Below are positions 1-64,000 of a stretch of 64,000 bases of DNA, piece by piece. Position numbers and translations under genes: made by a program. The notes below the pieces were generated by a model. The model searched no databases. It was not told the origin of the DNA and saw only the letters and a program-made list of their open reading frames with translations. Origin of the DNA: Thuidium tamariscinum (lineage: Eukaryota; Streptophyta; Bryopsida; Hypnales; Thuidiaceae); NCBI GenBank assembly GCA_947034885.2, contig OX344757.2:3968001-4032000 (forward strand), in the 5' to 3' direction. Position 1 is the stretch's first letter; each line of letters opens with the position of its first letter.

Positions 1-2383
1 CAAACATTGATATTTCCCAAATTTAATTCTTCTCAATTTTTATAAAGGAAAACTAGTTTCTATTTTTGTAGATTTTCAATTAAATATTTCAAGAATGTTC
101 ATGTGAAAAAAAGATTCAAATTGAATAATTTAGTCAAAATATCTATTGTAAGAAAATTGTTAGGCCTAGAGGGATTGAATAAATTAACTTTGAGAAATTT
201 GGGCATTGAAAATGAAGTACTAAAATTTTCTTTTTCTTCCTTGTTCTTTTGGTGAGATTAAAGTAAAAAACTTCTAAGAAATTGAATTTTTGTAAAGATC
301 CAATAGATGTAAAAAAATTTCACTTTGAAAATTTGCATAATTCTTTCTAATTAAAAGTCTCACTCCAATTTGAATTCCCAAAATAATTGTTGTAAAGGAA
401 TTTTGAGTTACAAGCATCAAAAGTCCAACAAACAGTTACATTGTCAAAAATTGAAGCGCTTTTTGACAAAAACATTATATTCTACTTTGCAACCATTATA
501 CACATTGTCTTCGGACCCACAATTTTTTAATGTGTAACCCTAATTTCAATCAAATATAAGAGACTCTATGACTAGAACTTTTGAAAAATGAATTTTTAAT
601 TTATTGATAGCTCCTTTTCAAAGCATGATGACTTTTGGTAGTTTTTTAGAGTACTTGCCAATTCTTGAGACATAGATATTTTGGGGTTGATAGTCATGGA
701 ACCATTAGAAAAGATTTGAGGGCATTGGAAAACCACAAGTTCTTTTGAGTTCTTGGACTATGGAAATACCTTGGAATGTGTCACATTAGATGTAGTCGAA
801 AAATTGCCATGTCAAAAATTTTATTTTTTATTTTTAAAATTTAAAGAAAATAAGTTTGAGGTTTCTTAACACTTTTTAGAATTTTAGAATTTTTTTCCCA
901 CCAATAGGGCTAATTCATAGTTTTTGGACAACACTAAAAACACACATGGGAATAAGCTTGGAATAGGATTCTCTTGCCATCAAATCCCATCTAGTGCTTC
1001 AATATTTTTCTTCTTTACTATAGATTGTTTATCATAAAGAATTTGAAAAATCTATTGACCCATTCAAGTGTACTAAAAATATTAGGAAGCTGATTTAAAA
1101 CTTATTCTTCTAACATAAATACTAAGATTTAATTCTTGTTGTCATTAATTGGAATCAAATTTCTATTTTTCCATCTTGCTATATTTTTTGGAGTTGTTTA
1201 TCTTTGTGCATCATATTTGTTATCCTTCACCAAAGATTTGACATTTTTTTTTGCTAATAGAAATTATTCATGTCTTAGGAAGAAAAAAAAAAGATAAGCC
1301 TTTTTTTTCCCCCTAGAACTTGGATGGGTTGAGCTTTTGGGCTTAATCTCTAAAATTTCTAAACTGAAAAGAAATAGGATTTATATTACTTACTTGAACT
1401 TTACATCTACTAAGATTTACAATTCTTTCTTTCTTTTCAAATTTATAGAAAATTTATTTATCTTCATCAAGTACTACCTTTGGCTTCATATAAATTATGA
1501 AATGAATATGAAAGTTTTTTCTAGTTTAATATTTTTCCATAATTTTCCAATCCATTTTTGAGCAAATTGACTAAAATGAATTAATTGTAGGATATAGATG
1601 GATTTTTTTCAAAAAAAATTTCCTTAGAAAGAATAAGAAGTACTATTTTATGATTGTCCCATAATTTATTAATTTAAGTCTTTTAGAAGTTACTCAAATT
1701 AGAAATTACTAGAGGATATCTCTACTACTTTTTGATGTTTGGGACCTTGGGCACATTGAACTTGCAATGAATCAATTTCACTCTCAAGTTTTGAAGAGGA
1801 TATTGTTGAACAAATTTATTAAAGGATCTTGTAGTTTAATTTGCTAAAGAATAAATGTAGATGAAGATTTAAGTCTTCCTTTAGATACAAATAATTTGAA
1901 ATTATGAAGCACCAAAGTCTCTTAGAAGTTATTCACATTAGGGACATTATAAGTGCACATAGCCTTGAAAAAATAAAATAATTTTTAAATGTAATTCAAA
2001 AAAAGGAGATTTGACTCACTTATCTAATAATAAAAAGTAAAGATTATAAATTGGAGAAGATACTTCAGAAAAAATGATGCTATCTTTTATATATGCATAA
2101 ACAAGGGTGAGAATTTGGAATTAAAAAGAATATGAGTTTAATATTCAAGAGCATTAATGACTAAAACTTATTAGTACAATATTCGTTAGAATTTTTAAAA
2201 ATTATTAAGAAAGCTTCGAAGAAGCTATTCAAATGTACAATTAAATTTAATGATAGAAATACATTTTAGAAATGGCTATACAATGGTTTGTATACATTTC
2301 TAATATACATGGCTACAATGTTGGTAGGACTTGTTCAATCTGAAAGGAGAATATTATAACCTTAGACTTAAAACATAACCCTA
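1..2383. other. AT-rich intergenic DNA, no gene seen
   Basis: This stretch is strongly AT-rich, with stops in every frame. The only open frame of any length (1337-1561) has low-complexity Phe/Ile/Lys composition and no recognisable domain. I see no coding gene, RNA gene or clear element. Confidence 0.7.
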
Positions 2384-2387
2384 TTAA

Positions 2388-3127
2388 ATCCCTAAAGTCC
2401 AAGGAGTTTTTTGAGAGGATTCTTATAGGTTTAGGTGAGTTTCCATGATGTCAATTTTTGGCAAGATTTTTGAACTTGTTTTTCAAAATAGAAAACTAAT
2501 TAGCTTTTTGAAAATATAGTTTTTATTTCAATCAGTGCAATTATTTGAATCATTACATTTCAATAGGTGATAATTATGAAAATTATGGATCACCTTACTT
2601 GTACACAATCTTAGGAAATTGTTGATAAAATAATGTTTTGAATCTATTTTTGAGCTCAATTTTCACAAATTCTCAAAAAAGTTCTCTTTTGCTCAGTGAA
2701 CTTATTAGAATAATCTTATGGTTGTAATTTGTTTTTCAATTCCATTGTAAAATTATTGACTATTTAGTTTTTCCTTCTATCTCATACCTGATTTGGGTTT
2801 TTTTCCAAATTCTCAACTCAATTATTCAATTTGAAAGAAATTTGAAGTTCAAAATCTATAGAGCAAAGCAATTTATGTTAAGAAGATTCAAAGCCTTAAA
2901 TTTGGCTAAATTGAGTGCAAAATAATTTCTTTTCTTTTCTTTAAATGCTTATATCCTATGATTAATAAACTCAAAGTTTTTTAAATTTCTTCATATACTA
3001 GTCTAATAAGAGATATTGCAATTAAATATGTAGAAACAAACAAATGTTTAAACTTTTAGCTCTTTGCATTGGAAATGATAGTTTTGAGTGGATTTTGACA
3101 AAAAATGGCATTAGGATTTTTGAAGGG
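2388..3127. mobile_element. Degenerate piggyBac-like TTAA element
   Basis: The segment is bounded by TTAA on both sides (2384-2387 and 3128-3131). Its left end reads ATCCCTAAAGTCC and its right end, reverse complemented, CCCTTCAAAAATCC. These resemble the ends of three better copies in this window (TTAA then CCCCTAAAG). Internal phrases such as 'aatgcttatatc' and 'tcaactcaat' recur at the same relative place in the 16319-17226 copy. No open frame survives. The family call rests on the TTAA target sites and the CCC-type ends; this is the weakest of the four. Confidence 0.4.
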
Positions 3128-3131
3128 TTAA

Positions 3132-5900
3132 GATCAATGGTCATAATAGCTCTTCAATACCTCCTTCAAACCTCAATCTTTCATTACTATAATGATTATA
3201 CTCATGAGTTTTGAACTATAAAATACTTACAAGCAAAAGTTTTGAAATTCTAAACTATGTGATGTATGTTTAATAGTTTATATTTTTGAAAAAAAACTTC
3301 TTGAAGTTTAGTTTTAGTATCAACAATTTGATTTTGAAAATGAATGATTATCATTTTTCTACTCAAGATTTTGTGCAAGGGTGATCATTGCAAATCTTGA
3401 TTATTTAGTATTGAAGGTTCTTGAAAATGAACCTCAAATATAGTAGATTTTAGAGAAAAAAAAGACATTAGAAATTCATTTTTTGAAGAATGGAATAGAT
3501 TTTGAAAAGCAAAAAATGATTGGTGTTATGCATGTTGTGCCCTTTAACCTTGTATTCTTTTGGTGTCCAATTTTTTGGAGATTGAAAAACTTTAATTCAA
3601 TTTCCTAGTTTTAGCACCTTAATGATGAAACAATATAATCTTTCAATCAATTAGTGTTATTGTTGTATTTTTATTTCTCATGGAATTTCTAACATATCTA
3701 GTTTAAATTCGTATGCTTGTAATTCAAGAAATGATCAAATTTAAGAAAACATTGACTTTTTGACAATTTAGAAGAAATTCAAAGAAACTCAAAAAAAGCC
3801 TGGGGCATTTATGGATTAATAAAATTGCACACATAAATTTGGATGAAAGTTCCTTGTCCTTCGATATGTAAAAAAGACTCTTTGACTATTTGAAGGACAC
3901 CTTTAGTCTATGGAATCTTTCGAATAATAAATTCAAACTAATTTCAAGTAAAAAAAGAAAATGTATAAACATTGATAAAATTATTGACAATAGAATGATA
4001 CTTTTTTAATACTCAAGTTAGTTCAGTTAGCACATCCCATAATAGTTTTGAAATTATACAAGTTTTGAAGGTGTACTAATGTAGAAGTTTATATTATTTT
4101 AGAAAAAATAGTATATTATAATCTATACTATTTTAAAATCATCTCAAATAGTGTAAATTTTATATAAATTTTGTCTACCATTATCCAAATTTCATCCAAA
4201 TACTCATAATAGTAATACAACATTCACCTAAATTCATTTGATTACCATAAAAGGATCTTGTAGTATTTAATTTTGGTATAGTTTGAAATAACTATCAAAA
4301 ATAGAAGAGAAGATTGAAGCATAAGATCACCCCCTAATAGATTAGGTGTTTTGTTTAATGGACACTTGAAAACTTGGATAGAGTCATACAAAGTAATTTT
4401 TTTTTAAAATTTTAAAAGTATGACAAAGTATAGAAATATTTAGCCCCTTTATGAGGTTAAGAAAAATTCTTGTTACATGCCTAGATTAAAATTATGCTAT
4501 CTAAAAGAAGTTTGGTAATTTGGAAAATTTTGGCATCTTTTGCTAAAATTCTTCATTTGATCATGAAATTTTGTATTTAGATAACTAACATGATTCAATA
4601 TGTAATTGTAAAAAAACATTACATTTTTCCCAAAAATCTCATTCTAAAAAGTGTCAAACTCAACTAACTTTGCCATGTAGGTTTTAGATAAAAATATTTT
4701 CTTTTAATTTCAAACTCTATTATTTTCAAATTTGTTGTTTGAAAATTCTTGACTTGTTACCTACATTTTAGAAAATGATTATAAATTTTCACTTTTGAAT
4801 TTCATATAATAAATTTCTTCATCACACAAGAAATCATCTAAAATTGACTAGTATATTATTGACTCATTTAACCACCACAAATTGCAAAGTGGTTTGGAAT
4901 ATTTTCCCTTATAATTTTTGTACAAGTGTAATTTAGAACTCAATGGTGGAGAACCAATTTCATGAAGACCAAAATTTTTATTCCAAGAGACCATAAAGTA
5001 TAATTATCTTACTCAAGAGAATGAATATATGTTTTTCTTCACTTCAAATATTATTCTTGTACCAAAATGATTGTCTACATTGAATGTCATGATTTTTTAA
5101 GCCTATTTTGAATAGGTCAATGGAATGCTTCCTTGTAGCAAGTTTTATTTAAGTTGCTATGAACACATATCATATTCTTCATTGATTCTAGATATATAAA
5201 ATATAGAACCTTTCTTAAATATATTTTTCACACTACAGTGAATGAAACAAGCTCAAAAAAACATCAACACAACTATAAACAATCATTTCAAGATAGAGGG
5301 AGGCTAATTTTTCAATCCACAATATCAATTGACCCCAAAAGTTTTTCCATTCATTTTTACAATAATCTACTATACTTTTTGTAAAGTGAAAATTCAAGAA
5401 AGGTGTTTCTATTTTCAATTGTAGTCAATGCACTAAACATTGACAATTTTTGACAATTTCTTTGAAAAAACATCCCTTGGATTTATAGACTAAGTGCCAA
5501 ATCACCTCCTAGAGTCTAAGACTATTAATAAAAAAACATTTCCAAAGAGATCAAACTTTAAGAACTACACATAGTCAAACTCAACACATTGTGACAAGTT
5601 TGACGAAGTGCAGATCTTGAAGTGCGGATCTTGAAGTTTGATCTTGTGGGTCTTGAAATTTGATTAATGTTTTCCATCAGTGGGTCTTAGTCCACAATTC
5701 CTAAATGAAAAAAACTTCAGCACCTTGGATCTTTTGCCTCAATTTTTGTGCCACTCAATACACAACTTTACTATTCCTCAATGGTCAACAACCTTTATTT
5801 TATTTCCTGAACTCAGTGAGGTCTTACGTCACTTTTGCATAAATCCATCATATGAAACTGAAACTGAAATCAAGTTTTTACCCATCATTTAAAAGGCAAT
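3132..5900. other. AT-rich intergenic DNA, no gene seen
   Basis: Low-complexity AT-rich sequence without a supported gene. A short tandem of a 'gatcttgaagt' phrase lies near 5610-5665. The open frame at 5680-5892 has no recognisable domain or codon-bias support. Confidence 0.65.
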
Positions 5901-6482
5901 TCTTTTTGTGCCGGTAAGTATCAACCTGTCACACGAAAGTGAAAAATCAAGAGCAGTCCATCAATAAACAAAAAGTTACTGTATTTCAAAAGCAGTTCTC
6001 TGTAATAAACTGTATCAAAAATTCAGAATAGTGAACCCCAAAAGAAGCATAATCTCTTCAGTTGTCAACTTTCAACTCATGACTGGTGTCCCAAGACAAG
6101 AAAACCATCCTGCTGTCGTATATTTCGGGGAAGCCATCCATCGACGTGTGCATATCCAGAATGACCAGGAACAAGCTTATTACTGTTGCCAATATTAGGA
6201 AAACTAGACTCTTGTAGCCACGAAGTCAACCGACACGAAGCGCCACATAAGCACTACTGTACAGTAGAGGTCGGTCCCTCTTTCAGGAAGGATTCCAATG
6301 ACAGTTGACATTAGTGTCCAGCTCAACATGGTTACTGTAATAATGAGATTTCTGCTTCCTGGAACTTCGCATCCTGTGATACTTTCAGGGCTGTGAGAAA
6401 TTTCAAGGAAAGCAAAATGAAATTTGATAAGAAACAGTCATAATACAAAACTGACTACCTTACGACTGCATGCTCCCAGCTC
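5901..6482 (-). other. SRP68 3' flank, probable 3' UTR
   Basis: This segment follows the SRP68 stop and keeps the higher GC content of the gene, then falls into AT-rich DNA below about 5900. No other coding signal was recognised. The polyadenylation site could not be placed. Confidence 0.45.
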
Positions 6483-9400
6483 TTATGACCTGCCCCATAA
6501 TCCAAAGAAGGAGGATCCTTTCTTTTCGATCTTCTTCTTCAACCGGCCTTGCAAAGAAGGGAACTGAAGAGTACTCAGGGCCGTGTCCAACAAAATCGGC
6601 CGACATGGCACAGACTGAAAGGGTGGTGGAATCTGCGCTATCTTTGGGGGTTCTTTGGATCCTGGAGCACCTACAAACGCCTCGAACTTCTCCAGGTTGT
6701 TCACCAAGTATCGTGTCTCCTGGAAACGCAAAAAAATGCACAGTAATCATTCAACCGGACGCAAGAGTATCACCAAAAACTACTGTAAAGCAGCCAAAGC
6801 AAGAAAGGCAGAGGATACTACTTGCGTCATTTTGGGCATTCTAACAAATATGTAGGAGTGTGATTTGGGGGAGATTTAGAGAGATCTTCGGGCACAAGAA
6901 CCAATTGTATTCTGATCCAATCTCATCACTATGCAAAAGTTTTTTAGTTATTGTGCAAGATTAAATAGGGAAGTTGTAGACCACTATTGAGGACAGTAGA
7001 GAACCCCATTTTCCTTTCAAAGATCAGTGGCCATAGACATTGAGCCAATTCGTATTTACACGCAACTTTATTATTGAAGACCAAACCAAGTGTATTGGTT
7101 AATTGCTGTGGGTAACTCGGTTCAGTATAGGGAACGGGACCAGGTTTCTAACGACGCTCTTAAGTAATCTGAGATTTTGTCAGCTCCAACACCCAAAGCA
7201 AGAAGCAGTAAACAATCACAAGAAAATGATTGAAATGGAGATTATATCCGGTAAGCGGGGTTTTACCTTGGAAGATCGAGGGGGTTCCTTCAACTTCATA
7301 GCAGCCACTCCCTTTTGTAGCGACTCATGGGCCTTCGAGTCATCAGCAACTGCCCGAGCATGTACCAAGGATGCCTCTCCTCTACTTCTCTCTCTCAACT
7401 GTTCAACCTCCTGTTTTAGATCCTGCTTCACAAGAAAGTTTGAGCATGAACACTTCACCTGACACACTGAGATCCACTGCGAAATATCAACTACTCGGCA
7501 TTCTAAGATGTAAGAAGAGTAATGACCTCCAATACTCGTGAACAAACGGAAACATCAAGGGAGGTTTAACGCGGTAGCAATAATTGAACACTGTTATTTA
7601 CTTTCGGAATGACTTCAAGGTTTCACAATATAAACAAAAACAAATTTCCAAGGAAATGTTCTAGGATGCAGCTTTCAAAAGCTGTACCTTGTCAAATGTA
7701 AGCTTCTCAGAAGCTGAGTCAGCACGCTGTTCAGCACGCTTGAACAGTAGGTACGCCTCCGAAAACTTAGACGCAACGCTATAGAATTGAGCCAAATAAA
7801 AGCACCTGCAACCATCAATTGATTTCCACGCCAGATTAGAATTAGAAGTACCCCATTGAGAGGTTCCTTCGCATGACTCAAGGACCGAGAGGCTGCGACA
7901 CCTACAAAAATGATAACAAGCAGGTACCCTACAAGAGGATTGCTTTTCGAGTAAGATCCTACTCAAACTTCTTCACATAGCTTCTATCAATGCAACGGCT
8001 CCTTCCCTTCAGTCCAGAGCCTAGAAATACTCTACAGTTTGCTAAGCACCAGGAGAAGATAGAATTCGATCCAACAGCACGGTAACTCGATCTTGCACAA
8101 ATACAACTTGCACAACTTTTAGTTATATCTGAGAAGCAGGATTTGCGTTGCAAGAAACACGTCAGAAATGGTACAACACCTACAGCACGAGTGAGCCAAA
8201 TATAATAATGTGACGACACACAAGACCTTGATGTATTACCTTCCTGATTGAAAAACGTCTCGCCTAACTTCAAGTTCCTTGGCAAAAGCTATCTCACTCG
8301 ATTTCTGCTCCCTGGCTGAAGTAGTAAGATCAATAAGATCTGAAGCATTCTGTGGACAAATGCAAACGTTTCGTCATAAGATGGTTTGCAGTACATACTA
8401 GAGAACTAATATTTCGTCACTCTGCACGAAGGCATAGCAATAAACTGAAGGTGGAAAAATCATATAACCCTACCAATCATCCAATTTGACCAGATCACCA
8501 TGCAGATGATGTTTAAAGGCGACCTGCACTATTTCTTCAAAATTACGCTCCAAAAGAAATTAAACGCTAAGAAGGGTTCTTGAGCCCTCACCTGAATCAG
8601 AATATCATACAAACGCACTAGATCTTCCGGCTTAGCAGGCTTCTCGCCTCTCTCTTCACGTAAACCTTGCTGCTGCCGTACCAGGCGTCCTCTAGCTCCG
8701 GCTACTAGGACTAAGTTTCGTTCTATTGTTCTTTGCAGTAGGATGCTGCTCACTGCTTTGTCCAGAAGAATGAGTTCCTCTTTCACATCCTCTGTGCTCA
8801 CTGCTCGCTCCTGCAAAGATACAAGCAAATGCCAAAAAAAATTCAGTCGTAAATCAACAAGTAAGGAAGTGAGAAGTTCACATGGATGTCAGTGCCTTTC
8901 TCACTCTCAAGTACAGATAGAAACATGGATACACTTAAAGAAACTTTAAACCAAAAACTGACTAATGAAGTTAATTTCTAGATCAGGAGCAGCAGAAAAC
9001 CCGGCTACAAACAATCTAAGCAGAAGTACAGTTTGGGCCGATGCAGCAGCCTAAGAAACATCATGGATCTAGCAATTCACTGATCCAAAGGACTACAATT
9101 TACCTTAATCTTTGCATTTAGTTCGAGCTAGACATTCGAAAAATGCAAGAAATCTACAATCTCAAACAACGTAGTGCAACAAGGTGAAACCACCAACCAA
9201 ATCATCACGGATGTGCCTCTTCGCGTCTTGGTATGCAATAAAAATCTTGTCATAGACCGCAAGCTTTTTATCTGTGGTTAGCAAATCTGATGCCAATTCC
9301 CTCGCGTCCTTTTCCAGCTCCTGTGCTGCTTAATTCACAAATAAATGTAAGAAGGCAGCTCTAGCATCAACTCCTCAAATCCAACAAGTAAAATCGACAT

Positions 9401-11663
9401 TAAGGTCCTCGATCAGAATCTACTAACTTGAAATTATTATCGATGACGCACAATCAAAAAACATCCGGTGTCTAAAATTGGTAAAGTATCTTTCTTCTAC
9501 TACATTATCATTTTCAAGAATGCTCATCCAAAATGTGAACCTTGTTTGTCTTCTGGAATCGGTATGTCAATAGACTACACCATTGGAAAACAGAAGACAC
9601 AAGTTGACAAACAAAAGTATCATGACCATTAGTTGTTACCTTTCAAAATGCACATGCGTGTCTTCTCGTTATTGACTGGCAACTTAAAGCCCAGCCACTC
9701 AAGTTCAGTTACGGCGATTGCCTGTTTTGACCTTGCTTCTTCAATCACCACCTGTCAATCAGTCAACTCTACAGTTAAGGAACAAAACATATGATGATTC
9801 ATAGAAGCTGTAGATTCCTAATTCAGGGACTACTATTTCAGAAAAAAAATAGTCTTGACTGATCTACTTAAAAGACCATTACTGTCTCACCCTGAGAATT
9901 TTTTATGGTAAAATGCAGGCCAAAAGCTTTCTACACAGAACATCTTGCCCACCATGTGTATGATGTGATATTTTCATGTACCTGGAGTTTTGACTGGAGT
10001 AGATCTAGTCCAAGACCATCTTGTTTACTCAAATCAAGAAGATCAGAGCTTTTAATGACGTCTCCCATTCTGTGGTTACAGTACCGGATACTAGGATCTA
10101 GCTCCTCTACTCGCTGGCGACACAATACTTGATTCTCCACATCTCCATACTTCCCGAGCTCTTCATAGACAGCCCTAATGGAGCACAAAGCGTGTATTAG
10201 AATGATCTTATCAGAGGCTACAGGAATAACAGAGGTTACCAAGACAATAATTGTGAACCTGGAGAACTGTCAGAAGGCGTGGTGCTCGCACCCTAAGTAT
10301 AACACGATTTAAACCCAGCTTGATCTAACCAAATAAGTGCGAAGTGCCAAAACGAGGGTCAAATACAACATTAGTAATACCTGGCATTCTTAAAATTTCT
10401 CAATGCTTTGTCCCAGTCATCTTCTCGTTCGAGCAAGAGGCTGCCTGTCATGTAAGCAGAGTAGGCCTAGCAACCAAAAGACAGTAAGCTAGTTCAGTTT
10501 ACCACAACCTGAATGTAACCTACAGGGAAAATGCAGTAATAAGTAGAACAAATTGATAGAAGTGAAGTTGCAACACCATCAATTCAATCGCGGAAGTTGA
10601 AAATCACTCACAGCTGCCTCTAGAGCTGTCCGAGGATCTGCTTTGCTGGTGCAAAGCTGGGAAAAGAGATCCGCCCAACGCGCAGCTTTAGCTAAGCGGC
10701 GAATCAAGTGCGTACGCCTTCGCGAAGATGCATTGCCACTCGCCTGCTTTAGTTCCGTGGCGTAGCTCCAAGCTCGCTCAGCCAGATACAAAACAATATG
10801 AAGGTACCTGCAAAAAGGAGTAACTCAGTCATAATTTGACTGCTTTCGTCCGTACCATCTGCTATAGATATCGCAGCGACATAGACCCATGTTAAGATGA
10901 CATAGATTAGAAGAAACAGGTTTTCCATACTGAAGATATGGAAAAGGTGCTCCTCATTAAATGCGCAGGTCGGCAGTTTTCCCAAATTGCATAGTAACGA
11001 GGCCCAAATTAGCATTTCTCTCTCAGCCATCACAAGCTCTAAACCAAGTCAAGTGAAAATCTTCACTTTAAAAAACTCCTTCTCGACAAGCCTCAACATC
11101 AACAACATCCAAGTGCTAGAGGAACCCAGGTAACTTGAGTCGGTAAGGAATAGAAAGAGACCTCACGTTTGTAACAGTCGCTTGGGTGATCGGCTTCTTC
11201 ACATACTTGCCCTTCCCGTGCGTGAAGTTTAATGACTTATAAAGCCTTGCTAACCTGGCTGTACAATATCTCCTGTAAAATATTGAAAGCATTCAGGACT
11301 TTCGCAATCTCCAAACAAAATTGATGTCAGTGTAGCTACTCTAGAGTGAGTAAACAGAATTACACGTTGACAAACAATAACACGACAGAACCGTTGGCCA
11401 ATGGATTAAATAGAGGAATAAGTATAAAGTAAACAAACAAAAACTGTTCAGACACGAACAAATTCAGCAAGACCTAGAAATTTATCCGCAAGTCTGGATG
11501 TTCGGAGATACCTGTATCGCTGATAGTCACCGTTTCGGAGGCCATGTTGTGCTTGCGCGGTCTTGATAAGCTGCAACACGGGAATAGAAGAAACTGTGGC
11601 ATCCGGCGTGCTGATATCTGACGTGGACGAGTCCATCGTCACATCTGCCACAGAAGAATCCAT
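6483..11663 (-). CDS. SRP68: Signal recognition particle subunit SRP68
   Basis: SRP68 is the large subunit that, with SRP72, binds the SRP RNA in cytosolic SRP, which targets secretory proteins to the ER. Twelve exons fit GT-AG boundaries: 11663-11512, 11272-11162, 10807-10612, 10466-10381, 10174-9982, 9751-9640, 9328-9198, 8810-8592, 8349-8240, 7805-7688, 7422-7267, 6719-6483. They total 1821 nt, exactly 606 residues plus TAA, matching plant SRP68 (about 605). Family landmarks seen: AQAQHGLRNGDYQRYR near residue 36 (RNA-binding region), YLAERAWSYA, NARAVYEELGKYGD, VEELDPSIRYC, KAVSSILLQRTIERN, KPEDLVRLYDIL, and a C-terminal PPPFQSVPCRPILLD with a basic tail. The start chosen is the ATG in ACCATGG; a longer frame would need a TTG start. 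No premature stop occurs, and Gln is encoded by CAA and CAG, so the standard code applies. Confidence 0.96.
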
Positions 11664-11668
11664 GGTGC

Positions 11669-13125
11669 CTGACCACAACTCCAAGGTTTTAGAAAAGACA
11701 ACTCACAGCATTTCACGGAAAAAGGGTTCACAATCACAATTTCAGGGTTTAAGGTTTGATCTGACCATTGCAGCTTTCAATACCAGGTGAAACTAAAAAA
11801 TCAACTAAATTTTGTGACATCCCCACCTAGACACAAATCATAATAGCATAAAGAATAGAGGAAAAATAAATTAAAAAATCGCATCACTGCACACAAGTAG
11901 CTGAAACTTCGATACCGAGGACTTGCACCTATGTTGAGACTAAAATAGTTTCCGAATGTAGTAAGTGCGTCCAATAGAAGAAGATGAGCAATGCCTGCCC
12001 ACTTCTGAGTACATTGTGATCAAATTATCAAAAGCGCCGCAGTGACTACCGCGGTAATAAAGCGTAAACAGTGTGCCCGCAGTGAATCCCGCATCCTTTT
12101 CAACAGCTCAGGAAACCTTGAAAAACTCTAGCCAGCGCCTCCGAGCCCTAACTAACACCAATATAATCCAGGAACAGCAAAAGCAAATTACCAAACGCGA
12201 CGCAGAAATGTTGGCAATAGGAAATGAAAGCACTGCGCCCTCTCTGATGCCCACGTACTCACCACTTCTTTAGAAAACCTTGACAAACTCTAGTGCAACC
12301 ACCCGATTGGGAGATTCCGGTCGGAGAATGACCTCGAATTTTCTCCAAGAATGCGATTGCTCCGGGTTGAGGAACAGATCGGCCGGCATTGACGACCTAA
12401 AACATTGAAGGGGGATTTGTGAATGCGCGGTGTCCCGCGCCGCTCGCAAAACTAAACAAACAAAAGAAGCTTAAAACCCTGACACCCCTCTCAAAGGAAC
12501 AAAACAGCGGCGACGACGTTCACGCACTTGGCGCTATTCACACGGACATGCGAAACCTCCGTCACGATGGTGCTCATTGTACACGATTTGGGATTACACT
12601 CCTTATTTCAAGTACTACACCAAAACACCCTTCACCCAATTCTCTGAAGGTGATCGATTGCGAATGTCAATTCCAGTTGAAATCTAAAGTGAAACTCCCA
12701 AGTACTCAATATAAGAACATTGCAACAAACTAAATCAGTGTAAACGCGATTGCGATTACATAACTCGACTTTACCCTAATACAATTCCAGCGGAGAATAA
12801 AGCCACCTTAACAGAATTGAGTCTGAGAACAACAACCTTGTCTGCTTCAAGCACATCAACGAAACGAAACCTACTGAAGTGAGTCGGCTAAGGAGCTTAT
12901 TTGCAACAAAAAAGCGCCATGCACGCTCGAAGATGAGATTGAGAATCTTGTAGGAAAAAGAATACAGAAACGAAAGAATGAAGAATGAAAGAGATCAGAA
13001 ATGGAAGAGAGAAGTAGAATGGCTACTCACCTCCGGCGTGGGCGATGGCGGAGCTCGGGTTGGTCCTCGGCAAAACTAGGAAAACGACGGAACTGGAAGA
13101 CAGAATTAGGGTTTCGGGCTTTCGT
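11669..13125 (-). promoter_or_regulatory. SRP68 leader: noncoding first exon, leader intron and telo-box
   Basis: Upstream of the SRP68 ATG lies about 1.4 kb of relatively GC-rich sequence. A donor CGGAG/GTGAGT at 13030 closes a putative noncoding exon (about 13031-13125). An acceptor, ttgtggtcag, lies five bases before the ATG context (intron about 11669-13030). The exon holds a telo-box, AAACCCTAA on the minus strand (13107-13115), common near transcription starts of plant translation-related genes. GC content drops sharply beyond 13140, consistent with the gene's 5' boundary. Further leader exons inside this interval cannot be excluded. Confidence 0.6.
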
Positions 13126-13139
13126 CAAAGGTCAACGTT

Positions 13140-15019
13140 CTTTGCTATGAATCATATCACTAGTATATTTACCAATACCTATTTCCACAAATTGAAGTAA
13201 TTTTCTAATTTTTGAATGCATCAAAACTTTGAAATTTAATAACTCTCACATCATAGGTCCAAACATCACAAAACAAAGCCCATGCAACTTTCCTCGTCTC
13301 GTACTTTTTGACGATATCAAGAGTGCAACCAAAATATAAGTAGAAGTAATTTTCAAATTTTCAAAAATCCATAACTTTTACACCATAGGTTGGAATGCCA
13401 TGAAACAAAGTCTATGCATCCTTCTTCACCAAGGGCTTTTTGACAATACCAAGATTGCAACCAAAATATAAGTTAAAGTAATTTTTTAATTTTTTAAAAC
13501 AAAAAATACATTAAAAATCCATAATTTTCACACCATAGGTTGGAATGCCACGAAATAAAGCCTGTGCACCCCTCCTCACAAAGAGCTTTCCAACGGTACC
13601 AAGCACGCAATTGGGGATGTACAATTGGGGAGATAATGACATGACAAATAAACAAACAAAACAAAACAAACTACCTACTTTAAGGTACAAATACCTTGAA
13701 ATAGGTAGTTTTGTACCGTCAGAAAGCTCCTTGCAAGGAGAGGTGCATGAGTTCGGTTTTGTAGCATTCCAACCTACAATGTAAAAGATGAATTTTTGAG
13801 TATTTTTGGTTTAAAAAAATTATTTTTACTTATGTTCTGGTCATATTCTTAGTACCGTCGAAAAGCTCTTAGCGAGGAGGGGTGCATGGATTTTGTTTGG
13901 TGGCATTTGGACCTATGGTGTGGGAGTTATTGAATTTCAAAACTTTTATGCATTCAAAAATTATATTTGATTGTAGCAACAGCACAAGGCACACTAGATT
14001 TCCTTAAATCCTAAATTCCTAAAATTTAAAATTTTAATTAAAGCAAATAAGGAGGACATGCGTGGCATTTCCAAGTGCTTTTCCAAAGGCAAAACCTAAA
14101 TTTTTCTTAGCCCTTAAATGATGCAGGTACTATCTTTTGGTTGATGAATGACTTTAGAATGGTAGAGAACAAAAAAAACCAAGCTTTTTTTTAATAGCAA
14201 ACCTAAGATCGTGCACCATGATGTAGTGCAAAAATTATCCTCCATGAATGAACTCATATTTTCAGGGAAGACCAGTTTCTCTCAACAGGGCAGGGAGAAC
14301 TGACCTCCTTATTGCCCCAGTCAATAGCTGTTTGACTAAATTGCCCCTTATTTTGTGCGGTATATTTCGGATTTTCTTCACAACTCATAGCTAATTGAGG
14401 GCCTCTAATTCCATATATGAATTTAGAATTTGCAAAAAATAAAATTTGCAAAAAAATAAAAATTCCAGGATTTGCCCCAGTAGGGCAATAAGGGGGGGTC
14501 AATTCACCTTGGCCCTCTCAACGCGGCATGTGAAACTTACATTGCCTAGTTAAAAATTTGAATTGTAGGCTAACTTTTATGTTGACTTGGGATGTATTTA
14601 TCATCATTTTTTTCTTAGAGGGGGGTTGGGCACTTTTACTTACCATTATTCATAGTCCACTGCTCCTGCACAATGACCCACCTATTGTTTAGGGATTAGT
14701 AGGACATTAAATTTTGGGCTTAATAGGGTGGATTTTGGGTTTTCCAGTGTAAAAGTGAAGAAAAATTGTCTACTTTGTGCCATGTCTAGTATACTTATAC
14801 TCTGGACGGACCTCTGTAAGTTAACTTGGGGTCTTTGATTGCACATATGAATTCAAAATTTGCAAATAAAAATATTTGCAAAAATAAAAAAAATTCTTGT
14901 ATTTTCTCTTAAACTAAATTCACCCTATTTGGTCTGCCTTTGTTTGATAGGATACAACATCCTACATTTTTCAAATAAGTACATTGAATACAAAATTTAT
15001 AGGGATTCATACTAATTAA
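13140..15019. other. Intergenic DNA with dispersed repeat modules
   Basis: No gene seen. Between 13240 and 13980 a module of roughly 100-150 bp recurs in both orientations (phrases 'caccataggt', 'caaagccc.tgcacc', 'gagctttccaacggtacc'). A second duplicated phrase, 'tatgaattyaraatttgcaaa' followed by 'ggtcaattcacc'-like sequence, occurs near 14390-14515 and again near 14825-14940. Confidence 0.55.
13240..13980. repeat. Dispersed repeat family, clustered copies
   Basis: At least five copies of one module lie here in mixed orientation. The core reads roughly 'caccataggttggaatgcca' followed by 'aaacaaagcc.atgcacccctcc', then 'gagctttccaacggtacc'. Related copies occur near 17270-17620, 19440-19700, 24320-24480, 25010-25210 and 34660-34730. 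No coding capacity or clear termini were found, so the class is unknown. Confidence 0.6.
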
Positions 15020-16232
15020 CCCCTAAAGGACCAAGCCCTGTTTTCTGCCCAAAAACACTAAAAATTGTCAATTCTATAGCAAAGAGTAAAAAAAAAATTA
15101 ATTAATTTTTTTCACATCTAACTATAGGATCTTATACCTCACTGGTCTGAGATAGTGTGAAAAAAATTTCAGAATTTTTGACCACACAGATTGCAAGATA
15201 CTTGCATTTAAAGTGGGAAAAACAAGTTTTTCAGCACATTACGGGACTCGATTTTTTGACTTTGAACATTTTTAACTTAAAAAATTTTGCACTAAATAGT
15301 TTTGAGCTTTAATTATTTCTAGTGCAAAATTGAATTGAGAATCTAGGGGAAAAAAAGAAATTCAAAAAAACTTAATTTTCATTCTTAAAAAAAATTGTTA
15401 AGTAGAAGTAGGTACGAGATAGAAGGAAAATCTAAAATATTAATATCTTTTAGATGGAATTAAAATTCACTAATCCTAATGCTGAGATTGTTCTAGAAAG
15501 TAAACTAAACCATGAAAATTTTGTTTTTTTGAAAAATTGCAAAAATTGCATTTAGAAATGAATCCTACAAGTTATTTTTTTCAAGGAAATGCTCTAATTG
15601 CCCAAAAAACAAGAATGTCCATAACTTTCTCACAACAAATCCAAATAGAATGAATCATGAGGAGGGATTTGAGGGCTCCAATGGGCCGTTTCAAGATTGT
15701 TCCCGAAACTGGTCTAGGGAATGGCTGGTCGCTGTCGGGCCAGAATTTCTCAAAAAAAATAAAAATTGGGGGGGTCCTGAAATATGAAAAAAAGTCCAAA
15801 AAAAAATTTCAAAAAAAGAAGAAGTTAATGACGTGGCAGTCACTCAACCATGTAGGATTCCCTACTAAACTGCGTTCCTGTGGCAGATTACAGGATTTCG
15901 GGTTGTGGGAACTCGTGGGCTCCAAGAGCCCTCAAATCTCTCCTAATGCAAAGCTTCCTAGATAGACAAAAATATAATCTTTAAGAAAAAAGAAAATTTT
16001 AAATTTAAATTTTTTCTTTGCTGCCCGAATTGCCCACCGTCCCCTGTTTTGAGGTTTTTGGGTATAACTTTTTTTCCTAGTCACTGATTGAAAAAAAAAT
16101 AATATCCTCACGAAGATATTCATTTTTTTCTATCTCTAGAAAAAGTTTCAAAAAATTAGGACAAAAATTCAGCCCATAGGTACCTGCCCAAAATTGCATT
16201 TGTCCTCCGAAGGGACAATGGTCCTTTAGGGG
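15020..16232. mobile_element. PiggyBac-like non-autonomous element (TTAA, CCCCTAAAGGACCA ends)
   Basis: The ends are inverted copies of CCCCTAAAGGACCA, and each is flanked by TTAA (15016-15019 and 16233-16236), the target site of piggyBac transposases. Length is 1213 bp with no transposase frame. The same end design occurs at 16319-17226 and 54468-55412. A decayed piggyBac transposase lies at about 34992-35800; whether it served these elements is not shown. Confidence 0.75.
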
Positions 16233-16318
16233 TTAATTGACATTTTACACTACACTAGTATAATCTATATTGTTGTGATAGTGAGAATTGAAGTAAAACT
16301 GATTTTTTAATTTTTTAA

Positions 16319-17226
16319 CCCCTAAAGTACCATTATTCTCTTGGGGGACAAAATGGATTTTGGATAATTTCCTATAACTTCAATTTTTGGTGAAACCGTT
16401 TGAAACTTTCTCAGAAGATAGGAAAATTGATTAGCTTTGTGGGAAAATAATTTTTATTTCAATTGGTGCCTAATAGCAAAATTTATATCACAAAAGCCCA
16501 AAACCGAACTTGGCACACAACAAAAATTTTTTGGCAAAAAGTCTAAATTATTATTTTTTAAATTTCTGAAACAACATATTTTGCCCACATGTGAAGCTTT
16601 GATTCACTCTATTTGGACTTATAATGAGAAAGTTATGGACAATCTTGTTTTTCTTGCAATCTAAACAACTTCTTTAAAAAATAACTAATAGGATTCATTT
16701 CTGAATACAATTTTCACAATTTTTCAAAAAAACATTGTTGGACAAGGTAGAACAATCTCACCGTTGCAATTATTGTACTTCAATACCATCTTAGAGCTAT
16801 TAACCGTTTAGTTTTTCTTTCAATCTTCAACCCACTTCTACTTTACATTTCTTTAAAGAATGAAAATCAAGTGTGTTTTTTGTGAAATTTTGATCCTAGA
16901 CTCTCAACTCAATTTTTAAATACAAGAAACTATAAATTTAAATTCTATACTGTAATTTTATCTTACAAATGGTAGTCAAAAGCCATCTGAAATTGCAAAT
17001 CATAGTTTAATAAAACTTATTTTTTCCAACTCTTAATGCTCATATCTTCCAATCTATATGGCCAAACTTCATGAATCTTTTACCATATGATCACAGTCAA
17101 GATAAGTATAAGATTCTACAATTAGATTCTTCAAAAATTGTTTTTTCTATGTTCTTGGATGAATGCAACAGAATTGGCAGTTTCAAGAGGTTTTTGACCA
17201 AAAAAATGGCCTTGGTCCTTCAAAAG
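16319..17226. mobile_element. PiggyBac-like non-autonomous element
   Basis: Bounded by TTAA at 16315-16318 and 17227-17230. The left end is CCCCTAAAGTACC; the right end is a degenerate inverted copy (ggtccttcaaaag). It lies only 86 bp from the 15020-16232 element. No coding capacity. Confidence 0.6.
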
Positions 17227-17230
17227 TTAA

Positions 17231-20200
17231 TCTATAAAAAATTTGAAATTCAATAACTTTCTTACTATAGGAGTTGAAATACCAGAAAATGAAGCTTGTG
17301 CAATGTGCACCCCTCTTTGCTGAGAGCTTTCTGAAGGTACTAAGTGCCCAAATGGAGGATGTATGGTCCAGGAGATCTCAATGTAACAAACAAACAAACT
17401 ATTGATCTTAAGGTATAGATATCAATATCTACTAGTGTGCCATGTGTTGTTGCCACAACCAAAATCAAGTAAAAGTAAAGTTTCAATTTTTCAATTCATA
17501 AAAACTTTGAAATTCAATAACAACATTGTAAATTGGGATGCCATTACATAAAGCCTATGCACCACTCCTTGCTACGTGCTTTTTTACGGTACCAAGCATG
17601 ATGTTGGGGGAAGCATGGTTCAAGAGATCTCAATATGACAAACAAACAAAACAAAATAAATAGCTTGTCTTAAGGTATAGATATTTGCCTTATTTGTATA
17701 ACAAAAGTTATTGAAGTGTCTAGGTATTGTACATCATGTTTCAAATATCTACAATTTTCCATCATAAGTCCCTTTAATATTTTGATCCCCTTAAAACGCA
17801 TATTTAGTGTAGATATTCATTCACAATCTAATGAATCTATAAACAATGTATCTCAAATTCAAAATGCATTTTTAGAAATCTACAATAAGTTGAATTTTTT
17901 AAAAATCATAGTTATTCACATGATATCCAAATAGTGCAAAATTAAATTTTTACGATCTTCTTTGAATTGCCAATAAGATCCACTATTATTTATGATACTT
18001 TTATCACAAAATCTACTTCAAATACTTTAAGTGTCTAATTGTTGGTCATATTTCCTTAGGGGGGTAGTGAGTGGTAGGAGTTGCCGTTGACATGTGATCA
18101 AATGATAGGGTTCCCTTCCAAAAGATTTATTTATTTATTTATTTTTTATACTATATGGTATAGAAATTCCATTATTTGTCTTCAAAGTACTATAGGATAT
18201 AGAAAAATAGGTTCCACATAACATTCAGTAGCCCATGGAAGGACTGCCTTCCCCTTGGTGAAGTCCCCATCACCTAATTTCATCTGACATTTCTTGGAGT
18301 TGCAACTTTAGGTGTGGAATACCATTGGTGCTGGATGGAATGGTGTGGGATATTCCACACCATTTCATTCGTTGGGAGGTAGTGTGACAGGCTACTACAG
18401 AATGTAATGCATTAGCAAAAAATTAGGCCTAGAATACCCTCCCCCTTTTTTTAATCAAAAGTCCTAATTAGGGTTGCTTTGTGAGTGGAACATTCCAATC
18501 GTTCAATACATTTGTTGGCTACTAGTGGCTATCAGATTAGTGATTTGGCGATTTGGTGATTCAATTTAGTATTTAACAATCTTACGTGAACTTTGGAAAG
18601 AATCTCTCTTCATTTTTGCACCTAAGTTCTTTATTTCCTCTTCAATATCCCTTATTTGTTGTATTTGCTCAAAAAACACATTATTATTTGGCCAAATTAC
18701 AGTTAGTTTTTGCTTAATTGAGACACATGATGCATTTATCATGTATACCTTATTCAAGACTTGTGGTGCCTTACTGCAGCATCTAAAGCATGGATATGAA
18801 GATATGTAGAGGAATGCAACTGTTGTTGTGGATTTAGTACTTGGGAAAATTTGACATTTTTATAGCTAGCCTACCGATCAATTTGTCACCTATTGCTTTA
18901 CCTAGAGATCATTTTAGGGTCTCTTTGTGATTTTGTTGCCATTGTGTGTGTAAAGGTAATTAAAAAAATTTCAATATAAGAAAAATATGTAGCAAGGAAT
19001 GTATTTTAAAAATATATATTAACTATTGTAAGATATGATTTATTCATGGCATTTGAAAATTATAAGTAATACAAGCCCCCTATTTAATGCCCCAAAGTAG
19101 AAAATTAGATAATGATAGCATGCCTAAATTTTTTTTTAAATATACCCCCCCCCCAAAAAAAATACTCATTGTATGCACCTATCTCCTCATATATTTCATA
19201 TAGTGCCCCCCCCTAAACATGTACTTTAGAAACTCTATTGTAAAAGCTTTTCAAGTAAATTCAATTAATTGCAACTTTAAATAGCATAAATTCCCCTTTA
19301 TTACTTGAAGAGATTTTTGATGAATGTGGTGTAGCTATTATAAACATTTAGATAAAATCTATAGTTTAAGTTAGGTTGTTTGTTTTGTTTTGTTTGCTAT
19401 GTGGAGATCTTTCAAAGTGTACATCTTCTAGTTGCATTCTTTATATCATCAAAAATCCCTTGGCAAGGAGGGGTGCAAGGGCCTTGTTTTGTAGTGTTTG
19501 GACCTATGGTGCAAAAGTTATGGATTTTTGAATTATTTTTGGATTTTAAATTATTTTAAATTATGGATCTCTTGGATTGTTTATCTTTTAGTTGCATTTT
19601 TGATACCCTTAAAAAACTCTTTGCAAAGAGGGATGCATGGACTTTTGTTTCATAGGACTTGGATATATGGTGTGAAAATGATTGAATTTCAAAGTTTCAA
19701 TGAATTAAAAAATCAGAAAATTATTTTTACTTTTATTTTGGTTAAGGCAACATTACATAGTACACTAATCTTCTATACCTTAAGATAGTTTTTTTTTTAA
19801 AATTTAAAATTTAAAATTTTTTAATATGTTAAGTGTGAGCGCTTCTAACTCCACCCTTGAGTTAGAAATCTATCACACGGGCTCTGTGTTTAATCAAGTA
19901 CTTTTCTCTAAATGGGTGTTCAAAGAGTGCCTTCCAAACAATGAACTCTTTAATTACGTCTTCTGAGTACTAATTTTACTACCAAGGTTCATTGATAATT
20001 CAAGCCTTCATGGTAGATGTTTCTAATTCTAATCTATCTTATCCTATTCTACTTTGTCAATTGCAATTGTGTCTAATCCTAATTTCAAGCATTCGGTAAA
20101 AAGAAACTTAGTAGTAAAACAATGAGAATAAAAATCAAATGGGATTGGTTTACCTCCTCCGCGTAAATCTCCATAGTCCCATCATCAAACATCATCATGT

Positions 20201-21182
20201 GAAGATAATCTCTCACGACCTCACCCTTGAAATCATCCAGACTCTCCATCTAATTCATAATAATTCTCAAGTTATTGATAAATTAAATCTATCATGGTTA
20301 AAAGAAAAGACTACTGGTGATATAGCTCTAGATTATTTGCGTATTTCCTTTTATTCCTAATCTTCCGGTAATTGGAAAATACCACAAATGAACTTAGTCT
20401 ACCTACTTGACCAAGTTCCTAGCAAATAAATCTATTCTAATGCAAAAAAAATCAATGGAAAATTTAATTGAATTGTTAGTTTTTGTTTTTGGTTGTTTTT
20501 TCTTTTCTTGTTGTTTTAATTTAATTTCTAAATTCAAGGATATTTAGTTAGGGAAAAATCTAAAATTCTAACCAAATCTTTTCAAATCTAATTTAATTTC
20601 TTTGAAATCCTAAAGAAATTGGTTGTCAATTTGTCCTTTTCCCTTTTAGCTTATTAGGTGAAATTAATTATTTTGAATCAAAAAATTATCATCAAATCTT
20701 TTCAAATCTAATTAATTTAAAATTTTCCTTAATTCTTAAAGAAATTGGTTGTTAATTTGTTGTTTTCTTTTTGGCTTATTAGGCCTAATAAAACAAAACT
20801 AACAAAATCCAAACCTTCTAAGAATCTAATTAATGACTAACTACCAAAGAATGTAGAACATTCTTAAAGAACAAGAACAATTTCAATAGTAGGATTCTTT
20901 AGAAAATAATTGTTTAATGCCAAAGGTCAAAGCTTTAGGAATCAAGAACCTTATTCAATAGTAATATTCTTTGAATATTAGTATTTAAATCCTAATTTCC
21001 CCACATGTGTACCTTCCTTGACTTTAACTCTCTTAATTCCTCCCTTCCCTCTTCATTTTGCTTCCAAGATGTTTTGCAATTTTGATGAGAAGGATGATGG
21101 CTATGGAGGTTGAGTTGGTAGAAGATAGACCAAGATCCCTTGACATTGCAATTGTTTAATTTTTGGTGGAAAATTGAATTTA
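17231..21182. other. AT-rich intergenic DNA, no gene seen
   Basis: Contains further copies of the dispersed repeat (17270-17620, 19440-19700), a run of C at 19147-19156, and a short palindromic stretch around 18330-18365 (ggtgtggnatattccacacc type). No coding gene was recognised. Confidence 0.6.
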
Positions 21183-21496
21183 GGAGTTGTCTAGGGGAGG
21201 ACTCTTCCCGTTTTTTAATAACCTACATGCGGTGGAAGATAGGGTACATTTAAATAATCTTGGGTAAAATTTATAAGAAATTTATATATAAAATAGGGGA
21301 CATTAAAAAGGCAAAGTGTTTTAACAATAAAATAGGGATGATAATATGGCTAATTTTTCCGCTTTATGGTAAAATAGGGGCTCTTTTAATGTTGCCAAGT
21401 AATGATTACAAGTAATTGATAGCCCCCCTAAAAATACCCCACCGCCGCACGTGGGTCCCCCAAATACACAAAAAGTGTCCTCCCCGGGGGAGTTGT
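21183..21496. mobile_element. hAT-type MITE, copy 1, with 8-bp target-site duplication
   Basis: The element proper is 21191-21488 (298 bp). It begins CTAGGGGAGGAC and ends GTCCTCCCCGGG, imperfect inverted termini. It is flanked by GGAGTTGT on both sides (21183-21190 and 21489-21496). An 8-bp duplication with YAGGG-type ends fits the hAT superfamily. No coding capacity. A nearly identical copy of the same length is at 31431-31728. Confidence 0.88.
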
Positions 21497-21589
21497 GAGT
21501 TTATTTTGCAACTCTCCTTTAATTTGACCAAAATTTAAATAATTGTAATGATAAGTTTGGATGAGGATACACTTACTTGTGAGAATGTT

Positions 21590-22060
21590 TTGGTGTTTTG
21601 AGAATGTGAGTTTTGGGATTCCAACTCCCCTGGACCCCAAGTCCCCAACTCCCCTGGCCCGAACTCCCCTGGATCCCGAACTCTCCAACAGACCGGCTCC
21701 CTACAGAATCACAGATCGGTTCCCCACAGACTAGCTCTCTAGATCGGCTTTCTAGATCGGCTCCTATTCAGACAAGTTCCCTCAAACCCCCTCCACGTGG
21801 CGATCCTTACATGGTTGGACCCCTCGGCGGGCTACGCCAGCACCCACCACGTGGCGGGCTGCAATTGGCCGGGCGGGGGGTTTAGTCGCCCCTGCAGGGT
21901 CCGATACTAGACTGAATTTCGAGCTGGGGCTGGTTGCCGACTCTGGACTGAATTTCGAGTTGGTGGCTGGCTCCAGTTCTAGATTGAATTGGATTTTGAC
22001 AAACAAATTGGTTCTATAATCTATAAATAAGGGTTAGTTGGGTGTTTTAAGAAATTGGAC
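21590..22060. repeat. GC-rich simple and short duplicated repeats
   Basis: A GC-rich island with reiterated 'aactcccctgg' (21625-21675), 'agatcggctt' phrases (21730-21770), two CCACGTGGCG motifs (21793-21855), and a duplicated 'gactgaatttcgag' phrase (21911-21960). The small open frames here run through these repeats and are not supported as genes. Confidence 0.55.
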
Positions 22061-24000
22061 TTGACAAGTAACCGGTTCTGGTTTAATTACTTTATCTAGT
22101 ACTACAAGAGTTGCATTTTTGTGGCAAGGGGAGGATAAAGACATTTAGTGCATCAATTCCTTAACTGCCAATTTTTGAGAAGTGTAAATTGTCAAAGATG
22201 ATTAGGTGAACTTTGTCATATAGCCATTTCCTCATGTTGGTTTTAATTTCCACGTAATAGGCGTTTATGGGAGTTTATAGTTTCACCGTGTGAGCTTTCC
22301 ACGATAGTATTTTAAGAACTATTAATCGCAAAAGGAGGTACACATGATAGTGTTTAACTGAACCTTCACTTTGAGTTCTCAAAATTTCTTAGTATTTCAA
22401 GATTTTGCCACCAAAGGAGGTACACATGACAGTGTTTGAACTAAACTTTGGTACTCAATGTTTGAAATTTCCACGAAGTAGTAGTTAACAGGAACTTGAG
22501 GTTGAACCTCTTGTATGAAAGAGAGAATGAGAGTCGATTGAAGGGGCCCTAAGCCTTCAAAGTTCAACAAATAAACACAAACAAACTTCGCCAAGATCCT
22601 TGGTCCAAGTAGTGCTCCGACCACATTGGTAGCACGGAAGAAGAATAAAGTGTCGGTGCACAGAAGAAAAGGGTATTAGCAACCTTGAGGGGGGCCCTTA
22701 TATACCCATGGCCGGGCCCTCCCCAATAAATTGCCACTGAAAACACTTTGTTACTTCTACCCCTAAATTATCCTAATATAATTTCAAAATAATACTTGTT
22801 TAATGATGAAAATTTCTAGAAAAAACATCCCCATTTAGCTAATGAAATCTTGGCCAAATCAAATCCAAGATCTTAACCCAAGATATTTTGAAATTAATCC
22901 TAATTTACCTAGATATTTTGCAAATTAACTAAAAGTCATTTTGAAAATTGTCTTTCTTTAGCACAAAGATGGCTTTTTACGCAAGAAAGAGATCTTGACC
23001 AAATCCAATCTTTGATTTTCCAAGAGATATTTCCAAAATCACTTTTAATTAACCGCAATTAACGATTAAAAAGTCAAACTAAGAGCTAACCCTCTCTATC
23101 TTTTAGGGAACAACTTGAAAAGGAAATCCATCTGCGCCATTGTCTTTAAAAGACCCCAATTAGTTTAAAGGACCCCTTACCCCTCACTCCTAGGCCGTTT
23201 GCGCGCCCAAATTGGAATTACAGTAACTCCAATTAAAAGTCAAAAATCTAACTTTTAGGATTTGCACATTTTGATGAATCTGTCAGGCCAGGGTCGTTAG
23301 GAATGTCTATGAGAGCAAGTAATGTCACCTCATTTGCGTCAATTGGACATCATTTGCTCCTGATACGCCGGTCAACCTGCTGCCAATTTGTAAATTTTGT
23401 TGCAATTCAACGTTGATGCCGGTTCTGGTAGTTGGAAATGTTGGAATGCCTTCAAACTTGACTGGGCACTTATTAAGCACACAAAAACCTATCCTAATTT
23501 TTAGTGAGATTTTACGGCATCATACGTAATTTCTAGGAATTTGCGAACATTTTTATGTGCGGTTGACTTCTCATGAAGTCAACGTGGAATTTTGAAAAAT
23601 CCAAAATAATTTGGATAACATTTAGGGCACTCCTAGATTCTTAGTGTAAGTTCCACGCAATCTTGCACTTGTCTATTTTTAGTAATTTGGAATTACTTTG
23701 CCCAATTGGACAATTTAATTCCCGATACCCGGGAATTTTGGACAATTGTTTGATTCTTGTTTGCTCCTGGCATGCTCCAACCCTTGGAACACCTTTCTGT
23801 AGTATCTAATTTTCAATTCTTCCACCTTCCATCTCTTGAAATTTCACTTCTCCAAGTCATACGTAATTATTTTACTTCTAAATCCAATGTATTCTAAAAT
23901 CAAATTTAGGCTTTGGTAAACTTTCTCAGATCGTAGTAGACACTTTTGTCTTAGTCAATATGCCATGTGCATCCTTAAAAGGTTGATCTTGCACCGACAG
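22060..24000 (-). mobile_element. Fossil LTR-like segment, minus orientation
   Basis: Read on the minus strand, this segment has a promoter-like part ending in a TATA box (gggtatataagg, near 22692-22703) followed by a transcribed-leader-like part. It shares several phrases in the same order with the segment at 62800-64000 (for example 'taccagaacc', then 'ggttgaccggcgt', then 'caaattggg'-like sequence before the TATA box). The pairing suggests LTRs of one LTR-retrotransposon family. No internal coding region is recognised beside it, so it looks like a solo LTR or fragment. It is broken and fairly old; exact ends are uncertain. Confidence 0.5.
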
Positions 24001-25597
24001 ACACTAGGACTAACTAACTCTCATTTCCTTACTTTTCTCATAATTACTAAATCTTCACTTAAACTTACTTTCAAGACTTAGAATGATAGGAATTCCTAGA
24101 ATTAGGAATTTTCCACCTTCTAAGATGGTCTTGCATCATTTTGATAGAGATTACTATCAAGATTCTTCCAATGCTCTTTTTTATGTCTTTTTCTTATATT
24201 TTCAGCTAAATTTTGCAATTTATTCGCAAAAAATGAATCAAGAGTTCCAAGTGCCATCTTGAGGGCTCACACTAAGATCTTAAGAAACTATGAGGTGTCA
24301 AGTAGCATTATTGGTACTACTCAACAGCTCTTTGCAAGAAAGGTGGCCTAATCTTTATCTTGTAGTGGTTAGACCTACAATGTAAAAGTTATTATTGATC
24401 AAAAAGTTATTATTAAATATAACTTTCACATCTCGTATACAAACACCACAAAACATAGCCCTTGCACTCCTTTGTGCATAAAATAGAGGTTCTAAAATGA
24501 ACTACTTAACATTTGATTTGTATTTGGGGGAAGGTAAAATTCCTTTAAGTATTTTTCAATAATTTTTCATCAAAAGAAATTGAAATAGAATTGACATCTA
24601 ACTCAAATTGTTTCATATTTTTTGGACCTTTGAAGAATAAGTTGAAAAATTTAGAAGTTGTATGAAAGTTCTATAATGGATGAGCTCATCAAATAAAGAC
24701 TAATTGTTCATTGGAGAATGCAAAATGTACCTCTAGAGTTTATTCTATTCTAGAATCTATTCCATTTTAGGACCTCCTACTTTAGAACTGCAACCACTTA
24801 CACAATCGCACTATGGTGTAAAGATATTGAATGAAAAGTATTAATGAGTTAAAACATTAGAATATTCTTTTTACTTTTATTTGGCCATAGCAACAACATA
24901 AGGCATATAATCTTGTATATACTTTTAGTTAGGTTGTTAATTTTATTTGTTTGGTTAATATGTTGAGAATAAGAATCTATAAGGTGTCTAGTGATGTTCA
25001 TGATATTGTTCAAGGACTCTTTGCAAAGAAGGATTTTTGGACTTCGTTTCATAGCATTCGGACCTACTATGTGAAAGTTATTGAATTTCAAAGTTTTTAT
25101 GAATTCAATAATTAAATTGAATTAATTATATTTCATTTTAAAGAACTTGTAACTTTCACATCATGTGTCCAAACACCACAAAACAAAGCCCTTGCACTCC
25201 TATGTGCATTAAAAACAATGGATTTTAAAGTTTTTATTATTACAAAATAATGAAAAATTAGAAGTTGTTTTTATTTTAATTTTGAAAAAAGCACAAGGTA
25301 TATTCTACAAGGGATAGCTTTCAAGTGCCAAATTGCACCAAGAAAAATAATTTTACTAAAAACTAATACCAGACCAAGAAGTTTTTTTACCACTAGATGT
25401 ATACTAGTCTATACTATAAGGTAGGTAGTTTGTTTTGTTTGTTTGTTTGATATTGTGAGATCAAAGAAACTATGAGTCTATGTGTCACGTTCTTAGTACC
25501 TTTGGAACACTACAAGAAAAGGGGCCCTTAATCAATAGAAGATGAGGTAATTTGTATTGATTGTGAAAAAATGAAGTTTCCAAGTGTTGATCTAGCA
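24001..25597. other. Intergenic DNA, no gene seen
   Basis: AT-rich sequence with several copies of the dispersed repeat module (24320-24480, 25010-25210) and a GTTTGTTTGTTT-type stretch near 25435. No gene recognised. Confidence 0.6.
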
Positions 25598-25607
25598 ATC
25601 CATCAAA
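25598..25607. repeat. Left 10-bp target-site duplication of MULE element 1
   Basis: ATCCATCAAA sits immediately outside the left terminus (CAACGATGCTAG) and recurs exactly at 33787-33796, immediately outside the right terminus. Mutator-type elements usually duplicate 9-11 bp. Confidence 0.9.
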
Positions 25608-25811
25608 CAACGATGCTAGCAGACGAGCTTGAAGCGGTGAGCTTGTGAGTTGGGAGCCGGAAACTTGTGAGCGGGGAGCCTCTAAATTAATTTTTTTGGA
25701 AATTTCTTTTCAAAATTTGTTTGCTCTATTTTTTTCTCCAAAAATTAAAGGAAATAATTGAATATGTATAGTAATTTTAGGACCTATGACCATGGACCCT
25801 ATTACCGTGGA
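25608..25811 (+). repeat. Element 1 left terminal repeat (A side)
   Basis: Starts CAACGATGCTAGCAG, then three GTGAGC/GTGAGT motifs within 60 bp, a T-rich tract, and ends with 'acctatgaccatgg' and 'taccgtgg'. The order matches the A-side end of element 2 (53475-53674, inverted). Confidence 0.82.
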
Positions 25812-26740
25812 TTGTGATAAAATTTTATACTTTGTTTTCTTTCTAAATTTTCGGGATATGTAATTAGACTTTCAAACTTTTGCACAAAGCCTCAATACTT
25901 TGTTTATTCACTGTAGTAGAAAACATGTCCAATATTTAAAATAATTATAGTATATCTATGAACCCTATGGTATATAGACATTTTGGAAGTTTGAGTGACA
26001 TGACTACCTCTAATTATATTGGTAGACACTTGACTGAAGTCTTCAAGTGTTTTACATTATGTATTTTTGAATATAAAGAAAATAAATTTTGGAGGACAAT
26101 CATAATGTATTTGTATAAGTTTTGATGTTGTCTGAAATGAATTTGAAAAAGATGAATAAAAATAAATAAAATATAAGAGATGGAATAGTTAACACGCCAT
26201 AGAAATGACTAAAACAAATACTAAGAAGCATGACATTCATGATGAAAAAGAGTCTAAAATATATTTACAAGCATTAGAAAAAGACAAGAGAAAAAGCCCC
26301 CCAAAATAGAAATTTAATATTAAAAAGAAGGAGTGAAATGGCAAAAAATAAGGTAAGAGAATAGAACAAAATTTTAGAGAAATTAAATAGAAAAGAATGA
26401 AATCTCCCAAAAATGTCTTTAAAGATGGAAAAACGATTGACAAAAGATAAGACAAATGAATTTCATATTCATGTGTGCAATTGTCAATGATTTGTCTGGA
26501 ATAATGTTTGTAGTCATTTAGATTTACTAAACTCTAAAACATTTATTCGATATCTTTCCATAAAGTTTCTAGACAAATATATTTTTGTACTTTTAATTAA
26601 GCATTATATAAATAGAACTTCATACATACTTCAAAATAAGAAAATTAAAAATCTTTTTATGGTCTGCAAATTATTTCAATTGTATGTATTGTATATGAAT
26701 ACATTATAAATGAAGAAGCTAGAGAAAAAATCGTGAATGC

Positions 26741-29700
26741 CTATTCTGGAATAGTAATCAATCCTGCTCGAATTAGAAGTAGCTTCAATTCATTGAAGCT
26801 GTAACTAGGTGCATGAATGAATTTGTCTTCATGGATATCCATCTTGTAAAAGTACCTAAACCAAAAGTACAAGTGCTTGCAATTCACATATTGTTGTCGT
26901 CCTCTAATTGCAGATACTGTCATGTTGACAAAGTTTGGGCATGTGCATGTGGGGAACATACCTACTGTAACTCGGTACACATTTTTGTTAGCGTGAGCCC
27001 AGTTTCTAGCACTACTATCACCCCAAGGCTAGGGGAAGGGAGTAGGGTCACTCCCAAAATTTGTCCTTTAACGTTTCCAGCACTCTCCCACTTATTCCTT
27101 TGTTCTATTGTTGGAGCATTTGTGATTCTTCTAATCGCTCGGTTGTTTCTAACCGTTGGATATGCATTCGAATTTGGTGGAGGCGCTTGGTCAAAGAAGA
27201 CCGTGTCAAAAATCCTGGACATATTGAATAATTGACGTGGCGACAATGAAGGCCTCTTTTGGAGATGGAAGCTTGCATGCTGCAAAAACAAAGTTTCTTC
27301 TCGATTGAGGTTGGTTCCAAGCAGAATAGGCCAAACCTTTGGTAGTTGTGGCCAATCAATAACCCATTTACGTTTGGTATTTTTCACACATCGTTTGATG
27401 TTATCCTAGCAGAACTAGAAGTCCACTACTACCTCACGCTTACTCGTGTACTTTTTTTTCTACCACGATAAGTAGGAGCTAGTGTACCACTTTTCCCTTT
27501 TGCTATTTTAGAGGTGCACTTGATGTTTGACGTCTATTGCTGAGCTTGACATCTTGCATTTGATTTGTGGCTAATCCTTGCAATGTGCTATTTTGATGTA
27601 TCACAATCACTTTTAAATGCTACTACCACATATTGTGAGGTTTTGACCTCACTCTATTTTTCATTATCCTCCAACAATTCTTCCGATACCCTTGTGCACT
27701 TTGTTCAAACGCAGGGTTGAGAAAAATTGATTTTATCTAGTCTATGTGAATTTCCATCATCACCAATAGGAACGTCCAACTTCCTCTTCAAGCTTCCAAA
27801 GACTTCTTCTCCTTCCAAATGGGGAGCTCAAGTTCCCAAACCATGTGCTTCAGGCAATGTATTCAAGGCTTTCACAATTTTCTTTGGACACCCACTTTGT
27901 CTTGCAGCTCTCAACTTCAATTCTCCTTTTGATGGGTCTGATCCTGATGAATGGTCTCTAAGGTATGTACAATAGTTTGTCATTTGCATCCATGCCCAAA
28001 TACTATCATCACATGTGGCATCAAACAAATTGTTTCTTCGCTTTCCAGACATTTGTAGCCACTTGTTGCGAACTGTTTCAGATAAATTACAGAAAAGTAT
28101 GTCTGTCATCTCCTCCAAATTCAAACCCTTGAAAACCAAGCACAATAACATAAGAGATTATCAACACATATGAATTTCATATGCTAAAATATGAAAGACT
28201 TCATAAATTACAATGAGAACAAAATGTTTTAATTTTGAACAGGACTTCATATTAAGATCATTCAATCATAGTATTGTAAATTAACTATTTCTTTTGGAAA
28301 TTAATTTCTACAAGTATTACCTAATTTTAGGGGTTTATAACAAAAATCATTTATAAAAAATGAGACTTCAAACTCATTGAAAATTGAAAAGTTCAAAAAA
28401 TAGGAGTAACAGTAGTGAGCACTTGAACATTAGTCGGATCCGACTGATGTTCAAGTGTTCACTACTGTTACTCCATTTTTTGGTACCTTCTACTACTAAA
28501 ACTAATATAAAAATATTAATTATATTTATCCTTCAACAAAATGAGTACTTAAAAATAACAAGTTTCTTCCTAAACGTAAGTAAGATTATTTTTTGGCAAG
28601 GTAAAGAATGATTTTCAGGCAACAAAAGGTGTATACATTTATAATAGGAAATTTTTTGAACTCACCACTATCATGAAGCCCCCCCATTGAAGATATTGAA
28701 AATGTCAGAATGCCATCCAGTGATCCAGGTGATGAAGTGCTTCTTCGTTAGTTGCTCCTGATGAAAACCACCATGAACGAATTGCAAGGTATTGAGTCTC
28801 CACTTCAGCTATAGTCCTTGATTTTTTGTATTGCTTGCATAATATTATGTGTTGTTGTTGAAAATTTTGCTTGATATACTTTTGTATGTGCTTGTGAAGT
28901 GAAGTACTCCAATGTAGTAAACAAGTCCTTTCACAATTCACCATGACTTCGTTAGCCAAACCACTCCCATAAACTATACGAGCTGCATTCCAATTAGCTA
29001 TGAAACCTTTAAAGTTAGGATGAGGCACCCCATGTCGCGCCATGACAGTATTCAAACTCCTCTAAAATTGTACTTGCACCTCAGTATCTTCGGACTGCAT
29101 GTCGCATACTACAATAGTCATAACCTTCTTGTACTGTGAGTCATACACGTGGCAGTCCATAGTGGTCCAATCCTTCACTTGTTTAACGTAGTCAAATATC
29201 ATCCATGAGTTCTGTAGATCACCTCACGCCTTATTAGGTCTACTCCACTTCCAGGTCCTTCAGTGAGCATCTTGAAGATGTATACCTTCTTCTTGCCTTG
29301 ACTTGGGAAGACACTGTCATGTATGAATTCAAACTTTGATTCTTTCTTCATAGTCATGATATTGTCAATGACACCTTCTTTGTTGTTTGAGCAAAAAGAA
29401 TAAATAACGTTTTGTATGTTAGGACTGTTCAAATATTGAAAGTGATTCATAACGTCATCCATTTTCTCCCCCTGCAACATCATTTTTTCTCCTTGTCCAT
29501 TGTGAAATAGGTAATTCAATAGGAAGCCTTTGCTAGCCAATAGTGTAATAGCAAAGTTGGTGGCTGTAGGTGTCTTGCCCACTTGATCGGCAATGAGTGC
29601 TGTAATTTCATTTCTAGAATCTCTATACATGCCTTTTGCTATCGGATGCGTATGATTTCCAAAATGAATAGTGGCTCGACTCATTTTTGGGTTATCACTA

Positions 29701-30788
29701 TAGCAATAGTAAATCCTACCATCGCATTTCTCAATGCAAGTAGGTGAGCCTTTGCACACCTTGCAAACTAGATTACAATCTATTGGAGGACCTTCTCCAA
29801 TCACAAAAAGAAAGATTGTGGAACCGCTCCATTCAGTTTTGTTCTTCCTAGAAGCCCTCTTCAAATATTCACAGTCTATATTCTCATAAGTAAGATGACT
29901 AGCACAAAATGACTTACGGAACTTGAGGTTATCCAAGTTGTTGATGTTTTTTGTGACTAGTTTGCATCATGGATGTCCATCATAACACTTATCCATTCCC
30001 TCCAAGTTTCGAGCTGCAGACAAAGTAGAATTGGGTGTACATGACGTTAATTCAAAGATGACATCTCCGTCATACGAAGGTGGAAAAAACTGCACGCAAC
30101 GGTGGATTAGGGTGTCCAAATCAATTGTGGACAGTTCATTTCGAGACCGGCGAACGGTAAATAGTTGCCTCAAGCTATCTATTATACTCAATTCATCCAA
30201 AAGAGTGGAATATAGCAAAGGACGCAAAAATGGAGATTGAAGAAGACTAATAGATGGCGCAACTTCACTAGATTTCATAATTGATGTACTTTGATCCCGT
30301 GCTGCTTCCTTCTTTGTTTTCAAATTTGGAGACTCTCCTTCCGATTCACTTAACAACTCTATAATGATATCAAACTTTTCTACCTTCACTTTTCTAAGAA
30401 TTACATTGTTAAAGAGAGGGAGAAAGCAGTCATTCGTTTGACTACGTATAAGTGCTGGAGACATGTAAGGCATGTTCATCGTAGAATTATCTGATTGTCG
30501 ACTTAATATCTCTCTGGTTGCACTTAGAAAATTTAAAGGAAGTCCATAAGCTCTATAATTCCCTAATCCAAGGTACCAACACTATCTTTCTTCTTCAACG
30601 CTCCTTACTATAGGAATAGATTGTTGCAACTCACCAGAATTTGACTTCCTCTCTTCTTCAACATAGATAGAGGACTCAACAAACTTAAATCTGACATGCA
30701 GGAGGTGGCTAAAAACTTTAGCACGTCCATCATGATCTAGAGGGAACACCAACGGAATCTCGTTACCATCTACTCTAAGACAAGCCAT
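26741..30788 (-). pseudogene. Gene A of element 1: MULE-type transposase with zinc cluster and SWIM finger, decayed
   Basis: Homologous along its length to the better copy at 49101-53159. It starts MACLRVDGNE (ATG 30788), has an intron at 28128-28665, and ends ...LITIPE. A SUMO-interaction-like IIIELLSESEGE lies near 30370. A Cys/His cluster (CEYLKR ... CKVC ... HFGNHTHP) is encoded around 29870-29660. The SWIM finger CTCPNF...CKHLYFWF is encoded around 26910-26850. Damage includes in-frame stops (one replacing the Trp of HPWCKL), a frame-changing deletion near 29210, and a 15-nt in-frame deletion near 29000. That deletion removes the Asp of the MADSAM motif present in element 2, a likely catalytic residue. 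It cannot encode active transposase. Confidence 0.87.
28394..28483. repeat. 90-bp near-perfect palindrome in the gene A intron (element 1)
   Basis: Arms of 45 bp pair almost completely, meeting at CGGATCCG with no loop. It lies inside the intron of gene A, as does the palindrome at 51438-51509 in element 2. The arm sequence differs from the GGGGGTCC family in element 2; only the CGGATC centre is shared. Confidence 0.85.
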
Positions 30789-31422
30789 ACTCAAAATTCG
30801 AATAATACAAGTATTGGAAATAAAGTAGATCACAGTGAAAAATGGAAGAAGAATTCTTATACAACTCCAAGTTCAAAGGTGCAATGATTGCAATTTCTAT
30901 AGCGGATAGAAGCAACAAGTATGAAGTAAGTACATAATCTCCCATTCATTCTCAATTATTTCTATCTTAACCATATCGCCATGTACTATAATGAAAAGAA
31001 AGACGTTTTAGAAATAAATTAAAGGACAAAGGTAGCCACTAAATAATATCTTGTATTAAAGGTAGTCATGAACTATGAGAGTTTAAGACCCTAATGAGTT
31101 TCTTAATTTTTCTTCTTAAAATTAATAATTACGAGTTTAGGGCATAATAACAAATACAATTTTTTTTTCTGTCAGACATTTCAATAAAGAAGGCAAACCT
31201 AAAGTAATAAATTATTTGATGAATACTCCTCTTTGTTTTATGGAATTTTGAATAAGAAAATAAGAATAGAGGACTTGGGTGATGGGAATCTAACAATATT
31301 GTTATCATTGCTTTTTTATATAGTCTTTTTTTGTTTTAATAGCTCATCTATTCTCATTTTAAATCCACCTTCCTTGACTTGGTATTTCCTGGGGTAAATT
31401 CGCAATCATGTAACAATTCTTC

Positions 31423-31736
31423 CAAATTATCTAGGGGAGGACAATTCCCGTTTTTTAATAACCTACGTGCGGCGGAATATAGGGTACATTTAAATAATCT
31501 TAGGTAAAATTTATAAGAAATTTACATATAAAATAGGGTACATTAAAAAGGCAAAGTGTTTTAAAAATAAAATAGGGATGATAATATGGCTGATTTTTCC
31601 GCTTTATGGTAAAATAGGGGCTCTTTTAATGTTGCCAAGTAATGATTACAAGTAATTGATAGCCCCCCTAAAAATATCCCACCGCCGCATGTGGGTCCCC
31701 CAAATATACAAAAAGTGTCCTCCCCGGGCAAATTAT
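31423..31736. mobile_element. hAT-type MITE, copy 2, nested in MULE element 1
   Basis: The element is 31431-31728 (298 bp), nearly identical to 21191-21488 and in the same orientation. It has its own 8-bp duplication, CAAATTAT (31423-31430 and 31729-31736). It sits between genes A and B of element 1, so it inserted after that element. The two copies differ at few positions, implying fairly recent activity. Confidence 0.9.
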
Positions 31737-32440
31737 AAATAGAGATATTAATTCAATTTATTTTCTTAAGTACATAACAAAGGTATCTAAGGGAGGAGGC
31801 TCCTAAACCGCTCATCTAAGGGCAAGTCCTCCTTTTTCATGTTTTTTTTTGGATGGTAATATTTTTCACTCATTTTTCAGTGAAAGAAAAATAAACGAGG
31901 AATCTAACACAAGTTGTTTCATATTTTTTGAAGCATTATTGAATTAGTTATGAATTTTCAAACTTAGTTTAGCATAGGGCCCTGTCTATGATCAATAGGC
32001 CTTGCAAACCCATACATGTGCATTTAAAAAAAAATCTAGCTTGCTTCAAAAACTAGCACTGCAACATGTAAAAAGTAATAGTGTTTGTTTCTAAAAGTGT
32101 TCCTTTCTAAAACTGAAATGAATATTAGAATAAATCATTATTTCAGATTTTTGAACACTTGAAAGAAGGTACTGCAACAACTAATTTTTATTTTGAAAAA
32201 CTTCATTGAATTATTAAAAATAAAGAAGCCTTTTTCTGATGGGCCATGATTTAAATCTTTCATTTTTAATGATGTGAGAAGTTCTTCATCACATGATTGA
32301 AGCTTTCATTTTTCAGTCCAACTACTTTGGCATTTACTACTCCATCTCCCCCAAAACTACCGGCATCATAAGTGTGGCAGTGGCACATCAAGAATTTGAA
32401 ATGTACATCTCACTTAAGGGAATAGGAAATTGGCACATTT

Positions 32441-32835
32441 GATATGCAGATTTTTGGAGGCTCCCAAAACTGCCGCCATGAGTCATGAGTTGGCACTCTG
32501 GCAGCTAGGCTAGTCAGAAAATGTGGATCAAAAAATCCGATTTAATTTGATATGTAGATTTTTGGAGGCTCTTAGAATTGTTGCCATGAGTCATGAGCTA
32601 GCAGCCAGGCTGGTCAGAAAATGTGAACCAGAAAATCCGATTTAATTTGATATGCAGATTTTTGGAGGCTCCCAAAACTGCCGCCATGAGTCATGAACTA
32701 GCAGCTAGGCTGGTCAGAAAATGTGAATCAGAGAATCCAATTTTATTTAATATGCAGATTTTTGGAGGCTTCCAAAACTGCCGCCATGAATCATAAGCTG
32801 GCAGCTAGGCTAGTACAGAAAATGTGGAGGCAGAC
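32441..32835. repeat. Tandem repeat, about 100-108 bp x 4, in element 1
   Basis: Units start at 32441, 32549, 32649 and 32749, each with 'gatatgcagatttttggaggct', 'ctgccgccatgagtcatga' and 'ggtcagaaaatgtg' phrases in order. It lies between the nested MITE and gene B. No coding function evident. Confidence 0.85.
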
Positions 32836-32959
32836 CTTGAATTAAGGATTTTAGGCACGTGTAAAGTAAGCCTACAAGTGCTATAACTTGGAGCTCTTTC
32901 ACTTGATGTTATGTTGTAGGTGTTCCCGCAAGTGTTCTCCATGTTCTCTCCATCTCCTT

Positions 32960-33127
32960 ATGCTTGTTCATGATCATAGCTCTTTTGAAGCTCCAATGTG
33001 TAGTAGGAAGAAGAAGAGGCATAGTTCTTTATTTTTTTCTTCATGTAGGGCGTTGAGGAGGTCTCGGATGGCAAGAGGGAAGAGAGCAATTTCAAGAATA
33101 AGTTTGTCTGCAGTTGATGACTTTTAG
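32960..33127 (+). CDS. Gene B of element 1: small basic protein, divergent from gene A
   Basis: The translation contains CSRKKKRHSSLFFSSCRALR followed by RSRMARGKRA. It aligns with GRTRKRRRLLYFSSRKALNK followed by ARMTKRSRGAA at the same relative place in element 2 (48068-48346, also divergent from gene A). Both copies also have MLV just upstream. The start is uncertain: ATG 32960 is used by analogy, but an upstream ATG at 32888 is in frame. A possible further exon (acceptor gatgcgcag near 33344, donor GAG/GTGAGA near 33440) would add a basic segment. The function is unknown; the Arg/Lys richness suggests nucleic-acid binding or nuclear localisation. This copy may be degenerate. Confidence 0.5.
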   Translation: MLVHDHSSFEAPMCSRKKKRHSSLFFSSCRALRRSRMARGKRAISRISLSAVDDF

Positions 33128-33689
33128 AAAGTACTTGAGTTTGAAGGACATACCCTTGGAGAGTAGTCTCAAAATCAGATTGAAGGCGTTCATAGTGTAA
33201 GTTAGTTTAGTTTCATTATTTCAGTGAACGCAATTTGTACATAGGATAAAGCTGAAATCCATACTAAATCCTAAACATTCACTCTTCCGAGATTACTAGA
33301 AAGAATAGATTATTCATGTAAAAATCCTTGAATCGATGCGCAGGAACAGGCCAAAATGGTGAGAACTTTGTGCAGCCAAAGGCAATAAGGAGGAGCAAAG
33401 GACTCTATGATAGGAAACGACGAAAACCTCCATGTAGCTGAGGTGAGAAATTTTACTCTTGTCGTTTTCAATTTGATACCTAGAACTGAAAAAAAATAGT
33501 GCGTGCCCTTGCAACTAGAGAAGCCTCAACTGCCGGCCTGCCAGCCTGCCTGCGCTACCCTGGGCTCACAGAGCTCGGCTGAACCCAACTGTGCGGGCGT
33601 CCGTCCCCAATTATAGGGGCGCACACAATTTTTTTTTTGTTTAAGAGGAACCTGATTCCAGGGTAGCACGAGCTATCACTTGGAGATCA

Positions 33690-33786
33690 GTCGGATCCAC
33701 GGTCATAGGTCCTTTATTAAAAATATTTGAATTTTTTTTTCCTGCTCACAAGCTCATGCTCACAGGCTCGCCAAATAGCAACCCTG
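33690..33786 (-). repeat. Element 1 right terminal repeat (B side)
   Basis: Read inward from 33786 it starts CAGGGTTGCTATTTGGCGAGCC, then GTGAGC motifs, a T-rich tract, and ACCTATGACCGTGG followed by GATCCGACTGAT. An additional CAGGG-type phrase in inverted position occurs at 33659. It matches the B-side end of element 2 (37729-37822). Confidence 0.82.
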
Positions 33787-33796
33787 ATCCATCAAA
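33787..33796. repeat. Right 10-bp target-site duplication of MULE element 1
   Basis: ATCCATCAAA, identical to 25598-25607, directly abuts the CCCTG end of the element. Confidence 0.9.
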
Positions 33797-33810
33797 TATA
33801 CTCTAAGTAG

Positions 33811-34150
33811 AGTTCTAGACTACATTTAGACATAGTAGAATAACTTTCTTCAAAAAAAATTGAACAAAAATAGGTGGGGAATCAAATGGAGTTTCACCTC
33901 CAAAAATCTATTTGACATTTTAAGTTTTCAATCAAAAGTTATAAACAAATTTTAGAGAGGGGTTTGGAAATGACAGTTTTTTTGCCATTTTAAAACTTCT
34001 TGTCTAAAATTTGTCTATAACTTTTGATTGGAGACTTGAAATGTCAAATGGATTTTTGGAGATGAAACTTGATTTTATCCCCCACCTTCTTTTAGTCCAA
34101 AGTTTTTTGAAAAATTATTCTACAATGCCTAAATGAGGTCTAAAATTCTA
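33811..34150. repeat. Imperfect inverted repeat (foldback), arms about 160 bp
   Basis: The left arm (from about 33811) and the reverse complement of the right arm (to about 34150) share ordered phrases: 'ctagacYacatttag', 'tagaataa.tt', 'ggtgggg', 'ctccaaaaatc.atttgacat', 'caatcaaaagttata.acaaattttaga'. The centre is near 33985. It has no coding capacity and is probably a foldback-type non-autonomous element; its ends are not certain. Confidence 0.72.
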
Positions 34151-34991
34151 CTTTTAACACAATTTGCTAGTCATAACTTAACTATGAGTGGTTGAGCTCC
34201 TATTCACCCTCATTTATATATTCATATGTTTTGTTCTACCTCCTAGTATCCCACTTGTATGAAGAGGTTGTCATCTCCGCACTTTTAACACTAATCTATG
34301 AGGCATTCAAAGCTCAATTGTATATGATTCATTAGACTACTTTGAATATAGTGCTAAGTTAAGTAACATTAAGTTTCAATTAAATTTTCTAATTAAATTT
34401 TATAGTCTTGTTCATGTGGTGGATCTACATATGTAGTAGCCTTGCCTTTGTTGTGATTATTGCTTTTTGTGTAATTTGCCTATGTGAAAATCTAAAAACT
34501 TGAATTCCTAAATATTTTAAATTTGATTAAATCTTGAAAAAAAATCAATACAATTGTACTCATTACTTGTCCAAATTAAAATGTTCTAACCAACACATGT
34601 AATTAACATACATCAATTCATTTTTGTGCTATCTTGGACAATTTTTTTCTTGTAGTGGAAAGCTCTCCATAAGAATGGGCACATGGACTTTGTTTATGGA
34701 CCTACAATGTGAAAGTTGCAAATTTTTGAATTATTTTTTAGATTAAATAAATAAATGACATCAAAATCCCTCTACAATTAAGAAAATTTTAAAAATACAT
34801 ATTCATTATTAACCTTAAAAAATTTCATTCACCATAATATGGAAACCTCTAATTGTACTTCAATTGAGAGTTCGATTAGGTGTTTGTGTTTACAGGGAAT
34901 CAAACAACAACGAACAATTAAGTCCTACTAATTGAAATGGAAATTTTACACGTGTCTAGTAGTTAATGAAGTCATGAGGCCACTATAATTT
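34151..34991. other. AT-rich intergenic DNA
   Basis: No gene seen. One partial copy of the dispersed repeat ('ctacaatgtgaaagttgcaa') lies near 34660-34730. Confidence 0.6.
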
Positions 34992-35800
34992 GGACAAATC
35001 ATGTTGTCTATTCATTCAGGAAGAAATGCATCTTTTGTTCAAGACAAAATTGTTGTAAGATATGACAAGATAGGGAAGTGTAGGTAGTTGATAGAAAACT
35101 TTGTAGTCCATTCTAAAGCTGCCTATAATTGTGAGAAACAAGTAGCTTGTGATGAAATCATGGTAGCTTACATAGATAGGACATCTAACATAAAGCAATA
35201 CATAAAAGACAAGCTAGTCAAATTTGGCATCAAAATTTAGTATTGCACTAGTAGCAAGTTGTAGAATGTATACAATCTTATAGTATATGATGGATACAAA
35301 AACTAGAGGTCAAAGAAGGATTATGGAACAAAAATTGTGCTTCAATTAGTATATGACCTTACAAGATTTGGGCATATAAAAGTGATAGATTGTTTCTTCA
35401 CGTCTCCTTGTTTAGCAAATTCTTTGTTGATTGTTGGAATTTGGCTAATGGGAACAATGAAACCTTATTGCATCCAAATGCCCAATCATCTTGCTTAATA
35501 TGCGAAAGAAGACCTTTTGAGGGGAACATAAGTTGTAGTTCATTTTCTTAATACATCATCTGACCCTCTATTGACTAGGTGCATCACAATGAGATGGGTG
35601 AGTAGTAGATGCAATGTGTATCATGTGTCCCCTATTCAAAAGAAATACAAAGAATCAATAAAATGTATTGATATTATAGACCAATGTTGTATCAAATACA
35701 TCACCCAAGTTATATCCCACAAGTGGTGGCATCATCTCTTATTCTTTATCTTTGATACCTCTCTTGAAAATGCATGCGTATTGTACAAAGTACATTAATT
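34992..35800 (+). pseudogene. Decayed piggyBac transposase
   Basis: Plus-strand translation keeps the order of piggyBac (DDE_Tnp_1_7) landmarks. ACDEIMVAYIDRTSNIKQYI corresponds to the SIDExMxPFKGR...KQY block. NVYNLIVYDG corresponds to the xGYxxxFxVYxG block. VIDCFFTSP corresponds to the xxDNFFTSP block with the second catalytic Asp. HKWWHHLLFFIFDTSLENA then ILYK-like VLYKVH corresponds to the C-terminal RKWWKxLFFxLLDxxxxNA block. Several in-frame TAG codons interrupt it (one probably replacing a Trp after GIKI), so it is dead. No N-terminal part and no flanking TTAA ends were identified, so the element's limits are unknown. Confidence 0.8.
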
Positions 35801-37718
35801 GCATAGGAAGGCATGACATAGGTCACCCTAAACACTCCATTTCACATGTTGACTTCCACTATGAAGTAGCATCATGGCTAGTTTGCCTAGCATTTTAAGT
35901 AAGGCAAACGGGAGATAATATGAACTTGTCAAATTGTGGCATACATGAATGTCAATGAGCAAGAATACAAAGGAAGAAGTGTCAATTATATAGTTGCAAG
36001 CAAAATTGATTTTATTTAGGTTATGTAGGGGCATTTTTATATCAACAAAGTTGTTATTGCCTAATTCACACCAGTACTAAGTTTCCTACAAAAATATGGC
36101 TATAATGCTTTGATTTAAATTTCAAGTGTGGTTGCTATTTTACAAGGAAGAAGACTTCTAAGGAATAATGAACTATAATCAACATCATGTTGATGTAGAC
36201 ATGATGTGTCACCAATAGGGCACTTAGAAGGTCATTTCAATAGCAAATTAGTGTCGTATTTAGCATAATTGACGTCAGGATGAGTGCTTGTTGTAGCATT
36301 AGGCATTTCTTTTGTTAATTGGATGGTACATGAGGTAGCTGCAAGAGCTATTTTATTTGTCACTTGGGTAGGTGTAAAGAATAGAGCAACAAGAAGTTTT
36401 TGGAGGTGAAGATGTCAACTTGCTTTTTGTGTTTTGAAGCAAGTACAGAATTGCCCATAAACCTAGGGTAGCCTAATAGAAGAAGTGTGCTAAGTTAGTG
36501 TCAGTTGTTTTGTGTCTTCAAACTGCATATTGTAGTCTAGGCCACTTTCCTTCATTTTTTTGGCCACTACTTTTCTTAGGTAACTCTTGAAGCACCAAAA
36601 CAATGTTGGTGAATGTGAGTCGATAGTTAATGGCTAATTTTTTTAGTTTATAGGTTTGAAATTCACCACTTGCACTTGGACATGCATGTTAAAACTTCCT
36701 TCAAATACGACAAAAGGGTGGAGCTTCTATAGTTTTTTCATTTGGGCTTTGTAGAGTACATTGACGTACTTACTTTTGTAGTTTCATTGTAAGGGCTGAT
36801 TTGGAGTCTTGGATGGGTGAAGCAACTGCCAAAGTAATTTTTCTCAATGTTTGAGTTCTTACTAATCACCATATCAAGTGCAATAAAAAAAAGCTCCCTA
36901 AACTAGGATTTGATGGAGCCTGTTTTTTAAAATGCACATCTCCAACCGCATTACGAAGTTCAAGGCATGTGAATATGGTACCAAATTTACATCAAAAGTA
37001 AAGATTGTTAAGTTAATGTGGGGCTTAATGTCAAAGTAATGTCAAGTTAACTAGAGTTAGATTAATGCAAGCTTAACTTTAGAATAAATTATCATCCTAA
37101 TGCTAAATAGGCACTTAAATAATTAAACATATTTTTTATGGTAGATTAAGCCTATACTAATGAATCCTAATTTGGATGCAAAAATACTACTACTTGTGTT
37201 CTAACATAATAACATGTAACTTAAACTTTAATATCACACCTTGTAGATTTAATGATCTAAAGACTCTACAATATATACACTACTTTGGTGCAAAAATGAT
37301 ACAATGTTAGATTGGACACAATTACGTGCAATAGTGTCTTGTGATGTTAAAATGTCATTTTATTTTACTAAAATGAGACTACATTTTTATAGAAGTGATA
37401 GCAATGAGTGAATTTTTGATGCTAAAATAGCAATGAAGTTGCATTATAAGAACATATAATTTTAATAGAAATACTATACCTACATACCATCATACACTAA
37501 TGATGCTAAAATGATGCCACAATTGCATCAAAATGGAATACAATAAATTTATAAACTTTAACATTGAATTAGTAATTAAGAGTTGTTTTGAAATATTTAA
37601 TTTTGATACTATAGTGGCACAAAAAGTATAGTACAATGATACTATAAATATAAGTTTTGTCCAATGATGATACAAGAATATTATACATATAGCCACTTTT
37701 TAGTACTAAATAATATTC
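35801..37718. other. AT-rich intergenic DNA, no gene seen
   Basis: Sequence after the piggyBac remnant and before MULE element 2. It has no recognisable gene and may include further decayed piggyBac sequence. Confidence 0.55.
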
Positions 37719-37728
37719 ATACACATTT
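37719..37728. repeat. Left 10-bp target-site duplication of MULE element 2
   Basis: ATACACATTT lies directly before the CAGGGTTGCTAG terminus and recurs exactly at 53675-53684, directly after the other terminus. Confidence 0.92.
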
Positions 37729-37822
37729 CAGGGTTGCTAGCATGTGAGCCTGTGAGCAGGAACTTTTTTTTTCCAAAAAAGTGGATGAGGATCTGTAACC
37801 GTGGATTTACCTATGACCGTGG
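37729..37822 (+). repeat. Element 2 left terminal repeat (B side)
   Basis: CAGGGTTGCTAGCATGTGAGCC then GTGAGC, a T-rich tract, 'gtaaccgtgg' and 'acctatgaccgtgg'. It shares its start with the right end of element 1, and its internal motifs with all four ends. Confidence 0.85.
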
Positions 37823-38032
37823 TTTTGAAAAATCTATACTATTTTTGGATTGTTAGGATTTAGGGTTTAGAAATTCTTATCTAAAAATTTGGGGTTCATC
37901 AAAATAGCTTGTATTTCCAAATTTTGGATGAAAAAAATTGAGTAGCCTTAGGATTATACGTTTGTTTCCATTCTTTACCATTTGTTTCTTGGAAGTATAC
38001 TGTATTTCGAGAAACATGAAATATTTTATTCA

Positions 38033-38740
38033 CTCACCCATTATTGAAGACGGAGACCTTATAAGAGGTGAATATTTATTTCATTCCCCATTTTTTTTGT
38101 CAGAGGCATTGTAGGAAGTCAATATTTATTTCATTCCCCATTTTTTTTGTCAGAGGCATTGTAGGAAGTCAATATTTATTTCATTCCCCATTTTTTTTGT
38201 CAGAGGCATTGTAGGAAGTCAATATTGATTTCAGTCCCCATCTCGTTTGGTAGAGACATTCCAGAAGGTGAATATTTTTTTCTTTCCCCATTTTTTTTGA
38301 CGGAGATTTTCTACGAGGTGAATGTCTATTTCAATGCCCATTTTTTGGGATGGAAGCATGGAAGGAGGTAAATATATATTTCACTCCCAATTTTTTTTTC
38401 ATGACGACATTGTAGGAGGTTTATATTTATTTCACTCCCCATTTTTTTTAAAGATATTCCAAGAGGTGAATATTTCTTTGAGTTCCCCTTTTTTTGGATG
38501 CAGATGTAGTACGAGGTTCTAGGGATTTGACTCCCCATTTTCTTTCATGAAGACAATGTACGAGGTGAATAGTTATTTCACTCCCCATTAATTCCATAGA
38601 GACTTTAAAGAAGGTTAATATTTATTTAAATCCCCATTTTGTTGGATGCTAACTTTGAAGGATATGAATATTATTTTTTTGACAACTTTTTTTCACGCCC
38701 CCTTTCATGGAGTACAATATTATTTTGTTTCCCATTTTAT
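38033..38740. repeat. 50-bp minisatellite, about 14 units
   Basis: Units contain 'aatatttatttcattcccca' then 'ttttttttgtcagaggcatt' then 'gtaggaagtc'. Three units between 38099 and 38220 are essentially identical with a period of exactly 50 bp; flanking units are degenerate. It lies just inside the left terminal repeat of element 2, like subterminal repeats of some large DNA transposons. The short open frames on both strands (38322-38538) are read-throughs of this repeat. Confidence 0.9.
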
Positions 38741-41557
38741 AAGTGAAGAATCCTTTTATATTTGAGAATAAGATTTATTGTAAGATGCCATAAGATATTC
38801 AATTAGATGTAATCCCATCAACTAATCGGGCCCAATAATTTCCTGGATTTAGGCTGTTTAATGAAAGGGTTCATATTGACCTTTTTCAAACTCATAATTT
38901 GTATATTAGCATACTATACTAAGGGTGAATTTCAAGGTACACCCACAATTCTAAAAATTAAACTTTGCTTCTAAGAAATACAATAATGCTCTTCAACTCA
39001 TTAAAAGAAGTTCAAATACTTCATTTGGTAAAGTTAAATTTAGGTAGTTCTTCTCCGGGATTAAGGCTTAGAATACAAGACTGGATGAGAAAAATCACAC
39101 AACATATAGCTATAAAGCACACAAATCCAATCATAATGAAAATCCAAACATACTAATTTGACTTATGAGATACGTCAATCTCATGAGTCTAATATGCAGT
39201 AGACTCCGCTGCAGAGTCCCTATCACTAGAAGAGTCTGAAGTCTCTCTACCTTCTGATGCTGATCCATCTATAAATTCTAAGACATTTAGAGCATACGAA
39301 GGTTTACGGTGTTTGCGTTTGGAAGTGCCAAATTCCGCAAACACTGAAGCTAACTACTCTGCATAGACTGGAAGATCGAATGGCTTCTCTGGGCTCAAAA
39401 TGAGTCTTCGTCTCTTCTTTACTTGGTCCTGCACGATCACTCCCTCGCTGCTGTAAATTCAATGGAAGCATTGTTAGATGTATGAAACATAACAAAGATC
39501 AAGAATTTGAGAAAATTGAATTTAGGAAAAACTTACTTATTAGGTTTAGGGCGCTGAACAAATTTTCGAGGTACTATCACCATGGCCTCTTGGTCTTGTG
39601 ATAATACAATTGTGGGCTCCTCCACATTTGGATCTGCGGTCACTGGAGAAGCAGACTTCTTCATTGGCAAGAGGACATGCTAAAAAATCCTCTTATCTTC
39701 CTCCAACGCTACAATATGCCTCCCGGTAGCACAACAAGCAGTAATGGATGCACCCGCCAAAAACCATAATTTACATCATCTATATAATGATCTTCTATAA
39801 AAATAATTTCATTGTGCAAAAGTTGTAGAACAAGAATTCACCTGTAGATGCAGTGCAATCTACCACAATGTCCCCTTCATCCGTGGTGCCCTCGATGATG
39901 AATTGAATGAAGTGCGGGTCCTTCTCTCGAGCTCCTTGCTAGGCCATTCGATCCATGTCATTCACCAACATCGTGTCCTCCGTGGTGTAGTTCATGAGCA
40001 AGTCATCATGCCGAAGGCATACCTTTGCCTTCAGCATGGTCTAAGAGTGCCTGAATTCAAAGTTCGATTTTCCCTTGGCTCCCAGATGTTTGACAAAAAG
40101 GGTGATGCCAAACTTCAATGTCTGCAAGCATAATCAAAACTCACATGAGATTAGGTAACAATAAAAAGCAAAAAATTCAAATATATTAAATTATTATAAT
40201 GAAATGATAGAGTCTTACCGTTTGGTCGGGGTGAATCGCCGATGTAAGGTGCATCCGATTCATGCCCATCCAATCTTTCTTCTTCTTGATGTTTGGGTAC
40301 TCCTGAAGAAGTCCTGCAATGGTTTCCAAGGAGTCCTGGCCCCAAGAATGAAATACTATAAGGCACCCGTCATCCTGCAAATGTTTGTGTGCAAAGTTGA
40401 AAGCCTGAAAAATTGTAAAGTAGTCCTTATCTGCGTTCCAATAAGGAATGTGCTTCAACCCCCCTATCTCTAGCACTGGCAAGTTCTCCTGGCAGTCAAA
40501 GATCATGAGATCAAATCCTGGCTGTCAATTAACCACCCCATCATACACCCTGGCCTTACCTACGACCATCTGCAAGAACATTTCTTCAATACATGAGTAT
40601 TTCCAAGAACAAGTTAAGAAAATAAGCGCTTGTTAGTCAAATAACAATCTACATTTGTAAGAGAAAGAAGAATATTACCTTTTGTAGAAAATCCATCACC
40701 TCTGTATAAGAGTTTGGTCCCCGGACCCCTTCGTTGTCGACCACCTCTGAAATTGAGACATCTAGAAGCAATTCCTCTGAGGTGACATCATCGTCATCTC
40801 CAAGAGCAATGACTTGTGTCCCTTGTGTTATAACCTCCTCCGTGAAGTCTGGAAGTACAGCCTTCCTCTTCAACCCACCTTGTGATGCACCCTGCATTTG
40901 GGAGCCCTCATCCACTGCAGACGACGTTGGAATGTCACTTCCTTCTTCCTTCTTCTTTCCTTTACCTTTCTCCTTCTCCTTGTCCTTCTCCTCCTTCTCC
41001 TTCTCCGCCAATTTGGCCAAACGCTCCGCCTCCTTCTTCTCCTTGTGCTCCACAACGAGTTGAATCCGTGCTGCCTTCCTCCTGTCCATGGTCTCCCTCT
41101 TTGCAATAGCCCTCTTCCTCTCATTCTCACTAAGTCTTGGAAACTCGTCAACATCCATGTTGATGGTGCCTTGTCCTTCCAAAGAAGCCCGCAATTCTAC
41201 CTCTGACGGATGCATGTAGGAGACTGGGCAGTCAATGTACCATCCACCACCACTGAGATGTGAGGTAGTGAAGGTCTTGAGCTGAGTCGGAGTATACATG
41301 CAGTCTTTGGAGTTGCGGTCCAGAAAATTCTTCAAGAAGGTAGGTAGGTCCTCAGTCTTGATTGCTTGTTTACCTTCGAGCTCATATTTGAAGTACTTGC
41401 AGTTTCAAGAGGATTCAATAAATACAAATGATAAAATTCAATCTCAACTACCAAATGATTTGAAAACCTCTTCGAAAAGATACCAATTACAAAATATTTT
41501 TTCTAAATTCTGAATTTGAGATGGAAAATTTTAACTTCAAAGTCTGCAAGGGACAAG

Positions 41558-41642
41558 AACTAGGGGGGTCCTTGAGCAATGTCCGTGAGTTAGCTCGGAT
41601 CCGAGCTAACTCTTGAAGGTAGGTGAAGGACCCCCCCTAGTT
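41558..41642. repeat. Intronic GGATCC palindrome H2
   Basis: Outer arms AACTAGGGGGGTCCTT and inner arms GAGTTAGCTCG meet at CGGATCCG. It lies in the intron 41396-42030 of the cargo gene. With H3 it forms a tandem duplication of about 240 bp that includes flanking 'cagatggaaaa' and 'cttcaaagt' phrases. Confidence 0.85.
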
Positions 41643-41810
41643 TTTGATATCCTACTTGATTTTTTGATTTTCTTGAAATTTTTTTTTGGTGATCACATGC
41701 AAGAATGGACTTTTAATTCCTCTGAATTCACTCTAAAATCGCAGTTTCAGATGGAAAAAAAACAAACTTTGAGACTTCAAAGTTTTCATGGGGTAAGATC
41801 TAGGCGGGTC

Positions 41811-41879
41811 CCTGAGCATTCTCCTCAACATAGCTCGGATCCGAGCTATGTCTATGAGGATGCTCAAGGACCCTCCTAC
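41811..41879. repeat. Intronic GGATCC palindrome H3
   Basis: Arms TAGGCGGGTCCCTGAGCAT / ACATAGCTCG and their near-complements meet at CGGATCCG. Same intron as H2. Confidence 0.85.
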
Positions 41880-44800
41880 TTTTTCATTTCCTACTTCAAT
41901 TCAAGATTTTTTTGAAATTTTTTTTTTGTGCCCCAATGCAAAGATTGACTTATAGGACGTTCAATAACTATAATGACAAGCATGAGCTATGATTTTTAGA
42001 GACTCACCGGAAAAGAACCCTTCTCACTACCTGCTTTGATCCCTCAAAGGTGTTGAAGTTATCGCTCTTTTTGAAGTAGTTAGCTCCATGAAGGTGAGCT
42101 AAAAATCCTTGATCCCAGATCTTTGTTCTCCAACCTTCCAAATAGTCAAGGAGAGTCTCTGGTTTCAGTGGAACCTTCATATCTATAGGTATGTTGTCAT
42201 GCCTGACAATACCCTCAAAGATATCCGCCACTACATCCTCAATCTGGATCAAAGAAAAAAATATTACAATTCACATGATTAAGAGCACTATGCCTCATGA
42301 TTACAAAATTTAAATTACTATAAACATCAAATACATAAATTGTTAAACTTAAAAACAAACTTCTAAGTAAGTTACTTACTCCAACATACCAAACACAACG
42401 ATTTAGAAATGGTCCAAGTAGTGTCTCAGACACTGGCCTAGGTGGGAAACGCCTTGCATTACGTGAAGGAATAGAAGAGTTCCACCACTACAAGAATTTG
42501 ATCTTGTGAGCTGCCGTTGTATTGCACGTTGCAACCATTTGGAGTTTCTTGAGAGTCATCTCGGGAACCTCATTTGTAGTCCAGTGCTTCTCAACCTGAA
42601 AAAAATGATGTGAGATTCACACTTCTAATTTTCAAGGTATAAACCATTTTCTTAATTTTTTGAAATATACAAAGTAGTTACCTCTTTCAAAAAGTCGGGC
42701 TCATTAGCCGGATTAGCAACGGAGGCCAATTTTGACATCTTCACATTGAGTTTTCCGGTCCTCTCTTTTGCTGCAAATCTCATAGCGTGAGCAAGTCCCT
42801 TCGCAGTTTTCTCCTCCTCCGGCGTGATCTCGTTGTACTTTCGTACTGCAACATCTGCAGCTTGAGCAATCTCTTGCTGCACAATTCCAAGGCCAATCAA
42901 AGTGAACAAAAGCTTTAAGAACAAAACTAAACATACTAAAATACATTGTATTGAAAGGAAGAATTATCACAATAATTTCATACCCGAAAAACAAAGGATG
43001 TGAAGACCTCTTGTGGCATAGAATACCACGTCTTCTTCAATTTTGGTGCAGTATAGCGTTTAAGCTCAGATGGCCTCAACATTTCGATGAAGCGCTCTAT
43101 GGGTAAAAGCCCATACTTCTGAACCCTATAAAGGGTATGAACCAAATTGGTCTTCACGTGTGAGCCCTCCGTAGACCTGAAAATCAAGAAGGCTTTATAA
43201 GTATATGCATTTCATATTATATAAGTGTAGATGAAATAGTTTCAAACTTTTCTAAAAACATAAAACAAAACTTCAAAGACAAAATTCAAGTAAACAACTT
43301 ACTTGTTAATGTCATGCATGACATGCATAGCAACCTCGATTTTGCCCTTCGTGTCCAACACAATTGAGTCCACTGCATAGTGCCAAATTATGTCTTTGGA
43401 GTGCATCCGGGAAATATGATTCATCCATGACAGCAGGCGGTGATTCCCGTCACACACAAAGAACTTCAAGTTCTTTAAGAACCTCAATTCGGGAACAGAC
43501 TGGACGTGGGCTTCGAAGATCTCATTCTTCTCTCTCCATAAAGGCCCCCATTTCTCTATCTCCTCCTCTGTGAATTTGGAGCATTCTCCGGCTTCATTTG
43601 TGGTTGTGACGTAGAAAACTGCTGCTCCATCAAGGTAGCCCTTTGCAAATTCGTGTTCAAGCAATTCAAGATCGCAAGACAAAGTAGGTCTTACCATGGA
43701 CATCGCTACCATCCGGCATAAGGGAATTTGAAGCCGAAACAGATGATCAGGCTTCATCTTCAAGCCTGCAATGGTATTCACAGAGTCTACCTTGTAATAT
43801 TCGCAGAGGTCATCCTCCAACAGGTCCTTGTCATCTTCATCCATAAATTCCTCCACCACGTCTTCACTTGTGACACCTCTCCTCGCTTCACCACCAATGG
43901 GGGGTTGACTTGTAACATCCATGTTTTGGGTTTCCATGATAGTTTCTTCTTGGGAAAGAACTACTGGAGACACTTCCATCTGCAATAATAAAACACCCAT
44001 AAATGTTTGACCACAAGTCTATTTTTATAATGCAAAAATGCAAAGAAGAATTCAAGTTGAAATGAGATGAAAACTTTCAAAAGATAGAGTACATAAGTAA
44101 TGCATTAATTTTGAAAGATGCAAGGCTTTATAGTGCCATTTGAATATAAAACTTTTTTGAGAAAGAGAACCTAGTCAATCTCTACATCTTCCTCAGAGTC
44201 TGAGCTGAGGTGAATGAAGACTGGAACCTGCGGACCTATAGGACCACTACAAGCACAAGTACATGTCTCTTGCAGTGGTGGACCATCAATAGTGATTGAG
44301 ACCTGCGACTCAGAACTATACTCAGTCTCTGAGCTCTCTGAAGACAAGCACCTAAATCCCTTTCTTCTAGCAATCTCAGCAAGCCTCAAGGCATGCCTTC
44401 GCCTTCCTGCATTTGGGTCACTGACGCGACTAAGCACGGAACTTTGGAAAGCATCTACTGCACGCTCAGCGGCATCCATGACATCTCCAAAACTTACCAA
44501 GTCTTCCGCTATAGCTTGCTCCTCCGAATCACTTGAAATATGCTTTCCTAGACTCTCAAATCCAAGTGCTTCTGAAGGTCCCGCTTGGTGAACAACTTGA
44601 ACGCTTGGAGGCACTGGTGAAGCTGAAGATGCACCCTCTCCACTTTGTCTCTGTTGATTGAATAAGACATTCAAATTTCAAATATTCAATAAACATTACA
44701 TTAATAGCAATATAACCACTTCCTTTCAATTCTAGGCATTCAAGTTAATAAATAAGACCTAATATTCATGAAAATCATTTCAAAGTAAATTAAATATAAT

Positions 44801-45070
44801 TGATTGCAAAAGAATATTAAAAGCTTACTCAAAACTAATGTGTTATATAATATTTCTTATGTGGAGCATTATAATTTGAAAGTCAGAGCTTTCTCTTGTT
44901 CAAAAATCATTAAATTCACATGAAAAGCCTCTTACAACTTATTCCAATTACATGTAATTAATATTTCTACAAAAATCTTACAAAATTATTAAAATCTCCT
45001 CTGAATGGCTATTGGTGTCAGTTTTTTTCAAAAAAAAGAGTTCGGAAACGCAAAAATTTTAATTAGTATA

Positions 45071-45160
45071 AAGAATTTTGGGGGTCATCCCAGTTCCCAT
45101 CTGACGTAGCTCGGATCCGAGCCACGTCAGACCGGAATTGGGAGGACCCCCGAAGTTCTT
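45071..45160. repeat. Intronic GGATCC palindrome H4
   Basis: Arms start AAGAATTTTGGGGGTC and converge on TAGCTCGGATCCGAGC. It lies in the first intron (44651-46151) of the cargo gene. Confidence 0.85.
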
Positions 45161-45349
45161 CACACTGTTGGATTCATTCCTCCTAGATTCGATCCTAATC
45201 TAAACCGTAGTTTGAATACAATGATCCCTCCACTAACGCAATCAATACAGAAATTGGATACATTGAAGAATCAGAGGTCACTGCTCTCAAATCTCGGAAG
45301 CAGACGTTGCACAAAAACGTTGAAAAACTTCGAATTCACAAAAATGGGG

Positions 45350-45421
45350 GGGGGTCCTCTGGATTCACGTCCGACATGGCTCGGATCCGAGCCACGTCGG
45401 ACGTGAATCCAGAGGACCCCC
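45350..45421. repeat. Intronic GGATCC palindrome H5
   Basis: The most perfect of the series: 36-bp arms starting GGGGGTCCTCTGGATTC match with a single difference around GGCTCGGATCCGAGCC. First intron of the cargo gene. Confidence 0.9.
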
Positions 45422-45605
45422 AAGTTTCTTACTACAGTCGGAGAGAATGAGTTCTTCATTGAACAAAACAAAATCATGACTAAATAGTATCCACAGGAAG
45501 CTCATGTCTCTCGGCCAGTTTCGTCATGGATGCGAATGATTCAACATGAACCATGCGAGAATCTCAACAGGGTACGGAAAAAATTTTGAAAACTCCCCGA
45601 ACTGC

Positions 45606-45677
45606 GGGGGTCCTACCGAATCCACAAGATGTTAGCTCGGATCCGAGCTAACTCGGCCGACACCAACCGGGACCCCC
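45606..45677. repeat. Intronic GGATCC palindrome H6
   Basis: GGGGGTCC ends and a TTAGCTCGGATCCGAGCTAA centre with divergent middles of the arms. It is tandemly duplicated with H7, including flanking 'gagaatctcaacagggtacg'. Confidence 0.85.
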
Positions 45678-45767
45678 TTACATTCTGATTTTTCAACATG
45701 AACCAAGCGAGAATCTCAACAGGGTACGGAAATTTTTTTGAAAACTGCATGAAGAGAGAAGAATTGC

Positions 45768-45838
45768 GGGGGTCCTACCGAATCTACATGATGTTAGCTC
45801 GGATCCGAGCTAACTCGGCTGACACCAACCGGGACCCC
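45768..45838. repeat. Intronic GGATCC palindrome H7
   Basis: A near copy of H6 (same arm sequence and flanks), about 162 bp downstream, arising by tandem duplication. Confidence 0.85.
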
Positions 45839-46959
45839 TTTACTTTCTGATTTGAGATGGACTTGCAAGTTCGGAATGACGAACACCACCTGCCGCACTG
45901 AGTTGTAGCTCAATAACCACCTCGTGAATTCACACTCCCAAGCAACAGGATGTACGCTCATCGAATCTTGACAAGGCAAGTATCTAGATTCTCTCACGAA
46001 GACTCATGTGTGATGAGATTCACTTGCCGCTCCAGGTGCTTTCTTCGAGGCTCGACCCAAGAAGAATAAAAATCTACTCACGTTCACGCGCCTAAAATTT
46101 TCCTGACTATAAGGCACACACAAGAAAACGAGAAAGAACATGACTGTGCACCTGCTGTGTCTTGCGAGTCTTGCTTCGAGGTGGAAGCGGATCTGCTGTG
46201 CCCTCCCTTGCTCGATTCCTTGTCGACCTCCTCATCATGGAATCCTACTCGCACAACACAGCTTAGAATGAGAACCCTGAACGAAAAATGAGAATTGATG
46301 AGAAGAGCTCAGTGCCACAAGAAGTCAGTGGCTTCAGGAATTTGCCGCGCCGCTACAACTTCCGGCTTTATCAAGAATTTCTAATTTGAGTTTGTTTACT
46401 GTTTTGCGTGCTCCGCCAAGCACTGGAATCCAGATACATTCTCGATCAAAGTGACCTACCAGGTCATTCCACCCGCAGCTTGGGGGAAAGGTGGCGCGCA
46501 AAGAATTCTGTAGATGCCTACTTTAGACGTCGATCCTGATTCCGTCGATCCTGATTCCAAATCAGGAATCAAATTCCCCCTTAATTAAGTTGCGGCAGCC
46601 AGAAAGGCGCGTGATGTCGTGGCAAGCCAGACTCACAAAAGAATCCGGATTTTGCATGATCCAGGCTACTGACGTGGCGCTTTCCAGGCCAAAGGAATAG
46701 TTCGCTCTGTGCTGGGCACCCGGGTGTGTTATGAACAATCCAACTTGCAGATCATCGTAGCTTGTATGCATGCGGCTAAGAACGACATGCAAACGAAATC
46801 TAAAAACGGTCGACACTGCGAGAATCAAACTACACCAGGTTGACTTGCAGGCGGAATCCAGGTCGCTCAGATCTAGGTTCAGTCGATACTCGATAACCGT
46901 CTTACATGCAAATATGAAATCCTAAAATCAGTATTGCGGGATCCGGCTCCCCCGAGCTC

Positions 46960-47392
46960 AAACTCGATTTATCACACACGTTGACGATCAGAGCAAGTTC
47001 CCGTAAGCACACGTGGCTGGAAATGATTTGTTTTCACACTTGAAATCTGGCGTGGCATTCCAGCCCTCAAGACCTAGTCGGACACGTGGCGGTCCAGGAT
47101 TTGCCTTCAAATCTTGAATCTGACGTGGCGATTCCAGACCTGAAAGCCTTCTCGGACACGTGGCGGAGATTGATTTGTCTTCCCACCCTGGAATCTAACG
47201 TGGCGATTTTAGACTTGAAAGCCTCTTCAGACACGTGGCAGAAAAATATTTGTCTTTAAACCCTAAAAGCTGATGTGGCAATTCTAGACTTCAAGGCCTC
47301 TTCACACACGTGGCTTTACTCTTTGAGAAAGTTTCAGTCACCAAATAGAATCATTTCCTACTAAATTCTAATGAGATTTCCACTATAAATAG
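46960..47392 (+). promoter_or_regulatory. G-box/ABRE-like tandem array with downstream TATA box
   Basis: CACGTGGC occurs at 47010, 47083, 47157, 47232 and 47307, a period of 73-75 bp. Between successive copies lie related motifs (GCGTGGC 47050, GACGTGGC 47122, AACGTGGC 47197, GATGTGGC 47272). The units are tandem repeats of about 75 bp. A TATA box (TATAAATA, 47384-47391) follows on the plus strand. CACGTGGC is the plant G-box/ABRE core bound by bZIP and bHLH factors. The array lies between the 5' end of the cargo gene (minus, from 46238) and the end of gene B. Because G-boxes are palindromic, the array could act on the cargo gene or on a plus-strand transcript from about 47420. Confidence 0.7.
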
Positions 47393-48067
47393 AGAATATT
47401 GTTAATTTGAAGTACAAGTTCATAAATGGAATGTAGTTGATGATTTGATATGTGGCTTTCAATCCTATTTTGCCCTAAAAGTCATTTTTTCACCAAATCC
47501 TAGTATTTACCATCTACTTGATAGCAAGTTGGGAACAGTAAATGATTTCAAAGGCTTTCATCTATAGTTTCTTACAAAAATGAGTCTAGATTTATTCTTT
47601 GCCCTAGAATAAAACATAGTGGCTACTTCTAATAGAAAGATGCCTACTTTAGATACTCTGTAATATCAAGTGCTTTTTATCTCATAGTGATTGTTCTCAT
47701 CCTCTTGTTCTCAAAAATGGCATTTTGTCTATAGAACAGGACTGCTACTGGAAGGATTACATCTCACTTGTTTATTGAAAGCTTTTCTATTGTAAACACT
47801 CAAGCATAACACTCATGTGCTTTCACTTTGTACGTTCTAAAGACCCTTCGACATCTCTCTCAGTGCGTATATAGGTCATGGCCATGAGCATCACAGTTTT
47901 GAGTATTGTACTCCATTCTTAATACTTCAAATGCAAGAAGTACTCTAAGTACTTAAAAATATCAAAAGCTCTACTGCCCTTTGATCAATAGTGTATACAG
48001 AGGACTCGTGATAGTAAGAGGAGTATTTGAGAAATCTTACATTTTCAGAATTCGGTGCCCCTACATC

Positions 48068-48346
48068 TTATTGTGTACTTCTATTATCCACCACTGTCTC
48101 CTCGACTCCCTCATTGCTATCGCTCGGAACATCGTCTTCCCCGACACTACTCCCTGCCTCAAAACGCAAGGTTCGACGAAGATCTCTACCTCTTGGTTGA
48201 GTAGTCTTTGCTGCCCCTCTACTTCTCTTCGTCATTCTAGCCTTGTTTAAAGCCTTCCTAGATGAGAAATAGAGTAACCTACGGCGCTTCCGTGTTCTTC
48301 CTTGTTCCAAGCTAAGGAAAGAAAGTCTCCTATCTTCTACAAGCAT
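48068..48346 (-). CDS. Gene B of element 2: small basic protein, divergent from gene A
   Basis: An uninterrupted 92-residue frame: MLVEDRRLSFLSLEQ, then GRTRKRRRLLYFSSRKALNK, ARMTKRSRGAAKTTQPRGR, and an acidic tail (GEDDVPSDSNEGVEE). Homologous to the ORF at 32960-33127 in element 1, and placed head to head with gene A in both. Conservation of position and sequence suggests a real element gene, perhaps a DNA-binding accessory. No known domain was recognised. An N-terminal extension or upstream exon on the minus strand is possible. It is the only element gene here without a stop. Confidence 0.6.
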   Translation of the reverse strand: MLVEDRRLSFLSLEQGRTRKRRRLLYFSSRKALNKARMTKRSRGAAKTTQPRGRDLRRTLRFEAGSSVGEDDVPSDSNEGVEETVVDNRSTQ

Positions 48347-49100
48347 GAAGTGAGAAGCAAATACGTGATAATTATCGGTCTCTTGCTTAAGAGGTAAACA
48401 GAACTACAAAACACATATGAAGAAGCTCGTTGGTGCCTCCCTCTTATGGCAAAGTGGACAATTCTAGTGAGAACGCCACGTTACGGTGAGTTTAATGGAG
48501 GAACGTGGGAGTGTGGTGTCACATGTGTGAAGGAACCTAGTTGTAGGGGCGCCGCCAAAATTCAATTGGAAAATGCAGTATTGTCCATCTTGTCCTTGTT
48601 AGTTTCTTTAAATTTCCGCGGCACTCGATTTCAAAAGTACTTCCGCGTCGGTTGTGGAGGCTCTGTTATGTCAGTTCTTAAAGGAATAATGATGTAGGAT
48701 TCCGCCGGCGCTATATAGTCCTGCACATTTGAAAATACAAATTAAAAATCCGATTAGAGACGCCATTTCTAGTGTACTGGTCTTTAATTAATTACAAGTG
48801 CCTGTCCTTTTTTTTTGAATGTTTGATCTTACAGAAGTGCTTATGTTAGGTAGGAACGCCTTTCTATTAGGACAGTAGATTTAATTATATATACTATTTT
48901 GAGCTATAGCAAAAGATGGTAATAATTGAAGAATCTCTAGCAATTTGGCGGACATTATTATCTAAATTTTGAATTTATACAAGAGGGAGAAAACATGGTG
49001 AAGCTCAAATGACGTGATTGTTGTATTCCTTCTTACCTTGTGTGCTATGTAGGTTTCCTTGTCTTCTCCTTCTCTTCCAATCCTTCAATAAGATTCAACT
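48347..49100. promoter_or_regulatory. Shared divergent promoter region of genes A and B (element 2)
   Basis: About 750 bp separate the divergent starts of gene B (minus) and gene A (plus). An open plus-strand frame at 48446-48697 has no counterpart recognised in element 1 and is not called as a gene. A TATA-like 'atatatacta' lies near 48885. The region is assumed to hold both promoters. Confidence 0.4.
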
Positions 49101-51260
49101 ATGGCTTCCATTCGAGTAGATGGGCATGCTGTTCCTATTGTGTTTTCAGTAGTAGACGGTGGATGTGCTAGAGTTGCCAGCCACCTTCTCCATGTTCGAT
49201 TTAAGTTTGTAGAAAACTCTATATATGTTGAGGAAGAAAAAATGTTGGAATGAGGAGAAGTACATCAGTCTGTCCTTGTTGACATGTCTATAGAAGATGG
49301 AAGACGTTGCTGGCACCTTCCTCTGGGAAACTACAGAGCATATGGGCTTCCATTGTCTGCACTGAGTGCATCTATTGAAATCCTCAGTCGCCAATCAGTT
49401 AATTCCACTGTAGATATGCCTAAACCACCACATGCCGTTGCACTGAGCCCACCTCTTCATGCTCTACCAATGAATGAGATGCATACAGTCCTTCGTAAGG
49501 TGAAAGTAGAGAGATTAGATACTATCATAGAGTTGTCTTCCGATTCCGAAGGAGAGCTTGTAGATTGCAAGTCCAAGAAGCCTCATGCCTCTGTTCCCCT
49601 CGCATCATGCAAGATGGAAAGATTAGAATCATTTTCTGATATTCCATCTAGAAGTCCCTCAACTTCGTCACTACCACTTCTTCTTGTACACCCGTATGGA
49701 GCAGGGAGAGAAAGCATTATGGAATGTTTGAAGAGACTCGCTACAATGCGCCGGTCTCGCAATGAATTGTCGACAATGGATCTAGATACCCTTAAACACC
49801 TTCAAGTTCCATACCTTCCAGCAGTATTTGACGGAGATGTCATCTTTGAACTGCCCCCGTGTCGCTCATCTTCTTCCTCGAGAGGTGCCCGAAACTTGGA
49901 GGGAATGGACAAGCGGTATGACAGACATCCGTGGTGCAAGCTCATGACCACGAACATCTACAACTCTGACAACTTAAAATTCCGTAAGTCGTACTATGTT
50001 GGCCATCTCAGTTGTGAAAATCCGAATTGTGATTATTTAAAGAGAGCTTCTAAGAAAAATGAAATAGATTGGACTGGCTATACTGTGTTTCCTTTTAGTC
50101 CGGGAGAGTGTCCACTAGCAGATTCAACTCTAGTATGCAAAGTCTGCAGAACTTCACCTTCCTATCTTAGTGAATGCAAAGCTAGGATATACTATGCATA
50201 TGTTGATAACCCAGAACTTAGTAGGGCTGCAATTCACTTTGGAAAGCACGAACATCCTGTTACTAAGGGGATGTATAGGGATTCTGCGGAAAAAATTTGC
50301 GGACTCATAGCAGAGCAAGTGGAAAAGACACCCATGGCCACAAACTCTGCTATTGCTTTATCTGCTAGTAAAGAGTTCTTAATGAGCTACTTGTTCCATA
50401 ATGGAGAGGGCGAGAAAAAGATGTTGAGGGAGGAAGAAATGGAGGAGGTCATGGATCGCTTTCAATACCTAAGTAGTCCAAGTATTTGCAATGTTATTTC
50501 TTCTTTCCGTTCTAACAATCGAGGAGGAGTGATTGACAACATTATGACTATGAAGAGAGAGTCCAAGTTCGAATTCATACACGACAGTGTCTTCCCTGGG
50601 CAAGGGAAGGAAAAGGTATACATTTTCAAGATGCTTACTGAAGGCCCAGGGAGTGGGGTGGACCTCGTGAAGCGCATGCAAGAAGGAGGTGATCTTCAGA
50701 ATGCTTGGTTGATGTTTGACCACGTGAAGCGCGTGAAGGACTGGACCACAATGGCTTGCCACGTATATGATACTCAGTACAAAAAGGTGATGACCATTGG
50801 AATATGCGATATGCAATCCGAAGACACCGAGATTCAAGTACAGTTTTGGAGAAGCTTGAATATGGTAATGCATCAACATGGAGTGACTCATCCAAACTTC
50901 AAGGAATTTATGGCGGATAGCGCCATGGCCAATTGGAATGCGGTACGCATTGTGTACGGAAGCGGTTCTGCTAATGTTGCCATGGAGAATCGAGAAAGAA
51001 CATGTTTTCTGCATTGGAGTACCTCTCTCCATAAGCATACATAGAAGTACATCAAAGAAGCATTCCATCAACAACACATTTCATTGTGCAAGCAATACAA
51101 GGACTCAAAGAATATGGACCAAGCAGAGATACGGTACCTAGCCATACGGTCATGGTGGCTATCATCTGGAGCTGCCAATGAAGATGCACTTCATCACTTG
51201 GACCATTGGCTAGCTTTTTGGCATTTTCGTTACCGGCAATGGGGAGGCTTCATGGACATG

Positions 51261-51773
51261 GTATGTTTAATCATTAATTTCAATTTGTATACCAATTTGA
51301 AGTTTGAATTTACATTCTCTAATACAAAGTTCAGTTCAATGTAAAATCTGATTTCTGTTGAAGTGGAAGTGTAATTCTCTTTTCGAGGGTTTTTTTGAAA
51401 TTTTTTTTTAATTTTGTACTTCAAGATATGGAAAATAGGGGGTCCGGGTAATACTAAATGTACATGCCTCGGATCTGACGGTTCTCATCCAAGTATCAGC
51501 ATGACCCCCTCAATTTTATTCCTAACCTCAAAAAATGAACATCAGTAGGTATGCAATTCAAATATATTTGTCTATTTAGACTAGATTTTTTTTGAATTAG
51601 TCTGATTTTTAGTAATTCAATACGGATATATCTTTCTACAATGAGAAGTCCTTGTAAGTCGTAATTACTATTACAATGTGTATTAAATTGTGACCCTAAT
51701 ATTACAATCTAAAAGTTTGTTGTCTTTGGACTATAAATTTCTAACTATTTTGGAAATTTTTGTTCATTTGTAG
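51261..51773 (+). other. Gene A intron (element 2) with palindrome H8
   Basis: Donor ATG/GTATGT and acceptor tttgtag fit, and the flanking codons match those around the element 1 intron (28128-28665), so the intron is ancestral. Inside, at 51438-51509, is a decayed palindrome with GGGGGTCC / GACCCCC ends and a CTCGGATC centre. Confidence 0.8.
51438..51509. repeat. Intronic GGATC palindrome H8 (degenerate)
   Basis: Ends GGGGGTCC and GACCCCC are 72 bp apart, as in H5 and H6, with a partly conserved centre (CCTCGGATCTGACGG). It belongs to the same family as H2-H7 but lies in the transposase intron instead of the cargo gene. Confidence 0.7.
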
Positions 51774-53474
51774 AAGTTGAATCTTGAAGAGATGTTGGAC
51801 TTACCATCGTGTAATCTATCTAAAACGGTGCATAATAAGTGGCTACAAATGTCTGGAAAGCGAGGGAACAACTTGTTCGATGCAACATGTGATGACAGTA
51901 TCCGTACTTGGATGCAAATGACAAACTATCGTGCCTATTTGAGAGGTCATGCATCAGGATCAGGGCCATCTAAGGGTGAGTTGAAGCTCAGAGCTGCTAG
52001 GAGTGGGGATCCCAAAAAAATAGCAGATACTTTGAATGAATTGCCTGGTTCAGAAGGTGTTGGAACTAGAGTACCGCACTTAGAGGGAGAAGAAATATTT
52101 GGGAGTATAAAGAGGAAGTTGGATGTGCCCATCGGCGATGCAGGAGATTCATATAGACCGGACAAAGTGAACTTTTCTCAACCTCGTGTTCGAACAAGGT
52201 CCACAACAACTTCTTCACCTTCTTTGCAAAATAAGGGTAAAGAATTAGAAGATTCTACTGTAGGACATGTTACGATTGCATTTGAAAGTGACTGCGACAT
52301 ATCTAAATGGCACATAGCAAGGATTAGCCACAAATCCAACGCAAGATGTCAAGCTCAACAACAGAGATCTAGCATAAAGTGCACGTCAAAAATTGCAAGA
52401 GGAAAAAAGGGAACTCCAGCTCCTACCTATCGTGGACGAAAAGAGGAATATGGCAGTAAACAAGAGGTTGTGGCAAATTTCTGGTTCTGTTGAGACGACA
52501 TTGTACGATGTGTAAAAGGTACAAAGCGGAAGTGGGTAATTGATTGGCCATAGGTCCTGGAGGTATGGCCTGTTCTGAGTGGAACCAATCTCAACCGTGA
52601 AGAGACATTACTCTTGCAGCATGCAGGATTCCACCTCCAAGTACGCCCAACATTATCACCACGGCGATTATTCAGCATGTCAAAGATTTTCACCACTGTT
52701 TTGTATGACAAACCTTCACCAAAGAACCCGGACACGTATCCTACAATCAGGAATAATCGAACCATTCGAAGGACGGTAAATGTACCAACTACAGAACAAC
52801 GGAATAAATGGGAAAGTGCAGGGAATGTCAAAGGACAAATTTTGGAGGTCACATTACTCCCTTTTCCTGGACTTGGTGCAATTGTGTTACTTGAGACAGG
52901 GTCAGATTCTAACAGAAATGCATATCAAGTTACACTAGGAATGTTCCCAACGTGCACATGTCCAGATTTTGTGAATATGGCTGTTTCAGCTATTGGTGGT
53001 CGTCAACATTACGTGAATTGCAAGCACTTGTACTATTTGTATAGGTACTTTTGCAAGATGGATGTCCACGAAGACAAATTCATTCATCCACCAAGTTATA
53101 GCTTCAATGAGTTGAAGCTACTACTACTCCGAGCGAGAATTATTGCAGTTCCAGAATAGGCATGGCTAGATATGTTGGTGTATTTGAATTGCACTTATAA
53201 ATATATATTATGATTGCCATTTCAAGTGAATTTTCTCGTATTACAGAAGTATTGAAAACTATTAATGTATTCACAAAGTGTAACAGAATGTTTCATCAAA
53301 AAAATTTATTGAATTAAATTGAGATGCATGAATACAACATTTTTTCTTATAAATCCTTTGCTAGTTTTGTGGATAATGGACAAACTACATGCTGAAAATT
53401 TTCCCTTAAACCTTGAAAAGCCTCACCCTTTAGCGAATAAAAGTTCAATTCAAAAATATAACATTTCACCTAAA

Positions 53475-53674
53475 CCACGGTTATAGGTGACACGGTCACA
53501 GGTCATATTTTCACTATTTTCCGTAAAAAAAATCAACTTTTCAACCAAAAAAATAGGAAAAAAAAAAATTTCAAAAAATTTTCAATTTTTTTGGTTTCCA
53601 GGCTCACAAGCTCACAGGCTCCACACTCACAGCTCACAGGCTCACCACTCCAAGCTCGCACACTAGCGTCGTTG
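53475..53674 (-). repeat. Element 2 right terminal repeat (A side)
   Basis: Read inward from 53674: CAACGACGCTAGTGTGCGAGC, then repeated GTGAGCCTGTGAGC motifs, a T/A-rich tract, 'gacctgtgaccgtg' and 'acctataaccgtgg'. It matches the left end of element 1 in order and spacing style. Confidence 0.85.
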
Positions 53675-53684
53675 ATACACATTT
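53675..53684. repeat. Right 10-bp target-site duplication of MULE element 2
   Basis: ATACACATTT, identical to 37719-37728, directly abuts the CGTCGTTG end of the element. Confidence 0.92.
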
Positions 53685-54467
53685 CTGTACTACAATGCAA
53701 ATTTTCAATATTTGAGTCATCTAAAGTTGTAATCTTGTAATACAAAGCTAATTACACCTATTGACTTTATCCTCAGTATGAAATACAACACTTCACATGA
53801 ATAGTCACTTCCAAAAGGTTAAACCTAAGATTTACATATTAATCTTGCCCATCTACATTTGGCCTATCTTAATTATTAATGTTTGATGCTAATTATAATC
53901 AATTGAATAGATCACTTAATAACCATACTAATTCCTTAGTCATATTCAAAATGGAGAAAACATCTACTTATCTTTATGTGTCACCATCAATTCCCAACAC
54001 CTCCAAGTTTGCCTTCATTTTCATTTGTAGTGAAATGATATTTTATAAGTCTATGGCGCCAATACACTAAACACACAAGAAGTTCAATCAATACTAATCC
54101 ATTATTTGAAGAGAACCTGGGGAGATCACTCCATGTAATTTTAAGTATACACCTGAGTTCAGAGGATATATGACATGGGGCTATTTACCTTTATTTTAGT
54201 AATTAAGAGGATCTTATTTTTACATATAAAGATATTTAGGTCATATTTTTAATACCCTATCATTATTTATAAATTCAGTCATATGGTTTTTATACTTAGG
54301 CTATCTTGTATACAAAACTTACATGTCTAATTTTTTCATACCTATATACAATACACACCATTAAACTAGTGTCTTACATATACACTTTTTTTTAATACAT
54401 GCTCTACTTGTATTGTAGTACAATTTCAAATGACAAATCAAAATGTGAAATGTAACATTAGTTTTAA

Positions 54468-55412
54468 CCCCTAAAGCCCTAAACTGCGTTTTTTGAGAAC
54501 ATAAAGTTTTTGGGCAAATCACTACAGATGGAGTTTCTATTTTTTTCTTTGAAATTTTGATACAAAATCTTCCCAAGGAGTAGCTTTGAGGCTCAACAAT
54601 TTTCATAACTTTTGACCACACGGTTAAAAAGTTATGGTAGGATATGTTGTTTTCTATACTCGGCGGGTAGCCTAGGCAGATAAAAAAACTTCGTCAGAAA
54701 TTACTTTTTAACAAAATAAAAATTTGAAATTAGTTTATTAGATTTTTATCTAAAAGTAAAGCTTTGAATCAATCCATTCCAATCAATGAGTCAAAAGTTA
54801 TGAAGATTTTGAGTTTGGGGTAGTTTGCGGCCAGTTACAAAATCTCTACAGTACAAAAAAAGTTTGAAATTCTTCATTTAATTCAATTTTTCATATTTTT
54901 GGAAAAAAAGAAAAGAAAAGGTGTAGATTGATTATTACAACATTTTAACCATTGGGATTGAAAATTTTCAATTCCATGAATAAAATGTTTACAATTTAGT
55001 GTTTTGGCTCATTTTTTACTTCTTTCTACTTACTTATTTTTTCCTATATGTTATACAATTCCAAATGGTTTGAAATTGTTTTGGAAATGTAGCCAACTTG
55101 CATTGAAGTATGAATTCAAAGAGTAACTACCATTTTGAATTTTTTTTCACACAAATGTGACCTTGTGAAGTGCAGCTACCCAGATTTTCGCTGGAATAAA
55201 AAAAACAATTTTTGTCAATTCAAATGCTTATATCTTGCAATCTACATAGTGGAAATTTCTGAAATTTTTTCCACATATTTGCAAACTACCTTACTACAAG
55301 ATCCTATGGTTATATGAGTCAAAAATGTGTTTTAAAAAAAAAATTGCACTTGTATTAGAAATGGCAGTTTTAGAGCATTTTTGGTGAAAACATAGTCAAA
55401 AATCTTTAGGGG
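54468..55412. mobile_element. PiggyBac-like non-autonomous element
   Basis: 945 bp between TTAA sites (54464-54467 and 55413-55416). Ends CCCCTAAAG and CTTTAGGGG are perfect inverted copies. It shares end design with 15020-16232. No transposase frame. Confidence 0.75.
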
Positions 55413-55811
55413 TTAAATATTTCTAAATTCTATGCCATGTATTCTAAACAACCTAATATGGTGAATAACAAACAACACCATGAAAACAGTAAACATAGTT
55501 ATGATGTTCAAACTAAGAAAAACACCAATAATAGCAATATAACATGAACAACATGGGAAATTGATACTTTAAAAGCAGTGTAGCTTAATACAAGAATATG
55601 ACCTCTATTGTAACATAGAGACCATATACTTTATCTACATATATGCATTTGCAATGGTTTTGAGTTTAAAATCAAAAAATAAAAGAGTATTTACAAAACA
55701 CGAGTAAAAAGAAGATAATTCTAAACATTTACAACTACATGTACAAGTAGTTGAGGCAAATCTAGAGTTTATAGTGTCAAAGTATGGAAAAGATTTTATG
55801 CAATAGTTGTA

Positions 55812-56010
55812 AATCAACAATTGTCGTAGATAAGTAAGTTCATAAAAAAATAGCACTGCCAAGGCTCTAATCCATAGATCAACAATTATTGTAGATAAGT
55901 AGCTTCACCAAAAATAACACCTCCAAGGTTCCAATTTATAGATTAGCAATTGTTGTAGATAAGTAGTTCTACCAAAAATAGCACCTCCAAGGCTCTAATT
56001 TATAGATCAA
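55812..56010. repeat. Tandem repeat, about 63 bp x 3
   Basis: Three units starting near 55817, 55880 and 55944, each with 'caattgttgtagataagtag', 'aaaaatagcacctccaaggc' and 'taatttatagat' phrases. Noncoding. Confidence 0.8.
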
Positions 56011-57068
56011 TAGCTTAAGCAATCACCTTGCAATCCAAATTCATAAACCACAAAAGGGAATTGGAAAAATCACAACAAACTCTATCCACCTTATACAGAA
56101 ATACATCAAACTAAGGTGCAAGACAACAAGTGCAAGGTTTGTTAGTAATCCTAATTGCATGGAAGTGATGGTACCTAAATTCTACAACAATTTCTTAACG
56201 GGTACTTCATGTGAACACAAATCCCCATAGTACAATAAATTTACAGCACAATTTTTTTGTCTTGGAATAGTAGAATCTTAAATGTTGTCATATAATTGGC
56301 ATAATTATGGAAAGATTTGTACGTACATACTAGATTGTGTAGGTTTTATCATTCACTTAATTAAATTTGTCTACATTTATATTCATTGTACTACAAAATA
56401 TTTATACCGATCCTATTTGTAAAAGCTAACTTATTAATAAAAATTCCTACTAAATGGTGTTTTTATATAGACTAATTTATATATAATAGGATATATGGCA
56501 TTTCAAGGACCCTATAGTAGCCATACATATTATGTAAAATTTATCCCCTTTGAATTAAATGGACCCTATCTTTGAATTCACGTAGTTTTCTAAAAATCGT
56601 AAATAATCTCCCCGGGGAAGAGGATTGGAAAAGATATTTTTATCTAGGTAAAAGTTTCAATTTCAATTTCAATATAAAATTGAAAAGATATTCTTAAGTT
56701 CAATCCCTTGGATTAGATATCATATCCAGAAAAATGTGAGATGTATAGAACATCAAAACAAGCTAGGGAACAATTGTATTCAAGTGTACTGCATTCATCA
56801 ATCCACAAATTAGTTATAGATGGGTTACTTCAAATGAAACACAAGATCTTTAGTATTTGAAATAACAACATTTCAAATATGCACTATTCTAAAAATTGAA
56901 CACTCAATTCAATACATAGCAAACTATTAGGAGTTCAATATCTACAAAACAAGTAACAAAACAATGACACTAATAGTTAGTAAAACTTGGTTCTAGTATT
57001 TTAGAAATATTAAATATTTTATTATTCATAATAATCAATTCAAAAAAGAGGCAATGAATAGAACCTGA

Positions 57069-57139
57069 TATATATAGAAGAATGCCCCAAACTACTTTCT
57101 TCCATTCGTTTGCAAGTTTGGGGCATTCTTCTATGTATA
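57069..57139. repeat. Short inverted repeat, 25-bp arms
   Basis: 'tagaagaatgccccaaact' and its reverse complement face each other across about 21 bp. A partial third copy of the arm (57138-57153) follows directly. The stem-loop size would fit a small-RNA precursor, but that is speculation. Confidence 0.65.
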
Positions 57140-57587
57140 TAGAAGAATGCCAAATCATATTCAACAATAAAAAAGACTAGGAAATAATGACTAGGTGGAG
57201 TAGAAAAATTAGCAATAAATATTGGCTACTCAAATGTACAATGTATATAGACACATGTTATATATAATTAACTTACACTTTAAATATTCATAGGAAGTAC
57301 ATTTATATATTAAAACTTTGCAATAAGTAAATGAGGCCTTCACAAAATACTTTATAAATTCCATAATAACATGGGCTAAAAATTTACTAACTAAAATCTA
57401 AAGTTTAAGTATTGTTGTAAGCAATACAACTATTAAGGTTTAAAATTGACCAATCAAATCAGCCATAGATTCAGTCAATCTATTAATTATACAAATTTGC
57501 TTCATATTATTGACCTCTTTCAATGCTATACATTCCCAACTTGCCATCATCCTACAATCTTTCATTGTTTTTGTGCCTCAAGGTTAC

Positions 57588-59952
57588 TACACTAAAAAGG
57601 ATATTTAGTATTGGATGGCATTTACTGTTTTTACCCCCTTATATGACGGAACACTAAATCTCAAGTTACTAAAATTAGTGTGGTATTAGACTTAATTGCG
57701 CCGCCTTTCCCTTCCCTTCCCATGCGTCCTCTCCTTTCTTGGCCTTCCGGCTTCGTTTGCCTTCCCTTTTGTGTGGTCCCTACATCATTTCCTACGTCCT
57801 GCTTGTTTTTTCTTCTTGTTCATTCACTTCTACAATTTTGCAAATGACAAAATTTTTTTTTTGGGGGGGGGTATATTCACCGGGAGCCACGTTTGAATCT
57901 CCCCTCCGCTCCTTCCGGCCACAATTCCCACCCGATCTGGCCATTGTTCCACCTGTTGTCTACTCCGACTTACTATCGGCTTGCCTCTGATCTGCTCGAC
58001 GTTTTCATCCGCTTGTAGGTTTGTTCCTAATCCTAGTCTGTCGAGGTGTCGACGTTTTTATTTTTATTTTTTTCTTGTTTTCCTAATCTCCTCTCCTGAA
58101 CTCTTATTTGGCAATTTAGGAAATTCAACAATATGGTTGCCCTCCCACTTAGAGATTCTCCTTGTTGCTTGCAACAAATTTCCACCATTGTTGTTCGCAA
58201 ACATATAATCACTTGGATGGTTCAAGATGAAATTGCCAATGGCATCCGTAGGCTCTACATCTGCACGATCAATGCATTTTCAGAGCATTTTTGTGCTCAA
58301 AGGAGTGTCAACCTTGTGCGGGCTTCTTGTTGGTGGGCTCAACATCAACAATTTTACAATGAAAAAGAAGCAGATGTACTATCTCTGCCAATTTTTTGTA
58401 ATATGAGCTAAATGGGTAGGCAAAAACAACTCTGTACAAGAGCATGTCCAGGTCGTAGTGCTAAGTGATCTGAATGGGTACTTTGGATCTACACTAAAAT
58501 CCTCGATGCATTTGATCGATTTAGAGAAGCTAGAGTGAAATTCTCATCGAAATTGCTCATTGAGTTGGCTATATCCATCTTATTAGATCCTACCTCTCCA
58601 TATATAGTCCAATCTCATGATTTCAAGGACAATGTCCTACTCCCGTCAAAATTGACCCCAGGTTGGGTTCAATAGTTAATGCATGTACACAACATTGTCT
58701 TGTTGTCACAACGGAGATGCTTATTTTGTAGTCCTAAGAAGGAATTAGAAATCAAAATGGCAGTAGCTTACCATCTAGGTGTACTGCAGAAGGGGTTCCA
58801 AATGGGTGTTTTTGATGAGAATCTCATGGAAAATATTGACAAAATTCATTTTATTGTAAATTTAGACAATGGCTGAACGTTGGGATTTAGGGGGGATACA
58901 AATGTCAAGTATGCCAAAGTGGTTTCTAGTAGAGATTTTATGACCATGGTCATTAGAATCTCTGAGGGGCGTTGATCAATGATTGAAGCTTCCATGTTGA
59001 TTTTTACCAATTTCAGCACCAGTTACCCTATTTGGGGCCTAGAAGACAATATTCCAGAGGTATATTACAGATCTCGACCTAAAGGTGGATGGACCAAGCT
59101 CTTTTTGTTGAATTCCTTACTGAACCCTGAGCCTTCCAAGCCGATATTTACGACCACACAAAAGTCATTTGGGTTGACAATTGTACCGGCCATAATATAA
59201 CCTCAAGGTTAACGGTTGTTTTGAAAAAAAAACAAGCCAATATTAGGTATTTACCACCATGTTCTACACATTTGTATCAATCAGCAGACACATTTATCAT
59301 CTCAAAAGTTAAGGATGCTTGGACAAAAGATAAGAAGCAAATAAGGTTGAGCTCATTGCAACCAGTGCTTGGCAAAATACTCCTTGAGCTAATGGGCAGT
59401 GGTCAGGAAAACTTACAAACCCAAGAAAAAGTTTTTTCCTATAGTTGGCTGCAAATAGCATTGAAGATGTGAATAGAAAAGTAGATTATGATAATATGTC
59501 ATATGCTAGGAAACCTATGATTAGATCAAATATGGCTTGAGTGTTGATGGCACTTGGAGTGTCAATCAATTTTTTCTACATTTACAAGAAATTATAGCCA
59601 AGCATGAATAATTCTTCCAAGGCCAACAAGTTCCAACCCAAGTATGAAATCTAAATTTTTTTATATCTATATGTTCATTTCTTTTTCCTTATTTGATGTT
59701 CAAAGACTTCCTTCATTATAAATGTTTTCCACATTTTCTACTCCTTCTATCATTTTCCTTGTCTTCAATCTTTTCCTTTGCAAATTCATTTTTTTAATAT
59801 GTTCTAACACTAAATGTAAACCTCTCTCAAATTTCAGAGTACTTTTAGTGTTAAAAATGAAATTTAATATTATTTACTTTAGTAGGATTAATGATATTTA
59901 GTATTATGGTTCGTAAATAGTGTTGCTAACACTAAATATTATTTTTAGTGTA
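57588..59952 (+). mobile_element. Pogo/mariner-like element with TA target sites
   Basis: The element proper is 57590-59950 (2361 bp). Ends CACTAAAAAGGATATTTAGT and its inverted counterpart CACTAAAAATAATATTTAGT are flanked by TA (57588-57589 and 59951-59952), the target site of the Tc1/mariner superfamily. Inside is a decayed DDE transposase of the pogo/Tigger kind. The GC-rich part at 57690-58130 is likely its 5' region. Confidence 0.85.
58133..59660 (+). pseudogene. Decayed pogo-like (DDE_1-type) transposase
   Basis: Translation keeps a helix-turn-helix-like N-terminal part (VRKHIITWMVQDEIANGIRR) and then DDE-domain blocks: FIVNLDNG, TLGFRGDTNVKYAKVVSS, SMIEASMLIFTN, YPIWGLEDNIP, and in another frame LPPCSTHLYQSADTFIISKV and later GKLTNPRK-like sequence. 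These match the order of DDE superfamily endonuclease domains in pogo-like transposases. The stops after NLDNG and in ISEGR/SMIEA are both TGA where Arg (CGA) is expected, and there is at least one frameshift before the LPPCSTHL block. Not functional. Confidence 0.78.
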
Positions 59953-62799
59953 CTTGCCATTGTTAGTAAAAGAACATAAAACAACCTTCATGCTTGTTCT
60001 AATGTAATTTCAATTGGTGCCTCAAGATCATATGTCTCACCATATATGGCTTTTGCAATAGCACCATGTATAGCTTTGCTTCTAAAAGAATCCTCAGATC
60101 CATCAAAATTCACCTTCACCCTCTAAATATCACTTGCATGATTATTTCTAAATCATTAAATTAGGTAATAGAATATGCTAAACCAAAACATTCAAATCAT
60201 TGTGATTAGGAGGAAATTTGCACACATATTACACTTGCTTTTAGTTCCTTCATCTTATCTCAACGCTATGCAATTTCTTCAAGAATAGCATTACTAAGCA
60301 AAACTAAAACACCTAAGAGCTAAAATAACTCAGTTTTTGCTATGCCTCCAAAGAGCAATCTCCGATTAGAAAATGTTTTAATGATTGTAGACCTAATCTT
60401 GTATACTAAAGGTCTAGACTCATATCAGATCTTTGTAAATGTAGCACAAGATTCAACATCTTTATCAATCTCAAAAGACATAAGGATAACTTCCATCATC
60501 AAATCAATTGAAGGAAATATAGTTAAATAATCATAAGCCCCCTAAAGAATTTTCTTGATGATCCTTGAGAGCTTTACTTATAAAAAATGAATGTAAAATT
60601 AAATTGTCAAAATAATTTTAGTCATTGTGGTAAAAATTTATCAATAAAGAATATTTCTAAATGAAGCCTATCTTAAACCAATAATAAATCTGACTTTGAT
60701 TTAGAGTTAAAAACATTACCTTGATCTTGATAATATTTAGATGATAAAAAATTACTTCATTCTTTTGAAAGGTTGCTTTCAAAACTTCTATTGTTACTTT
60801 AGAAAAAGATTAACATTTAAAAAGAGAATCCTTACATTTTTTGCATTGTTTTAGAATTTTCAAATTTTGAATCTGGTAGTAAGCTTTTGTTTGATCAATA
60901 AAGGTTGGGGCTAGACCAAATGTAAAAGCTTTTGGTATCCTTTCTACATGAGGTACACCAATGTTTTCATCTTTACGTGCATCTATTGGTAGTGGAGCAT
61001 TCATTCTTCAATTCAAAACATCTTAGTCACTATTGTTGCCAAAGCTAAGGTCATTACCTAAAGTCAACAAGATCAAGACATATTATATATAATGCTTTCT
61101 AATGCTTATACAATAATTTGAACATATATAGATATACATCTAATCACCATATTTTATAAATTCAAGCTTTTAAGGTTAATAGAATATAAATGAATGTAGA
61201 TTTTTTTGAAGTATTCAATAGTTTTTAACTAAAGTTTCTATGAGATATGTCTCATTAAAAAAAAACACAAGGAGCTTATGACCAATTATGAACAAAAGAT
61301 ATAATCCAAACATGAAATTAAGATTTTTCAATAGGAATCCATACATATTAAACGAATATACAATAAACTAAGATGACTCTATAAAACATTTATAAGTCTT
61401 CTACTCATTCAGTATAGAATGATGGAACAACTTCTCCACCCTACCCCCATATTTTTGTTTCAATGATTTCTAATTAATATGAATTACATGATTTAAGTAC
61501 TCCATATGTCACCTTCTATAAATGTGAGCTAAAATGTGAATCTAATTTAAGTATTTACATAGCAACCTTGCAACTACAATCCAAACTAAAGACAAAAGAT
61601 GATCTGTAGATTGTCTTCCTACAATGCCACTGTAAACAAGTTAGAGGAGAAGTTCTACTAATTTAGATGGACAATTCCATTGGCCAGTGGAGACTACTTA
61701 GTCAATCATAAAAGAATCTAATACATGTTGATTTCTTCTTGTATACCCTTCCATTTACTAAATTTGCATGAAATTGTAAAAATAAATTTCACCTAAAGTT
61801 CACTCTATGAAGTTTTTCCTGATAACTAATACATCTAAAGAGACCCTTATATAGAAAGTCATCTTGAAATACAATTTTCTACAACATGTACTTGTACTAG
61901 AAGAAGCATGGAAATTCATATAATGTGTTAAAACTTACTAATTGATTGAGCATCACAATTGTACACAAGCATATCACTTGAGTGAGTGTCGCACTTGTAT
62001 GTGAGAGTACCACTTGACTAAGCACAATTGTGTGTAAGCTTATCACTTTACAAAGTGCCAAAACTTACAATTGGCGAGCAAAAGATGAACTGAAGGTCCG
62101 TTGGCAAGTTGGTTAACAAAAGGTGGAACCTTGTGACAATGTATTTTTTATAACCACCAACTTTTAAAAAACAAACAAATATCCATTCGACACATATATA
62201 GTATAGAAATCTTATATTACATGTATTGTATACAAGAGATATTGTAGGTGTATTATTACATTGACGTTTAAATGATTACACATTTTTTTAGTATTATCTA
62301 CTGAAGACATTACATTTTAAATGGATTTAAGTAGATTTGCTATATTAAATTTTAAATTTTGAAGGAAATGAAAAAACACCACACTGCTGTGAGCCCCGTC
62401 ATTGTCACTTAGGCCTCGGATTTTTCTTTTTTTCGCTTATTGCTCATATTTGGGGTTATTATAGTTAAAAATCAACTAAAAAGAGTGGTTGTGATAGGAT
62501 TGGTACAATTCCCGGTAATGATGAGGAATTGGTCAGAATTGCACTAGAGTACCTTAAAAGACTCTTTAAGAGCCAACTTCTACATCTTATCAGGTGATTA
62601 GTCATACTATTACACGATTACAAGGAGATAGCACGAACTAATACTCGACAGACAAGTTAGTGCAAAAGTGTCAAGACAAGCCCTATCGGACTTTTCAAGA
62701 AGAATCTTAGCAGAATTTGGCTAAGTGGAAGTCATGGGATTCCGGTAGTCACTCAAGAGCGTCACAACGAAGCTAACTCATGGAGATTCCTGTGTACGA
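59953..62799. other. AT-rich intergenic DNA, no gene seen
   Basis: Stops in all frames; the small open frames (60342-60530, 60810-61004) have no recognisable domain. A degenerate 'cacttg..tgtgag' phrase repeats near 61960-62045. Confidence 0.6.
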
Positions 62800-64000
62800 G
62801 AATGATTCCTCCCCGGAGGAATTATTTCCACCCTAGTGCCATTTCTACTTTAACTAGACAGTGTGTATTTCTAGCAGAACTTTGCACCTGTCATTAGGGG
62901 GCTTCCTCAAAGATCCCCTAAAAGTTTCGTAATTTTATGGATTACGGAAATGACTCCATGGGAAGTCAACCGCTTTTATCGGCAATTGGAAATTCATAGA
63001 AAATTCCACGGTGATGGTAAAATCCCACTAAAAATTAGGATAGCATGTTTTAGCATAAATAAGCGTCCCGCCAAATTTCAAGACATTCTGACAGCGGCAA
63101 GTACCAGAACCAGCGGCGGCAATGACTTTCCAAGGTTTTACCGAAATCTTGGTGGGTTGACCGGCGTGCAGAGGACATATTGTGTTCGATTTGAGTCAAC
63201 TTGGACTCTTTTCTAACAGTCTTGGACATTCCCGACAACTCTGGCTAGTCAAAACCTTTGGGAAAAATCAATTCCAAAAGATAGATTTTCCACTTTTTTT
63301 ACCGATTCGTAAGTGTTAGCTTTTAGGCGCATTTAGGTTCCGAGAGTAAGGGGTAGGGGTTCCCTTAGACTAATTTGGGTCTTCTGAAGCCATTGGCACA
63401 GCCCGTTTGGCAATCGGACGAATTCTCCAAAAGATAGAGTAATTACAGCAGTAGTGTAGAATTTTAAGATTAAAGTTGACTTTCTAGTTTACTTAGCAAG
63501 TAATTTGAGGGGGGAGGAGGCCTTGGAAATGTATAAAAGGCCTCCCCCTCCCCTCACTTCACAACCCTCACTACTACCATTACACCCTTACAACTACACG
63601 ATTCAATACCAACACCATCATTATCATCATTTCGCGCCATTTTTCTACATCATTCTCATTCTAGTCTATTCTTTTCTAGTTTACACCATCTTACAACCAC
63701 CCTTGGGCTCCTTTGGCATTCAAGATTCGAGATCGTCAACAACCTTGCGGATACACCTTCAAGGCCTTTTTTTCATTTTGCAATTGTTTGGATTGTGTGC
63801 TTTAAAACCGCTTTTGGTGTTTAAAACTCATTATTTAAGACATTGCTAGTCTCTTGGAGTTCAAGTAAGAGTCTTTTGCAAATTTGTGATATCATAATTC
63901 TTTGTGACTAGTCTCTTCGGGTGGATTTACAACCTGGATTGGTTTATCGAAAATCCCCCTCGGGCCTAGCCATTGAATTGTGATCCAAGTGAGGATCTTT
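62800..64000 (+). mobile_element. Fossil LTR-like segment, plus orientation, runs off the window
   Basis: GC-richer than its surroundings, with a TATA box (gtataaaagg, 63531-63540) followed by a C-rich leader, and phrases in common with 22060-24000 on the other strand (for example 'taccagaacc' and 'ggttgaccggcgt' in the same order). Interpreted as an LTR, or part of one, of an LTR-retrotransposon family. It continues past the window, so whether internal parts follow is unknown. The two segments are clearly diverged, so it is probably old. Confidence 0.5.

What the first reader, a model, noticed from the sequence alone, without database searches (positions are those of the whole stretch)
37719..53684. 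A 15.9-kb MULE-like element with perfect 10-bp target duplication, carrying a ParB-methyltransferase gene
Seen: ATACACATTT on both sides, related inverted termini, and between them a transposase gene, a small basic gene, and a 12-exon ParB-methyltransferase gene that element 1 lacks. Known: MULEs duplicate 9-11 bp and can carry captured genes. Inference: this is a large MULE subfamily with a DNA-modification-like cargo gene. A transposon bringing its own methyltransferase could influence its methylation state or that of its host, a link I have not seen described for plants.
Basis: partly seen in the sequence, partly recalled or inferred. Interest (0 to 1): 0.95.

Follow-up and report, generated by a model that had tools for sequence, protein, structure and literature searches.

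The report
Jumping gene carrying its own DNA-modifier
A 16-kb plant-type jumping gene, now broken, carries besides its transposase a second large gene for a DNA-methyltransferase-like protein and unusual mirror-image DNA sites in its introns, which suggests (but does not prove) that it once marked its own DNA, perhaps to escape silencing by its host.

Summary
Element 2 (body 37729-53674) has a perfect 10-bp duplication. A related element (25608-33786) has its own and shares both terminal types. The transposases differ by dS 1.69 but dN/dS 0.10. MULE is the best fit (10-bp duplication, SWIM-like finger), but no MULE Pfam model matches, so membership is not established. The cargo is a 12-exon gene on the opposite strand with a DNA amino-methyltransferase domain (PADLOC E 1.8e-6; PF01555 E 9.8e-4, below cut-off); the ParB half is only weakly supported. 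Both genes carry in-frame stops and the catalytic motif is altered. The idea is not wholly new: ParB-methyltransferase proteins are reported in brown, red and green algal transposons (PMC12477816). New are the MULE-like carrier in a plant-like genome and seven 72-bp palindromic cassettes (GGGGGTCC-N20-AGCTCGGATCCGAGCT-N20-GGACCCCC; core drifted in one), all in introns of element 2, with a related palindrome in the transposase intron of element 1. They recall the intronic target motifs of the Arabidopsis VANDAL/VANC anti-silencing system. Self-targeted DNA marking is the favoured mechanism, untested. No host genome is held, so other copies could not be examined.

The parts
37719..37728 (.). target-site duplication, left copy (ATACACATTT)
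53675..53684 (.). target-site duplication, right copy (ATACACATTT)
37729..37822 (+). B-type end of element 2: terminal CAGGGTTGCTAG, GTGAGCCTGTGAGC at 37744, CCTATGACCGTGG-type motifs at 37792 and 37810
   Evidence: 7 of 7 window hits of each motif lie at the four element ends
53475..53674 (-). A-type end of element 2: terminal CAACGACGCTAG (rc), GTGAGCCTGTGAGC-type repeats 53602-53645, CCTATAACCGTGG-type motifs at 53475 and 53490
49101..53159 (+). transposase gene, degenerate (in-frame stops 49251, 51042, 52491, 52551), one intron about 51257-51773, SWIM-like CxC..CxH about 52953-53027
   Evidence: dN/dS 0.10 against element 1
48071..48235 (-). small basic ORF, 55 aa; not scanned against family libraries
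39192..46238 (-). 12-exon cargo gene (46238-46152, 44650-44228, 43979-43303, 43176-42984, 42876-42682, 42595-42380, 42243-42031, 41395-40679, 40569-40219, 40121-39842, about 39757-39537, about 39449-39192), 6 in-frame stops
43303..43979 (-). exon with the putative ParB-like domain (FVCDGNHRL signature)
   Evidence: weak
39537..40569 (-). exons with the DNA amino-methyltransferase domain: catalytic position (DCQE) first, AdoMet-binding motif last (beta-class order)
   Evidence: PADLOC E 1.8e-6, PHROG E 2.3e-6, PF01555 E 9.8e-4, hhalign
41564..41635 (.). 72-bp palindromic cassette 1 (cargo-gene intron 41396-42030)
41804..41875 (.). 72-bp palindromic cassette 2 (same intron)
45080..45151 (.). 72-bp palindromic cassette 3 (intron 1 of the cargo gene)
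45350..45421 (.). 72-bp palindromic cassette 4 (intron 1), 35 of 36 bases self-complementary
45606..45677 (.). 72-bp cassette 5 (intron 1), arms not self-complementary
45768..45839 (.). 72-bp cassette 6 (intron 1), tandem duplicate of cassette 5
51438..51509 (.). 72-bp cassette 7, core diverged (transposase intron)
38020..38648 (.). tandem array of about 50-bp units near the B end
47009..47314 (.). tandem array of about 75-bp units between the divergent genes
25598..33796 (-). element 1 (related, lacks the cargo gene): body 25608-33786, 10-bp duplications 25598-25607 and 33787-33796, degenerate transposase on - strand from 30788 to 26744
28388..28489 (.). palindrome centred on TCGGATCCGA in the transposase intron of element 1, at a position corresponding to cassette 7

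Best explanation
Element 2 is a dead copy of a large, once-autonomous MULE-like DNA transposon in a plant-like genome. Shown: boundaries, 10-bp duplications, a sister element, a transposase under long purifying selection, a full-length cargo gene with a DNA amino-methyltransferase domain on the opposite strand, and 72-bp palindromic cassettes that within this window occur only in introns of the two elements. Inferred: the cargo protein is a transposon accessory factor of the ParB-methyltransferase kind known from algal transposons. Its N-terminal, ParB-like part would bind repeated sites in the element (best candidates: the AGCTCGGATCCGAGCT palindromes) and its C-terminal part would methylate an amino group on adenine or cytosine there. 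That mark would change how the host silencing machinery or the transposase treats the element, working like (but with no tested relation to) the VANC anti-silencing proteins of Arabidopsis VANDAL MULEs. This copy can probably no longer do so.
For: Boundaries and family. Transposase: 1038 codons compared with element 1, dS 1.69, dN 0.17, dN/dS 0.10. CxC..CxH kept in both elements; SWIM E 0.032-0.058, sub-threshold. Cargo: complete 12-exon gene, stop load similar to the transposase's (6 against 4). Methyltransferase: 14 of the 15 PADLOC families listed are type II or III methyltransferases, best E 1.8e-6 over residues 57-235 in collinear order; PHROGs; PF01555; hhalign score 53.9 against a maximum of 30.9 in 200 shuffles (partly circular choice of phages). 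Same layout (ParB+methyltransferase, opposite strand, 1104 aa) in Ectocarpus Sola1-1 (PMC12477816). Cassettes: seven copies of exactly 72 bp, all in element 2, none found elsewhere in the window. Over the 15 pairs of the six copies with intact core, centre 14-16 of 16 and ends 13-16 of 16 alike, arms 11-15 of 40 in 12 of 15 pairs. All 7 CGGATCCG of the window, and the five best palindromic centres of the window, lie in such sites. 8 of 8 sites lie in introns of the gene models. VANC21 motifs likewise sit in tandem repeats, including introns of VANC21 and VANB21 (PMC5735166, passages).
Against: No binding, methylation or expression data. ParB assignment is weak. The catalytic position is DCQE, so this copy, or the whole lineage, may be inactive. 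Element 1 keeps a related palindrome but has no cargo gene. The cargo gene is known from one copy only; its movement with the element elsewhere is untested. No Pfam MULE domain match. GATC is not enriched in element 2.
Confidence: 0.45

Rival explanations
1. Passenger cargo. The element is a real MULE-like transposon, but the methyltransferase gene is a captured or inherited passenger with no role in the element's life (Pack-MULE-like).
For: Catalytic position altered; gene absent from element 1; stops in the gene. MULEs are known to capture genes (PMC6431247, passages).
Against: Pack-MULE captures are typically short (that review, of the set of Jiang et al. 2004: most 1-2 kb, none over the 7-kb full-length element). 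Here a complete 12-exon gene lies with its own introns, and the same kind of protein is reported from unrelated algal transposons. The transposase intron and the cargo introns share the same cassette type.
Confidence: 0.25
2. Nested composite. A separate mobile unit carrying the methyltransferase gene inserted into a simpler MULE-like element after it had landed; the outer duplication would stay intact.
For: Element 1 lacks the gene; the single copy cannot exclude it.
Against: I noticed no second pair of termini or duplications in the repeat scans, though no dedicated search for nested ends was run. Cassettes of the same 72-bp design occur in the cargo gene and in the transposase intron.
Confidence: 0.12
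3. The 72-bp palindromes are an unrelated hairpin MITE or foldback family, or are kept palindromic by template switching alone, and have no tie to the cargo protein.
For: Strong hairpins in six of seven; tandem duplication with flanks explains some copies; element 1 has one without having the gene; other foldbacks exist in the window.
Against: No clear direct target duplication (2-10 bp) flanks any of the 8. None of the 8 lies outside the elements, which make up 37.7% of the window. Length is fixed at 72 bp in 7 of 7 while arms differ almost at random level in most pairs, which is not how copies of one MITE usually look.
Confidence: 0.3
4. Chance boundaries: the 10-bp match is coincidence.
For: 5 of 100 shuffles of the window hold two or more copies of the 10-mer.
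Against: Two elements, each with an exact 10-bp duplication abutting the same two terminal types, and two subterminal motifs found only at the four ends.
Confidence: 0.01

Closest known systems
ParB-methyltransferase accessory proteins of algal transposons (Ectocarpus Sola1-1_Ec32; red and green algal cases cited there as Petroll 2025 and Iyer 2011, not held and not read)
   Same: Large DNA transposon, methyltransferase gene transcribed opposite to the transposase, predicted amino-methyltransferase with a ParB-like part, protein of about 1100 aa (1104 there; 1107 here from the internal ATG, 1277 by the 12-exon model).
   Different: Carrier there is Sola1; here an element with a 10-bp duplication and a SWIM-like finger in a plant-like genome. 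Clustered intronic palindromes are not mentioned in the section read. No sequence comparison was possible.
VANDAL MULEs with VANC anti-silencing proteins (Arabidopsis; PMC5735166, abstract and passages seen)
   Same: MULE with an accessory protein and repeated short sites in non-coding DNA and introns of its own genes.
   Different: VANC causes loss of methylation and is not described as a methyltransferase in the passages seen; its motif is short and different (YAGTATTAY); no homology tested.
Retrotransposons that carry cytosine C5 methyltransferases (dinoflagellates, charophytes; PMC5890265, abstract and outline seen)
   Same: A transposon with its own DNA methyltransferase.
   Different: Class I element and C5 enzyme; here class II and an N4/N6 amino-methyltransferase-type domain.
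Phage ParB-like + DNA methyltransferase gene neighbourhoods (Klebsiella phage VLCpiS13f, Escherichia phage C1)
   Same: ParB-like gene next to a DNA methyltransferase gene: directly in VLCpiS13f, with one small gene between in C1.
   Different: Separate, short genes of bacterial viruses, very distant in sequence.
MULEs with extra genes (Pack-MULEs; Phytophthora MULEs with SET domains, PMC6446971, passages and part of table 1 seen)
   Same: MULEs with extra open reading frames.
   Different: The word methyltransferase has 0 occurrences in that survey's main text.

Membership tests
MULE superfamily | Target-site duplication of 8-11 bp | tested here: met
   Two elements, each with an exact 10-bp duplication; range from PMC6446971
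MULE superfamily | Terminal inverted repeats | tested here: met
   About 20 bp, 14 of 22 alike within an element, 17 of 22 between like ends; shared inverted subterminal motifs
MULE superfamily | MULE/Mutator transposase domain by profile | tested here: not met
   No Pfam MULE or transposase model at E<=5 for the first 959 residues, nor at E<=1 for pieces covering the rest
MULE superfamily | SWIM-type zinc finger | tested here: inconclusive
   PF04434 E 0.058 and 0.032, below cut-off; CxC..CxH kept in both elements
MULE superfamily | DDE RNase-H-fold catalytic core | tested here: inconclusive
   Model of the core mean pLDDT 42.5, too poor to use; motifs judged by eye only
Beta-class DNA amino-methyltransferase (PF01555 kind) | AdoMet-binding motif at the C-terminal side, collinear domain | tested here: met
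   (PF01555 itself E 9.8e-4, 19.6 bits, under its cut-off of 26.7)
Beta-class DNA amino-methyltransferase (PF01555 kind) | Catalytic (D/N/S)PP(Y/F/W)-type motif | tested here: not met
   DCQE at that position (phage alignment); motif definition recalled
ParB-methyltransferase transposon accessory protein | Methyltransferase gene inside a DNA transposon, opposite to the transposase | tested here: met
   description
ParB-methyltransferase transposon accessory protein | ParB-like N-terminal domain | tested here: inconclusive
   PHROG E 0.13, none on trimmed query, no Pfam or NCBIfam hit, hhalign 1 of 200 shuffles as good, model pLDDT 36.7
ParB-methyltransferase transposon accessory protein | Sequence homology to the algal proteins | not testable with these tools
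   No algal or plant protein collection held; source papers not held
VANC-type anti-silencing system | Homology to VANC, or shown loss of methylation | not tested
   Offered as a functional analogy only
Pack-MULE | Captured host gene fragment with a host paralogue | not testable with these tools
   No host genome held

The most novel reading that the evidence does not exclude
A self-marking transposon: the MULE-like element carries both a sequence-specific DNA amino-methyltransferase and its own array of parS-like palindromic target sites in its introns (AGCTCGGATCCGAGCT inside a fixed 72-bp frame whose arms rewrite themselves but tend to stay palindromic), so that enzyme and sites together form a VANC-like but chemically different (6mA or 4mC) anti-silencing or copy-recognition system in a land plant.
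Probability: 0.2. Interest if true: 0.9.

Novelty: new variant of a known kind. Interest (0 to 1): 0.6.

Why it matters
How transposons escape or exploit host DNA methylation is an open question, and true amino-methylation (6mA, 4mC) of plant nuclear DNA is disputed (recalled). A plant-type transposon with its own amino-methyltransferase and a candidate set of target sites would make both questions testable: one can ask whether intact copies mark the palindromes, and whether this alters silencing. It would also extend an accessory-protein class, so far seen by me only in reports on algal transposons, to another type of carrier and probably another lineage, and hint at repeated recruitment or exchange between transposons.

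Tried and rejected
Host-genome tests (other copies, empty site): impossible, no genome held. Relatives in viral contigs for the methyltransferase part, a transposase stretch and the ParB exon: none confirmed. The cassette pattern in viral contigs and genome contigs, exact match: 0. tblastn of the ParB part against phages: 4 records, all terminase matches at E 6-8. tblastn of the methyltransferase part against phages: 104 records at E<=10, of which 60 were listed, none of these better than E 0.07; by my count 30 of the 60 are annotated as methyltransferases, 9 as DNA polymerases, and 10 are PaP2-type structural, ejection, hypothetical or unannotated matches; against plasmids 9 records at E>=4. 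Suggestive only. The hhalign tests use phages picked by that same search and are partly circular; the PADLOC, PHROG and Pfam scans are not. A PDB search with the methyltransferase part gave 2 chance hits. AlphaFold models of the ParB exon (pLDDT 36.7) and the transposase core (42.5) were too poor, so no fold search was run. NCBIfam: no useful hit. Sub-threshold Pfam matches of the transposase to QueF (E 0.016-0.023) and Smr (0.091) were taken as chance. PF02195 (ParB_N) in six phage records: 0 of 6, although two of them hold genes annotated ParB-like, so the phage proteins used as a ParB yardstick are themselves divergent. A looser terminal motif with up to 3 mismatches had 31 hits all over the window and was dropped for stricter motifs; these stricter motifs were read off the ends themselves, so only their absence elsewhere is informative. 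The MITE idea was tested by looking for flanking direct repeats: none clear. GATC density is not notably raised in element 2 (3.01 per kb against 2.52 and 2.91). A small-gene counterpart in element 1 near 33.05 kb was looked at by eye only and is not claimed. What I say of print rests on 10 text searches of an open-licence library; a MULE or land-plant ParB-methyltransferase was not seen in their listings, but most subscription papers, including the two cited originals, are not held.
Full report
What was checked. No host genome is held, so all evidence comes from the 64-kb window, profile libraries, phage and other collections, and papers.

Boundaries. ATACACATTT stands at 37719 and 53675 only. 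The element proper starts CAGGGTTGCTAG and ends, read inward, CAACGACGCTAG. Because the element starts with C and the right flank goes on with C, the match could be read as 11 bp; 10 is preferred because element 1 gives exactly 10. Element 1 has ATCCATCAAA at 25598 and 33787 (a third copy of that 10-mer lies at 60098) and the same two end types in opposite orientation. At the two element lengths 1 of 55,801 and 2 of 48,034 offsets have identical 10-mers, the duplications included. Two motifs read off the ends, CCTRTRACCGTGG and GTGAGCCTGTGAGC (up to 2 mismatches), have 7 hits each in the window, and all lie within about 200 bp of the four ends, pointing inward (shuffle means 1.08 and 0.16). 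Since they were chosen from the ends, the informative part is that they occur at all four and nowhere else. They are natural candidates for transposase binding sites (inference). In all six pairings of the four 260-bp ends the local alignment beats the best of 200 shuffles.

Transposase. The two transposases align over 1038 codons with dS 1.69, dN 0.17 and dN/dS 0.10 (Nei-Gojobori counts with Jukes-Cantor correction): a long history of selection for function in both lineages. Both copies are now broken: four in-frame stops in element 2 and twelve in the codon comparison for element 1 (final stop not counted), with a five-residue deletion in element 1. A CxC..CxH finger near the C-terminus is kept in both, with SWIM E-values of 0.058 and 0.032, under the cut-off. 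No MULE domain model matches (one search saw the first 959 residues), so membership in the MULE superfamily is not established; duplication length and finger make it the best fit (survey PMC6446971, passages and part of table 1).

Cargo gene. It has six in-frame stops, and one exon acceptor is not AG. The C-terminal part is a DNA amino-methyltransferase domain. PADLOC lists 15 families, 14 of them type II or III methyltransferases, the best E 1.8e-6 over residues 57-235 of 251 in collinear order. PHROG methyltransferases reach E 2.3e-6, and Pfam PF01555 E 9.8e-4 (under its cut-off). With the longer query and the earlier exon junction PF01555 was not listed, and with the earlier junction the best PHROG E was 3.1e-5. 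The order, catalytic position first and AdoMet motif last, is that of the beta class (class definition recalled). The catalytic position reads DCQE instead of a DPPY-type motif, so this copy is probably inactive in more than one way. The ParB label rests on a DGNHR signature. It has PHROG ParB E 0.13, which vanishes on a trimmed query, where an unrelated tail-chaperone family leads at E 0.06. hhalign against ten phage ParB-like proteins gives a score that 1 of 200 shuffles reaches. The ParB half is therefore plausible but not shown by sequence here. In Klebsiella phage VLCpiS13f a ParB-like gene is directly followed by a DNA methyltransferase gene; in Escherichia phage C1 the two lie close, with one small gene between.

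Palindromic cassettes. Element 2 holds seven sites of exactly 72 bp with the plan GGGGGTCC, 20 variable bases, AGCTCGGATCCGAGCT, 20 variable bases, GGACCCCC (ends with up to one mismatch each). In six the 14-bp centre GCTCGGATCCGAGC is perfect; in the seventh (transposase intron, 51438) it has drifted. Over the 15 pairs of these six the centre agrees at 14-16 of 16 positions and the ends at 13-16 of 16. The arms agree at only 11-15 of 40 in 12 pairs; the exceptions are 37 (tandem pair 45606/45768), 26 (45080/45350) and 23 (tandem pair 41564/41804). Yet within a copy the arms pair with each other at 12, 15, 17 and 19 of 20 in four copies; they do so at 4 and 5 of 20 in the tandem pair 45606/45768 and at 9 of 20 in the seventh. 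Single-strand folding beats all 200 shuffles for six; the seventh, folded in a stretch shifted by two bases, does not. Nothing of this plan was found elsewhere in the window. All seven CGGATCCG of the window are in such sites, and the five most palindromic 72-mers of the window are all of this type (scores 35, 34, 31, 30, 28 of 36; next 22), one of them in the transposase intron of element 1 at about the same place as the seventh cassette of element 2. In element 1 the ends differ (GGAGTAAC) and the palindrome reaches 102 bp, so equal length is not claimed there. No clear direct duplication flanks any of the eight. All eight lie in introns of the gene models. A constant centre and ends with near-saturated arms is what selection on binding sites plus arm-to-arm template switching would leave (inference).

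Host. CAG/CTG trinucleotides are depleted outside the genic 6-13 kb stretch (observed/expected 0.21 in 33.8-37.7 kb and 0.52 in 53.7-64 kb, against 1.32), together with CpG (0.17 and 0.40 against 0.72). This is the trace of CG and CHG methylation known from plants (recalled). An SRP68 gene lies within about 6-13 kb. The species is not known.

Mechanism. Favoured: the cargo protein is an accessory factor that binds the element's own repeated sites and modifies DNA there, shifting silencing or transposition in favour of the element. The nearest worked example is VANC of Arabidopsis VANDAL MULEs, which binds motifs in tandem repeats, including introns of VANC21 and VANB21, and causes loss of methylation (PMC5735166, passages). 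The nearest match in design is the ParB-methyltransferase of algal transposons, for which self-binding and self-modification have been proposed (PMC12477816, section 5 read in full). Shown here: anatomy, constraint on the transposase, domain identity of the methyltransferase. Not shown: DNA binding, enzyme activity, mobility of the cargo gene, homology to the algal proteins.

Verdict. A real element and a real methyltransferase-type cargo; the concept is known from algae. The MULE-like carrier in a plant-like genome and the intronic palindrome system are the new parts. A new variant of a known kind, worth following in the host genome.

Noticed in passing
window 21187-21486 and 31427-31726: A 300-bp repeat, 95% identical between copies, with inverted ends (GGGGAGGAC...GTCCTCCCC); the second copy sits inside element 1. 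Probably a MITE.
   Followed up: no
window 32437-32826: Tandem array of 100-bp units (3.8 copies, 85% matches) in element 1, about 1 kb from its B end; element 2 has a 50-bp array near its B end (38020-38648).
   Followed up: no
window 47009-47314: About four 75-bp tandem repeats containing CCACGTGT-type cores between the divergent genes of element 2; possible regulatory or binding array.
   Followed up: no
window about 6000-13000, minus strand: Exons of an SRP68 gene: three of the ORFs scanned match Pfam PF16969, E down to 2.6e-21.
   Followed up: partly
window 59131-59469: Fragment like a DDE_1 (pogo-type) transposase (PF03184, E 0.0016, below cut-off).
   Followed up: no
window 33845-34114: Foldback with 112-bp arms, 81% complementary, just outside element 1.
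   Followed up: no
window 33797-37718 and 53685-64000: Strong depletion of CAG/CTG and CpG compared with the genic stretch at 6-13 kb, suggesting CHG and CG methylation of the flanks.
   Followed up: partly
L001 1143-2674 and L006 1168-2857: Phage ParB-like gene next to a DNA methyltransferase gene (directly in L001; in L006 with one small gene between), a possible source module.
   Followed up: partly
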